The position numbers and the translations under genes were made by a program. From a virus, in the IMG/VR virus record IMGVR_UViG_3300037189_014748, positions 1-43,563 of that record: a DNA stretch of 43,563 nt; one strand, given 5' to 3'. A model generated the notes under the pieces. The model was not told the origin of the DNA. It did not search any database and saw nothing but the letters and a program-made list of their open reading frames with translations. This document shows positions 1 through 43,563 of the stretch, one piece after another; positions within the stretch are counted from its first letter, which is position 1, and the number at the start of each line of letters is the position of its first letter.

Positions 1-87
1 AGGGGAAACTTACATCGAGCTGTCAATGCACTTTTGTTACCGCAAGGAAAAAGGGGATGAGCAAGAGCAACTATACATGTATATAGA
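1..87. repeat. Terminal direct repeat, copy 1 (assembly overlap)
   Basis: Bases 1-87 are identical to 43477-43563. Both copies lie inside the same portal reading frame, which continues in phase across the join, so the repeat marks a circular assembly and is unlikely to be a physical terminal repeat. Removing one copy gives a 43,476-bp circle. An 87-base overlap is a plausible assembler k-mer length (inference). Confidence 0.9.
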
Positions 88-1192
88 AGCCGACGATATG
101 TTTATTCTTAAAAAAGAGAAACTAGAGAATGTTATTGGTGTTACCAAAGACAATTACTGGCAGACCCACTTCCCTTACAACACTTGGGCGGATGATTTGG
201 ACAGACAGGACTTTTGGACAGATGGGGTGGCAGACATAGTAAGGACTCCTAACAAGGTTCTAAACTCATGGGTTTCTCAGATGGTTGAGAATAGAACCCT
301 TAGGAACTTTGGAATGAACTACTACAACTCCGACATAGAAGGATTTGCGCCTCAAACCTATGAACCTAGACCTTTTGGATGGTATGGAATCCCAGGAGGG
401 GCAGATGGAGATATACGAAAAGTGGTTCAGAAGATTGATATACCTGATTTGTCAGAGTCCTTAGATGAGATGACCTTTGTTGTGGGGATGATTGAAAAGG
501 CTACAGGTGCCACCGCCACCCAACAGGGAGTCCAAACCGAAAGACAAGTCACTCTAGGAGAGGTTAAGTTGGCACTAGGAGAGGCTAAGGAGCGAATTAA
601 GGGCATGAGTAAGTTCTACACCCAAGCATGGAAGGAGCGAGGAACTAAGTTCTTGAAACTAATTGAGGCCTCACATGATAAGTTAGATATGGTAACCATT
701 CATAAGAAAGGTCGTAACTCAAATAATATATATACTCGAGACATTACCCCTAAAGATTGGATGACTAAGACAGGTTATACAACTCGTGTATGGTCTCAAG
801 AGGAAAAAGCCAGTAAAGATACCGCCGACTTGGAGAAAATCAATGCCGCAAAGACTAATATGCCTGATAATCCTAAAGTTGACGAGGTGTTTAAGAGAAA
901 ATTACTTGAATTTGCTGGTATGACACCTGATGAGGTCAACGAAGCGATGATATTTGAACAAGAGAAACGTGAAGCGGTCATGGCAGCTATGCAAAACCCA
1001 CAAATAGGGCCTGATGGGAGACCAGTTTTGACACCTCCAGCGGTTGATATGACCAAACCTTCAGAGCGACCTATTGGAATGGGCGTAGCGGTGCAAACAA
1101 CCGCCCCAAAAAAAGCCAAGCCGAAATCTAAAGGCAATAAAGACGTCGTTATGAAGTTGAAAAATCTAAAGTCAAAAATTAGAACATCCTAG
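2..1192 (+). CDS. Portal protein, C-terminal part (continues from 42809)
   Basis: This is the 3' part of a gene that starts at 42809 and runs through the circular join; the complete product would be 619 residues. The portal forms the dodecameric ring at one capsid vertex through which DNA is packaged and ejected. The assignment rests on position directly after the large terminase and before scaffold and capsid genes, on the usual length for a podovirus-like portal, and on a C-terminal helical stretch (GEVKLALGEAKERIKG region) of the kind seen in portal crowns. The C-terminus is rich in Pro and Lys. The stop is followed two bases later by the ATG of the next gene, so translation is probably coupled. 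No promoter lies inside this part. Confidence 0.85.
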   Translation, partial: GETYIELSMHFCYRKEKGDEQEQLYMYIEADDMFILKKEKLENVIGVTKDNYWQTHFPYNTWADDLDRQDFWTDGVADIVRTPNKVLNSWVSQMVENRTLRNFGMNYYNSDIEGFAPQTYEPRPFGWYGIPGGADGDIRKVVQKIDIPDLSESLDEMTFVVGMIEKATGATATQQGVQTERQVTLGEVKLALGEAKERIKGMSKFYTQAWKERGTKFLKLIEASHDKLDMVTIHKKGRNSNNIYTRDITPKDWMTKTGYTTRVWSQEEKASKDTADLEKINAAKTNMPDNPKVDEVFKRKLLEFAGMTPDEVNEAMIFEQEKREAVMAAMQNPQIGPDGRPVLTPPAVDMTKPSERPIGMGVAVQTTAPKKAKPKSKGNKDVVMKLKNLKSKIRTS

Positions 1193-1194
1193 CC

Positions 1195-2391
1195 ATGGCT
1201 AATGAGCAGAAAGCCATCATAGAGGAGCTAAACTCTCTCATAGACAACCTTAAAAACAGCGAGGATGTCTCCCCCGAAGAAATAGAAGACGCTATTGGCG
1301 AGATAACTGACGAGATTGCGCAAAATGAGGCTAAAAAAAAAGAAAAGGTAAGCCAAGACATTCTAATGAAGCTGGATACCTTGATAGGTGCGGTCTCTGA
1401 CAACAAAGACCTAGCTCAACAAGTATCTCAAAAGACAATTGAGGCAATCAAATCGGTAAAGATTGAATCTCCCCAAGTCAAAGTAGCTGCTCCAATTGTG
1501 ACTCCTCCTAAGATTCAAGTAAATGTTCCACAGATTAAGATTCCACCAATCAATGTTCCACAGACAGAAGTTAAATTCCCTTCCGAGATGGCTATCAAAA
1601 AGCCGTCATGGTTTGGATTATCTCCCGTAACGAGCATTTTGGAGCCAATTAAAAAAGCAATCGTTGACTTTAGCCTTCCAAGGTCAGCCACAGACGCTAT
1701 TGCCGTTAGGTTGTCAGACGGAGAAAAATTTTACAGAGCGATGGGTGGAGTGGCCCAGACAATTTCAGGGATGTTTCCTTTCAAAAAGGCGAATCTTGAT
1801 GACAGAGCGGCACTTGTTGATGATGATGGCGTTGTCCAAATAAACGCCATAGGAGGCTCTACCTCAGCCATTCAAACCGATGGGACGCAAAAAACACAGA
1901 TAGTTGACGCAGGAGGAGAGGTAGCCACAGTTACGGGTGGAAAGCTGGATGTGAACGCTACCTTAGACACAACGGGACTTGCAACTTCCGCTAAACAAGA
2001 TACTGGAAACACATCGTTATCATCAATAGACGGGAAGATTACTGCGGTCAATACAGGTGCGGTGGTAGTGAGTTCAAGCGTTCTACCAACAGGAGCAGCA
2101 ACATCAGCCAAGCAAGACAGTCAAATAACCCTAGCAACTCAACTTGAGTACCTGATTGAAACTCTACAAGAGTTGGTTCAACGCCTTGCTCCTTTGGCGG
2201 GTGCTATGAATAACACAGCCCAGTTAAGAACAGTTGTTACAGGAGCAGTTACCGCAACTGGGCCTATTACTTCAGCTCAGCACATCGCAAACACCCTGAC
2301 TCAAACAAACTCTTTAATATCCTCTCAACGCCTTGAATATAACAATCTTTTACCTACTCAAGCTAACATTAACAATGCAGTTGCAGCCTAG
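1195..2391 (+). CDS. Head-region structural protein of unknown function
   Basis: A 398-residue protein between portal and capsid genes. The first ~80 residues are acidic and predicted helical or coiled coil. Residues ~85-130 are Pro/Val/Lys-rich with repeated IxVPQ(I/T) units. A central segment (VRLSDGEKFYRAMGG to LVDDDGVVQINA) resembles the short beta modules seen in phage proteins encoded next to the portal, and the C-terminal third is Ala/Thr/Gln-rich. I do not recognise a named family. The start lies 2 nt after the portal stop, which suggests re-initiation. Its place in the packaging and head block suggests a virion or assembly protein (inference). Confidence 0.7.
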   Translation: MANEQKAIIEELNSLIDNLKNSEDVSPEEIEDAIGEITDEIAQNEAKKKEKVSQDILMKLDTLIGAVSDNKDLAQQVSQKTIEAIKSVKIESPQVKVAAPIVTPPKIQVNVPQIKIPPINVPQTEVKFPSEMAIKKPSWFGLSPVTSILEPIKKAIVDFSLPRSATDAIAVRLSDGEKFYRAMGGVAQTISGMFPFKKANLDDRAALVDDDGVVQINAIGGSTSAIQTDGTQKTQIVDAGGEVATVTGGKLDVNATLDTTGLATSAKQDTGNTSLSSIDGKITAVNTGAVVVSSSVLPTGAATSAKQDSQITLATQLEYLIETLQELVQRLAPLAGAMNNTAQLRTVVTGAVTATGPITSAQHIANTLTQTNSLISSQRLEYNNLLPTQANINNAVAA

Positions 2392-2410
2392 GAATTAGTA
2401 GGTATATAAT
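2381..2410 (+). promoter_or_regulatory. Leaderless-type late promoter for the 2416 gene
   Basis: -35 TTGCAG (2381-2386), 18-bp spacer, consensus -10 TATAAT (2405-2410). Only 5 nt separate the -10 box from the ATG at 2416, so transcription should begin at or next to the start codon. Confidence 0.7.
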
Positions 2411-2415
2411 GAATT

Positions 2416-3870
2416 ATGGCAGAAACACAGAACAACGATAGAATCTTACATAGAAAAGAATGGCAGACCATGACACCTGCTGATACCGCTACCGCAGCAG
2501 GTGCATTTATCGTGAATGACAACTCTAATCAGGCAAGATTTGCTTTATACGTTCTTTCGGCTACAGTTCATTACTTATATGACTTTGAAGAGGATGCTTG
2601 GCTTCCTATTGCATCAGGTGCTTTCTCCCCAGCCCTTACAGCGGGAGCTTGTGGAGTTTACTCGGACTGGTCGCCTACTTACACCGCAACAGGTGGCTCT
2701 TCCACAACAATTACAGTTGCACTTAATACTCATAACTTAAATAAGTTTGTTGTTGGAAAGTATGTAGAATTCTTATCGGGAACAGCCGCTAACTTAGGAT
2801 TAAGACGAGAGATTACCAACATCTCAACTACAGGTGTAGCAGGTAGTACCATTACCTTAACTATTGCAGCGGCAGCAGGGTCAGTTGCCAACAATGACAC
2901 TTTTAGAATAAACTCAGGTTCGTTCTTTGTTTTCACATCGGGTGTATTAGCTTCTTCGTTCAAAAGATTTGATATTGGAACTATGTCATGGGGTTCATTC
3001 CTCTCAATAGCTGTTCTAGCAGCCACTTGGGGAACTGATGGACGTATGGTAACTACAGGAATGTATGGAGTTTCTTACGATTCAGGGACAGCCTCAGCAG
3101 GTGCAGCTACTACATTGACTGACTCATCTAAATCATGGGCTACCGACCAATGGATTTCTTATCAAGTACGAATTACAGGCGGAACAGGGATAGGACAGGT
3201 TAGACCAATAACCGACTCTACAGGAACAGTCCTAACCGTTGCAGCTTGGACTACTCAACCCGATGCCACCTCAACCTATGTCATAGAAGGAGATGAGAAC
3301 GCAATCTACATAATGGGAAACAATACCACAACTACAGTTAAATACTCAATTTCAGGCAACACATGGGCAAACTTAGCTCCAACAGCAGCAAGAGCAGGAA
3401 ACGCTGTAGCTGGAATGACTGGAGACTTTGTTGGAGTTACAGGCGATACAAACTGGGCGGATATCACAAACATAAAAGACGGCAGATATATCTACTCCTT
3501 TAGAGGTGCTACCTCAGTTCTTGATAGACTGAATCTAAACGGTGGCACAGCAGGCGTGCCTACATGGGAGGTAGTTACCTATCAGCCATCCTTACAGACA
3601 TGGGCTACAGGTGTGGGGTCAAACTGGTCTTATGGAACTCCAAGCATTTATATCGCCAAAGAGGGTTCGGGAACAGTACCTCAAAGAATGTATAAGTACG
3701 ATGTGGTCGGAAACACAATAACTCCTGTGACCTCAGACTGGTACTTAGGAGGGGCTGCACTTTTGGGAAATAAGGTTATGGTTAAAAACCTATCCTCATC
3801 AAATATAATCAAATGGTTATATGTCCTACAATCTACTTCAACGAATCTGCGTAGGATAATGATTTATTAA
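2416..3870 (+). CDS. Predicted beta-rich head or appendage protein
   Basis: A 484-residue protein dominated by Thr, Ser, Gly and aromatic residues, with repeated blade-like units (YDFEEDAW, FDIGTMSW, YSISGNTW, LNLNGGTAGVPTW, YKYDVVGNTI). That pattern is typical of a kelch-like or beta-propeller fold. Two inserted segments (TATGGSSTTITV and SAGAATTLTDSSKSWATDQW, followed by GTGIGQVRPI) look like the small modules often found in phage appendage proteins. No catalytic motif is visible. It lies upstream of the scaffold and capsid genes under its own predicted leaderless promoter. The role as a virion surface or adhesion component is inferred from fold and location. Confidence 0.7.
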   Translation: MAETQNNDRILHRKEWQTMTPADTATAAGAFIVNDNSNQARFALYVLSATVHYLYDFEEDAWLPIASGAFSPALTAGACGVYSDWSPTYTATGGSSTTITVALNTHNLNKFVVGKYVEFLSGTAANLGLRREITNISTTGVAGSTITLTIAAAAGSVANNDTFRINSGSFFVFTSGVLASSFKRFDIGTMSWGSFLSIAVLAATWGTDGRMVTTGMYGVSYDSGTASAGAATTLTDSSKSWATDQWISYQVRITGGTGIGQVRPITDSTGTVLTVAAWTTQPDATSTYVIEGDENAIYIMGNNTTTTVKYSISGNTWANLAPTAARAGNAVAGMTGDFVGVTGDTNWADITNIKDGRYIYSFRGATSVLDRLNLNGGTAGVPTWEVVTYQPSLQTWATGVGSNWSYGTPSIYIAKEGSGTVPQRMYKYDVVGNTITPVTSDWYLGGAALLGNKVMVKNLSSSNIIKWLYVLQSTSTNLRRIMIY

Positions 3871-3874
3871 GGAT

Positions 3875-3903
3875 TTGACTTTCAATCTGAAAGCGTGTAC
3901 TGT
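3875..3903 (+). promoter_or_regulatory. Possible promoter upstream of the 3932 gene
   Basis: TTGACT (3875-3880), 17-bp spacer, TACTGT (3898-3903). It departs from the other late promoters in spacer length and in leaving about 28 nt before the ATG at 3932. A seven-codon frame (3905-3928) lies in that leader. Confidence 0.35.
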
Positions 3904-3931
3904 TATGGTGGATTACATACCAAAATAGAAT

Positions 3932-4249
3932 ATGTTTGACAAACTTCTTGAAAAATATAATTTAAAGTACGAGGATTTATCAGAAGATGAGGTCAAGACG
4001 GTCACAGGATGGGTAAACGCACTTCAGCAGGGCAATTTGTCACCAGATAAGATTAAAGACTTCGTATCTTCAATGAAATTTTCAGTTGAAAACGAGCTAT
4101 CTAAAGTTGGACACGAATCCAGACAAGACATCTACTTAAAAGCACGTTTGAGAAACCTCATGCTATTAGAAGCTATGTTGACTTCTCCTGAGAAGGCTAA
4201 AATACGCTTAGAACAGGCAATTGCAGGGATAGCTGGTAATAAGAGTTGA
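3932..4249 (+). CDS. Small helical protein, unknown function
   Basis: A 105-residue, charged and largely helical protein (pattern LLEKYNLKYEDLSEDEVKTV, then KARLRNLMLLEAMLTSPEKA). Its length, composition and position before the scaffold gene fit a small head-assembly or chaperone-like protein, but I recognise no family. The stop overlaps the -35 region of the promoter for the next gene. No Shine-Dalgarno sequence is evident before the ATG. Confidence 0.7.
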   Translation: MFDKLLEKYNLKYEDLSEDEVKTVTGWVNALQQGNLSPDKIKDFVSSMKFSVENELSKVGHESRQDIYLKARLRNLMLLEAMLTSPEKAKIRLEQAIAGIAGNKS

Positions 4250-4275
4250 CAAGAACCATTCTGTTAATGTAATCT
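4246..4275 (+). promoter_or_regulatory. Leaderless-type late promoter for the 4282 gene
   Basis: TTGACA (4246-4251), 18-bp spacer, TAATCT (4270-4275), then 6 nt to the ATG at 4282. Confidence 0.75.
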
Positions 4276-4281
4276 ATAACT

Positions 4282-4593
4282 ATGGACGAATTATCACAAG
4301 CAAAATTAGACGAAGTAGTCGCAAAAGACATTCCTGAACTCTCCGATAACGATATTGTATTCTTACAAGCACGCAGAGGGTATTTAAACAAAGAACAAAA
4401 TGTTAAATTTGCCTCAGTTTTAAAAGAAAAAGTTGAGATTGAAGTCCCAGTAGATGCAACGTACGTCTCAACTAAAGATATAAAGAAAAAAGCAGCTTCA
4501 CTAGGAATCGACCATAAGGGCAAGTCTCGTGAAGAACTAGAAGTGGCCATCTCAACAGTAGAAGGCCCAGCAGGTGCGAACAAACCAGAGTAA
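4282..4593 (+). CDS. Small head-region protein with SAP-like C-terminus
   Basis: A 103-residue protein. The segment KDIKKKAASLGIDHKGKSRE (about residues 73-92), followed by ELEVAI, resembles the short helix-extended-helix SAP/LEM-like motif that phages often place at the end of small head proteins. The N-terminal half (LSDNDIVFLQARRGYLNKEQ) is charged. It is expressed from its own predicted leaderless promoter and is followed by the scaffold gene after a 25-nt gap. A role as a head-tail joining or head-completion accessory is possible but unproven. Confidence 0.65.
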   Translation: MDELSQAKLDEVVAKDIPELSDNDIVFLQARRGYLNKEQNVKFASVLKEKVEIEVPVDATYVSTKDIKKKAASLGIDHKGKSREELEVAISTVEGPAGANKPE

Positions 4594-4618
4594 TTAAACT
4601 CCCATAGAGGGAACAATT

Positions 4619-5410
4619 ATGCCAAAACACACAAAGCCCACAGAGGCTGAACTACAAGCAGAGATAGATAAAGCTATCGTTGAAGCTGAAACCCCAGAAA
4701 CCCCAGAAACTCCCGAAGAAGAAGTTGTAGAAGAGGCGGAGGAAGAAACTCCCGAAGAAACAGAAGGTGTTGAAGAAGAAGAATCTGAAGAACCAGATGT
4801 CCCCGAAGTAGATTACAAGAAAAAGTTTGTCGAGTCTTCTCGTGAATCTATCGTCAATCATGCAAGGGCTAGAAAGTTCACAGAAGCCGTCACACAAGCG
4901 GCTGGCGTTGATGCTCCAACAGAAGAAGAACTGATGAGCGAATACAAAGACTGGGATTTGATGACGGACACCGAGAAACTCTTGGCAAGAGACGGACTTA
5001 TTAACAAAAAGAGATTTAAGATAATGGAGTCGGTAGCTCAAGAGGGTAAGAACTTAGATGAGTGGAATTCTAAAGTAGACACATTTATTGAAAACCCTGA
5101 AACCTTAGTAAGTAACCCTGAACTAGAGGGTAAGCAAGAAGAGTTTAAGTTATTTGCCAGTAAACCTACCCGAAGGGGATTAGATTTTGGAGACCTTATT
5201 CTAGCTTTTATTGGTGAAAATGCCAAGAATGTGAAACCAAAAATGAAGACATCTATGATGGAAGATGGAACTGGTGGCCCTAAAGAAACACCTAAGCCAA
5301 AGTCTGATAAAATCTCATTGGATGAGGCTAAACTACTAATGCAAACCGACTACAAAAAATATAAAGAACTCCTAAAAGACGGAAAGATTGACGTATCAGG
5401 ACTCCTCTAA
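4619..5410 (+). CDS. Predicted capsid scaffold protein
   Basis: A 263-residue protein directly before the major capsid gene. Residues ~20-65 are an extremely acidic Glu/Pro/Thr stretch (ETPETPEEEV type). The middle is helical, and the C-terminal ~40 residues are basic and helical (LDEAKLLMQTDYKKYKELLK). An acidic disordered N-terminus, helical body and basic capsid-binding tail just upstream of the coat gene is the usual plan of phage scaffold proteins. No protease motif is seen, so the scaffold may be released rather than cleaved. GAGGG nine bases before the ATG is one of the few Shine-Dalgarno-like sites here. Confidence 0.75.
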   Translation: MPKHTKPTEAELQAEIDKAIVEAETPETPETPEEEVVEEAEEETPEETEGVEEEESEEPDVPEVDYKKKFVESSRESIVNHARARKFTEAVTQAAGVDAPTEEELMSEYKDWDLMTDTEKLLARDGLINKKRFKIMESVAQEGKNLDEWNSKVDTFIENPETLVSNPELEGKQEEFKLFASKPTRRGLDFGDLILAFIGENAKNVKPKMKTSMMEDGTGGPKETPKPKSDKISLDEAKLLMQTDYKKYKELLKDGKIDVSGLL

Positions 5411-5422
5411 CTACATTATCTG

Positions 5423-5452
5423 TTGACAGCTCACATAACCTGTCTTTAGTAT
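5423..5452 (+). promoter_or_regulatory. Late promoter for the major capsid gene
   Basis: TTGACA (5423-5428), 18-bp spacer, TAGTAT (5447-5452). Unlike the other late promoters it leaves a leader of roughly 65-70 nt before the ATG at 5526, starting with a small TTACTgaAGTAA hairpin. Confidence 0.7.
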
Positions 5453-5525
5453 TATTACTGAAGTAACTCCAAACCTCCAAAAGAGACGGCCATAATCTTC
5501 AATTATTATTTTCATAATTTAAACT

Positions 5526-6635
5526 ATGGCAGCACGAGCAACAACGCTTGCGCAAGGATTCTCTCAGAAACTCTTAAAAGAGATGTATGATAGAAACATT
5601 CTTGATGCAATTGTAAACAGAGATTATGAAGGTGAAATCAATGGAGTCGGCTCCAAGATGAACATCTTAAACTTCGATAGGTTGTCAGAAAAAACCTACT
5701 CAGGCGCAGATTTATCAGTTGATTCTCTAACAGAGAATAACAGCACTCTTACAATAAGCGAGTATAAGTCGTTTTATTGGAAAGAAAAAACTCTTGATAA
5801 CTGGCTTTCCTACATCAAGAACCCACATGCAACCATCGTCTCACAAAAGGCAGACGAGAGAAGCAAAAACATGGATTCCTTCGCTTTTGGATTCTATGGG
5901 GACGTAGCAGCAGGAAACAGAGTTGGAACAGACTACACCACAGGAACCGTCACGGTTGACGCTGTAACAGGTGCAGTTACTGGTGGAGGCACGACCTTTA
6001 CCGCAGCTATGGTAGGACGTGGTTTTAAAGCCACAGGGCATAGCCGATGGTATAGGGTTAAAACTTACACCAATCCAACATCAATCGTCATTGAAGATGA
6101 CAAGGATGACGCAGCTTCAGCCTACACAGGCGGAGCAATCGGAGGAGGCTCAACTTACACGATTGAAGCAGTAACGGCCGTCTCAGTGACGACCACCAAT
6201 TTGCTTCAGAAGGTTGCAGACCTACGACAGAAATTGGATAAGGCAGAAGCCAACAGCTTAAATGCTGTCCCACAAGAGGGTAGATGGCTAATCATGCCAC
6301 CTGAGTTCTTGAACACATTGGTTCGAGCATCAGGAGTAGCACTTCATGTTCCTGAAGTCTACACAGACCTTATCAAAAAGGGTTATCAAGGTGATTTGTT
6401 AGGATTTAAGATTTTCGTAAGCAATCGCCTAACAGGGAACAACACAGACGGATACAGAGTCCTTGCAGGACATCCAAATTGGATGACTTTTGCAGAGAAA
6501 ATGTTGTCTGCTGACATCGAGGAAGACCTAATCGGTAACTTCGGTACAGCTTACAAAGATTTGTTTGTGTACGGTGCGAAGGTTGCAGATTCACGACGCT
6601 CACAAGCGGCTGAATTATTCTGCACATTTGCCTAA
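5526..6635 (+). CDS. Major capsid protein (HK97 fold)
   Basis: A 369-residue protein after the scaffold gene. The N-terminus (QGFSQKLLKEMYDRNILDAI), the segment on stress-bearing loops (SYIKNPHATIVSQKADERSKN), an inserted Thr/Gly-rich beta domain (~135-215) and a C-terminal segment with RWLIMPPEFLNTLV, GFKIFVSNRLT and FVYGAKVAD match HK97-fold coat proteins of the P22-like/podoviral type. The inserted domain is probably surface-exposed. It has a dedicated promoter with a long leader, unlike its neighbours, which may raise expression. A GC-rich hairpin follows the stop codon. Confidence 0.88.
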   Translation: MAARATTLAQGFSQKLLKEMYDRNILDAIVNRDYEGEINGVGSKMNILNFDRLSEKTYSGADLSVDSLTENNSTLTISEYKSFYWKEKTLDNWLSYIKNPHATIVSQKADERSKNMDSFAFGFYGDVAAGNRVGTDYTTGTVTVDAVTGAVTGGGTTFTAAMVGRGFKATGHSRWYRVKTYTNPTSIVIEDDKDDAASAYTGGAIGGGSTYTIEAVTAVSVTTTNLLQKVADLRQKLDKAEANSLNAVPQEGRWLIMPPEFLNTLVRASGVALHVPEVYTDLIKKGYQGDLLGFKIFVSNRLTGNNTDGYRVLAGHPNWMTFAEKMLSADIEEDLIGNFGTAYKDLFVYGAKVADSRRSQAAELFCTFA

Positions 6636-6653
6636 AGCAAATTGAACTAGAAA

Positions 6654-6677
6654 CCCTGCTGGGGAAACTCAGCAGGG
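6654..6677 (+). terminator. Strong hairpin after the capsid gene
   Basis: Perfect 8-bp stem CCCTGCTG/CAGCAGGG with an 8-nt loop, 18 bases after the capsid stop. There is no T-tract, so it may stabilise or process the capsid mRNA end rather than terminate fully. The next ATG is 22 nt downstream. Confidence 0.55.
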
Positions 6678-6698
6678 GGACTGGGAAAGAGAAAATAT

Positions 6699-7622
6699 AT
6701 GAGCAATTTCAAACTAATAGAACAACTATCGACAGCAACTCAAAAAGAGATTACTCGTATATTGGCCCTTTCCGCTGCTTCACGCACAGCTTCAGAACAA
6801 GCATTTTTAGACGCTAGAATTCCTTACCAGTACAATCGTGTCATCAGATACGATAGAGGAGTTTCAACGCCTCAGAATCCACTTCCTGATTCAACATCAG
6901 CTCTTATCACAGAAGCTGAAGGAAATATCGTCCCAGATGGAGATTCAGGATTTAAGCCAGGAGCTAGATTCTATGACCTTGATAAGTCAGGTGCTAATGT
7001 ATATGTAAACGTCGGAACCTCAACGTCAGCTCAATGGCTATTAGAAGGCGGAGCAATCGGTTCAGTCTCAGCATCTCTATCGGTCTCACTTTCCCCATCA
7101 TCAACGCCATCAACCTCAGTTTCACGCTCTGTATCTCCTTCTCCATCACTTTCAATCTCGCTATCCCCATCTGTGTCAATTTCAAGCAGCCCATCTCTTT
7201 CACCATCTTTAAGCGCATCGGTTACACCATCGGTATCGGTATCCCGAAGCCCATCTTTATCGGCTTCTCTCTCTGCGTCGCTTACACCATCAACAAGCGT
7301 TTCCCTATCAATTTCTCTAACGCCATCAACCTCTGCCTCTAAATCAGACTCTCCATCAGCGTCTATTTCTCCATCACCATCACAAACGCCGTCGTCCTCA
7401 GTGTCTCTAAGCCCATCCACGTCGCCATCGCTATCTGGTTCGTTGTCACCATCACTATCGGGTTCGTTAAGCCCGTCATTATCTGGCTCATTAAGCCCAT
7501 CTTTATCCCCATCAGCAACCGCTTCCCCATCAGTCAGCGCATCCAGCTCGGCATCCCTCTCAACGTCACCATCATTAAGTACGTCTGCTTCAGACTCTCC
7601 TTCCCCATCATTCCCATTCTAA
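6699..7622 (+). CDS. Capsid-adjacent protein with C-terminal Ser/Pro-rich tract
   Basis: A 307-residue protein. Residues 1-121 form an ordinary domain (helical start, then GFKPGARFYDLDKSGANVYV) resembling small capsid-associated proteins. Residues ~122-307 are almost entirely Ser, Pro, Leu, Val, Ile, Ala and Thr in the pattern SPSxSxSxSPS, with a few SGSLSPSL repeats. Position after the coat gene suggests a decoration or head-fibre protein whose extended tail could project from the capsid. The tract uses mainly TCN Ser codons, and the codons vary from repeat to repeat, so the pattern is conserved at protein level. It may be a target for O-glycosylation (inference). The start is preceded by GGGAAAGAG, a weak ribosome site. 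Confidence 0.75.
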   Translation: MSNFKLIEQLSTATQKEITRILALSAASRTASEQAFLDARIPYQYNRVIRYDRGVSTPQNPLPDSTSALITEAEGNIVPDGDSGFKPGARFYDLDKSGANVYVNVGTSTSAQWLLEGGAIGSVSASLSVSLSPSSTPSTSVSRSVSPSPSLSISLSPSVSISSSPSLSPSLSASVTPSVSVSRSPSLSASLSASLTPSTSVSLSISLTPSTSASKSDSPSASISPSPSQTPSSSVSLSPSTSPSLSGSLSPSLSGSLSPSLSGSLSPSLSPSATASPSVSASSSASLSTSPSLSTSASDSPSPSFPF

Positions 7623-7623
7623 T

Positions 7624-7653
7624 TTGACATTTACCCCTTATTTAGTGTAGTCT
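7624..7653 (+). promoter_or_regulatory. Leaderless-type promoter of the sugar-modification island
   Basis: TTGACA (7624-7629), 18-bp spacer, TAGTCT (7648-7653), then 7 nt to the ATG at 7661. Confidence 0.75.
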
Positions 7654-7660
7654 GTTATGT

Positions 7661-8461
7661 ATGGTCTCCATAATCATACCTTCAAGAAAAGAACCCTACC
7701 TTAGTAAAACCATAAAAGACCTCCTCGTAAAAGCTAAAGGTGAAATTGAAATTATAGCCATTCTTGATGGTTACTGGGAAAAGGCAGAGGACATAGTTAT
7801 TGACCCAAGAGTCAATTATCTTCACTTCGCAACGTCAAAAGGAATGAGAGCTTGCATAAATGCAGGAGTATTACTTGCCAAAGGTGAATATATCTTAAAA
7901 ACAGACGCACATTGTTTATTTGCTAAAGGTTTTGATGAGCAACTGGTCAAGGACTGTGAGAAACATGATGTAATCGTGCCTCGTAGGTATAGATTAGACC
8001 CTGAGAAGTGGGAAGTCATTGAAGATGGAAGACCACCTGTAGATTATGAGTACCTAGACCCTGTTGATTTACATGGTGTCAGATGGGAAGAAAAAGCAAT
8101 AGAGAGAAAAGACGTAATGATTGACGAGATTGTTTCAGCACAAGGAAGTTGTTGGTTTACTCCTAAAAAACATTTTGAGTCCGTAGAAGGACTAGATGAA
8201 GACTCCTATGGTAAATTCTTCCTAGAATTTCAGGAAATATCCTTTAAGACATGGCTCTCAGGTGGTAGAGTTCTGGTTAATAAAAATACCTCATACGCCC
8301 ATTGGCACAAGACCGATGGTAGAGGGTATAGTCTGGACAATGATAGAGAAAAAGCTGTAGAGTTTATGCAAAAGTGGAGAGATGATAAAGCATGGTCGAA
8401 GCAAGAATTGAAATTTGAGTCTCTTATTAAAAAGTTTTCAGATATGCCAGGATGGGAATAA
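7661..8461 (+). CDS. Family-2-like glycosyltransferase (GT-A fold)
   Basis: A 266-residue protein opening with VSIIIPSRKEPYLSKTIKDL and IIAILDG, the standard nucleotide-binding start of GT2 enzymes. It is followed by GMRACINAGVLLAKGEYIL and K-T-D-A-H-C, which occupies the place of the DxD metal/sugar-nucleotide motif. A later GSCWFTPKKHF / ED..GKFF.EF region fits the acceptor side. It is predicted to transfer a sugar from an NDP-sugar. It starts the cargo island from its own promoter, and its end overlaps the next ATG by 10 nt. The N-terminal half of the 12388 gene is a paralogue with the same K-x-DAHC motif. Acceptor unknown. Confidence 0.85.
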   Translation: MVSIIIPSRKEPYLSKTIKDLLVKAKGEIEIIAILDGYWEKAEDIVIDPRVNYLHFATSKGMRACINAGVLLAKGEYILKTDAHCLFAKGFDEQLVKDCEKHDVIVPRRYRLDPEKWEVIEDGRPPVDYEYLDPVDLHGVRWEEKAIERKDVMIDEIVSAQGSCWFTPKKHFESVEGLDEDSYGKFFLEFQEISFKTWLSGGRVLVNKNTSYAHWHKTDGRGYSLDNDREKAVEFMQKWRDDKAWSKQELKFESLIKKFSDMPGWE

Positions 8462-9672
8462 CTAGCGGAGTAGGAGTTATAGAGAAGCGTGTTTTGTACG
8501 CTCAGGCGGTTTTTGGTCGTGAGGAAGTCAATGCTGTGGTTAAGAGTTTGGAAAATGGTTGGCTTGCAAGCGGGCCTTTAGTAAAGAAGTTTGAGCAAAG
8601 CGTAGCTTCACTATTTGGCAAAAAATACGGAATAGCGGTTAATTCGGGGTCATCAGCCAACTTACTAGTAATCTCAGCACTTGGTGCGCAAAAAGGCTCG
8701 GAAATAATCACTCCTGCATGTACGTTCTCGACTACGGTTTCTAACATAGTGAATTGTGGATATAAGCCTGTATTTGTGGACTCTGTGGTGGGAAGATACA
8801 CGATAAATGAAGACTTAGTGGAAGCGGCAATAAATAGTAAAACCTGTGCAATTATGGTTCCTCAACTTATTGGTGGGATATGTGATATGCCTCGACTTTA
8901 TGAAATAGCCAAAAAACATAATCTAGTTCTGATAGATGATTCTTGCGATACTTTAGCCCCAACTATAAAAGGTCATCAAGTCTCTCGTTATGCTCACGTC
9001 TCTACCACCTCATTTTACGGCTCTCACATTATAACTGCCTGTGGAATGGGAGGAATGATAATGACCAACAATAAGGAGTATAGAGATAAAATGGTTTCAC
9101 TAAGAGATTGGGGGCGAGTGGGGAATGACGCTGAAGCCTTTGAGAATAGATTTGATTTTGAAATCGATGGGATTCCTTACGATGCTAAATTCCTCTACAC
9201 TGGATTTGGGTACAACTTGAAAATGAACGAAGTTGCAGCAGCCTTTGGATTAGAGCAACTGAAACGCCTAACTAGATTTACTCAGAAACGAAAAAAGAAC
9301 TTTGAAAAGTTATATAACTTCTTCTCAAACTACGAGGAACATTTCCATTTACCAGAACTCATCAAGGGAGCGACTACTAACTGGCTCGCTTTCCCACTTA
9401 CCATAAGAAAAGAAGCTCCTTTTAAGCGTTACGACCTGCTAAAACACCTTGAGAAAGACGGTATTCAAACCAGAGTTTTATTTTCAGGAAACATCACAAG
9501 ACACCCAGTTTACAAAGACAATCCTCTAACGTGGAGACAGGTTGGGGAACTATCTAAATCAGACTTTATTATGGCTAATGGATTCTTAATAGGTGCGCAT
9601 CAAGGCATGGGAGACAGAGAGATAGAAATTATTGCCGATTCAGCAATGAGATTTTTTAACCAATATGAATAA
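8452..9672 (+). CDS. DegT/DnrJ/EryC1-type PLP enzyme, probable sugar 3-dehydratase
   Basis: A 406-residue fold-type-I PLP enzyme. NSGSSANLL (about residues 60-68) binds cofactor phosphate, ACTFSTTVSNIV follows, and LIDDSCDTL carries the PLP-ring Asp. At the Schiff-base position the sequence reads SFYGSHIIT, with His where aminotransferases have Lys. His at this site is the hallmark of the CDP-4-keto-6-deoxyglucose 3-dehydratase (E1/RfbH/ColD) branch, so deoxygenation of a 4-keto sugar at C3 is more likely than transamination. That branch can need an iron-sulphur reductase partner, and none was found here. It overlaps the flanking genes by 10 and 8 nt. It probably supplies a deoxysugar to the neighbouring transferases (inference). 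Confidence 0.82.
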   Translation: MGITSGVGVIEKRVLYAQAVFGREEVNAVVKSLENGWLASGPLVKKFEQSVASLFGKKYGIAVNSGSSANLLVISALGAQKGSEIITPACTFSTTVSNIVNCGYKPVFVDSVVGRYTINEDLVEAAINSKTCAIMVPQLIGGICDMPRLYEIAKKHNLVLIDDSCDTLAPTIKGHQVSRYAHVSTTSFYGSHIITACGMGGMIMTNNKEYRDKMVSLRDWGRVGNDAEAFENRFDFEIDGIPYDAKFLYTGFGYNLKMNEVAAAFGLEQLKRLTRFTQKRKKNFEKLYNFFSNYEEHFHLPELIKGATTNWLAFPLTIRKEAPFKRYDLLKHLEKDGIQTRVLFSGNITRHPVYKDNPLTWRQVGELSKSDFIMANGFLIGAHQGMGDREIEIIADSAMRFFNQYE

Positions 9673-10423
9673 CGACCTAAGCATAATTTATTACAGTAGT
9701 AATTATTTGGAAACCAAACATCCTGAGTTTGTAAGAAAGACTCGTGAGAACTTATTAAAGGTGAAAGGAGACATTCCTCTTATTAGCGTTTCTCAGCGAC
9801 CTATGGACTTTGGAGAGAATGTCTGCGTTGGAGAGATAGGTAGGTCGCACTTTAATATCTATCGCCAAATCTTAGAAGGATGTAAAAGAGCCAAAACTAA
9901 ATGGGTAGCTATGGCAGAGGATGATATTTTATACTCAGACTCGCACTTTCATCCGTTTCTATTTATCAAACATCCAAAAGACGATACTTTCTACTACGAT
10001 ATGAACAAAGTTTCAATGTTCACTTGGACACGACCTCAGATATTCTCCTATAGAAGTAAACGCCAAGTGGTGAACCACCTCATAGCACCACGAGAAATGC
10101 TCATAGATGCCCTTACAGAGAGGTTTGCTCGATTAAAGGTATTAGTAGACCAAATGGGAATAGAACACCCTGAAATTGAACATCCTGAGCTTAGAATTCA
10201 AAAGTATTGGGGAGACCCTGGAAGGTACGAAGATTTACTTGGAGTGACCGTGCGTAAGACAGATACTTTCTATGCTTGGAGACCCTCAATAGTCTTCTCA
10301 CATGAGTTTGCCTACGGTTACGAAATGAATCAGGGTAAGAAGAAGAAACATGGAGACCTTAGAATAATTGAACTTGCAGATTGGGGAAGAGCTGATAAGA
10401 TTTATCATGACTATTATGAATGA
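9665..10423 (+). CDS. Glycosyltransferase-like protein
   Basis: A 252-residue protein with LSIIYYSSNYL at the start, LISVSQRPMDFG, then IYRQILEGCKRAKTKWVAM and AEDDILYSDSHFHPF, where EDD sits at the expected metal-binding position of a GT-A-like fold. The same architecture appears in the C-terminal domain of the 12388 gene (CEHDWLYHPSHFHF, then DTFYY in both), so the two are paralogues. It overlaps the upstream gene by 8 nt and the downstream methyltransferase by 8 nt, consistent with coupled translation. The family is not named with certainty; nucleotide-sugar transfer is inferred. Confidence 0.7.
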   Translation: MNNDLSIIYYSSNYLETKHPEFVRKTRENLLKVKGDIPLISVSQRPMDFGENVCVGEIGRSHFNIYRQILEGCKRAKTKWVAMAEDDILYSDSHFHPFLFIKHPKDDTFYYDMNKVSMFTWTRPQIFSYRSKRQVVNHLIAPREMLIDALTERFARLKVLVDQMGIEHPEIEHPELRIQKYWGDPGRYEDLLGVTVRKTDTFYAWRPSIVFSHEFAYGYEMNQGKKKKHGDLRIIELADWGRADKIYHDYYE

Positions 10424-10928
10424 ACTACAGAAGAAGTCGCTTTATGGTTCACATATGCCTGTACTGGCTAAGATAATGGACTTATCTGATGGGCCTGTTT
10501 TGGAACTTGGAATGGGTATTTACTCCACTCCACTACTGGATATGATGTGTAAAGAACAAAAACGTGAACTCATATCCTATGACAATGATCCTAAGTGGTT
10601 TAAAGAGAATGAGAAATGGACTTCTGATTATCATAAGGTCTACTTTGTAGGGGATTGGGATGAGATTGAGGTTGAATTAGTAACTTCACATTGGGGAGTT
10701 GCTTTTATCGACCACAAACCTGCCAAACGTAGGAAGGTAGAGATGAAACTATTAGCACAACACGCCAACTATGTTATAGTCCATGACACCGAACCCGAAT
10801 CAGACAAGTTCTTCAAATATACTTGGATGCACAAGTATTATAAATATCAATGGAACTACACTAAGGCGAGACCTCATACTTCAGTCTTCTCCAACTTCAT
10901 AGACCTACAAGGACTTGACAGGAAATAG
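10416..10928 (+). CDS. Class I SAM-dependent methyltransferase-like protein
   Basis: A 170-residue protein. GPVLELGMGIYSTPLL (about residues 22-37) is motif I of the Rossmann methyltransferase fold, ELISYDND the acidic end of motif II, and GVAFIDHKPAKRRKVEMKLL and YVIVHDTEP fit the later strands. The start was set at 10416, where ATGAATGA overlaps the previous stop; an upstream in-frame ATG at 10368 would force a 56-nt overlap. Context in a sugar-modifying island suggests methylation of a sugar or glycan (inference). Confidence 0.72.
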   Translation: MNELQKKSLYGSHMPVLAKIMDLSDGPVLELGMGIYSTPLLDMMCKEQKRELISYDNDPKWFKENEKWTSDYHKVYFVGDWDEIEVELVTSHWGVAFIDHKPAKRRKVEMKLLAQHANYVIVHDTEPESDKFFKYTWMHKYYKYQWNYTKARPHTSVFSNFIDLQGLDRK

Positions 10929-10944
10929 GAAAGGTGTGTAGGAT
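10915..10944 (+). promoter_or_regulatory. Leaderless-type promoter for the 10951 gene
   Basis: TTGACA (10915-10920), 18-bp spacer, TAGGAT (10939-10944), then 6 nt to the ATG at 10951. It overlaps the end of the methyltransferase gene. Confidence 0.72.
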
Positions 10945-10950
10945 GTATAC

Positions 10951-11184
10951 ATGAATAGGTTTAATGTTCATCTCACAAAAGACCAAGTATTTTACTTAAA
11001 AAACCTAGATGGTGCTTCAATAGCCCAACACATTAGAACCGCAATAGATTCCTATATTCAAGATAAAAAGAACCTTAACGTCAGCACATCAGCCTCAAAT
11101 GCGTGTAATTTCTGTAACGAGGAGAATAAGGACAAATACAATATCGGAGAACCTAAGTGTTTTTACTGTGGGAGATATATATGA
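10951..11184 (+). CDS. Ribbon-helix-helix-like protein with C-terminal zinc ribbon
   Basis: A 77-residue protein. Residues 1-42 (RFNVHLTKDQVFYLKNLDG then ASIAQHIRTAIDSYI) have the strand-helix-helix pattern of Arc/CopG-type DNA-binding proteins. The C-terminus carries CNFC and CFYC pairs, a probable zinc ribbon. It has its own predicted promoter inside the late block, and its stop (ATGA) overlaps the next ATG. It is a candidate regulator of the cargo genes or late promoters. Function inferred only. Confidence 0.65.
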   Translation: MNRFNVHLTKDQVFYLKNLDGASIAQHIRTAIDSYIQDKKNLNVSTSASNACNFCNEENKDKYNIGEPKCFYCGRYI

Positions 11185-11405
11185 GTGATTTTATAAAAGT
11201 AGCCAATTCACCAGTTTTTAAACTCAAAGACAAACAGAACAAAAACTATATGAAGATAAATCTTGTGGATGTATTTGGATTCCCACCAAAAGTAATAATT
11301 ATTGAGAAAATACCACGAATGAATAATACGTTAATAGTTAGGGGGATAATCCCTGATGACATGGATGAAAGCGAGGTGCAAAATGGAAAAAAGTCCAGTA
11401 ATTAA
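11181..11405 (+). CDS. Small unknown protein in the cargo island
   Basis: A 74-residue protein beginning at the ATGA overlap with the preceding stop (an in-frame ATG at 11157 is less likely). The predicted content is mostly beta (FKLKDKQNKNYMKINLVDVF, KVIIIEKIP, LIVRGIIPD). No family recognised. It sits between a putative DNA-binding protein and a Tad2-like gene, so it may belong to an accessory regulatory or anti-defence unit. Confidence 0.55.
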   Translation: MSDFIKVANSPVFKLKDKQNKNYMKINLVDVFGFPPKVIIIEKIPRMNNTLIVRGIIPDDMDESEVQNGKKSSN

Positions 11406-11619
11406 ATTAAAACCAGAGGAATTTAGTTTCCCAGTTGCCATCCATCATTTAATTGAGGGGAAACGTATTGCAAGAACTTCATGGGGAGATGCCCCAGATT
11501 ATGGAGTGCTAAAAGATGGATACCTGATGATATTTCGTCAAGATAAGTTTTTTCAATGGATTTTAAATGACGGAGATTTACAAGGCGAGGATTGGCAAGT
11601 TTTACCAAATATAAACTAA
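11383..11619 (+). CDS. DUF2829 / Tad2-like protein (candidate anti-Thoeris)
   Basis: A 78-residue protein. The sequence from residue ~12 (FPVAIHHLIEGKRIARTSWG) and the ending FFQWILNDGDLQGEDWQV match the plan of DUF2829: a short helix, G-K-x-[IV]-x-R-x-x-W, beta strands and a terminal D-L-x-x-x-D-W-x-[IV]. Members of that family include Tad2, which sequesters the cyclic ADP-ribose-type signal of Thoeris defence. The start at 11383 has GAGG upstream and lies inside the previous gene; an in-frame ATG at 11356 is the alternative. Its stop overlaps the next ATG (TAATG). The family call is from pattern only; anti-defence activity is inferred. Confidence 0.6.
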   Translation: MEKSPVIKLKPEEFSFPVAIHHLIEGKRIARTSWGDAPDYGVLKDGYLMIFRQDKFFQWILNDGDLQGEDWQVLPNIN

Positions 11620-12401
11620 TGTTACCTCAAGAGCAAAGAGAGAAAATTGCGGTCATAGGTGCAACGGGATGGGTAGGCAAATCCATGCTTGAACTTTTCC
11701 CTAATGCTTATATGTATTCCCGTCATTTGGGAGACCAAGATGAAGTAAATCGTAGGAGCGTAGCCTTCCTGTGCGTACCTTCGCCTGAGACAGCAGAGGG
11801 AAAGCTAGACACCCATATAGTAGAAGATATTATCGCTTGGTGCGAGTGTCCTTTAATTGTCGTTCGTTCTACTGTAAACCCAGGAGATTGTGATAGATGG
11901 GCTCAGAAGTATAAGCGAAGAATAGTACACCAGCCAGAATTTTTGGGCGAGACACCGAATCATCCTCTTTTGAATCCGTTAAACACTCCATTTATTATCT
12001 TAGGAGGTAAGCAACACAACACTAGAGAAGTAATAGAACTATATGCGACTGTCTATAACGCTAATGTAAAAATACGTCAGGTCAGCCTTTTGGAATCAGA
12101 GGTTATCAAACTATCTGAGAATAGAGCGATTGCCTATAAAGCAATGCAAATGCACGAACTTTATAAAGTGTGCGAGAAAGCAGGACTAGATTACTACACC
12201 ATAAGGGATGCTGTTTACGGAGATGACCCACGATTTGACCTCTGGTTTACGTTTATTTACCCAGAGAAATTAGGGTTTGAGAACTCTAAGTGTCTAAAAA
12301 AAGATGTTCCAGCTTGGTGTGCGTGGGCTGAGTCCATCGGAGCAGACCCTCAAGTAACCAAAGCATTAGTAAAAGCAAGCAAAGAGTATGCCTCCTTATG
12401 A
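11619..12401 (+). CDS. Nucleotide-sugar dehydrogenase-like protein (short form)
   Basis: A 260-residue protein with an N-terminal Rossmann motif (IAVIGATGWVG, residues ~10-20). It also has FLCVPSPE, VVRSTVNPG, QPEFLGE and a later KLSENRAIAYKAMQMHELYKV helix, the order found in UDP-glucose/GDP-mannose dehydrogenases. The usual catalytic Cys segment GxCLPKD is represented by KCLKKD near residue 229, so the Cys is kept. The family usually has ~430 residues with a C-terminal UDP-binding domain, absent here. It may be a reduced single-domain enzyme or act on a different acyl sugar. It is coupled on both sides (TAATG upstream, 14-nt overlap downstream). Confidence 0.75.
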   Translation: MLPQEQREKIAVIGATGWVGKSMLELFPNAYMYSRHLGDQDEVNRRSVAFLCVPSPETAEGKLDTHIVEDIIAWCECPLIVVRSTVNPGDCDRWAQKYKRRIVHQPEFLGETPNHPLLNPLNTPFIILGGKQHNTREVIELYATVYNANVKIRQVSLLESEVIKLSENRAIAYKAMQMHELYKVCEKAGLDYYTIRDAVYGDDPRFDLWFTFIYPEKLGFENSKCLKKDVPAWCAWAESIGADPQVTKALVKASKEYASL

Positions 12402-14028
12402 CCTCAGCGTGCTTATACCTGCCCGCTCCGAAGAATTCCTCAATCTCACCGTACAGGACATCCTAAATAAGAAACGTGGTCGCACTGAAGTAATAGTCGG
12501 CTTAGATGGTGAATTTGCAGACCCTCCTTTAGAAGACCATCCCGACCTCACAATCCTCTACTATGGTAAATCTATCGGTCAAAGAGCTATGACCAACCAG
12601 TGTGCTAAGTTAAGTAAGGCAAAGTGGGTGATGAAAATAGACGCTCACTGTGTCGTAGATGAAGGATTTGATGTTAAGCTCTTAGAGGGAGCGCAAGACA
12701 ACTGGACTGTAGTTCCTACTCTTTACAACCTACATGGGTTTGACTGGGTATGTAGACACTGTGGTCGCAGAGATTATCAAGGCCCTAGTGAGAAGTATCT
12801 TAAATGTCCTAAATGTGGAAAGAACCGAGAGCGTGAGATCATCTTCAAACCCAGACTTAATCGTAAGACTACAGCTTGGAGATTTGATAAGACATTACAT
12901 TTCCAGTATTGGGGTGAGTACTCACATAAACAAGAAGGAGATTACGCAGACACCTTATCAATTCAAGGGTCTTGCTTTATGCTCACAAGGGATAAGTATT
13001 GGGAATTAGATATATGTGATGAGGGACATGGCTCATGGGGACAACAGGGGACAGAAGTGGCTTGTAAAACATGGCTCTCAGGTGGAGAAGTAAAAACGTG
13101 CATGAAAACATGGTATTCACATCTATTTAGGACTCAGGGAGGGGACTTCTCATTTCCCTACCCACAGGATAACAAGCAAGTAGAACATTCTCGCTCATAC
13201 TCAAGGGGATTGTTTATTGAAGGGAAGTGGGATAAAGCTATTCATCCTCTATCGTGGCTACTTGCTAAGTTTTCGCCCGTACCTGATTGGGACAATGAAA
13301 AACTTAAAGTAGATAAACCCAAACCCCCAACCAAATCAATCATATATTACACAGATAACGCTCTGAACATGAAAATTGCGACAGCTTGTCGTAAACAAAT
13401 CTCAAAAGCTAAACTTCCTATCGTTTCCACTTCATTAAAACCTCTTAACTTTGGGAAGAACTTTGTAATGCCGTACAAACGAGGATATGAGGCTTACTTT
13501 AGACAAATCCTAAAGTGTTTAGAGGAATCTACTGCGGAGATAATTTACCTCTGCGAGCATGATTGGCTATATCATCCCTCGCACTTCCATTTCACACCTC
13601 CTAGAAAAGATACTTTTTATTATAACCATAACTGGTGGAGGGTTAGGTCGTCAGATGGACACGCAGTGCATTACGATACTCAACTACTTCCTGGGCTGGT
13701 AGCTTATAGGGAATTGCTTTTAACTCACTACAGAGAGGCTGTTGCTTACATGGAAAAGCATGGGTTTGATTCAGACACAGCTCATAAGGTAGGGTTTGAG
13801 CCAGGAACTCATGGGCGAGTACAATTTAGTAGCGGAACTCGTGTAGAAAGATTTGACTCTGAATATCCAATAATTGATATTCGTCACGGTAACAATTTAA
13901 CGTCCTCAAAATGGTCTCCCGATGAGTTTAGAAGCCCTAAAAATGCTCAAAATTGGCGTGTAGCGGAACATTTAGAAGGATGGGATACAGTTAAGGGTCG
14001 ATTTGATAAACTTCTCTCCTCGGTTTAA
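12388..14028 (+). CDS. Two-domain glycosyltransferase with internal zinc ribbon
   Basis: A 546-residue protein. Residues ~1-95 are a GT2 core (LSVLIPARSEEFLNLTVQDI, VIVGLDG, AMTNQCAKLSKAKWV, K-I-DAHC) paralogous to the 7661 product. Residues ~118-150 contain two CxxC pairs (CRHC, CPKC), a zinc ribbon inserted in the GT fold. From residue ~310 a second domain (SIIYYTDNALNMK, PLNFGKNFVMP, AEIIYLCEHDWLYHPSHFHF, DTFYY) is paralogous to the 9665 product. So one gene combines the two kinds of transferase encoded separately upstream. It overlaps the dehydrogenase gene by 14 nt and ends the island. It may add two sugars in sequence (inference). Confidence 0.82.
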   Translation: MPPYDLSVLIPARSEEFLNLTVQDILNKKRGRTEVIVGLDGEFADPPLEDHPDLTILYYGKSIGQRAMTNQCAKLSKAKWVMKIDAHCVVDEGFDVKLLEGAQDNWTVVPTLYNLHGFDWVCRHCGRRDYQGPSEKYLKCPKCGKNREREIIFKPRLNRKTTAWRFDKTLHFQYWGEYSHKQEGDYADTLSIQGSCFMLTRDKYWELDICDEGHGSWGQQGTEVACKTWLSGGEVKTCMKTWYSHLFRTQGGDFSFPYPQDNKQVEHSRSYSRGLFIEGKWDKAIHPLSWLLAKFSPVPDWDNEKLKVDKPKPPTKSIIYYTDNALNMKIATACRKQISKAKLPIVSTSLKPLNFGKNFVMPYKRGYEAYFRQILKCLEESTAEIIYLCEHDWLYHPSHFHFTPPRKDTFYYNHNWWRVRSSDGHAVHYDTQLLPGLVAYRELLLTHYREAVAYMEKHGFDSDTAHKVGFEPGTHGRVQFSSGTRVERFDSEYPIIDIRHGNNLTSSKWSPDEFRSPKNAQNWRVAEHLEGWDTVKGRFDKLLSSV

Positions 14029-14029
14029 G

Positions 14030-14059
14030 TTGCAATAAGACAGGGTTGAGGTTTAAGAT
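14030..14059 (+). promoter_or_regulatory. Leaderless-type late promoter for the 14066 gene
   Basis: TTGCAA (14030-14035), 18-bp spacer ending TTGAGGTT, TAAGAT (14054-14059), then 6 nt to the ATG at 14066. The TTGAGGTTTAA stretch recurs at the 17929 promoter. Confidence 0.7.
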
Positions 14060-14065
14060 TGTAAC

Positions 14066-15781
14066 ATGACCGACTTCCAAAGACGTTTAATTGAGAGACT
14101 GGCGATATTTAAGCAATATGAGAAAGATATTCTTGTTTATGCAAACACAGACGGTGGTCGTTATCTACTTCAGCAAAAAGACAGATTCCCAATCGTTAAG
14201 GTTGCTCCTAATGCTTACTTTGAATCACTACCAGATGGTAAAACTAGAGGTACGTTCTGGGGAATAGATGCTGTATCCAACCTATTTATCCCCACTTTAG
14301 AAAAATTAAGAATAATTCAGGAGACTAAATACGCTCCTAGCTTATTAGAACAATACGAAGCCTTTTTACACTTCTCAGGTTTGGAAAGAAAATATGCGAG
14401 GTTTGGAGATATTCTTCTTGACACCTACAATCCTAGTACCTCATTTGAGGATGGTCGTGTTTTCAGAACAGGTAACGATGAAACTTGGGCGGCGCAGCAA
14501 GGTGGAAATGGTCAGGGCGCACAGCAAGGTTCGGCTGATCCAGGTAATGAGTGGTGCCAAATACAGACATCAACTACGTCAGACCAATGGGCGCAGTGTA
14601 TTCGAGGAATCGCTCAATTTGATACATCGGCCATACCTGATGATTCAATCATAGATGCTGCAACTTTAGGACTCTATGTCGTAAGTGTAGACCAAACAAT
14701 AGCTGGTCAATCGGTAAATATAGTTAGTGCGCCAACTGGAGATCCTGCAACTCTAGCCTCAGCAGACTATCAGACAATGGGTTCTACTCAAGTTGCTACT
14801 GCGATAACTCTTGCCAGCATGACAACTGGTGCATTTAATACATTTACCTTAAACTCAGATGGTAGAGCTTTGGTGTCTATAACTGGAGTGACAAAACTTG
14901 GGGTAAGATTTGTTTCAGACATAACAAATTCTCCTCCTACATGGGCATCAAACGTAGGTGCTGCGTTTAATTGTCGTTGGCATACAACAGCAGGAGGGGT
15001 AAGCAAACCAGTTTTAACCGTTACATTCTCGTCAATCAGTTCGAGCCTTTCTTCATCACTTTCTCCATCCCTGACTCCCTCCCTTTCCATATCTCTGTCA
15101 CCATCTCTATCACAATCACTGTCAATATCTCTGTCTCCAAGCTCATCTCCAAGTTTCTCAGGTTCTAATTCGCTGAGTCCATCGCCATCTACAAGCGTTT
15201 CTGTTTCCATCAGTGTAAGTCCAAGTTCTTCAATAAGTGTAAGTGAATCAGCGTCAATAAGTCATTCAGCTACAAACTCTCCATCTCCATCCATATCACC
15301 AAGCCTTTCCCCATCCTCGACTTTATCGGCCAGCCCATCAAGTTCTACCTCCCCATCCGCTTCTCCCTCTGCGGGATTCGCAATGTTCACCCGTGATGAC
15401 CAGTCCTCGCTTCCATCTAACGACAATGACTTAACAACGCAATACACAGAACAGGAAGAAGAAGATGTTTCAGTAAGAGACGATACTAGAGTTGGTCAAG
15501 CAGGAACTCTACAATACATGATTCACCAGTTTAAGAAGTTTGTGGGTTCTCAAACGTATGCTTTAATTGAGGCAGAGGTTCAATCGACTCTTGATCCCAG
15601 ATACTCAACTGTTTATTTACAAATCTATAATCGTAATTCCTCAACGTGGGAAACTATTGATTCTAATTCAACCTCAGACTCAGATGTAGACTTTGAATTA
15701 TCGGCAGTAGTTTCAGATCTTACTAATTACAAAGATGCCAGTAATGTTGTAAGTTGTCGAATCTATCAATTGGCTATTTGA
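14066..15781 (+). CDS. Appendage protein: DNRLRE-like domain, Ser/Pro tract, C-terminal domain
   Basis: A 571-residue protein in three parts. Residues ~1-110 are a helical N-terminal domain, perhaps virion-attachment. Residues ~125-322 (starting with DTYNPSTSFEDGRVFRTGND) resemble the DNRLRE/carbohydrate-binding-like beta domain that carries repeated FDTSAIPDDSIIDAATLGLYV-type strands. Residues ~323-435 are a Ser/Pro tract (SPSLSISLSPS), followed by a ~130-residue C-terminal domain (YTEQEEEDVSVRDDTRVGQ onwards) that is not low-complexity. The tract therefore acts as a linker or stalk between two folded domains. It is probably a tail-fibre or capsid-fibre component. Both AGY and TCN Ser codons are used. 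Confidence 0.72.
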   Translation: MTDFQRRLIERLAIFKQYEKDILVYANTDGGRYLLQQKDRFPIVKVAPNAYFESLPDGKTRGTFWGIDAVSNLFIPTLEKLRIIQETKYAPSLLEQYEAFLHFSGLERKYARFGDILLDTYNPSTSFEDGRVFRTGNDETWAAQQGGNGQGAQQGSADPGNEWCQIQTSTTSDQWAQCIRGIAQFDTSAIPDDSIIDAATLGLYVVSVDQTIAGQSVNIVSAPTGDPATLASADYQTMGSTQVATAITLASMTTGAFNTFTLNSDGRALVSITGVTKLGVRFVSDITNSPPTWASNVGAAFNCRWHTTAGGVSKPVLTVTFSSISSSLSSSLSPSLTPSLSISLSPSLSQSLSISLSPSSSPSFSGSNSLSPSPSTSVSVSISVSPSSSISVSESASISHSATNSPSPSISPSLSPSSTLSASPSSSTSPSASPSAGFAMFTRDDQSSLPSNDNDLTTQYTEQEEEDVSVRDDTRVGQAGTLQYMIHQFKKFVGSQTYALIEAEVQSTLDPRYSTVYLQIYNRNSSTWETIDSNSTSDSDVDFELSAVVSDLTNYKDASNVVSCRIYQLAI

Positions 15782-15807
15782 CGGTAACTAGATTTGAAGT
15801 TTATTAT
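15778..15807 (+). promoter_or_regulatory. Leaderless-type late promoter for the 15813 microgene
   Basis: TTGACG (15778-15783), 18-bp spacer, TATTAT (15802-15807), then 5 nt to the ATG at 15813. Confidence 0.7.
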
Positions 15808-15812
15808 TAGTT

Positions 15813-15866
15813 ATGGCATCAAAAACTGTTACTTATTTTGTTTCCTATTTTGTAGCAGTACCATAA
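15813..15866 (+). CDS. 17-residue peptide (possible leader peptide)
   Basis: Product MASKTVTYFVSYFVAVP. Reasons to take it seriously: a leaderless-type promoter points exactly at this ATG, and the stop TAA overlaps the next ATG (TAATG), which itself is chained to a third gene. It may be a short hydrophobic peptide, or a translated leader that feeds ribosomes to the downstream genes. No family recognised. Confidence 0.5.
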   Translation: MASKTVTYFVSYFVAVP

Positions 15867-15946
15867 TGAAAACATTCTTTGGTTCGCTTCTATTTTTGTT
15901 ACTTCTTCCTCTCATATTTTTTATGAGATGGGCTAAGGAGGAATAA
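15866..15946 (+). CDS. 26-residue single-helix membrane peptide
   Basis: Product begins MKTFFGSLLFLLLLPLIF and ends MRWAKEE. A short basic start, ~15 hydrophobic residues and a charged tail predict a single membrane helix. It is chained by 1-nt overlaps to the 17-residue peptide upstream and the 659-residue fibre gene downstream; its last codons contain the AAGGAGG that acts as Shine-Dalgarno for that gene. Function unknown. Confidence 0.55.
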   Translation: MKTFFGSLLFLLLLPLIFFMRWAKEE

Positions 15947-17925
15947 TGGCAGTTTCAGGGAGTAATTTAACAGCAAATTACAATGATGGAGCGGGAAGTT
16001 CTTTTTCCACCGCCTCCGTGTCTCCGACTTCAAACAGACTAATTCTACTCACATGCTCGGCACGTAGAACGGACTCTACTCAACCAGTCGCCCCAACTGT
16101 TACGGGAAATAGTTTGACATGGGTAAAAATAGCAGAAATATATTTTGACACCACATCAAGTAGTAGAAAAAGTCTATTTTTGTACAGAGCTTTGGGATCA
16201 TCTCCTGCGTCTGGCGCTGTCACCATAGACTACGGCGCACAAACCATAACGGGATCAAACTGGTCGGTTGACGAATTCTCAGGAATAGATACGTCAGGCA
16301 CTAATGGGTCTGGTGCAGTAGTGCAATCTGCCACCAATAAGGAAGATGCGGGTGACGGAGGCCAATTAACAGTTACTTTATCGGCTTTTAGTAACACCGC
16401 TAACGCTACTTTTGGTTGTTTTTGTCACGATAATACAGGGAATACGTGGGCTGCGGGATCTGGTTTTACCAAAATAGGGACATCGGATTCTCCGACATAT
16501 AATTCGGTAGGAACAGAATGGAGATCTGACAATTCTACTTCAGTAGATATGTCTGTTGCGAGTGGGGCAGGTGTTAGTATGGGTGGAATAGCTATAGAAA
16601 TAAAAGCAGCTGCATCAAGTCCAAGCTCGTCAATCTCATCTTCGATCTCACCGTCTCCGAGTTTGAGTATAAGTCTTAGCCCCTCTGCCTCTGTTAGTCC
16701 CTCCTCCTCAATAAGTCTTTCTCCTTCAGTTTCTCCATCTGCCAGCGTTTCTCCATCATCGAGCATATCTTTATCACCCTCGATCTCGGTAAGTCTTTCC
16801 ATTAGTGCATCTCCCTCAAGTTCGGTAAGTCCAAGTTCATCTATTAGTCTATCAATCTCACCCAGTCCTTCCGCTTCTGTGTCTCCGTCATCAAGTATAT
16901 CTTTGTCACCTTCCGTGTCGGTAAGTATGTCTGAGTCACCCTCGCCAAGTAGTAGCGTTAGCCCATCAAGTAGCATCTCTCCTTCCCCTTCGGTTTCTGT
17001 AAGTTTGTCTATTAGTCCCTCGCCATCTTCCTCAGTAAGTCCCAGTTCTTCGATTTCACTAAGTTTTAGTCCTTCTCCGTCTTTGAGCATTTCTTTATCA
17101 CCGAGCGTATCTGTCTCAGCTTCACCTTCTAACGCATCGTCCGAATCTCTATCAGTATCCTTGTCACCATCCCTATCACCTAGCGTTTCTGAGTCGGTAT
17201 CTGCTTCCTCATCCGTCTCACCAAGTAGCAGTATATCTTTATCGCCAAGCATATCTGCTTCTGCCTCACAGAGTTTCAGTTCATCTATCTCGCTTTCACC
17301 TAGTGTCTCGGCTAGCTCATCAATATCTCCATCCTCTTCACTAAGTGCGAGTGAGTCTGTCTCAGAGAGTATTTCCCAATCAGTTTCGGTATCATTTTCA
17401 CCAAGTTTATCAATCTCTTTATCTCCTAGCTCATCATCTTCTCTATCCCCATCTTTATCGCAGAGTCTTTCACAATCACTCACTCCAAGTGCTAGTCCAT
17501 CTATCTCTGCCACCCTAAGTTCATCTTTGAGCATTTCCCCAAGTCCATCGGTGTCAATAAGTCAATCTCCCTCAACTTCCCTATCCATCTCATCCAGTTT
17601 TTCTCCGTCACCTTCTGCCTCGCCATCACCCTGTGAACATGAGCTATCAATAGATTACTTCAATATCAGATCAGCGCAACAATATAGCCTAAAGGTAGAT
17701 TACTTTGAACTTCTTTATCCAATAGCCTTCGCCAACAAATACACCGATTTATCTACCTCTTATACCGATAAATACTCGGTCTTATCAACTTCTTATACCA
17801 ATAAGTACACAGAATTTGACGCTGTATATCAGGATACATATGGTAAGAAATATGGATGCTACAACGCAAAATATCATCGTAACCTCACGCAGTACACTCG
17901 TAAATACCCACCTAACAATACTTAG
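15946..17925 (+). CDS. Large Ser/Pro-tract fibre protein
   Basis: A 659-residue protein. Residues 1-223 form a beta-sandwich-like domain (ILLTCSARRTDSTQPVAPTV, SGAVTIDYG, GNTWAAGSGFTKIG, GGIAIEIKAA), like those of phage carbohydrate-binding appendages. Residues ~224-563 are the longest Ser/Pro tract in the genome, about 340 residues with Ser at roughly every second position. The C-terminal ~95 residues are aromatic, with repeated K-Y-T-(D/E)-(L/F) and STSYT(D/N)KY units. Ser codons alternate between AGY and TCN, so the DNA is not a simple repeat. A clear AAGGAGG precedes the start, unusual in this genome. Likely a long, flexible virion fibre. Confidence 0.75.
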   Translation: MAVSGSNLTANYNDGAGSSFSTASVSPTSNRLILLTCSARRTDSTQPVAPTVTGNSLTWVKIAEIYFDTTSSSRKSLFLYRALGSSPASGAVTIDYGAQTITGSNWSVDEFSGIDTSGTNGSGAVVQSATNKEDAGDGGQLTVTLSAFSNTANATFGCFCHDNTGNTWAAGSGFTKIGTSDSPTYNSVGTEWRSDNSTSVDMSVASGAGVSMGGIAIEIKAAASSPSSSISSSISPSPSLSISLSPSASVSPSSSISLSPSVSPSASVSPSSSISLSPSISVSLSISASPSSSVSPSSSISLSISPSPSASVSPSSSISLSPSVSVSMSESPSPSSSVSPSSSISPSPSVSVSLSISPSPSSSVSPSSSISLSFSPSPSLSISLSPSVSVSASPSNASSESLSVSLSPSLSPSVSESVSASSSVSPSSSISLSPSISASASQSFSSSISLSPSVSASSSISPSSSLSASESVSESISQSVSVSFSPSLSISLSPSSSSSLSPSLSQSLSQSLTPSASPSISATLSSSLSISPSPSVSISQSPSTSLSISSSFSPSPSASPSPCEHELSIDYFNIRSAQQYSLKVDYFELLYPIAFANKYTDLSTSYTDKYSVLSTSYTNKYTEFDAVYQDTYGKKYGCYNAKYHRNLTQYTRKYPPNNT

Positions 17926-17928
17926 AGG

Positions 17929-17958
17929 TTGAATGTAGGTACTTTTGAGGTTTAATAT
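17929..17958 (+). promoter_or_regulatory. Leaderless-type late promoter for the 17965 gene
   Basis: TTGAAT (17929-17934), 18-bp spacer ending TTGAGGTT, TAATAT (17953-17958), then 6 nt to the ATG at 17965. Confidence 0.7.
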
Positions 17959-17964
17959 ATACCT

Positions 17965-19575
17965 ATGTCAAATTTGTATGAGATTAAGGAATTTCTTGGA
18001 GGAATATCTCCTTTTGAAGACAGAGGAATCAAAGGAGCGTTTAAGTTTGGTAAAAATCTCTCAATTAGAAAGAAGGTAGATTCTCTATCTTGTAACCAAG
18101 CTCTTATTGAGGAAGGATTACACTCAAGTCACTCACCGTCATCGTCTACATCACCATCTTTATCAGTATCTAGGTCTGTCTCGCCTTCTCCATCGGCTTC
18201 ACCTAGTCCAACAGCTTCGCCATCTGCTTCTGCGAGTTTTTCTGCATCCGTATCACTTAGTCCATCGACTACGCCATCATCTTCTGGGTCTCCATCACCG
18301 TCTCCTTCAAACGGAGCTAACGTATCAACGATATTTCAGGATTTGATTCATTGGTTTGTCAAAGCAACCGATGGATATACATACGGGTTTGGAAACACGG
18401 GCTATATTTATAGGCGTGACTCATCAGGATATTGGCAGATAGTTTACAAAGACCCTAATGGTGCAATCCTTGGAGCTGCTGAATGGTACTCAGACACAGG
18501 TAAGACTTATCTATATTGGGCTACTTTAAGACAGTTAAATCGTAAACCCTTACCAGGACTTGCCAACTGGAACGATGTAAATGTAGGTGGAACAGGAACA
18601 TGGCCTAAAACTAACCTAGAAAGTGCAGATTGGCACACAATGACCGAAGGTGGTGGGTCACTAATTATCGCTAATCGTCAGTTTGTTGCTTTAGTTGGAT
18701 ACGATGATTCTTACACAAACGAATTCATTAACCTAATCCCAGGGAATATGGCAACTACTCTAGTAGAAAGAAATGGTCGAACTATAGTCGGAACGGCAAG
18801 AGTATCAGACCCAGCACGTTCAATAAACGCTGCAATAGATTCAGAAGTACCTCTAGCTCAGGTCGGAAGCGATGGTGAGATATTCTTTGCCAATATGTCT
18901 GATTCAATAGCTGCCAAAAGATTTCCAGGAGGAGGAAAGGTAAACCCAGGAGGGGTTTGTAACGAAGTCAATCAGGCTAACTTCTTTGAGGTTGAACAAA
19001 ATTCATTAAACTGGATAGACAAGCAGAGTGTTGGGAATATGTCCCTATGGGGAGTCTACAACGCAGATTCAGGGTACAACGGTATATACTCCTATGGTCG
19101 TAAAGACAAAGACAAGCCTTTTGTAATGAATATGGAATATGAAATGGATGTTGATGAAATTGGAGCTTTAACTAACGCCAACGGAACTACCTTAGCCTCC
19201 TACAGAGATGGGTCTACCTTTGGAGTGCGAGCAGTTGATTCCACAACCAAAGCAGAAGCAGTTTATGAGGGATTAGACTTTAGACCCAAACAGAAACTAC
19301 CAGTTGAGATTAGTGTATGGAAGCAAGCAGAGCTACAGATGGAACCCTTACCAGCAGGGGCTTGGATTGAATTCTGGTATAAACTTGATAAAACAGGGGA
19401 TTTTGTAAGAGCCTATGTGGCAGATGGTTCAACCCAAAGATTCACGACAGCAAACAGTAAAAAAGTTATATTTAGAATTCAACGCAGCGGTGAAGTTTTT
19501 GAGCCTCGTGTAGTCTTGCATCCAGCGACCAATGATTCCCCAGAGGTTTATAAAATTGTCACATATTTTTCATAA
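17965..19575 (+). CDS. Tail/appendage protein with short Ser/Pro tract and large C-terminal domain
   Basis: A 536-residue protein. Residues 1-52 (EIKEFLGGISPFEDRGIKG, then FGKNLSIRKKVDSLSCNQAL) look like an anchoring domain. Residues ~53-116 are a Ser/Pro tract. The remaining ~420 residues are a folded domain starting at FQDLIHWFVKATDGYTYGFG, with GYIYRRDSSGYWQIVYKD and TYLYWATLRQLNRKPL, suggesting beta-propeller-like blades. The last part (FVRAYVADGSTQRFTTANSK) is beta-rich. The stop abuts the next ATG directly. A structural component of the tail or its fibres (inference). Confidence 0.75.
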   Translation: MSNLYEIKEFLGGISPFEDRGIKGAFKFGKNLSIRKKVDSLSCNQALIEEGLHSSHSPSSSTSPSLSVSRSVSPSPSASPSPTASPSASASFSASVSLSPSTTPSSSGSPSPSPSNGANVSTIFQDLIHWFVKATDGYTYGFGNTGYIYRRDSSGYWQIVYKDPNGAILGAAEWYSDTGKTYLYWATLRQLNRKPLPGLANWNDVNVGGTGTWPKTNLESADWHTMTEGGGSLIIANRQFVALVGYDDSYTNEFINLIPGNMATTLVERNGRTIVGTARVSDPARSINAAIDSEVPLAQVGSDGEIFFANMSDSIAAKRFPGGGKVNPGGVCNEVNQANFFEVEQNSLNWIDKQSVGNMSLWGVYNADSGYNGIYSYGRKDKDKPFVMNMEYEMDVDEIGALTNANGTTLASYRDGSTFGVRAVDSTTKAEAVYEGLDFRPKQKLPVEISVWKQAELQMEPLPAGAWIEFWYKLDKTGDFVRAYVADGSTQRFTTANSKKVIFRIQRSGEVFEPRVVLHPATNDSPEVYKIVTYFS

Positions 19576-20085
19576 ATGCCAGTAGACCAAGTATTTACTC
19601 CAAAAGTTGTAGAGGAAAATCCATTCCCGCAAGAGGGTGTCTCAGACGCTACCTCAACTCAGTCTACAAGTGGGCAGGTATTTCGCCCAGAGCAGACTAA
19701 GGAACAATCTTTCCCAACCAAGAGAGTAGCTGTTGAGTTACTAAGTGTTGCTCTTAATACTAAAAGTAAAAAAGTCTTACAGGAGTTTGAGTTAGTACAA
19801 TCAGGTGGATTTCAAATAGGTAAGTATGAGAATGGAGTCTCAGGAGATGTTCGTATCACTCCAAATGGCATAACGGGTAGAGACCAATCTGGGAACACGA
19901 CTTTTGGAGTAGATGCCACTACTGGAGATGCTGTATTTACTGGAACTTTGCAATCAAGGTCTCTTATTACAGGAGACGTTGCCGTTGGAGATGGTAATAT
20001 CCTAATTGACGGAGATAATAGAAGAATGATATGGTTTGATGAGGCGACAGGTTTACCAATTATCGTAATCGGAAATGTCGGTTAA
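19576..20085 (+). CDS. Fibre-like protein with beta-repeat C-terminus
   Basis: A 169-residue protein. The second half (FQIGKYENGVSGDVRITPNG onwards, GVDATTGDAVFTGTLQSRS, GDVAVGDGNILIDGD) has the short beta repeats seen at the ends of fibre and baseplate-associated proteins that form triple-beta stems. The N-terminus is Pro/Gln-rich and probably extended. The ATG follows the previous stop without a gap. Likely a fibre-tip or fibre-connector protein. Confidence 0.65.
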   Translation: MPVDQVFTPKVVEENPFPQEGVSDATSTQSTSGQVFRPEQTKEQSFPTKRVAVELLSVALNTKSKKVLQEFELVQSGGFQIGKYENGVSGDVRITPNGITGRDQSGNTTFGVDATTGDAVFTGTLQSRSLITGDVAVGDGNILIDGDNRRMIWFDEATGLPIIVIGNVG

Positions 20086-20088
20086 ACT

Positions 20089-20442
20089 ATGGCAACTAAG
20101 GTTTTCAAAGTTGCTCTTTCGGGTTACAACGCAACAACTGACACAAACCCAAATCACTTTTCTTTATATGTAGACCAGTTAGTTGATTACATCTTAATCA
20201 AAGAAAAAGCGGTTGCTACTGTAAGTGTTGCAGGAACTTCAAATATAGCTCATGGATTGGGATATGTTCCTCATTGTATAGTCTTCGTTGAGACTTCTAC
20301 AGGAGTATGGCGTAAGCTATTTAGCTCGCCTATCAATGGCTCAGGCTATTGGTTTGAGGTAAACTCTACCAATCTAGTTCTTAGAAACACAGGAGCAGCT
20401 AAAAACTTTAGTTATCATATATTTTATGACAATATAACATGA
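20089..20442 (+). CDS. Small tail protein, paralogue 1 of 3
   Basis: A 117-residue protein: VFKVALSGYNATTDTNPNHF, VDYILIKEKAVATVSVAG, then IAHGLGYVPHCIVFVET. The same plan (V-A-x-x-G at the start, D-P-N-x-F, a Lys/Thr-rich strand, AHGL-x-x-x-P) recurs in the 20439 product and in the C-terminal domain of the 20845 product. The start is four bases after the previous stop, and its stop overlaps the next ATG (ATGA). Probably a beta-rich fibre or receptor-binding module. Confidence 0.65.
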   Translation: MATKVFKVALSGYNATTDTNPNHFSLYVDQLVDYILIKEKAVATVSVAGTSNIAHGLGYVPHCIVFVETSTGVWRKLFSSPINGSGYWFEVNSTNLVLRNTGAAKNFSYHIFYDNIT

Positions 20443-20843
20443 CATACGTTGTAGCAGTAGCAAAAATAGGAGAGAGGGCTGATTCCACAGACCCAAATGA
20501 CTTTATCTTTCATTCTTCTTACAATACGTTCAAAATCGTATTGGAGGGAACAAAGTCCGTAACTTTAGCTGCCGCAACCAATAATCAATCTTTTACTCAA
20601 GCTCATGGATTAAGATTTATTCCCTTAGTAGACGCTTTTGCCAAACTTTCAACCGATGCTGTCGTCTGTCGTCCTAATGGAGTTATCATTGAGACATGGG
20701 GAAATAAAGCTAGTTTTGCTGGCGATGTGAAATTTAACTACATATCCGCCGATGCTACAAATATAACTTTTAATTTTGATAAGGCTAATGCTGGAACAGA
20801 AGACGTTTCTATTAGATATTTTTGCTTAGAAAAGGTGGACTAA
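20439..20843 (+). CDS. Small tail protein, paralogue 2 of 3
   Basis: A 134-residue protein: VVAVAKIGERADSTDPNDF, YNTFKIVLEGTKSVTLAAA, then FTQAHGLRFIPLVDAFAKLS. It aligns by eye with the 20089 product and with residues ~230-362 of the 20845 product. It is coupled on both sides (4-nt overlap upstream, 1-nt gap downstream). Likely the same structural role; divergence between copies suggests different ligands (inference). Confidence 0.65.
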   Translation: MTYVVAVAKIGERADSTDPNDFIFHSSYNTFKIVLEGTKSVTLAAATNNQSFTQAHGLRFIPLVDAFAKLSTDAVVCRPNGVIIETWGNKASFAGDVKFNYISADATNITFNFDKANAGTEDVSIRYFCLEKVD

Positions 20844-20844
20844 A

Positions 20845-21933
20845 ATGGCAACATTTACACAGGCGATTCAAAGCAGTAATGATAACGGGTCAAAGTTCGG
20901 AAGTGGAAGTTCGTGGACTACTACTTACGTTCAAATGGGATTAACCATATCCACTGGTTCCGCCAGCGGCGCATTTCGTTTTACAGGCGTAACTATCCCT
21001 GCAGCCTCAACTATAACCTCAGCCAAAATTACTTGGTATCCTTCGGGAACGTATAGTGCTGACAGAATTATTCTTCAAATAGCGGGGATAGACGAAGACA
21101 ATACTGCGGATTTTTCATCGAGTCCTCTTGGAAGAACAAAAACTACAGCTACGGTTACTGGATACCATCCGAACCCTTCAACAAATGGAGTGGCGAAAGA
21201 TACCCCAAGCCTTACCGCTATAGTTCAAGAGATTGTAGACAGAGCTGGATGGAGTTCTGGGAACGCTATGGGGTTCATTATAGAAGATAATGGAGGAACG
21301 GCCGATAACACAATGAATTGGAGTGACTATAATGACCCTGCTGGACAGGAGGCGGTTCTGACAATAGATTATGCTGGAAACTCTCCCTCTCCCAGTATAA
21401 CTCCCTCATCTAGTATTAGCCTCTCCCCTTCTTCAAGCACTTCGCCAAGTTCTAGTTTTTCAGCATCCTCTTCATTTTCTCCCTCTGCATCGCCATCACC
21501 AAGCGCAGCTCCCACTTACGGAACGTATTTAAGGGTAGCAAAATCAGGAGTAAATGCTCTTACCAATTCTGACCCTGAGAAAATGAAATTTGATTCTGCG
21601 TATGGAACCTTAAAATACTACACTAAGCAAACAAAACAAGTAACTTTCACAGCGGGTGCGCCAGATAACTATGTTTCTGGCAGTGCGACCTATACTCACT
21701 CTCTAGGCTATTACCCCTTTACCGAAGTGTTTGTCAGAGTATATATAGGAAGTCCATCAGGAAATTACGAGTACTGTCCTTTTTTTGGGTCAGGAGCTTC
21801 TGTTGCTTACAGCGCAAATTATAAAATAACAACTACAGACATAGTTGTTTATGGGTCAGTGGACGGTGTATCTTCAAGTACATGGGTTTTTGATTTTCTC
21901 ATCTTTGTTTACAAAAACGACCTCAACTTATAA
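20845..21933 (+). CDS. Fibre protein: DNRLRE-like domain, Ser/Pro linker, paralogue 3 domain
   Basis: A 362-residue protein. Residues 1-177 are a beta-sandwich-like domain (FRFTGVTIPAASTITSAKIT, DRIILQIAGIDEDNTADF, GFIIEDNGG, EAVLTIDYAG) resembling the DNRLRE-like part of the 14066 product. Residues ~178-222 are a short Ser/Pro linker. Residues ~228-362 (YLRVAKSGVNALTNSDPEKM, YTHSLGYYPFTEVFVRVYIG) are the third copy of the tail module encoded by the two preceding genes. It combines modules otherwise found separately. Likely a receptor-binding or fibre component. Confidence 0.7.
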   Translation: MATFTQAIQSSNDNGSKFGSGSSWTTTYVQMGLTISTGSASGAFRFTGVTIPAASTITSAKITWYPSGTYSADRIILQIAGIDEDNTADFSSSPLGRTKTTATVTGYHPNPSTNGVAKDTPSLTAIVQEIVDRAGWSSGNAMGFIIEDNGGTADNTMNWSDYNDPAGQEAVLTIDYAGNSPSPSITPSSSISLSPSSSTSPSSSFSASSSFSPSASPSPSAAPTYGTYLRVAKSGVNALTNSDPEKMKFDSAYGTLKYYTKQTKQVTFTAGAPDNYVSGSATYTHSLGYYPFTEVFVRVYIGSPSGNYEYCPFFGSGASVAYSANYKITTTDIVVYGSVDGVSSSTWVFDFLIFVYKNDLNL

Positions 21934-21934
21934 C

Positions 21935-21964
21935 TTGCATTCAACTAGATTCATAGTCTATCCT
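21935..21964 (+). promoter_or_regulatory. Leaderless-type late promoter for the 21971 gene
   Basis: TTGCAT (21935-21940), 18-bp spacer, TATCCT (21959-21964), then 6 nt to the ATG at 21971. Confidence 0.7.
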
Positions 21965-21970
21965 TAACCT

Positions 21971-22666
21971 ATGGATTTATTTTCGGTTCTCCAGACTACA
22001 GTACAAAATGAACTCACTGTGGGTTCGGAATCTACTCTATTCCCCTTAGATACGGTTAAATTAGCAATAAACAGAGCCTACAGAAAGGCTGGGGGACTAT
22101 TTAGATGGCCGTCATTGGAAGACGCCAAGAAAACCTCTACAGTGTCCTCACAAGAATACTACGATTATCCTGACACTTGGAGACCTGATTCTATTTGGAA
22201 ACTTGTTGTTGATACCTACGATTATGGCGACCCAGTAGTGTTTAAGGACTACTTGTACGAAAAAGAACAAGACATCCCGTCAGGGGCTACTTATCTGTGG
22301 GCAAATCAATGGAGAAGATTTTTTATCTATCCCACTCCTACCTCAACAGGTTCAAACAATATAAGTATATGGGGAGTTAAAAATGTAGAGACTCTAACTT
22401 CAGATTCAGATGTTACAATCTTCTCTTACTCAATGCCTGAATGTAATGAGGCGATTGTTTTAGAGGCTGTTGCCATTTTAAGAAGCAAGGGAGAAGATGA
22501 CAAAGGAGCTATGTTTAAGTCAGCACAAGCTCAACAAATCTTAACAACCTCATTTATGAAAATTAAACAAGAGAACGCAAAGTACGAAAAAACACAGCCA
22601 TTCTTTAGTGTTCCTGATTATTTTGCTGACCAGGGCAAGAAACAGAATACTGGAAATTTTGACTAA
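21971..22666 (+). CDS. Predicted head-to-tail adaptor / neck protein
   Basis: A 231-residue protein. The start (TTVQNELTVGSESTLFPLDT then VKLAINRAYRKAGGLFRWPS) and the middle (YYDYPDTWRPDSIWKLVVD, FFIYPTPTSTGSNNISIWG) fit proteins of podo- and siphophages that bind beneath the portal as adaptors. The C-terminal helical region (EAIVLEAVAILRSKGEDDKG) would contact the portal. It heads a block with the internal virion proteins under its own leaderless-type promoter. The family call is by pattern. Confidence 0.62.
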   Translation: MDLFSVLQTTVQNELTVGSESTLFPLDTVKLAINRAYRKAGGLFRWPSLEDAKKTSTVSSQEYYDYPDTWRPDSIWKLVVDTYDYGDPVVFKDYLYEKEQDIPSGATYLWANQWRRFFIYPTPTSTGSNNISIWGVKNVETLTSDSDVTIFSYSMPECNEAIVLEAVAILRSKGEDDKGAMFKSAQAQQILTTSFMKIKQENAKYEKTQPFFSVPDYFADQGKKQNTGNFD

Positions 22667-22669
22667 TAT

Positions 22670-23626
22670 ATGGAATACGACCCAAATTGGAGACAAAAAG
22701 CACTTGATATAGGAGACGACCAAAACTCTGCTAAATATGCTGGTATGAGAGCAGCAGAGGCTTCTATGAACTCAGGAGGTGGAGGTGGAGCAGGAGCTAA
22801 CGTAAGTGGAATGTTCCAACAGCCCACAATGGACTTACAAGGGATTTATCAGAAACTATACGACACTTCAGGAATTAAAGACACGCAGGCTCAGTACGAT
22901 ACTCTACAAGGTCAACTAACCGAAAGACAAAAAGCTCGTGATTCAGTTCTAGCTAAGATTAACGACAATCCTTTTTACTCAGAGGGAACTCGTGTGGGAC
23001 GAGCAGCAAAGGTGCAGGATGCTTACAACAACGAAGCTGTTACTTTCACCAATCAACAAAAACTAGCTCAGGACAAAATCGCTACTCAGAAAGCAGACAT
23101 TGAAACCAGAGTAAACATCGCTACTAAACAGTTTGATATTAACTCCCAACAAGCCAAACAAGCATTTGACCAATTCACTACCTTACTAGAATCGGGTGCT
23201 TTAGACAACGCATCAGGAAGCGATATTGCTAACATCACAAGAGCTACGGGAGTCTCCTCAGCAATGATTCAGAGTGCTGTAAACGCACAGAAGCAGAAGA
23301 ACGTTAAGACCTCAATTCAATCTTATGACGATGGAACAAATCAAGGCTATGCAGTAATCGACTCAAATACAGGTAAGATTATCAACCAACAGGTAATCGC
23401 AGCGAGTAAGCCTGAGAAAGCAACTGGGGGAGCAGAAACTAAAAAAGAAACAGCTCAGAACGAAGCTCAATACTTAATTCAACTTTACAAAAACACTAAT
23501 AAAAGTAACCCTTCATGGGCTAAGGGGCATGATTTAAGAAATAAATACTCACCCAAAGACTTCAAAAACATGCTACTCGTTCAATACCCTTCTCAGGCAG
23601 ACTATATTAAAAGTATTAAATTTTAA
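22670..23626 (+). CDS. Predicted internal virion protein
   Basis: A 318-residue protein with a Gly-rich patch near residue 37 (GGGGGAG). A long Gln/Ala/Lys-rich helical region (~55-190, e.g. TQAQYDTLQGQLTERQKARD) and a C-terminal part (YLIQLYKNTNKSNPSWAKGH) follow. Helical, Gln/Ala-rich proteins encoded just before giant internal proteins are typical podovirus ejection proteins. The start is 3 nt after the adaptor stop. Confidence 0.6.
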   Translation: MEYDPNWRQKALDIGDDQNSAKYAGMRAAEASMNSGGGGGAGANVSGMFQQPTMDLQGIYQKLYDTSGIKDTQAQYDTLQGQLTERQKARDSVLAKINDNPFYSEGTRVGRAAKVQDAYNNEAVTFTNQQKLAQDKIATQKADIETRVNIATKQFDINSQQAKQAFDQFTTLLESGALDNASGSDIANITRATGVSSAMIQSAVNAQKQKNVKTSIQSYDDGTNQGYAVIDSNTGKIINQQVIAASKPEKATGGAETKKETAQNEAQYLIQLYKNTNKSNPSWAKGHDLRNKYSPKDFKNMLLVQYPSQADYIKSIKF

Positions 23627-23630
23627 CCTT

Positions 23631-26030
23631 ATGGCGACCAATCCTTTCGCCAAGTACCTAACTGGTACGACAACTCCATCTAAAACAACGGGGGGTGGTA
23701 GTCTTTATGCTACCTACTCTAGTCCTACTTGGAAACCCACAGCTACCACTGTTAAAAAAACAGTGTCTACACCCACTCCATCGCCAGTTGAGAAACTCAT
23801 TAAAGACGTTACTGGTAAAAGTATCAAATTAAGCACAATTATCCCCACCCTACAGCCTAAAGTTCAAGCAAAGGCAGCTACTGTCAAGGACTATGAGAAA
23901 TTAGAAAAAAAACCCTTACAGTTAAAGCCAGGACAAAAGAAACTCAACTCTACTCAGCTCAAACAAATACAGGGTCTTAACGACAAGCAAAGCACTTCGG
24001 CTCAAATGACTCCGCAAATTAAACTAGCAGGATATAAGAGAATAGAAGACAGAGATAAACAGGTAGCTCAAGAAGTTAAAGCAGCAACCAGAACCAAATT
24101 AAAGCCAGGATATAAAGAGCCTGGAATTGGAGGCTCGTTTGTAGAAAGCGCACAACAAGGCACGGCACAAGCTCTTTCCTCATTTGGAGCCACTGGGGAG
24201 ATGATTGGAAACTCAACAGGATTACTATTTCTCTCAGAGGGTGGAGCCAAAATTAGAAAGAAGTTTGATAAATTCATAGCCTCAAATCCTGAGTTAAACG
24301 CTCCTGATAATATGAGTTGGAAAGACCCTCGTATGTATTCACGTCTCGCTGGGGCGGCAATTCCATCGCTTTTAGGTGGAGTTATCGCAGCCATCGGAGG
24401 TACTGTAGCAGCGGGTGGAAATCCAGTCGGAGGAGCTGTCTCAGCCGCAGCTTATGGATATTCTCTAAATGCAGGTTCTACTTATCAAGAAGCCAAAAAA
24501 TCAGGTGTCGGAGAAGCTGAGTCATTTATTAAAGGAAACACCGTAGGCACTATAAATGGTATTTTAGAGTCTCTGACACCATCAAAAATAGTCAATAAAA
24601 TCCCTGCCTCAGCTAAAAAAGAAATCTCTAAGTCATTGGTTAAATTCATCGCACAGCAAGCTAAAAAACGAGGCATCAAAATCCTAGAAAATGGTACTTT
24701 AGAGGGAACTACTGAGGCAATTCAGCAGGTAGTCTCAAACGCAGTAGCCCAAAGTTATGATAAGAATAGAAAATTATGGGATGGTATAGCGGAGAACTTT
24801 GTAGGAGGTTTCTTAGGTGGTGGAGCAGCAGGAACATTTGAAGGGGATATAAAGGTCAATAAAACCGATTTATTAGAATCTCTACCAGATGGAGAAACAA
24901 CCCCACAAGAAATCATAGGAGCAGTTATCGCATCAGGACAGCAAGACACCTCGCAGGGTAAAGAACTTATTAAGTCGGCAGTAGAGGCTCGTGAGGCAGG
25001 TCAAAATGTGGTCATAAACAAAACCCCAGAACAAATTGAAGAAGATGAGATTCAAGAATCCCTGCTCAACAGCGACATAGCTAAAGAAGAAGAAACCAAA
25101 GCCACCCCTAAGACCGAGAAAGCCACCGAGGATATTAAAGACATTCAAGAGAATCAAGAAATGAGGCGGCAAGAAAATGAAGCCAAAAAATCAATCTTAG
25201 AACAATTTACAGGCGACCAGATTAAGGCCATGAGAACAATCAAACAATCTATGGAGAGTCGTGAAAATAAAGGCAAAGACGCTATCACAGTTGAGGAACT
25301 ACCAAGCTATCAAAAGAATATACACGATGTGATGTCTGCAATCGGTACAAACTCCACAGACGAGGCTTTAAGGTTTATAAGAGAGGACTTGCCATCTCCA
25401 CTGGTAAATGCCTCTACAAGGGCAGAATTAGAGCAAATTAAGGTACTCAAATCTCATATCACACCAAAAGAGGTTGAAGTCCCACGAAATCAACTGCCTG
25501 TAGGTGAAGGGGAACGGCTGGTTAGCCGTCATGCCGCTAACATGAAGAATTTTATCGGAAAAGCTAATCAGGAACAGATTGATGAACTTGGACTCTCCAC
25601 CTACAACAAAATGAATGACGATAAGATAATAGCAAAAGCAGCCGAATATGTAACAAATAACAGAAAAGAAGCTATGGATGTCTTGTTAGGCAAAAAGGAA
25701 GCCCCAGCGGGATTGTTTCCTGAAGTAATCTACGTTGCTATGATAAATTCTAAAGATGCGAAGACAGATATGTCCTTAGCCACAGCGTTAGCATCTTTAC
25801 AAGCTACCGCATTAGGTCAAAGGCTTCAAATTTTATCTCAAATAGATAAAAACAATCCTATTAAAATTCTTAATAAAATCTATAAAATCATAGAGGGAGA
25901 CGTAATGGCTCGCAACAAAGGTAAATCAATTAAAGAAATACAAACTAAAAACGTCAAAGATATGAACTCCAAAGTAGTTAAGCCTAATAAGGGCGATTGG
26001 TTTGCGTTTGTTGATAGTTTACAATGTTAA
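23631..26030 (+). CDS. Large internal/ejection protein, part 1
   Basis: A 799-residue protein. Residues 1-170 are Thr/Pro/Lys-rich and probably extended. Residues ~170-420 contain Ala/Gly hydrophobic segments (LAGAAIPSLLGGVIAAIGGT, FVGGFLGGGAAGTF) that could insert into a membrane, in the context FVESAQQGTAQALSSFGATG, which is common in phage large polyvalent or ejection proteins. Residues ~440-560 are acidic and coiled. The C-terminal ~200 residues contain VSRHAANMKNFIGKANQEQI and TALASLQATALGQRLQIL. The last residues (KGDWFAFVDSLQC) lead directly into the next gene two bases on. It is probably packaged inside the capsid and injected with the DNA. Confidence 0.7.
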   Translation: MATNPFAKYLTGTTTPSKTTGGGSLYATYSSPTWKPTATTVKKTVSTPTPSPVEKLIKDVTGKSIKLSTIIPTLQPKVQAKAATVKDYEKLEKKPLQLKPGQKKLNSTQLKQIQGLNDKQSTSAQMTPQIKLAGYKRIEDRDKQVAQEVKAATRTKLKPGYKEPGIGGSFVESAQQGTAQALSSFGATGEMIGNSTGLLFLSEGGAKIRKKFDKFIASNPELNAPDNMSWKDPRMYSRLAGAAIPSLLGGVIAAIGGTVAAGGNPVGGAVSAAAYGYSLNAGSTYQEAKKSGVGEAESFIKGNTVGTINGILESLTPSKIVNKIPASAKKEISKSLVKFIAQQAKKRGIKILENGTLEGTTEAIQQVVSNAVAQSYDKNRKLWDGIAENFVGGFLGGGAAGTFEGDIKVNKTDLLESLPDGETTPQEIIGAVIASGQQDTSQGKELIKSAVEAREAGQNVVINKTPEQIEEDEIQESLLNSDIAKEEETKATPKTEKATEDIKDIQENQEMRRQENEAKKSILEQFTGDQIKAMRTIKQSMESRENKGKDAITVEELPSYQKNIHDVMSAIGTNSTDEALRFIREDLPSPLVNASTRAELEQIKVLKSHITPKEVEVPRNQLPVGEGERLVSRHAANMKNFIGKANQEQIDELGLSTYNKMNDDKIIAKAAEYVTNNRKEAMDVLLGKKEAPAGLFPEVIYVAMINSKDAKTDMSLATALASLQATALGQRLQILSQIDKNNPIKILNKIYKIIEGDVMARNKGKSIKEIQTKNVKDMNSKVVKPNKGDWFAFVDSLQC

Positions 26031-26031
26031 T

Positions 26032-28050
26032 ATGAAATTCTGTTTAACCAAAGATACAATCTTAAACTTCAAAAAAGCCATGAAAAGTGGTGAAATAGTA
26101 GTAGAAGAGATGTATGGAATGACACCTGACGAGAGGGTTGCTCTATTGGAAAAGTATGTAGGTAAAGAAAACGCCAAACAAGTAAATGGACTTTATGAGA
26201 GTAAGTTACTTCTTAAAAGAAAAGAAGAGGGAATGATAACATGGGCTAAGACCGTTATAAAAGACCCCGTAAGACGCAAAACAGCAATTGAAAAGATACT
26301 AGTTCAGATTAAAAAAGACCAAGAGATTTTAGACTACAACAACAAAGTCGCAGAGGGAGAAATTAAACTCAAGAAAGACGAAACCCTCAGAGAGACTGTT
26401 CTTCTGGGGGCTGGTGAGTTAGCTTTTCAAAGCGACCTTGTGAACACTAAATTAGGTCTTGAAATTAACAAGGAACAAGCTGCCAAAATAGTCAAATTAT
26501 CAGAGGGAATGAGCGAGTTAGCTCTTCAGAAAGGCTATCTAGGACTTCCAACCAAAGAGTACATGACTAGAGTTAAAGCACTGGCTGATTATATTACCGA
26601 AATTACCCCATCAGCCCCAGTTAATGCGGTAAAAATAGCTGGAGAGATAGTGTCTCTACCAAGAACTATGATGACGATGTTAGACTTCTCAGCTTCTTTA
26701 AGGCAGGGAGTGTTTCTTGTGGCTTCTCATCCCGTTGCTTTCACAAAGGCGTTTTTTAAGCAATTTGCACCAGCGTTTAGTGAAAAGGCTTACCAAAAAG
26801 TCATAACCGACATTCAGACAGACCCTTACTATTCACTAGCCGAGAAATCAGGTCTAGCGATTACAGACCTTAACAGTAACGTGCTAAAACGAGAGGAAGC
26901 GTTTTTGAATAGTTGGCTAGAAAAAATCCCAGTTTTAGGTCGAATTCCAAGAGGTTCTGCAAGGTCGTATACAGCTTTTCTTGACGCTCTAAGGTTTGAT
27001 GTTTTTAAGACTATGGTTCGTAACGCAGACCAAGCGGGTCGTGACCCATCTAATGACCCTGAGTTAGTGAAGAAAATATCAAGTTTCGTAAATACAGCTT
27101 CAGGCCGAGGAGAATTATCAGGGTCACTTGAGAAAATAGCTCCTGAGCTGACTCAAGCACTTTTTTCTCCAAGACTCATAAGCTCACGGGTATCTCTTTT
27201 GAACCCTGTTTACTACGCACGACTAGACCCATTTGTTCGTAAAGAAGCTATTAAGTCATTGTTTGCGTTTGCCTCACTAGGATTAACCATTCTTGGATTG
27301 GCTGCTCTAAACGGAGCTGAGGTTGAAAGAGACCCACGTTCCACAGACTTTGGCAAGATTAAAATAGGTCGCACAAGAATTGATATATGGGGAGGATTTC
27401 AGCAATACATAAGACTAGCAGCTCAACTTATCACCAACGAGAAGAAAAACACCTCCACAGGTGAGATACAAGACTTGAACGAAGGATACAAAGCCTATGG
27501 TAGATGGGGAACCCTAAGTAAGTTTGCTGAGGGTAAATCTGCTCCTGTAACTTCTTATCTTATAGGGTGGCTTAAAGGCGTGAACTTTGAGGGAGATGAT
27601 TTTGACCCCAAAAGCGAAGCTCTTGAAAGAAGCGTTCCTATCATGTCTAAGGACATCTATGACTTAGTGGCTCAGGGAGATATTGACTCCTTAAAATATC
27701 AGGGACTTGCAACTTTCGGAATAGGAGTTCAGACGTATGATAAAAATGCTCATAAGATAAATTGGGAGCAAAGCGATACTAAGGAACTCAAACAGTTCAA
27801 AGAAGAAGTAGGTCAAGAACAGTTTAACCAAGCCAATGAGATGTTTAACCGAGATTATAACGCATGGTATCAGAACACCATAAACAGCAAAATCTATCAA
27901 GGTTTGTCCCCAGAGGGGAAGAAGGATATCATAAGTAAAGGTAAAGCAGCTTTTAAAGATAGAGTATTTGAAGAGTATGACTTTGAATACGAACGAGAAG
28001 AAGCCTCAGACGAAGAAACAGACGCTAAGGACGAACTACTACCAGAATAA
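26032..28050 (+). CDS. Large internal/ejection protein, part 2
   Basis: A 672-residue protein. Its first ~75 residues (TKDTILNFKKAMKSGEIVVE; GMTPDERVALLEKYVGKENA; QVNGLYESKLLLKRKEEGMI then TWAKTV) are a pattern typical of a domain in phage large polyvalent proteins. A hydrophobic patch lies at ~420-440 (SLFAFASLGLTILGLAALNG). The C-terminus is very acidic. In related phages such regions are often one polypeptide with the preceding region; here a TAA and a 1-nt gap separate them. The start chosen is the ATG at 26032; an in-frame ATG at 26002 would overlap the previous gene. Likely an ejected virion protein. Confidence 0.7.
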   Translation: MKFCLTKDTILNFKKAMKSGEIVVEEMYGMTPDERVALLEKYVGKENAKQVNGLYESKLLLKRKEEGMITWAKTVIKDPVRRKTAIEKILVQIKKDQEILDYNNKVAEGEIKLKKDETLRETVLLGAGELAFQSDLVNTKLGLEINKEQAAKIVKLSEGMSELALQKGYLGLPTKEYMTRVKALADYITEITPSAPVNAVKIAGEIVSLPRTMMTMLDFSASLRQGVFLVASHPVAFTKAFFKQFAPAFSEKAYQKVITDIQTDPYYSLAEKSGLAITDLNSNVLKREEAFLNSWLEKIPVLGRIPRGSARSYTAFLDALRFDVFKTMVRNADQAGRDPSNDPELVKKISSFVNTASGRGELSGSLEKIAPELTQALFSPRLISSRVSLLNPVYYARLDPFVRKEAIKSLFAFASLGLTILGLAALNGAEVERDPRSTDFGKIKIGRTRIDIWGGFQQYIRLAAQLITNEKKNTSTGEIQDLNEGYKAYGRWGTLSKFAEGKSAPVTSYLIGWLKGVNFEGDDFDPKSEALERSVPIMSKDIYDLVAQGDIDSLKYQGLATFGIGVQTYDKNAHKINWEQSDTKELKQFKEEVGQEQFNQANEMFNRDYNAWYQNTINSKIYQGLSPEGKKDIISKGKAAFKDRVFEEYDFEYEREEASDEETDAKDELLPE

Positions 28051-28051
28051 T

Positions 28052-28081
28052 TTGCATATAAATAGTCTAATAGACTACCAT
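28052..28081 (+). promoter_or_regulatory. Leaderless-type late promoter, original lysis-gene promoter
   Basis: TTGCAT (28052-28057), 18-bp spacer containing TAGTCTAATAGACTA, TACCAT (28076-28081), then 5 nt to the ATG at 28087. It now drives the truncated amidase copy that precedes the HNH gene. Confidence 0.68.
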
Positions 28082-28149
28082 TAAACATGACAATAACTCA
28101 AAAGCCTAGTCCTAACTTTGACAGTAATAGAGTAACAATCGACAGGATT

Positions 28150-28542
28150 TTAAGCGAACTTGCCATTGATTCTTTTTCTGTTCTTCCAATGGTCGCCACC
28201 CGTTTTATGAAGTTTATTATGTTCGCTTATAGACATCAGCTGAAGATTCTCAGGACTATTATCAAGTTTATCGTGGTTTATATGGTGAACTTTTTCAATC
28301 GTGGAGTTTATCTTACGACCAAGTTTCTTTTCCATGACAAGAACATGAACAAATCGCTTAGTTTTATTATCTCTAGCATATCCCCAAGGATTGACATGAA
28401 ACCCACCTTTATACCTTCTTTTGTTATAACAATCAAAACATATCTGAGATTTATATCCCGTAAGTGGTCTTTGGCACTTACCGCAAAACCTTCCACCTTT
28501 CCAGTTCGGGTTAGCAGAACCAACATAACTACGCCTATTCAT
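28150..28542 (-). CDS. HNH homing endonuclease inside the lysis gene
   Basis: A 130-residue protein. A zinc-finger-like CGKC / CFDC pair (about residues 20-38) precedes a region with HVLVMEKKLGRKI and the HNH core V-HHINHDKLDN then S-x-E-N-L-Q-L (about residues 85-100). HNH enzymes of this HNH_3-type nick or cut specific phage genes and spread by copying into uninfected alleles. It is opposite in direction to the lysis cassette and lies between a partial and an intact copy of the amidase 5' end. The start at 28542 has TATAAT eight bases upstream, so it has its own probable -10 element. Confidence 0.88.
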   Translation of the reverse strand: MNRRSYVGSANPNWKGGRFCGKCQRPLTGYKSQICFDCYNKRRYKGGFHVNPWGYARDNKTKRFVHVLVMEKKLGRKINSTIEKVHHINHDKLDNSPENLQLMSISEHNKLHKTGGDHWKNRKRINGKFA

Positions 28543-28549
28543 ATTAAAA

Positions 28550-28555
28550 ATTATA
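28550..28555 (-). promoter_or_regulatory. -10 element of the HNH gene
   Basis: TATAAT on the minus strand, 7 nt before the ATG at 28542. The -35 region is poor (ATAGTA at 18 bp), but the spacing to the start matches the leaderless pattern of the other promoters. Confidence 0.45.
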
Positions 28556-28583
28556 CCATATTTAGGAATACAATACTATCTAT

Positions 28584-29333
28584 ATGAACATCATTCAAAA
28601 GCCCAGTCCTAATTACGATAGTAATCGGTTGCCTATAACAAAAATCTTAATTCACTGGATTGTAGGGAACCTCTCAACAGCAGACGCTCAGTTTGCTAAA
28701 CCCAACTCTACCTCAGCACACTACGGAATAGAAAATAACGAAGTTCATCAGTATGTTCAAGAGAATAAAGTAGCTTATCACGCAGGTAATTATCCTTTCA
28801 ATCAACGCTCTATAGGGATAGAACACTCCGCAGCACCTGATAGACCAGCTACAGAAGAAACCTACAAAACCTCAGGACAATTAGTAAGAGAGATTGCAGC
28901 CCGTTACAATATCCCTTTAGATAGACAACATATCATGCGACACTCAGAGGTCGTAGCTACTCAATGTTGCGGAACTATAGATATAGATAAAATTATTAGT
29001 TACGCTAAACAAGGCACACAACCACCTATGGATAATGAAGCAAAGCTAAGACTGAGAGCTAAAGTATCAGTAGATAATATATTAAATTATTTAAGAGATA
29101 CAAAACTTAGAGACCAAAAGGGAGAGCAGTATGTTGAAAATGCCGCCTCAGAGTTATGGCTTGATACTGATTCAGACCCTAAGTTCTTGGGACTTATGAA
29201 AAGAATCTTTAGAGACTATGCGGGTTTACAGATAACGGGTTATTGTAGCCCAGCAGAGTTAGCAAAAGCCAAAGAAGAAGGACGAAAACAGGGGAGACAA
29301 GAGATTAAAGACATAGTAAAGGGTTTGGCGTAA
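28584..29333 (+). CDS. Endolysin, N-acetylmuramoyl-L-alanine amidase (Amidase_2)
   Basis: A 249-residue lytic enzyme. The T7-lysozyme/PGRP-like fold shows zinc ligands H24 (ILIHW), H120 (MRHSEV) and a Cys at 128/129 (TQCCG), with Y47 (AHYGI), HAGNYPF and SIGIEH between them. It would cleave the amide bond between MurNAc and the stem peptide. Residues ~150-249 are helical and charged, perhaps a wall-binding or oligomerising tail. There is no signal peptide, so it needs the downstream holin. Its own upstream sequence has no good promoter; its ATG overlaps the stop of the 28087 frame, so expression probably relies on coupling across the HNH insertion. Confidence 0.9.
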   Translation: MNIIQKPSPNYDSNRLPITKILIHWIVGNLSTADAQFAKPNSTSAHYGIENNEVHQYVQENKVAYHAGNYPFNQRSIGIEHSAAPDRPATEETYKTSGQLVREIAARYNIPLDRQHIMRHSEVVATQCCGTIDIDKIISYAKQGTQPPMDNEAKLRLRAKVSVDNILNYLRDTKLRDQKGEQYVENAASELWLDTDSDPKFLGLMKRIFRDYAGLQITGYCSPAELAKAKEEGRKQGRQEIKDIVKGLA

Positions 29334-29351
29334 GCTAGAGCCTTAGAAGAT

Positions 29352-29387
29352 AGGTAGCAGACAGTTATAAATAGTGCTAATTGCTAC
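29352..29387 (+). other. Hairpin between amidase and the 29407 gene
   Basis: Perfect 7-bp stem GGTAGCA (29352-29358) / TGCTACC (29381-29387) with a 22-nt AT-rich loop. No T-tract. It may separate the amidase transcript or mask a start; role unknown. Confidence 0.4.
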
Positions 29388-29406
29388 CCTAGTTCAGTTT
29401 AGAAAC

Positions 29407-29556
29407 ATGAAAATTACAAAAAAACAGCAGATATTAACAGAAAAATTATTAGAAATTGAAAAAGGAATTGAGCAAAAGGTAAAAAAACAACGCATAGAGG
29501 GTCTCGCAAGAGGCATGGATATATGGGATAAGATAAAACTATTTATACGGATATGA
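29407..29556 (+). CDS. Small basic helical protein of the lysis cassette
   Basis: A 49-residue protein, Lys/Glu/Gln-rich and helical (TKKQQILTEKLLEIEKGIEQ, then KQRIEGLARGMDIWDKIKLF). The start is taken at the ATG in AAACATGAAA; a GTG-initiated extension from 29374 is possible. Its stop overlaps the holin ATG (ATGA). Position suggests a holin partner or regulator; no family recognised. Confidence 0.55.
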   Translation: MKITKKQQILTEKLLEIEKGIEQKVKKQRIEGLARGMDIWDKIKLFIRI

Positions 29557-29846
29557 GTGACGATGCAAGACATGTAACCCCAATAGTATTTAGCGTTATA
29601 GCAGCCATAGGTGGAGTGGCAAGATATTCTGTATCCTATCTTGACGGACAACCATTCTCTTTTTCAAAGTTTATCGCTAGTGTATTTGTTTCAGGATTTG
29701 CAGGACTTATGTTTGGATATTTTGGAATCTCTCTTGGACTTAAAAATGAAATACTCTTTGTCTTCTCGGGAATAGGGGGCTTCTCTGGAACTGCCTCCAT
29801 CCATTATTTATTTGACCAGATAACACGAAGGGAGCGTGAAAAATGA
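29553..29846 (+). CDS. Putative holin
   Basis: A 97-residue protein with three hydrophobic segments: ~10-25 (PIVFSVIAAIGGVARYS), ~40-60 (FIASVFVSGFAGLMFGYFGI) and ~68-88 (ILFVFSGIGGFSGTASIHYL). It ends with charged RREREK. Length, helix count and position directly after the amidase fit holins of the LydA / superfamily III type, which open the inner membrane for the endolysin. 4-nt overlaps on both sides make the three cistrons coupled. Confidence 0.75.
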   Translation: MSDDARHVTPIVFSVIAAIGGVARYSVSYLDGQPFSFSKFIASVFVSGFAGLMFGYFGISLGLKNEILFVFSGIGGFSGTASIHYLFDQITRREREK

Positions 29847-30085
29847 AACAATCTAAAAAGTTTAACTTAAATTGGGGAGATATAAGAAATCAAATTAAAG
29901 CTTCCATTGTCTGGCTTGCTCCCCTTGTGGTTTTGTACATCGCACAGCTACAAGGTGCGCTTATAGACCATAAAACCCTTACCTTAGCCGATTTAACGCC
30001 AAATGAGATGACTGTAGGAGCTGTGCAGTTATATGTAATCAATCAAGCATACGGACTTTTTAATAAGTTTGTGGCAGGAAAATGA
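29843..30085 (+). CDS. Small membrane protein of the lysis cassette
   Basis: An 80-residue protein with one clear membrane helix (SIVWLAPLVVLYIAQLQGAL, ~24-43) and an amphipathic C-terminal part. It may be a second holin or an antiholin. It is coupled upstream and downstream through ATGA overlaps. Confidence 0.65.
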   Translation: MKQSKKFNLNWGDIRNQIKASIVWLAPLVVLYIAQLQGALIDHKTLTLADLTPNEMTVGAVQLYVINQAYGLFNKFVAGK

Positions 30086-30276
30086 AAGAACACCTAGACC
30101 GATATGCTCGTATCGCTCAGATAGAGCAGGATAGAGAGGCAAATAAACATAAAGGAGGTCTGTCGGGTATGCAAGATCCCTATTTAGAGGTAAAGCCTAC
30201 TCCTTTAATTGTGGATGGGAAACCACTTCTTGCCCTCCCACTTCGTGTAGCAAAGACTCTATTTAGAAGGCCTTAA
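30082..30276 (+). CDS. Small unknown protein, last gene of the late block
   Basis: A 64-residue protein: charged N-terminus (HLDRYARIAQIEQDREANKH), Pro-rich middle, and C-terminal PLRVAKTLFRRP. No family recognised. Coupled to the preceding gene by ATGA; it ends the rightward transcript before the gene-free convergence zone. Confidence 0.6.
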   Translation: MKEHLDRYARIAQIEQDREANKHKGGLSGMQDPYLEVKPTPLIVDGKPLLALPLRVAKTLFRRP

Positions 30277-30370
30277 CAACCAATAGGAGGTTAGTTAGAC
30301 TGCTTTATAAAACTTTTAAGGGTTTTCGTAAGCAAACTCCTACAGGCTATTAAAGTCTCTAAGAACTTAA

Positions 30371-30437
30371 TGCTGGGAGGCAGATATTGACCTGCACGGA
30401 ATCTCAAGTCTTTAACTCACCGCACAACTTCCCAGCA
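30371..30437. ncRNA. Structured element A
   Basis: An outer stem TGCTGGGA (30371-30378) / TCCCAGCA (30430-30437), 8 bp perfect, closes a 51-nt interior containing GCAG (30380-30383) / CTGC (30392-30395). The minus-strand reading can also form a TGTGCGG / CCGTGCA stem with wobble pairs. The size recalls a tRNA, but T-arm and anticodon arm do not form, so it is described only as a structured RNA or terminator candidate. Strand undecided. Confidence 0.5.
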
Positions 30438-30448
30438 CTAAACCCTCA
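30437..30448 (+). repeat. Direct repeat ACTAAACCCTCA, copy 1
   Basis: 12-base perfect repeat flanking structured element A; copy 2 is at 30594-30605 flanking element B. This suggests the two elements share an origin or a function. Confidence 0.7.
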
Positions 30449-30467
30449 TATATCTTTATAAGAGCTA

Positions 30468-30596
30468 AGTTCTGCATAGGTAACGACCCTTCCTTTACGC
30501 ATTCACTCCTTAAACGGACAGTCTTTATTGTTCTACGTCTTAGAGGCAACCTAGGTGGTAGGCTCACAAAGCTTTCGCCTCTTCCTATACAGAACT
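30468..30596. ncRNA. Structured element B
   Basis: Outer stem AGTTCTGCATAGG (30468-30480) / CCTATACAGAACT (30584-30596), 13 positions with one mismatch (a wobble on one strand). Inside it is AGAGGC (30542-30547) / GCCTCT (30577-30582). It is a multi-branched fold of ~129 nt, followed by the second ACTAAACCCTCA repeat. Strand undecided. It may be a 3' end structure, an antisense-type regulator or a terminator. Confidence 0.5.
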
Positions 30597-30605
30597 AAAC
30601 CCTCA
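30594..30605 (+). repeat. Direct repeat ACTAAACCCTCA, copy 2
   Basis: Second copy, overlapping the end of structured element B and the stop codon of the 30603 gene on the other strand. Confidence 0.7.
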
Positions 30606-30689
30606 AAAGAACCACACCTTTAATAATATCAGAAACCCAATCCCTAAGAAAATAAAAAACCAATCTGTCCAATGAAAATCTATATCCAT
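30603..30689 (-). CDS. 28-residue membrane peptide
   Basis: Product MDIDFHWTDWFFIFLGIGFL then ILLKVWFF. One hydrophobic helix. Its ATG overlaps the upstream stop (TAATG). Last gene of the leftward operon. Function unknown. Confidence 0.5.
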   Translation of the reverse strand: MDIDFHWTDWFFIFLGIGFLILLKVWFF

Positions 30690-30829
30690 TAGTGTAACCC
30701 TCCACCAGCTATAGACAATACCCACAGAACGAGCATGAATATCAAAACTCCTATGACAAATGATAATAAGTTACCCATAAGACGGTAGTACCATCGGTAT
30801 TTAATTGGTAGATCGGTATAGTTTTTCAT
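30689..30829 (-). CDS. 46-residue membrane protein
   Basis: A polar, aromatic N-terminus (NYTDLPIKYRWYYRLMG) is followed by one long hydrophobic helix (LLSFVIGVLIFMLVLWVLSI). It is the second of three consecutive single-helix proteins. The gap from the upstream stop is 6 nt. Possibly an early membrane-acting factor; no family recognised. Confidence 0.55.
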   Translation of the reverse strand: MKNYTDLPIKYRWYYRLMGNLLSFVIGVLIFMLVLWVLSIAGGGLH

Positions 30830-30835
30830 AATCTT

Positions 30836-30937
30836 TTAGGGTTCAGGGCTTATGGCATATACAAGCACACCCACAATAATAAATAATAAAATCAAAAATA
30901 CACTAAGCTGAGTTAAATAAAATAAATAGTCGTTCAT
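30836..30937 (-). CDS. 33-residue membrane peptide
   Basis: Product starts MNDYLFYLTQLSVFLILLFI, then IVGVLVYAISPEP. One membrane helix. The ATG overlaps the stop of the 30934 gene (ATGA), which supports it as a real coupled cistron. Confidence 0.55.
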   Translation of the reverse strand: MNDYLFYLTQLSVFLILLFIIVGVLVYAISPEP

Positions 30938-31269
30938 TTCTCTGATAGGTTAGATAATTTAGACTTAAACTCTTTCCAATCTTCTAAGCGGATATTTATT
31001 CCTGTTATCATCCAGCCAGTTTTTGACTGCTCAAACATCTTAAACCTTTTCTCTATTTCCCCTATAATTTTCTCCTGTATCTCCCGCTCTTTGGCTTGGA
31101 GGGCTGAATCAAGAAACCCTTTAATTATCCTAACGCCTTCTTCATCGGGTGGAGTCATGTTGGCTTCTGCCATGTTTTCGTCATAATCTACATGAGCTAA
31201 GTAAAAAAGTTCTTTAACTAAAGCTCTTATCTTCTCCTCAATTAGCGTTTCATTGGTTAGTGGTTTCAT
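30934..31269 (-). CDS. Unknown early protein, helical
   Basis: A 111-residue protein, acidic and helical, with EEKIRALVKELFYLAHVDYD, then ALQAKEREIQEKIIGEIEKR (coiled-coil-like). No family recognised. It starts 4 nt after the methyltransferase stop and overlaps the next microgene by 4 nt. Confidence 0.7.
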   Translation of the reverse strand: MKPLTNETLIEEKIRALVKELFYLAHVDYDENMAEANMTPPDEEGVRIIKGFLDSALQAKEREIQEKIIGEIEKRFKMFEQSKTGWMITGINIRLEDWKEFKSKLSNLSEK

Positions 31270-31273
31270 AGGG

Positions 31274-32023
31274 TTAGAATAAAACTTCTTGGGCTAAACG
31301 ATTATTGGCTATCTTAATATACTGTGGGTCTAGTTCTATGCCTATATATCTGCGACTCGTATTCTTGCAAGCGACTGCGGTAGTGCCACTTCCTATGCAA
31401 TTATCTAACACAAGGTCGCCTTCATTTGTGTATGTCTTGATGAGGTACTCAAAGAGAGCTACTGGTTTTTGGGTTGGGTGTTGAGAATTGTTGTTTGGAT
31501 TAGCTACTGTTTGAACACTTTGTGGAAAGCGATTGCCATCATCTTTATTTCTAATTCTTTTTATATTTCCCATAACTCCCTCTTTATTAGATAAAGGATT
31601 ATTGATTGTTTTTCGCTTATCAATTTTATCTTCACTTACTTGATATTTCTGCGGATTATATTTTATCTTACCTTTTCCGAAAACGAGTATATTTTCGTGC
31701 ATTTTCCACGGCATATGTTTAAGAGTTGCAAAATTACTGCCCTTAGTCTTTTTCCATATCCATTCGTACTTAAACATTTTAGGATTACTCATAACGAGGG
31801 CTGAAGTGAAGGGTTGCGAAGCGGTTAAAACTATAGCTCCGTTATCCTTAATAACTCTTTTGTACTGCTCCCATAAAGGCTCAAAAGGAATAATAGTGTC
31901 CCACGAACAAGCGGTAGTCCCGTAGGGTAGGTCACACAATATCATATCTACAGACTTGTCAGGTAATAAGGGCATCACTTCTAAACAATCCCCCTCTATT
32001 ATTTTATTTATGTATTTGTCCAT
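31274..32023 (-). CDS. DNA methyltransferase (N4/N6 type, beta-class order)
   Basis: A 249-residue protein. The catalytic motif IV reads D-L-P-Y (residues 31-34, in DMILCDLPYGTT) near the N-terminus, and the SAM-binding motif DNCIGSGTTAVAC lies near the C-terminus (~210-222). This is the order of beta-class amino-methyltransferases. QHPTQKPVALFEYLI precedes motif I. No restriction partner is adjacent, so it is an orphan enzyme that probably modifies phage DNA to evade host restriction (inference). The variable middle (~115-165) would be the recognition region. GAGGATATG precedes the start. Confidence 0.87.
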   Translation of the reverse strand: MDKYINKIIEGDCLEVMPLLPDKSVDMILCDLPYGTTACSWDTIIPFEPLWEQYKRVIKDNGAIVLTASQPFTSALVMSNPKMFKYEWIWKKTKGSNFATLKHMPWKMHENILVFGKGKIKYNPQKYQVSEDKIDKRKTINNPLSNKEGVMGNIKRIRNKDDGNRFPQSVQTVANPNNNSQHPTQKPVALFEYLIKTYTNEGDLVLDNCIGSGTTAVACKNTSRRYIGIELDPQYIKIANNRLAQEVLF

Positions 32024-32028
32024 ATCCT

Positions 32029-32478
32029 CTAATGAGAAAGTAAATAATCTTTTAACTTTTTGAGCGGAACACTAAAACTTGAACTACCACCCTCCCACTT
32101 TCCACCATTATCATCATCTTCAAAATACCTCATGTGTACATGAAGCCTGTCTTTTTGTTGTTCAAAGGTTGTTTCACACCATTCTTCTTTTATCACTAAC
32201 TTCTTCTCAATCTTGGTTGGTTTGGGGGAGGACTTTACTTTTATCTGACCACATTTACACACAGCTGTACTTCCATAGACTTTATATCTGTGTATATGCT
32301 TCTTCTTCTCTACTTCCTTTTTTATTCTTTTCATGGGTTTGGGTAAATCATCAACCCAATATCTATTAGGAACTCTTTTAACTTCACTTTCACTAAGCTC
32401 TCTATAGGCTGTATGCGTTTGCCTAACTCCATTTTTAATTCTTATGTGTAAGTATTTAATTCGTTTATTTAGTTTCAT
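32029..32478 (-). CDS. Unknown early protein with CxC motif
   Basis: A 149-residue protein. The N-terminus is basic (KLNKRIKYLHIRIKNGVRQT). A H-x-H-x-Y...CKC segment (~85-100) resembles the H/C segment of the 32501 product (HVHEY...CKC), so both may bind metal. No family recognised. It ends 5 nt before the methyltransferase start. Confidence 0.7.
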   Translation of the reverse strand: MKLNKRIKYLHIRIKNGVRQTHTAYRELSESEVKRVPNRYWVDDLPKPMKRIKKEVEKKKHIHRYKVYGSTAVCKCGQIKVKSSPKPTKIEKKLVIKEEWCETTFEQQKDRLHVHMRYFEDDDNGGKWEGGSSSFSVPLKKLKDYLLSH

Positions 32479-32500
32479 ACAATGTTAATTAGATGATGGG

Positions 32501-32971
32501 TTAGCAACCACAAAACTTGCAAATAATAGACTTTCCTTTAGGAGAGGCGGCTTCACTAAAAAAATCCCACTTCTTAGTTCCGAAAGGAATTGATACAAAA
32601 TAGAATTCGCCACAATTATCACACTCTCTTTTTACCTTATACATCTTCTTTATAGATTTCTTAGGTTTTTCTTTTCCACACTTACATTGATGATACTCTG
32701 CATATTTCTCCAGCGTAGGATAAGCGTTAGCATCAAATGGTATATATTCGTGAACGTGCCTCTTAGATTTCTTAGGTTTGAGGGGGGATAACTTTTTAGG
32801 ATTACAGAAGTCGTCTTTACCAATTTCTATAACGGGATACGTTTCATCAAAAGTCGTGCCTTTGTAAGTTCCAGTTTTCCCCAGATGACTTGGGTTCCCA
32901 CCCGCACAAACAATTACTTTTACTCTATCCCCTACTTTATATACTTGTTTCTTACCTTTTTTAATTGACAT
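32501..32971 (-). CDS. KOW-like protein with C-terminal zinc fingers
   Basis: A 156-residue protein. Residues ~8-55 (YKVGDRVKVIVCAGGNPSHL then GKTGTYKG) look like an SH3/KOW beta-barrel. The C-terminus has CKCG, CDNCG and CKFCGC pairs, at least one zinc ribbon. The start was set at 32971 (TAATATG after the upstream gene); a longer frame to 33013 overlaps that gene. Nucleic-acid binding is plausible. Confidence 0.65.
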   Translation of the reverse strand: MSIKKGKKQVYKVGDRVKVIVCAGGNPSHLGKTGTYKGTTFDETYPVIEIGKDDFCNPKKLSPLKPKKSKRHVHEYIPFDANAYPTLEKYAEYHQCKCGKEKPKKSIKKMYKVKRECDNCGEFYFVSIPFGTKKWDFFSEAASPKGKSIICKFCGC

Positions 32972-32972
32972 A

Positions 32973-33140
32973 TTATTTTTCATAATTAGTATCTCTATCT
33001 CCGTAATCGTCATGTTCGCCTGTGTCCTCTAAGATATTTCTTGAAACCATACGCTCTATATTTGCTCTATGTTCAGGAGTGAGCTTAGACCATGGGATTG
33101 CTCGCCCATCTTTTGTTATCCAAATTCTTTCTTTTTTCAT
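32973..33140 (-). CDS. Small early protein, unknown
   Basis: A 55-residue protein: MKKERIWITKDGRAIPWSKL, then TPEHRANIERMVSRNILEDT and an acidic tail. Good coding appearance and tight spacing on both sides (8 nt after the YopX-HNH stop region, 1 nt before the next ATG). No family recognised. Confidence 0.65.
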   Translation of the reverse strand: MKKERIWITKDGRAIPWSKLTPEHRANIERMVSRNILEDTGEHDDYGDRDTNYEK

Positions 33141-33148
33141 AAGGTTAT

Positions 33149-33877
33149 TTAAGAACTTTTAATAAAATCAGGGTTCTCATAAATGTTACCGATGACTTCC
33201 CACCAATAAGATTTGAAGTGGAGGTATTCCCCATCTTGGCTCATCGGCACGAGTTCAGAACCCTCCCATTTAACACTATAGATTTTAGGTAAATAATTAT
33301 TTGAATCTCTACCTTTATTATCTTCCCAACCATCAATACCTTTAACAATATCCCCCTCATATATCTCTTTTCCATTTTTATCTTTCAGACCTGTCCATCT
33401 GCCTCTAAATTGAAACTTGCCTCGTCTAAAAGTAGTAGCTATGAGTTCCTGTAAGGGATAGATTTGTGTTAGGTTTTTGTCCTTATCATGAAGCCTAAAC
33501 TTAATTTCCTTAAAAATGGGCTCGGTGGCTACAAATTGTCCGTTGGGATTTCTCTTCCCAACATCTTCAATGCTTGCATGAGCTGATTGATTTTCAATAA
33601 GTCTTAGATTTGATAGCTCGTTGTTGCTTCTGTTTCCGTCAATGTGGTGAATTACCTCGGAAGCATGAAGAAATCTTTTAAGTTTCTGTTCCATTACGAG
33701 GCGGTGTTCTTTCACATATCCACGCTTTGTAGCTAATGGGTGTTCCGTAACTAATCGGTAAACATATCCCTGACTAACATATAAACCCTTAGCGTCCCTA
33801 TGTAAAGGCTTCTTCATTCTAACATCAAACCATCTTTGATGAGTTTCGCTATACGCTCTAAACTTTATAATTCTCAT
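33149..33877 (-). CDS. YopX-family protein with in-frame HNH endonuclease insertion
   Basis: A 242-residue chimera. Residues 1-19 (MRIIKFRAYSETHQRWFDV) are a YopX-type start. Residues ~30-105 are an HNH_3-type domain (VYRLVTEHPLATKRGYVKEH, RLVMEQKLKRFL, V-I-HHIDGNRSNNELSNLRL). From residue 124 a second YopX start appears (KEIKFRLHDKDKNLTQI) and continues through WTGLKDKNGKEIYEGDIV to WWEVIGNIYENPDF, the conserved end of the family. The HNH is thus embedded between a partial and a full copy of the YopX N-terminus, all in one frame. YopX proteins are common early phage proteins of unclear function. Confidence 0.82.
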   Translation of the reverse strand: MRIIKFRAYSETHQRWFDVRMKKPLHRDAKGLYVSQGYVYRLVTEHPLATKRGYVKEHRLVMEQKLKRFLHASEVIHHIDGNRSNNELSNLRLIENQSAHASIEDVGKRNPNGQFVATEPIFKEIKFRLHDKDKNLTQIYPLQELIATTFRRGKFQFRGRWTGLKDKNGKEIYEGDIVKGIDGWEDNKGRDSNNYLPKIYSVKWEGSELVPMSQDGEYLHFKSYWWEVIGNIYENPDFIKSS

Positions 33878-33883
33878 ATATAT

Positions 33884-34060
33884 TTATTTAATTGATAATA
33901 GTAAAAAACATCTTCCTACTTTAGTGAAACAGACTATTTTACCTTTGTTAAAAAACTCGTATTGGTTCTTCTCCGAGAAGGCAAAGTATGATAAAGATAC
34001 AGCTACTAAGGTTGTAATAAGTGCGGTTAAGATTATGATTTTTATAGATGTTCTTCTCAT
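33884..34060 (-). CDS. 58-residue signal-anchor protein
   Basis: Basic start (MRRTSIKI), a hydrophobic helix (IIILTALITTLVAVSLSYFA), then a polar region with two Cys. Either a signal anchor or a secreted or periplasm-facing small protein. A promoter-like element ends 6 nt before its ATG, so it is probably read from a leaderless mRNA. Confidence 0.6.
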   Translation of the reverse strand: MRRTSIKIIILTALITTLVAVSLSYFAFSEKNQYEFFNKGKIVCFTKVGRCFLLLSIK

Positions 34061-34066
34061 AGACTC

Positions 34067-34095
34067 AGTCTAACATAAACCATTAAACAATGCAA
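34067..34095 (-). promoter_or_regulatory. Leftward leaderless-type promoter
   Basis: Minus strand TTGCAT (34095-34090), 17-bp spacer, TAGACT (34072-34067), then 6 nt to the ATG at 34060. The upstream TTTACTACTTG is identical to the sequence around the -35 of the main leftward promoter at 39992-40020. Confidence 0.6.
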
Positions 34096-34244
34096 GTAGT
34101 AAATAAAGAACCTATATAATTTCTCACAGGTTTTATTTTTTCTGCGGGCGGATTTGTAAAATGAAGGTATAGAATCAGAATCCCAACACTAATAACCCAC
34201 GATACTGAGAGAATTATAAAACTTACTATTAAATGATGTTTCAT
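34083..34244 (-). CDS. 53-residue membrane protein
   Basis: MKHHLIVSFIILSVSWVISV then GILILYLHF predicts one membrane helix, followed by a polar tail. AAGGAAG lies upstream of the start. It overlaps the 42-residue frame upstream in another register by 56 nt. Function unknown. Confidence 0.55.
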   Translation of the reverse strand: MKHHLIVSFIILSVSWVISVGILILYLHFTNPPAEKIKPVRNYIGSLFTTCIV

Positions 34245-34317
34245 ATATGTTTTTTAACTTCCTTACCACCTCGCCCCCTACCCCCATAACTATATACATA
34301 GTCTTATTAGGTTTCAT
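34189..34317 (-). CDS. Possible 42-residue protein
   Basis: Begins MKPNKTMYIVMGVGGEVVRK. Its ATG overlaps the stop of the 16-codon frame upstream (ATGA). The 56-nt out-of-frame overlap with the next gene lowers confidence. Confidence 0.35.
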   Translation of the reverse strand: MKPNKTMYIVMGVGGEVVRKLKNIYETSFNSKFYNSLSIVGY

Positions 34318-34364
34318 TCCACCAGAGCTAAAGATAAACGCATTGGGTCTTGTATGACTCTCAC
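34314..34364 (-). CDS. 16-codon GTG-started leader frame
   Basis: Product MRVIQDPMRLSLALVE. It is preceded by AAGGAGGAG, the strongest ribosome site in the early region, at 5 nt from GTG, and its stop overlaps the next ATG. Plausibly a leader peptide that delivers ribosomes to the small genes downstream. Confidence 0.4.
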   Translation of the reverse strand: MRVIQDPMRLSLALVE

Positions 34365-34438
34365 ATACTCCTCCTTATCTTATTTGTTTTACTTTTTCGG
34401 TGCCGAGAATGGCTTATTTAGCACCTATACAAAAACGC

Positions 34439-34645
34439 TCATGCCATAGGTTTCGGATTACTATCCGATGTTCTACTCTTCATCTTCCTTATTAGAAAAC
34501 GAATTGCTAATAGGGGATGTTCTAAAGCGTTTGAAGTACACCAGTATCCAAATCTAAGACAAGCATGAGTTTTAGGAGCGTCAGGACTAAACCCTGCGGT
34601 TAAGTAAGCGTGAGTAAAAGTAGTTGTGTATATTTCTGAAACCAT
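34439..34645 (-). CDS. Possible 68-residue protein after the attenuator
   Basis: Product begins MVSEIYTTTFTHAYLTAGFS and contains ACLRFGYWCTSNALEHPLLA; codon use looks like coding DNA. The ATG follows the T-run of the hairpin at 34646-34728 directly. The same DNA can form hairpins (CCTTATTAG / CTAATAGGG near 34485-34518; TCGGAT/ATCCGA near 34450), so it could instead be structured RNA. No family recognised. Confidence 0.45.
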   Translation of the reverse strand: MVSEIYTTTFTHAYLTAGFSPDAPKTHACLRFGYWCTSNALEHPLLAIRFLIRKMKSRTSDSNPKPMA

Positions 34646-34728
34646 AAAAAAACAGCGGCTTAATCTGAATACGGTACAGTTTAGAGGTGAAACCGTACCC
34701 AGACTAAAACGCTGTTTCTCTAAACTGT
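34646..34728 (-). terminator. Attenuator-like hairpin with competing pairing
   Basis: On the minus strand: AACAGCG (34716-34710) pairs with CGCTGTT (34657-34651), followed by a run of seven T (34652-34646). Inner stems AGTCTG/CAGATT and TACGGT/ACCGTA extend it into a long rod, a factor-independent terminator. Just upstream, ACAGTTTAGAG (34728-34718) is an 11-base perfect complement of CTCTAAACTGT in the hairpin loop (34686-34676). Pairing these would disrupt the terminator, which gives an antiterminator arrangement. It lies in the leftward operon between the RusA-like gene and the small membrane genes. Confidence 0.65.
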
Positions 34729-34803
34729 TTGTACTCGCCTAGATTTCTAAGCTGCTGAGCAAGCCCAGCAACCTATCAATCTATAATAAATATACCAAAC
34801 TAA

Positions 34804-35160
34804 TCACTTACTTGTCAACTCTTTTATCTCAATCTCTATTTTCTGGTCGTTCTTATCTACTTTGATTCTCTCTATCTGTAGGTAGTGTACCAAGCTATCG
34901 TTCTCAATCACTCCTGCCTTTTGCAGAGCGTCCTGTAGAGCTTTTAGTAAATTGTCTAGGTCGCCTCTACTCCATAAATACGCCTTAATATACAGTCCTA
35001 CTGGTGTTGTGTGAGTAACTTTGTACTGGGTCTTAATCTTGTAGTGGGCTTCCTCAAACCACGCCTTTCCTTCCTCAGTTATGTATCTTATGGGGAAACG
35101 TCCTCTTATATTAAGTCCGTATAAGTGATTGACCGAAGGAGGTCTGCTTAGGGTTATCAT
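34804..35160 (-). CDS. RusA-like Holliday junction resolvase
   Basis: A 118-residue protein starting MITLSRPPSVNHLYGLN. The SVNHLY start, a G-D-L-D-N-L-L-K segment (RGDLDNLLKALQDALQKAGV) with paired catalytic Asp and Lys, and E-N-D-S-L-V following it are the RusA signature. RusA is a dimeric endonuclease that resolves four-way junctions; in phages it trims branched DNA before packaging. Start set at 35160, overlapping the HNH stop by ATGA; the open frame extends further upstream inside that gene. It is the last gene before the attenuator. Confidence 0.85.
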   Translation of the reverse strand: MITLSRPPSVNHLYGLNIRGRFPIRYITEEGKAWFEEAHYKIKTQYKVTHTTPVGLYIKAYLWSRGDLDNLLKALQDALQKAGVIENDSLVHYLQIERIKVDKNDQKIEIEIKELTSK

Positions 35161-35432
35161 CTTGCGTCTATAATATCCTGAAGTAACTCTCTCATTTGCT
35201 CTCTCGGCCACTTCTCTATTACTTGATGGCAAGGATTACAGGCTAAAACAACTATTCGTAGCTGTTCGCCTTTCAGGTATCTTCGCTTGTCTAGGTGTGC
35301 AAAGCCTAAAGCATTGTTGCGCCAACAGACAGGAAAATGTATCTCACAGGTAGTAATTCCCTTGTCCTCAAACTCTACGACCAGTTCTTTTCGTAGCTCA
35401 TTCCATTCTTTAGTCCGCTTTCCAGCTTTCAT
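35157..35432 (-). CDS. HNH-type phage nuclease of the recombination block
   Basis: A 91-residue protein with a CEIHFPVCW zinc pair (~30-38), F-A-H-L-D-K-R (HNH first His region) and VVLACNPCHQVIEKW (second CxxC and HQ). These small HNH proteins are commonly encoded next to RusA and Cas4/RecB-like nucleases in phage replication blocks. It is part of the normal operon (ATGA overlaps on both sides) and shows no target duplication, unlike the three invading HNH genes. Confidence 0.75.
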   Translation of the reverse strand: MKAGKRTKEWNELRKELVVEFEDKGITTCEIHFPVCWRNNALGFAHLDKRRYLKGEQLRIVVLACNPCHQVIEKWPREQMRELLQDIIDAR

Positions 35433-35974
35433 AGTATGCCTATCTTTCCAAAATAATCGTGTAATTCTCCGCCATATGTCTGAATGAAGTTATGAGCTTT
35501 CTCCTCTACAGTTTCATTCATCCACTTAAAAGCCCAATCACATTTATTATTGTATTGGTCATAACGAATAACTATAATCTTTTCTACTTCCAATCCTTTG
35601 AGTTTACAAGCTAATCCGTACATATCTAATTGTTCACTATTAAGATACGACAGAGCAGAACGCTTACCAGTTTTTAATTCAATCACGGTCGGGGAATCAT
35701 AAATATCCAACTTAGCTACTAAAGTAAAGTGTTCAGAGTAGTCTATTTCTAACTTCATCTGTGTTTGTGGTTTCACAAGGCGGTAATCTAAAAATTCTTT
35801 GGTCAGCTTCTTATTAGCAGTCGCACTTTCCATCTGCTTATCATCCCATTCAATACCTTCTTGCATTTGTCTAGTTCGGGGCATTTCCTTATGAAGATAC
35901 ATATTCACGCAGTCATCTACCCTTCCAGCTTTCCACATATTCAGGAGAGAGTAACTTACTCGGAGCTTGTTCAT
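35429..35974 (-). CDS. PD-(D/E)XK nuclease, RecB/Cas4-like
   Basis: A 181-residue protein. SYSLLNMWKAGRVDDCVNMY at the start resembles the entry helix of RecB-family nucleases. The catalytic centre is K-L-D-I-Y-D-S-P-T-V-I-E-L-K-T-G-K (~93-110): D, then E-x-K. A following YLNSEQLDMYGLACK helix carries the Q-x-x-x-Y motif of the family. It is probably an exonuclease for recombination or replication. No iron-sulphur Cys cluster is seen. It overlaps both neighbours by 4 nt. Confidence 0.8.
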   Translation of the reverse strand: MNKLRVSYSLLNMWKAGRVDDCVNMYLHKEMPRTRQMQEGIEWDDKQMESATANKKLTKEFLDYRLVKPQTQMKLEIDYSEHFTLVAKLDIYDSPTVIELKTGKRSALSYLNSEQLDMYGLACKLKGLEVEKIIVIRYDQYNNKCDWAFKWMNETVEEKAHNFIQTYGGELHDYFGKIGIL

Positions 35975-36390
35975 TCTTTCAAGCTAATTGATAATTTTCC
36001 TTCTCGTTGTGTTTCCTCAATCCCTTTTGGTAAAGTTCCATTCTCTTTTATATATGCGTCTACCTTGTCAGCGTCTACATATTTTCTAGTGATTACAAAC
36101 TCATCTTCTACTTGAGAGTTCATTTCATACCTTGCTCCATATTCTCGAACGGATATTTTTACCTTTTCACCTTCTACACCCTTAAAATTCGGCATTATTG
36201 CGTTCCCACTTATTAAAATCTGCTCTTTAAGTTCCTCTTTTAGCTTATCAACCTGCTTACAAAACTGCAAAAACTTTAGAAGTGATAGTTCAGCTTTCCC
36301 ATTTAGAACGATTGCGTTACCCTCTTTTACAAGGGCAGTCATCTCGTTTAGATTGAAGACTAAATCGGTAGTTTTAGATTGAGTAGCCAC
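35971..36390 (-). CDS. Unknown early replication-region protein
   Basis: A 139-residue protein starting with GTG at 36390 (MATQSKTTDLVF). The N-terminal half is helical (LKFLQFCKQVDKLKEELKEQ); the C-terminal half is beta (VKISVREYGARYEM, then EFVITRKYVDADKVDAYIKE). Its place directly before the PD-(D/E)XK nuclease suggests a recombination or DNA-binding accessory. Its start codons lie within the last codons of the HNH-AP2 gene in another frame, so it is translated after that gene by coupling. Confidence 0.7.
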   Translation of the reverse strand: MATQSKTTDLVFNLNEMTALVKEGNAIVLNGKAELSLLKFLQFCKQVDKLKEELKEQILISGNAIMPNFKGVEGEKVKISVREYGARYEMNSQVEDEFVITRKYVDADKVDAYIKENGTLPKGIEETQREGKLSISLKE

Positions 36391-36880
36391 TTGGTTGTAT
36401 ATGATTTATAACAGCCATATCTCCAAATGTATTTTTGCTCCACTGGTTGTAGACTTTCCCAGCCTCGTCTTCATTTTCAAACCGACCTAAGTACCTCAAT
36501 TTTCCATCTATGTAGATATTCACTTCCCATTTCTTACCTTTAGCACATACTCCGAAGTACTTAGATGTTTTCTTCCTCTTTGAGTTACAGGCATTGAGAG
36601 ATTTTGTAGCCACTCTCAAATTAGACCTCTGATTGTCTAGCTTATCTTGATTTATATGGTCTATTATGTACCCGACTGGCGGTTGTAGTACTATGTGATG
36701 TAGAAAAACCATTCGTTTCTTATCTTCTGACCTTTTTCCATATCTCTTAGTGATACAAACATAACCATCTTTGTTCACTCGCCATTTTCTAGGAGTAAGA
36801 GCTAGTAGATTATATACGTCATTGTCTATTTTAGAGTATTTTCCGATACCATGACTGCCCGTAAGTTTCAACAATCTCAT
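36374..36880 (-). CDS. HNH homing endonuclease with AP2 DNA-binding domain
   Basis: A 168-residue protein. The HNH core is F-L-HHIVLQPP-x-G-Y-I-I-D-HINQDKLDNQRSNLRV (~58-92), followed by an AP2 domain SKYFGVCAKGKKWEVNIYID / YLGRFENEDEAGKVYNQWS (~107-152), the usual layout of HNH-AP2 mobile endonucleases. The start at 36880 overlaps the upstream stop (ATGA); a longer frame to 36910 is less likely. It ends P-S-G-Y-S-I, copying the P-Q-G-Y-S-I end of the upstream gene. It sits between two genes that were probably adjacent before it arrived. Confidence 0.88.
   Translation of the reverse strand: MRLLKLTGSHGIGKYSKIDNDVYNLLALTPRKWRVNKDGYVCITKRYGKRSEDKKRMVFLHHIVLQPPVGYIIDHINQDKLDNQRSNLRVATKSLNACNSKRKKTSKYFGVCAKGKKWEVNIYIDGKLRYLGRFENEDEAGKVYNQWSKNTFGDMAVINHIQPSGYSI
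36378..36388 (-). repeat. 11-bp HNH-flanking repeat, copy 2
   Basis: Minus strand GGCTACTCAAT, within the end of the HNH-AP2 gene and the start of the 35971 gene. Identical to 36881-36891. Confidence 0.75.
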
Positions 36881-37287
36881 ATTGAGTAGCCTTGTGGCTT
36901 TCCGAAGCACATAGAGCCTGGAGCCAATGAATGACCCGTATAAGGTTTCCCAGTCTTTTTAGATACCTTATTCTCGAGTGGTACGTTGTGGATAGGGCAC
37001 ATTTTTGCCTCTGTAGTAGGGCTAGAAGGGGCATTTACAGGTGGAGTAGTGGGGATATACGCTGGAGCAGTTGCAATAGGCGTAGGGGGTAATTTTGGAG
37101 TAGTAGCAAAAGTAGCGTTCATTTCCACTTCTTTGTCTATCATATTTTTCTTAAAGTCTACAGCCTCATCAATCTTAAACCACGCCTCTACATTCTTAAC
37201 TTCGTCATCAAAGGTCATTGATACAGCTACTTTCTCATTAGCGTATTGACCTGTAGGGATTAAGACTTCTCGTGTAAATGTTTTCAT
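36877..37287 (-). CDS. Unknown early protein with C-terminal metal-site motif
   Basis: A 136-residue protein. Residues 1-60 are beta-rich (FTREVLIPTGQYANEKVAVS); 60-90 are a Pro/Thr/Ala linker. The C-terminus has C-P-I-H-N-V ... H ... M-C-F-G-K, a possible CxxH...C zinc site (~100-131). It could be a single-strand DNA-binding or recombination accessory by position, but I recognise no family. Its stop overlaps the HNH-AP2 start. Confidence 0.65.
   Translation of the reverse strand: MKTFTREVLIPTGQYANEKVAVSMTFDDEVKNVEAWFKIDEAVDFKKNMIDKEVEMNATFATTPKLPPTPIATAPAYIPTTPPVNAPSSPTTEAKMCPIHNVPLENKVSKKTGKPYTGHSLAPGSMCFGKPQGYSI
36881..36891 (-). repeat. 11-bp HNH-flanking repeat, copy 1
   Basis: Minus strand GGCTACTCAAT in the last codons of the 36877 gene. 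Matches 36378-36388 on the far side of the HNH-AP2 gene. Confidence 0.75.
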
Positions 37288-37288
37288 A

Positions 37289-37471
37289 TTAGTACTTCTT
37301 CAAAATTCTGTAAAGATTTTGTTTGGTCATGTTATATTTATCAGCAATGTCATCAACCTTATATTTTTTCTCGCCTTCTGGCGTTAAGGCATTATAGTCA
37401 TTTATGATATCCTCGTCTCGTTTTGTTATTTCAGCTTTCGTCTTTCTTTCTGTTCTATATTTGACTTCCAT
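37289..37471 (-). CDS. Small helix-turn-helix protein
   Basis: A 60-residue protein: basic N-terminus, then KVDDIADKYNMTKQNLYRIL, a clear helix-turn-helix of the resolvase/transposase-type. It is probably a regulator of the downstream recombination genes. A leaderless-type promoter ends 5 nt before its ATG, so it is likely the first gene of its transcript; the 36877 gene follows after 1 nt. Confidence 0.7.
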   Translation of the reverse strand: MEVKYRTERKTKAEITKRDEDIINDYNALTPEGEKKYKVDDIADKYNMTKQNLYRILKKY

Positions 37472-37476
37472 TCTTT

Positions 37477-37505
37477 ATTTTACTATAAACTGGTAAATTA
37501 GTCAA
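37477..37505 (-). promoter_or_regulatory. Leftward leaderless-type promoter for the HTH gene
   Basis: Minus strand TTGACT (37505-37500), 17-bp spacer, TAAAAT (37482-37477), then 5 nt to the ATG at 37471. Confidence 0.7.
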
Positions 37506-37508
37506 TCC

Positions 37509-37676
37509 CTATTTTTTCCATCCACTTTTCCAATAACCCTTTTTATTTTTTTTGTTGTAATTTATTGAACATTCAACACTACAAAACTTTCTTTTTCTAA
37601 ATCTAGCCTCATTTTCTACTTTACCATTTGGGTAAATAGTTTTGGCCAATCCCTTTTCACAATTTAGACAACTCAT
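37509..37676 (-). CDS. Small zinc-finger protein
   Basis: A 55-residue basic protein: C-L-N-C near the start, RKRKFCSVECSINYNKKNKK in the middle, ending GYWKSGWKK. Two Cys pairs (CxxC and CxxxC) suggest a treble-clef zinc finger similar to that of the 41177 product. The ATG overlaps the upstream stop (ATGA). The high Lys content suggests nucleic-acid binding. Confidence 0.62.
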   Translation of the reverse strand: MSCLNCEKGLAKTIYPNGKVENEARFRKRKFCSVECSINYNKKNKKGYWKSGWKK

Positions 37677-38080
37677 TTTTTTCTCAATCCTAATTTAGCC
37701 CGTAAAGCGTCTAGTCTTGCCCTTTCATCTTCTGGTGCATTAGCCAATACTTGCGACAGTCCAACATTTTCAGAGATTGCTTTTTCAGCTTTCTTCCTCA
37801 CTTCACGAGCTTTGATATCAGGTAAGACATCACGTGAGTAAAAGATCATAGGCTCGTTAGGATTTTTATAGAACCGCTCTATTTTCTTAGCTCCTATCAG
37901 CCACTCCTTATACGTTGGGTATGTACTAGTACCAAAGGACGTAACAACTACCATTTTATAATGCTTATCCTTAGCCATTTTCAGCCACTTGTCCCATATT
38001 GCAAAGGTAGAGTTATATATAGGCTTCTCAAGCTCAAATATCATTACATTGTTTTTTATTATTGGTTCGTAACTTGCCAT
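37673..38080 (-). CDS. Unknown early protein
   Basis: A 135-residue protein from MASYEPIIKNNVMIFELEKP. MVVVTSFGTSTYPTYKEWLI and MIFYSRDVLPDIKAREVRKK are its most distinctive parts; the C-terminus is helical (PEDERARLDALRAKLGLRKK). No family recognised. The start could also be the ATG at 38092, which overlaps the upstream stop; 38080 has the TAATATG context common in this operon. Confidence 0.62.
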   Translation of the reverse strand: MASYEPIIKNNVMIFELEKPIYNSTFAIWDKWLKMAKDKHYKMVVVTSFGTSTYPTYKEWLIGAKKIERFYKNPNEPMIFYSRDVLPDIKAREVRKKAEKAISENVGLSQVLANAPEDERARLDALRAKLGLRKK

Positions 38081-38081
38081 A

Positions 38082-38306
38082 TTACCCAGCATTAAAACTC
38101 CCCAATACTTTACCCGCTTCTGCGTATTCTTCTGGTTTAATTTCGTGGATAGTATACCCCCCCGCCCAATCAATCACTTGAGGACCTTCTCTTGAATGGT
38201 TTTTTTTCAATAAAGCCACTACATCTTCTTCTGATTTTCCAATCACTACGAAGCTGTCGTACTGGTCGTAATCGCACCTATTAAACTCAATTAGATATAT
38301 TTTCAT
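38082..38306 (-). CDS. Small early protein, unknown
   Basis: A 74-residue protein: MKIYLIEFNRCDYDQYDSFV, then SEEDVVALLKK. The pattern beta-strand, Y-D, S-x-E-E-D resembles small phage proteins that share a ferredoxin-like fold. No function assigned. The start follows the upstream stop by 1 nt. Confidence 0.62.
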   Translation of the reverse strand: MKIYLIEFNRCDYDQYDSFVVIGKSEEDVVALLKKNHSREGPQVIDWAGGYTIHEIKPEEYAEAGKVLGSFNAG

Positions 38307-38307
38307 A

Positions 38308-38586
38308 TTAGTTTCCTTCCAAATTGTCCTGTATAGCATTATCTGTTATACGATCCGCTATATCGTCTTCACTTGGCTCGTCTTCCATAGGTTCGGGGCG
38401 GTTGTAGTGTTCAACCTTAGCTTCCCAACTGTCAACCTCATTGAAAGTACCATTTTTAAAATCAAATCCCGCTTGCGCTTCTATTTCCCGACAAGTAAAG
38501 CATAGCTCGTTATATACGATATGCCTACAAGCTTCGTCATTCCCTTGCATAAAAATTGGTAGACCTTTTGTATTTAATACTTTCAT
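38308..38586 (-). CDS. Small acidic early protein
   Basis: A 92-residue protein with three Cys in C-R-H-I-V-Y-N-E-L-C-F-T-C (~21-33), a possible metal site, and a very acidic C-terminus (EPMEDEPSEDDIADRITDNA). An acidic, DNA-mimic-like tail is compatible with an inhibitor of a host DNA-binding protein (speculative). No family recognised. Confidence 0.6.
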   Translation of the reverse strand: MKVLNTKGLPIFMQGNDEACRHIVYNELCFTCREIEAQAGFDFKNGTFNEVDSWEAKVEHYNRPEPMEDEPSEDDIADRITDNAIQDNLEGN

Positions 38587-38765
38587 ATATTTATAGCCAT
38601 CATTTCATGGCTCATAACTTCTAACGTGTTTGCTATTTTGTTTTTCTGTGCTTCTGTTACAGGTTCATCAACAATAATAGCGTTTATAATGTGGTCAAGT
38701 CTTATTTCCCAAGACTTAATCTGCTCTTTGATTTCTCTGTGGTCTGCTTTCAGATTGTATTTCAT
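38583..38765 (-). CDS. Small helical early protein
   Basis: A 60-residue helical protein with VDEPVTEAQKNKIANTLEVM. The VTEAQ...IANTL combination also appears, in a different order, in the 39201 product (IANTL...VTEAQLKHI), so the two may be distant paralogues. ATGA overlap with the next gene. Confidence 0.58.
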   Translation of the reverse strand: MKYNLKADHREIKEQIKSWEIRLDHIINAIIVDEPVTEAQKNKIANTLEVMSHEMMAINI

Positions 38766-38766
38766 A

Positions 38767-39039
38767 TTATCTAAACATCATCGGTAAAACTTGTAATTGA
38801 TAAACCGAGATACAAGCGTTAAGCCATAACTGTACTTTGTCATTATTGGGTATCATAGCCATAAGTTCGTAGCCTTTGTATTCTAAATCTCTTAGTTGCT
38901 TCTTGTCCTCTGCTAGTTCTTCTAACTGCTTCCAGTTCATCCATTCTCCCCACTCAACTATATTAGCCTGTATTCGTAATTCGTTACGCTCTAAAATATC
39001 AAGCGTTTTTTGGAGTCCTTGCCTTATATCTTTGTTCAT
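38767..39039 (-). CDS. Small helical early protein
   Basis: A 90-residue protein, probably all-helical (LQKTLDILERNELRIQANIV, LEELAEDKKQLRDLEYKGYE). No family recognised. It is spaced 1 nt from the next gene, and its start has the TATATATG-type context typical here. Confidence 0.62.
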   Translation of the reverse strand: MNKDIRQGLQKTLDILERNELRIQANIVEWGEWMNWKQLEELAEDKKQLRDLEYKGYELMAMIPNNDKVQLWLNACISVYQLQVLPMMFR

Positions 39040-39200
39040 ATATTTATAATAAATTTATAATTTGAGTTGCTAAGGCTGTTGTTCTTATCTGTACGCTAAT
39101 CGTACCCCTGCTCAACATTTTCTCGTACTTGCAGTTTTATACAAGCACCCTAGCTCCTCATTTCTGCCCTGTAATCGCTTACAAAGCAGAATGAATAGCC
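39040..39200 (-). other. Short gap in the early operon
   Basis: No strong gene. A 24-codon frame (39044-39118) starting MLSRGTISVQIR ends just before the next ATG and could be a leader. The perfect hairpin GTACG/CGTAC (39091-39105) lies inside it. Confidence 0.35.
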
Positions 39201-39377
39201 TTATTTGTTTATATAGGCTTCAAACCTATCACAACTAAATCTTTCATTGTCGCTTAATAACATCAGTTCAAAATGTTCAATAATGTGCTTTAATTGTGCT
39301 TCTGTAACTTCACAATCTAAACATTTATTGACTGTTCTGAGCGTGTTAGCAATCTTGATATAATCTTTTCTTGTCAT
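39201..39377 (-). CDS. Small early protein
   Basis: A 58-residue protein: MTRKDYIKIANTLRTVNKCL, then VTEAQLKHIIEHFELMLLSD and ERFSCDRFEAYINK. The pattern is common among small early phage proteins of unknown role. GGAAGGTG before the ATG is a good ribosome site. Confidence 0.65.
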   Translation of the reverse strand: MTRKDYIKIANTLRTVNKCLDCEVTEAQLKHIIEHFELMLLSDNERFSCDRFEAYINK

Positions 39378-39379
39378 TT

Positions 39380-39463
39380 TTACACCTTCCTTCCTAATTC
39401 TAAAATCCCAACTACTAATATATATAATCCTGTAAATACTAAAGCTGTATATAAGTTTTCCAT
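39380..39463 (-). CDS. 27-residue membrane peptide
   Basis: MENLYTALVFTGLYILVVGI then LELGRKV: one membrane helix with a basic tail. Its last codons contain the ribosome site of the next gene. Confidence 0.5.
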   Translation of the reverse strand: MENLYTALVFTGLYILVVGILELGRKV

Positions 39464-39464
39464 G

Positions 39465-39686
39465 TTAGATTATTCGGTACATATCTCTGTATAAATTGCT
39501 AGTGTATTCGCTTCCAGTTCGTGTTCTTACCTCGACCAAATTATCCTTTGCAAAAATCACGTCATTGCCTCGATATATTTTTCCAGTCTTTAATGCCTCT
39601 TGTACCTCTGCAATTGTTGGCTCTGCTAGGTACGCTTCGTTACTTTTCATTCCGTTCCAATCGCTATAAAATCTCTGTAGTTTCAT
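39465..39686 (-). CDS. Small early protein, unknown
   Basis: A 73-residue protein: FYSDWNGMKSNEAYLAEPTI, then VIFAKDNLVEVRTRTGSEYT and YRDMYRII. Mixed alpha/beta composition. No family recognised. It is spaced 4 nt from the upstream gene and 1 nt from the next ATG. Confidence 0.62.
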   Translation of the reverse strand: MKLQRFYSDWNGMKSNEAYLAEPTIAEVQEALKTGKIYRGNDVIFAKDNLVEVRTRTGSEYTSNLYRDMYRII

Positions 39687-39690
39687 ATTT

Positions 39691-39852
39691 TTATTTTTGC
39701 AATCCTAATGCGATCCATTCGGGAACTTCTAACCTCGCCTCATTCTCAATTCTATTTAGTAAATCTCTTTCACTTAATTGCTCGCTCATATCTTCTAACG
39801 TGTCTATATCTCTATACTCCTGATCAAGCTGTTGTACTTGTTGCGTTGTCAT
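39691..39852 (-). CDS. Small acidic early protein
   Basis: A 53-residue protein: MTTQQVQQLDQEYRDIDTLE, then LSERDLLNRIENEARLEVPE and WIALGLQK. Helical and acidic. Its ATG overlaps the stop of the zinc-motif gene upstream (ATGA). Confidence 0.58.
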   Translation of the reverse strand: MTTQQVQQLDQEYRDIDTLEDMSEQLSERDLLNRIENEARLEVPEWIALGLQK

Positions 39853-39971
39853 ATATTTTTTATTGAACTTATAATTTTTTTATATATCTTGGTTTCGCAT
39901 TTCCATCCTAATCCACTATATACATTGTCTATCTTCTCTTTCTTGCATTTCGTACAAAGTTTTGTTTTCAT
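39849..39971 (-). CDS. 40-residue CxxC protein, first early gene
   Basis: MKTKLCTKCKKEKIDNVYSG, then LGWKCETKIY: a half zinc ribbon with a basic, Lys/Ile-rich tail. It is the first frame after the main leftward promoter, with about 14 nt of leader and no Shine-Dalgarno site. Function unknown. Confidence 0.55.
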   Translation of the reverse strand: MKTKLCTKCKKEKIDNVYSGLGWKCETKIYKKIISSIKNI

Positions 39972-39991
39972 ATATTTAATTAACTAATTAG

Positions 39992-40020
39992 AGTATAAGG
40001 TATCACAATCAATATGTCAA
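39992..40020 (-). promoter_or_regulatory. Main leftward (early) promoter
   Basis: Minus strand consensus -35 TTGACA (40020-40015), 17-bp spacer, -10 TATACT (39997-39992). This is the best sigma-70 match in the genome. The -35 is part of a 13-bp inverted repeat whose partner is 40140-40152. Confidence 0.85.
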
Positions 40021-40028
40021 GTAGTAAA
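40016..40028. repeat. 13-bp inverted repeat, left arm
   Basis: GTCAAGTAGTAAA, perfect inverse complement of 40140-40152. It overlaps the -35 of the leftward promoter. A shorter 11-base match (CAAGTAGTAAA) is at 34093-34103 in the second leftward promoter. Confidence 0.75.
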
Positions 40029-40049
40029 TACATATATATCATACAGTCT

Positions 40050-40279
40050 AGCCTCAAATAAAAGCATTTTTAATCAGTTTAGAGCCTCATAATCACATAA
40101 TCAAGCATATCAAAATCTCAAATGATGGATAGAGGCTTGTTTACTACTTGACTCTCATATACATAGCTTGAAGTATTTTAAGAGGGCTAAAATGTCAAAC
40201 TACGAAGATATTTTCAGGCACGAAATATATATTTTTGTAGGTAGAGGCTAAAAAATAACCTCCCAGATTTTGAGAGGCT
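40050..40279. repeat. GAGGCT iteron cluster (candidate origin/operator)
   Basis: Six related copies within 230 bp. GAGGCT or its complement occurs at 40050-40055 (as AGCCTC), 40083-40088 (AGCCTC), 40132-40137, 40244-40249 and 40274-40279, and the variant GAGGGCT at 40182-40188. Several share flanking A and a following TAAAA/TATTTT. The stretch 39972-40491 has no gene. Iterons between divergent blocks are typical of a replication origin or a repressor-binding region. Confidence 0.55.
40140..40152. repeat. 13-bp inverted repeat, right arm
   Basis: TTTACTACTTGAC, partner of 40016-40028. It contains a TTGACT -35-like hexamer pointing right, but the -10 at 17-18 bp is poor (AAGTAT), so a rightward promoter here is uncertain. 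Confidence 0.65.
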
Positions 40280-40448
40280 ATTTTCAAGACTGGCAAGCGT
40301 TCTCAAACTAAGGGCGTTCAAGCGTACTCCTTACAGTGGATTCAAATGATGGTACTAATCCCTGTTGCCTTCCAGTCTATAATTGCTCCAATGAGCGCAT
40401 AATTTGTAAACTATTTTTTTATACTTTGCAACTGTAAATTATTTTGTG

Positions 40449-40477
40449 TTGTATTTTGATTTTAAAAGGTGTACTGT
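40449..40477 (+). promoter_or_regulatory. Possible rightward promoter before 40492
   Basis: TTGTAT (40449-40454), 17-bp spacer, TACTGT (40472-40477), 14 nt before the ATG at 40492. An overlapping alternative is TTGATT-17-TATCAG with 7 nt to the ATG. Neither is strong. Confidence 0.4.
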
Positions 40478-40491
40478 TTATCAGCGGAAAA

Positions 40492-40728
40492 ATGTACAAC
40501 GAAATCACAAACCTACAGACTCGAGTGTTTATTTTTTGTAAATCGTGGGCAGAGATTGAAAAAACTCCAGTCCCACAAAAAGAGATCGTAAACCAAATGG
40601 AAACACAAGGAGTCTCAACATCAAGTTGTATAAATGCAATCAATTCACTTCTTACTAAGGGATTTATTCGCAAAGCCTATCATCTAAAACAATCTCGAAC
40701 ATATTACGTTTTACTTCGCAATATATGA
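40492..40728 (+). CDS. Winged-helix DNA-binding protein
   Basis: A 78-residue protein: QKEIVNQMETQGVSTSSCIN, then AINSLLTKGFIRKAYHLKQS is a helix-turn-helix followed by a wing. Candidate regulator of the early/late switch or of the iteron region directly upstream. It starts the rightward block and overlaps the terminase small-subunit gene by ATGA. The start at 40492 was preferred over the TTG-started extension to 40444. Confidence 0.7.
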   Translation: MYNEITNLQTRVFIFCKSWAEIEKTPVPQKEIVNQMETQGVSTSSCINAINSLLTKGFIRKAYHLKQSRTYYVLLRNI

Positions 40729-41180
40729 AAATAGGCCAACAGCTACAATCAAACGGAAAAGGAATCATAAAAAATCAAGGCGGTCGCCCAACAAAATATA
40801 AAAAATCTTATATTGCAAAAGTTGATGATTATCTATTGAAAATGTCAAAATACAAAGACAAACTCCCAACTATTGAAGGATTATCTATAGAATTAGGTAT
40901 AGCAGTTAGTAGTATTTACGAATGGATGAAGGTAGAAGATAGGTTTTCGGAAGCTATACAGAGAATTAAAACAGTTCAACATGAAAAATTAGTCAATGAT
41001 GGAGTGTACAGAAAGACTAATTCACCAATTGTGAAGCTAATTCTAATGAATAATCATGGTTATAAGGAACGTACAGATACCACTTCAGACAATAAAGCCT
41101 TGCCTACTCCGTTACTACAAAACCTAACAATAAACGCTCCTAAGGACGAAGTTTTAGAGGGTGAGGAGGTGCTAAAGTGA
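40725..41180 (+). CDS. Terminase small subunit
   Basis: A 151-residue protein. GGRPTKYKKSYIAKVDDYLL, then PTIEGLSIELGIAVSSIYEW, SEAIQRIKTVQHEKLVNDGV and SPIVKLILMNNHGYKERTDT are typical of small terminase / gp3-like packaging subunits, which have an N-terminal helix-turn-helix that recognises the packaging site. It lies two genes before the large subunit and is coupled to both neighbours by 4-nt overlaps. Confidence 0.82.
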   Translation: MKIGQQLQSNGKGIIKNQGGRPTKYKKSYIAKVDDYLLKMSKYKDKLPTIEGLSIELGIAVSSIYEWMKVEDRFSEAIQRIKTVQHEKLVNDGVYRKTNSPIVKLILMNNHGYKERTDTTSDNKALPTPLLQNLTINAPKDEVLEGEEVLK

Positions 41181-41518
41181 ATAAATGTATAAACTGTGAT
41201 AAACAATTAGAGGAGGCTAACACAAAGCCAAAGAAGTTCTGTAGTGATAGGTGTCGCAAAGCCTATGGTAGAGATAACGGACAGACTACAAAAGAAAACG
41301 GACAGAATGTAGAGAATACGGACATAATAAAAGATAACGGACAAGTAAGCGCAACAGATAATGTTGAAGAAGTAGTGATGAAGTTGTCAACCCAAGAGAG
41401 CGCCTTCACACCTAACTGGAAAAGACTAGGGTTAAAGAGTAAAGAAGAAGGTATGAAGCACGTTATGGATTATCTTAAAAAGCAACACGCTAGGATATCA
41501 GCGATGGGGTTTACTTAA
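41177..41518 (+). CDS. Zinc-finger protein between terminase subunits
   Basis: A 113-residue protein. C-I-N-C (residues ~4-7) and KPKKFCSDRCRKAYGRDNG form a treble-clef-like zinc finger. A repetitive D/N-N-G-Q linker (DNGQTTKENGQNVENTD, KDNGQ) follows, then a conserved helical tail (WKRLGLKSKEEGMKHVMDYL). Placement in the packaging operon suggests a terminase accessory or DNA-binding factor; function unproven. Confidence 0.7.
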   Translation: MNKCINCDKQLEEANTKPKKFCSDRCRKAYGRDNGQTTKENGQNVENTDIIKDNGQVSATDNVEEVVMKLSTQESAFTPNWKRLGLKSKEEGMKHVMDYLKKQHARISAMGFT

Positions 41519-41519
41519 T

Positions 41520-42770
41520 ATGTACATCATAACAACCGCTACCGATAAGTTAAGTAAGTTAAAGCGTAGGGTTAGAGGTATAGCAGGTGGTACGTCAGCG
41601 GGTAAGACTATCAGCATACTTCAACTGTTGATAGACAGAGCGCAAAGAGATAAAAGGCCTACGTTAACCTCAGTAGTCAGTGAAACAATGCCGCACTTGA
41701 AAAAGGGAGCTATTAGAGACTTCTTATCAATACTAATAGAGTGTGGGTACTTTAGAGATGATAGGTGGAACAAGACCGACAGTATATATACCTTTGAAAC
41801 AGGGTCTAAGATAGAGTTCTTCAGTGCAGAAGAGAGTGATAAAGTAAGAGGCCCAAGAAGGGATAGACTGTTTATGAATGAAGCATCAAACATACCCTTT
41901 GAAACGTTTGAACAACTAGAGATACGTACTAAGGAAGTTATATGGTTAGACTGGAATCCTGTGAGTGAGTTCTGGTGGTATACAGAGGTTATGCCAATGC
42001 GTGAAGTTGACTTTATGATATTGACCTATAAAGACAATGAAGGACTAGATAAGGCTATAGTAGACAGTATAGAGTCAAGGAAAGGGAACAAAAACTGGTG
42101 GAGAGTGTACGGAGAAGGACTGTTGGGAGAAGCTGAAGGACGTATCTACAAGGATTGGGCTATGGTAGACCTACCACATGAGGCAAGGTTAAGAAGGTAC
42201 GGGCTAGACTTTGGTTATACCAATGATCCCACCGCAATAGTTGGGATATATGAGTATAACGGAGGATATGTACTTGATGAAGTAGCGTATCAGAAGGGGT
42301 TAAGTAACAAGGACATAGCGGACTTATTCAAGAACCAACCTAAAGCTTTAATAATAGCAGACAGCGCAGAGCCTAAGAGCATAGCGGAGTTAAAGTTATA
42401 CGGGCTAAACATACTACCCGCTCAAAAAGGGAAGGGTAGCATATTACAAGGTATATCGTTTGTACAAGACCAAAGGATAAGTGTAACCAAACAGTCAACG
42501 AATATATTAAAAGAGTATCGTAATTACTTATGGTTAACAGACAGGGTATCAGGTAAGACAATCAACGAACCTCAAGACTTCTTAAATCATAGTATGGACG
42601 CTATACGATATGGGTTAGATACCTTCAGAAAATCAACAGGAAAGGTAAATTATGACGTAGGGGGCGTAAAGCCGTACTATGATGGAGTAGATGGGCAATC
42701 TCCTAAGTCAGGTTTAGAGGTAGAGATAAGACGCAATATGTCAGTTGGTGGTGTAGACTTTGATTATTAA
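41520..42770 (+). CDS. Terminase large subunit
   Basis: A 416-residue packaging motor. Walker A is GGTSAGKT (residues 23-30), and Walker B is the RLFMNEAS segment (~120). The RNase H-like nuclease has YGLDFGYTNDPTAIVGIYEY (~230-248, first Asp), LIIADSAEPKSI (~280-291) and NHSMDAIRYGL (~358-368). It pumps DNA through the portal and cuts the concatemer. The start is one base after the upstream stop. Packaging type (headful or cos) cannot be read from the window. Confidence 0.93.
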   Translation: MYIITTATDKLSKLKRRVRGIAGGTSAGKTISILQLLIDRAQRDKRPTLTSVVSETMPHLKKGAIRDFLSILIECGYFRDDRWNKTDSIYTFETGSKIEFFSAEESDKVRGPRRDRLFMNEASNIPFETFEQLEIRTKEVIWLDWNPVSEFWWYTEVMPMREVDFMILTYKDNEGLDKAIVDSIESRKGNKNWWRVYGEGLLGEAEGRIYKDWAMVDLPHEARLRRYGLDFGYTNDPTAIVGIYEYNGGYVLDEVAYQKGLSNKDIADLFKNQPKALIIADSAEPKSIAELKLYGLNILPAQKGKGSILQGISFVQDQRISVTKQSTNILKEYRNYLWLTDRVSGKTINEPQDFLNHSMDAIRYGLDTFRKSTGKVNYDVGGVKPYYDGVDGQSPKSGLEVEIRRNMSVGGVDFDY

Positions 42771-42771
42771 G

Positions 42772-42801
42772 TTGACTATACATAGACTGGTACTTTAGTC
42801 T
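42772..42801 (+). promoter_or_regulatory. Leaderless-type late promoter for the portal gene
   Basis: TTGACT (42772-42777), 18-bp spacer, TAGTCT (42796-42801), then 7 nt to the ATG at 42809. Confidence 0.75.
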
Positions 42802-42808
42802 TATACAA

Positions 42809-43563
42809 ATGGATACCCTTACTTCCCCAGAAATGGACTTACTTAGACTGAATAAACAGTCGGGCTTCAAGTATCGTGAACGTAGACAGGGGCAATGGAA
42901 GGAAAACTACACCCTTTATAGAGATACGGTACAGATTAATAGGTTAACTCAGCGTCAATCGGTCAATCTACCTTTAATGAAGCAGACCATAAGAACCCTC
43001 TTAAAAGACGTGGATGATATGCCAGTTCTTTATTTTGAGAACCTTGATAATGACAAAGAAGCAGAGGTATTTCAAAACGAATACTGGAAGTACACCCTAG
43101 ACTACAACAAAATGGAGTTGAAGGACATTGTGGATAAACGGCAGGTGTTTCTATTCGGGAGGTCGTTTGACCAAATGCAAATCTCAGACGGTAAGGTAAA
43201 GTTTACTGTCCAAGACCCCGAGGATATTTTAGTTGACAGATACTGCGACCCCACGGACATAGATTCTTCACGATTCTTGATTCATACCCATATATTCAAA
43301 CCCCTTGCGACATTAGAGGGTAATCCAATGTATGACCAAGAAAAAGTAGCGGAGTTGAAAAACTACCACATAACGGCACAAGGGTTAATCAAAGCGGCGG
43401 ACAATCAACAAATGTTGGTGAAAAAAAACGAAAAGATGAGAGATATGGGGTTAGAAGACGTTGATTCACCCGTACTAGGGGAAACTTACATCGAGCTGTC
43501 AATGCACTTTTGTTACCGCAAGGAAAAAGGGGATGAGCAAGAGCAACTATACATGTATATAGA
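42809..43563 (+). CDS. Portal protein, N-terminal part (continues at position 2)
   Basis: The frame opens with MDTLTSPEMDLLRLNKQSGF and runs off the end of the window in phase with the frame at position 2. It contains RQSVNLPLMKQTIRTLLKDV, typical of the portal clip/wing region, FLFGRSFDQMQISDGKVKFT and VQDPEDILVD (the usual strand preceding the portal wing). The complete gene is 1,860 nt including the stop. It directly follows the large terminase, after a predicted leaderless promoter. Confidence 0.87.
   Translation, partial: MDTLTSPEMDLLRLNKQSGFKYRERRQGQWKENYTLYRDTVQINRLTQRQSVNLPLMKQTIRTLLKDVDDMPVLYFENLDNDKEAEVFQNEYWKYTLDYNKMELKDIVDKRQVFLFGRSFDQMQISDGKVKFTVQDPEDILVDRYCDPTDIDSSRFLIHTHIFKPLATLEGNPMYDQEKVAELKNYHITAQGLIKAADNQQMLVKKNEKMRDMGLEDVDSPVLGETYIELSMHFCYRKEKGDEQEQLYMYI
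43477..43563. repeat. Terminal direct repeat, copy 2 (assembly overlap)
   Basis: Identical to 1-87, within the portal frame. See copy 1. Confidence 0.9.

Follow-up and report, generated by a model that had tools for sequence, protein, structure and literature searches.

Probable glycosylation of a phage's own serine-tract proteins by a gene island encoding GT27-like transferases

The locus described here raises the question of whether a cluster of phage sugar genes serves to decorate the phage's own proteins or the surface of its host. The window (i.e. the whole stretch of 43,563 nucleotides that was analysed) is a complete 43.6-kb phage genome with an 87-bp terminal repeat, belonging to phages whose hosts are likely Patescibacteria. 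The original prediction placed at 7661-14028 a sugar-modification island dedicated to O-glycosylation of Ser/Pro tracts in virion proteins, and its genes, their order and their overlaps all hold (Table 1), abutting sugar genes sharing 8-17 bases. Of the additional claim that the island is part of the late transcript, only the common strand and the gene spacing remain; promoter and terminator scans gave signal at chance level only. Three small ORFs inside the island had gone unmentioned, one of them encoding a Tad2-like protein (PF11195) whose homologues lie close to sugar genes in many relatives.

Table 1. Features of the island and of the neighbouring capsid and tract-protein genes
Feature	Coordinates	Strand	Basis and remarks
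Major capsid protein	5526..6635	+	phrog_267 major head protein 2.8e-21; reference gene of comparison
Protein A	6699..7622	+	N-terminal domain ~120 aa, then C-terminal (Ser-x)n tract 7062-7613
GT2a, GT27-like glycosyltransferase	7661..8461	+	PF00535 9.6e-16; GT27 profile match 8.6e-17
PLP/PMP-dependent sugar 3-dehydratase (E1/ColD type by His)	8452..9672	+	PF01041 1e-86; 3bcx 2.7e-77
GTx, second-type transferase	9665..10423	+	homology to GT2b C-domain; weak PF01755
Methyltransferase-like protein	10407..10928	+	glycine-rich motif by eye; no Pfam/PHROG family
Small protein, two CxxC pairs (zinc-ribbon-like)	10951..11184	+	sequence
Small ORF	11157..11405	+	no family match
Tad2-like domain protein	11356..11619	+	PF11195 8.9e-8
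Short NDP-sugar dehydrogenase-like protein	11619..12401	+	PF00984 2.2e-9; PF03721
GT2b, GT27-like N-domain fused to GTx-type C-domain	12388..14028	+	N-domain with CxxC...CxxC insertion
Protein B, fibre-like	14066..15781	+	tract 15032-15373
Protein C, fibre-like	15946..17925	+	tract 16618-17631
Protein D, fibre-like	17965..19575	+	tract 18127-18312, between two conserved domains
Protein E, fibre-like	20845..21933	+	tract 21382-21507

The transferases first described as GT2-like, GT2a and the confirmed two-domain enzyme GT2b, are both relatives of the GT27 polypeptide GalNAc-transferases by profile, fold and metal triad. When the GT2a family profile was compared with the PDB, GT27 ranked first (E=8.6e-17) over profile positions 4-259, which span the whole catalytic domain, and the best 50 PDB structural matches of its AF2 model (pLDDT 94.8) were all GT27 enzymes (fold 5.4e-16); GT27 also came first in the structural match of GT2b. 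The metal triad, made up of D82-x-H84 and the distal H214, is invariant in 40 family members and aligns with 1xhb, the metal ligands of GT27 enzymes being known (PMC11074326). The change from DxD to DxH is particular to GT27 and GT60, both of them families glycosylating Ser/Thr of polypeptides (PMC7185993). Judging from sequence and modelled structure, the island enzymes are related to protein Ser/Thr O-glycosyltransferases, beyond generic surface-sugar transferases. Identity to GT27 enzymes is 16-20%, and GT-A families switch acceptor easily, which counts against assigning a peptide acceptor; GT2a is proposed as the initiator on tract Ser, peptide transfer itself being inferred. The phage enzymes have in common with GT27 the GT-A fold, the DxH motif plus distal His, the best sequence and fold match and a Ser/Thr/Pro-rich tract as presumed acceptor. 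They differ from these Golgi enzymes in being cytoplasmic, paired with GTx and devoid of the ricin-type C-terminal lectin domain, GT2a (266 aa) stopping at the end of the catalytic domain and GT2b carrying a GTx domain in its place.

The presumed acceptors are strictly alternating (Ser-x)n tracts, which do occur in the proteins flanking the island as predicted but are not limited to them, five proteins (A-E) bearing such tracts in all. They are not due to chance: the alternation of Ser in each tract, that of protein A being 184 aa long, is stronger than in any of 10,000 shuffled versions of that tract. Ser codons of the TCN and AGY types are mixed within the tracts and, therefore, the alternating pattern is held at the protein level; the same mixing of both synonymous kinds ruled out a mere expanded DNA repeat. 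Protein A is a probable head fibre, and its N-terminal domain is found 3' of the capsid gene whether or not a relative has the tract. That A-E are part of the virion is deduced from where their genes lie; no signal-like N-termini were found on the tract proteins, and a search of their domains in PHROGs gave no match beyond one weak one.

The hypothesis was open to refutation by relatives carrying tracts without transferases or the reverse, and neither was seen among 62 relatives sharing the capsid gene: counting sufficiently long contigs only, 37 had both, 25 had neither and none had the tract only or the transferase only. Fisher's test on these figures gave 7e-18; a tree-corrected sign test, left without power by the few independent gains and losses, gave a p of 0.5. 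Tract and enzyme were observed to change on the same branches of the capsid tree, and the concordance extends to orthologous fibres, the tract being a discrete insertion in protein D of 8 enzyme-bearing records and missing in 5 enzyme-less ones. Proteins A, B and E behave like D; the exception is L077, which has the enzymes, yet its fibre D is tractless. Tract and enzyme are also both present in six phages with unrelated capsids, the enzyme was found in 0/274 tractless contigs and, conversely, loci picked by the enzyme alone showed a tract in 66/80 cases (30/31 where at least 18 kb of sequence was available). Outside the capsid family, a few records, mostly fragments, have a single partner, either the tract only (G003, G008) or the enzyme only (G366, G359, G356, G364, G362), and these count against the pairing. 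GT2 genes of one tractless relative (G044) proved not to belong to this family, and no control contigs were recovered with DegT as seed. A single scan retrieved at least 544 enzyme relatives; the INPHARED phage collection held no GT2a relatives and only partial and distant capsid matches.

In mycobacteriophages, transferases encoded by the phage are reported to glycosylate structural proteins of the same phage, as proposed here (Freeman et al. 2023, cited in PMC11256854); the reported target is the major capsid protein. By analogy, the enzymes of the island could act on other parts of the virion such as the capsid protein, leaving the tracts as extended spacers in no need of sugar. This is very improbable, as members of the same capsid family lacking tracts also lack the enzymes, and these same enzymes accompany tracts in phages with unrelated capsids. 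The present system further differs from that of mycobacteriophages in having fibre-like proteins with dedicated (Ser-x)n tracts, as well as in its GT27-like enzymes and in the phages and probable hosts involved. One mark of a phage virion glycosylation system, phage-encoded transferases linked to structural proteins, is present here by gene order and co-occurrence; the other, sugar on the virion, is inferred.

The remaining sugar genes largely bear out their first labels. The second-type transferase, GTx, is homologous to the C-domain of GT2b with an invariant acidic ExD motif (E85, D87), and has only a sub-threshold match to GT25 (PF01755, 0.035); it is a probable extender. The enzyme described as sugar dehydratase-like has as its nearest PDB chain the CDP-6-deoxy-hexulose-3-dehydrase 3bcx, and its catalytic His replaces the PLP-binding Lys (SFYGSHIIT in the window, SFYPAHHIT in 3bcx and SFYPAKHIT in the otherwise near-identical 3bb8). 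No Cys of the window protein matches the [2Fe-2S] cluster stretch of 3bcx (cyCapgCdntC) and, therefore, the dehydratase is ColD-like, not E1-like. The nucleotide-sugar dehydrogenase-like enzyme was likewise recovered, its catalytic Cys aligned with 3gg2; with 260-269 aa versus ~450 in UDP-glucose/GDP-mannose dehydrogenases, it matches only their N-terminal and central Pfam domains and lacks the C-terminal nucleotide-binding domain. As to the methyltransferase, the ORF exists and has homologues within the clusters of relatives, but its label rests on a motif seen by eye; it probably provides a sugar cap. No membrane-like segments were detected in the island enzymes (highest 19-residue hydropathy mean 1.32), consistent with protein substrates in the cytoplasm.

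Sugar genes in Patescibacteria phages are usually read as modifying the host surface (PMC12911398), and the dehydratase and the dehydrogenase would also suit the making of surface-glycan precursors. The enzymes might accordingly alter host glycans for superinfection exclusion or host adhesion, the tracts being unmodified flexible linkers; we consider this unlikely, given that the nearest solved enzymes work on protein Ser/Thr, that the island has no membrane or lipid-linked-sugar steps, and that this reading does not predict the gain or loss of tracts, in step with the enzymes, in four different proteins. Some Patescibacteria do harbour similar clusters amid cellular genes, where tract proteins occur with these enzyme families, so that phage enzymes could instead act on host tract proteins, with the phage copies competing with or remodelling the host versions. 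There is little to recommend this possibility, since five tract proteins of the phage's own adjoin the enzymes and the enzyme family is rare in the phylum (4/287 Patescibacteria genomes). A search for the PF05065 capsid found none in 19/20 enzyme-bearing bacterial genomes; this is weak evidence, the phage's own capsid being of another type. The Ser-tract DNA pattern proved unspecific across whole Patescibacteria genomes, most examined loci having no such tract and many matches resembling other repeats.

In bacterial serine-rich-repeat glycoprotein systems such as those of GspB and Fap1, the acceptor is also of the (Ser-x)n kind, and a cluster of cytoplasmic transferases that includes GtfA/GtfB is linked to it. 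The phage island resembles them in both respects, but neither their initiating enzymes, of GT-B type, nor their accessory Sec export was found in it: its recognisable transferases are GT-A/PF00535, not a GT-B GtfA/GtfB pair, GTx being unclassified. Staphylococcal SdgA/SdgB glycosylate Ser-Asp repeats, which protects against proteolysis (PMC3794999). There, as proposed for the phage, alternating Ser dipeptide repeats are modified stepwise by transferases encoded beside the repeat proteins; these TarM-like enzymes, however, act on cell-surface adhesins rather than phage proteins, with Asp between the Ser residues where the phage tracts have Pro and aliphatic residues. We found no description in the literature of GT27-like, mucin-type glycosylation of phage virions.

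The enzymes are kin of those adding sugars to serines of animal mucins, they lie beside proteins with long mucin-like serine/proline tracts, and in related phages the two are present or absent together; the phage therefore probably coats its own particles in sugar. We thus hold with good, if not full, confidence that a phage-encoded cytoplasmic O-glycosylation cassette decorates the tracts of its own head and tail fibres, a reading supported by the 37/0/0/25 concordance, the GT27 kinship and the absence of membrane segments, with sugar transfer and presence in virions inferred. GT2a and the N-domain of GT2b would place the first sugar onto Ser (and Thr) of the tracts in A-E, to be extended or branched by GTx and the GT2b C-domain; the 3-dehydratase, dehydrogenase-like and methyltransferase-like proteins may provide an unusual sugar or its cap. 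With sugars attached, the tracts would stiffen into stalks that resist proteases, forming a glycan brush on the head in protein A and glycosylated spacers in the tail fibres in B-E. In the absence of biochemical data, the order of action, the identity of the sugar and the benefit are inferences.

It is tempting to generalise, and we lean slightly towards the view that the tailed phages infecting Patescibacteria use GT27-like transferases of their own to make mucin-like virion coats dense in O-linked sugar. Mucin-type protein glycosylation would then exist outside eukaryotes as a portable enzyme-plus-tract module common to these phages and some of their hosts, and might share ancestry with the eukaryotic enzymes. 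What would otherwise be annotated as an 'auxiliary sugar gene' becomes a virion-glycosylation system open to testing, in a large group of phages that have not been cultivated; our findings also suggest that long Ser tracts across metagenomic phages are enzyme substrates, not junk repeats. Compact GT27-like enzymes with their probable native substrates encoded alongside would be useful for understanding the origin of polypeptide O-glycosylation and for glycoengineering in laboratory E. coli.

The window, an IMG/VR virus record, begins and ends with an exact 87-bp direct repeat and is therefore probably a complete genome; the longest relatives of the phage are 40-44 kb. Gene calls, domain searches and the sequence itself bear out the sugar-modification genes and their overlaps in the original prediction, and reveal in the same island a Tad2-like gene (Thoeris anti-defence 2-like) and two further small ORFs. 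The two-domain transferase GT2b is a GT2a paralogue fused to a GTx paralogue. The PLP enzyme, with His at the catalytic position and without the iron-sulphur cysteines of E1, is assigned on sequence grounds to the ColD/E1 3-dehydratase type, and in the dehydrogenase-like protein the catalytic Cys is conserved and the C-terminal domain missing. The Tad2-like gene, which has homologues close to the sugar genes in many relatives, is possibly a counter-defence gene or a repurposed domain. A CxxC...CxxC zinc-ribbon-like insertion interrupts the GT27-like domain of GT2b, and a small island protein also has two CxxC pairs.

Features of the phage genome discussed in the text
Feature	Position	Strand	Note
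Direct terminal repeat	1-87 and 43477-43563		
Structural genes	26 to about 30,300	+	
Small protein upstream of capsid gene	4282-4593		
Major capsid protein	5526-6635	+	phrog_267
Hairpin	6654-6677		
Protein A	6699-7622		start, 6699-6900
Sugar-modification island	7661-14028		
GT2a	7661-8461		
GTx	9665-10423		
Small protein with CxxC pairs	10951-11184		
Tad2-like gene	11356-11619		PF11195
GT2b	12388-14028		insertion, 12751-12816
Protein B	14066-15781		
Protein C	15946-17925		
Protein D (fibre)	17965-19575		
Protein E	20845-21933		

Five proteins (A to E) carry tracts of 42-338 residues with Ser at alternate positions; in the three longest, Ser fills 88-97% of the positions of one parity. When the residues of each tract were shuffled 10,000 times, no shuffle reached the alternation of the real sequence, and the Ser codons include TCN as well as AGY; therefore, the pattern is maintained at the protein level. 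None of the five has a hydrophobic, signal-like N-terminus. The gene for protein A, probably a head fibre, immediately follows the capsid gene, those for B-E come later among the structural genes, and a virion location is inferred for all. Over its N-terminal 50-60 residues, A is similar to the small protein whose gene lies upstream of that for the capsid, a pairing that recurs in many relatives and might represent a common capsid- or scaffold-binding motif. The GC-rich strong hairpin between the capsid gene and A is possibly an attenuator or RNA-processing site setting capsid against downstream expression.

Pfam labels GT2a merely as 'glycosyl transferase family 2'. A family profile built from 40 members and searched against PDB chains ranked polypeptide GalNAc-transferases first, with a match spanning the entire catalytic domain (1xhb, 8.6e-17), followed by chondroitin synthase and generic GT2 chains at 2e-11 or worse, mainly over the N-terminal part. 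The best 50 PDB matches of the GT2a AlphaFold2 model (pLDDT 94.8) are all GT27 enzymes (best 5.4e-16; TM by query 0.64-0.77), and GT27 also ranks first for GT2b. D82, H84 and H214, invariant across the GT2a family, align onto the GT27 Mn2+ ligands; coordination by Asp-x-His plus a distal His has been shown (PMC11074326), and the DxD-to-DxH change is particular to GT27 and GT60, families sharing polypeptide Ser/Thr O-glycosylation (PMC7185993). Because the lectin domain of GT27 is missing from them, we name GT2a and GT2b GT27-like, not GT27. No family was found for GTx beyond a sub-threshold GT25 match.

Many relatives with tracts but no transferases, or the reverse, would have refuted the proposal that the island O-glycosylates the phage's own Ser/Pro tracts. 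No such separation was found among relatives gathered by capsid protein, blind to sugars and tracts, plus a few found via GT2a: on contigs extending 2.5 kb or more beyond the capsid gene, tract and GT2a-family enzyme were both present in 37 cases, both absent in 25 and in no case found singly (37/0/0/25; Fisher 7e-18), and a stricter 6 kb cut-off left 18/0/0/19 (both/one/one/neither). On the capsid tree, three changes account for the tract and three for the enzyme, and they fall on the same branches; the small number of independent changes leaves the sign test, once corrected for the tree, without power (p 0.5), which is a real limit. One relative within the tract-bearing clade (L044, 70% capsid identity) has neither. 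A PF00535 search of whole tractless records, including those of 32-40 kb, found no GT2 except in record G044, whose GT2s are of another kind and were rejected as window-type enzymes. In L044 an unrelated repeat-bearing 443-aa protein (2469-3797) replaces protein A, and a similar protein starts at the same place in the related locus L013.

Individual orthologues follow the same pattern. Fibre D has a tract of ~40-68 residues at a single junction in eight enzyme-bearing records; its flanking domains are directly joined in five enzyme-less ones. The enzyme-bearing locus L077 has a tractless D but a tract in A (Fisher 0.003 for D over all these records). Orthologues of B (L053, L060, L065) and E (L058) in enzyme-less phages are tractless, and in enzyme-less relatives protein A retains its N-terminal domain, followed by C-terminal sequence not rich in Ser/Pro. 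Some tracts that come and go are kilobases away from the transferases. In phages of this group such enzymes are usually taken to alter the host surface instead of the virion (PMC12911398), an alternative that does not predict this concordance; gain and loss of tracts in four separate proteins is otherwise hard to explain, which argues for the tract as substrate.

The pairing extends outside the capsid family. Scanning viral contigs for tract DNA gave six long-tract phages without a relative of the window capsid (G001, G002, G004, G005, G009 and G010), and 6/6 carry GT2a-type and GTx-type enzymes; the 274 tractless contigs that these scans also yielded contain neither type. Conversely, viral loci picked by enzyme alone had a tract in 66/80 cases, and in 30 of the 31 with at least 18 kb of sequence; three further enzyme-picked records (G358, G361, G365) hold tract sequence elsewhere. 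Records with a single partner are mostly fragments: tract only in G003 (6.9 kb), G008 (20 kb), and G006 and G007, where the tract sits at the contig cut end; enzyme only in G366, G359, G356, G364 and G362.

A search across the genomes of 84,980 species found the GT2a family almost exclusively in Patescibacteria MAGs (among them Woesebacteria, Zambryskibacteria, WWE3, Levybacteria and Saccharibacteria), and a Woesebacteria-binned contig (L497) combines a window-like first structural gene, terminase and capsid with tract and enzymes. The phage thus likely infects Patescibacteria, though the evidence for this is limited to binning and homology. The enzyme is accessory in the phylum, being present in 4/287 genomes of an even sample. 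Some bacterial loci are phage (the L521 cluster lies near a tape-measure-like gene); others are long contigs with the enzymes, paired with very long tract proteins, among cellular genes. Chromosomal clusters of the same transferase families (L506/L515 on contig C2 of G050, L484, L492, L519-L520) have very long Ser-tract proteins and adjoin cellular genes (TatC-like, RecG-like), three sharing an upstream transposase-like gene and membrane-anchored protein; these clusters may represent a mucin-like system of the cell, or else phage genes that have been domesticated.

We propose that, in the cytoplasm, GT2a and the GT2b N-domain would place the first sugar on tract Ser, as inferred from their family, and that GTx and the GT2b C-domain would extend it, given their constant company and fusion. 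Family knowledge suggests that the dehydratase, dehydrogenase-like and methyltransferase-like proteins, whose genes differ between relatives, may make or cap the sugar. Once assembled into heads and fibres, the decorated proteins would form rigid stalks that resist proteases, an analogy drawn from mucins and from the Ser-Asp repeats protected by SdgA/SdgB (PMC3794999). Virion glycosylation by phage-encoded enzymes is known in mycobacteriophages (Freeman 2023, cited in PMC11256854). We found no description of GT27-like, tract-directed virion glycosylation in the open-licence papers that were searched, and the case for wet-lab testing of such a system is strong.
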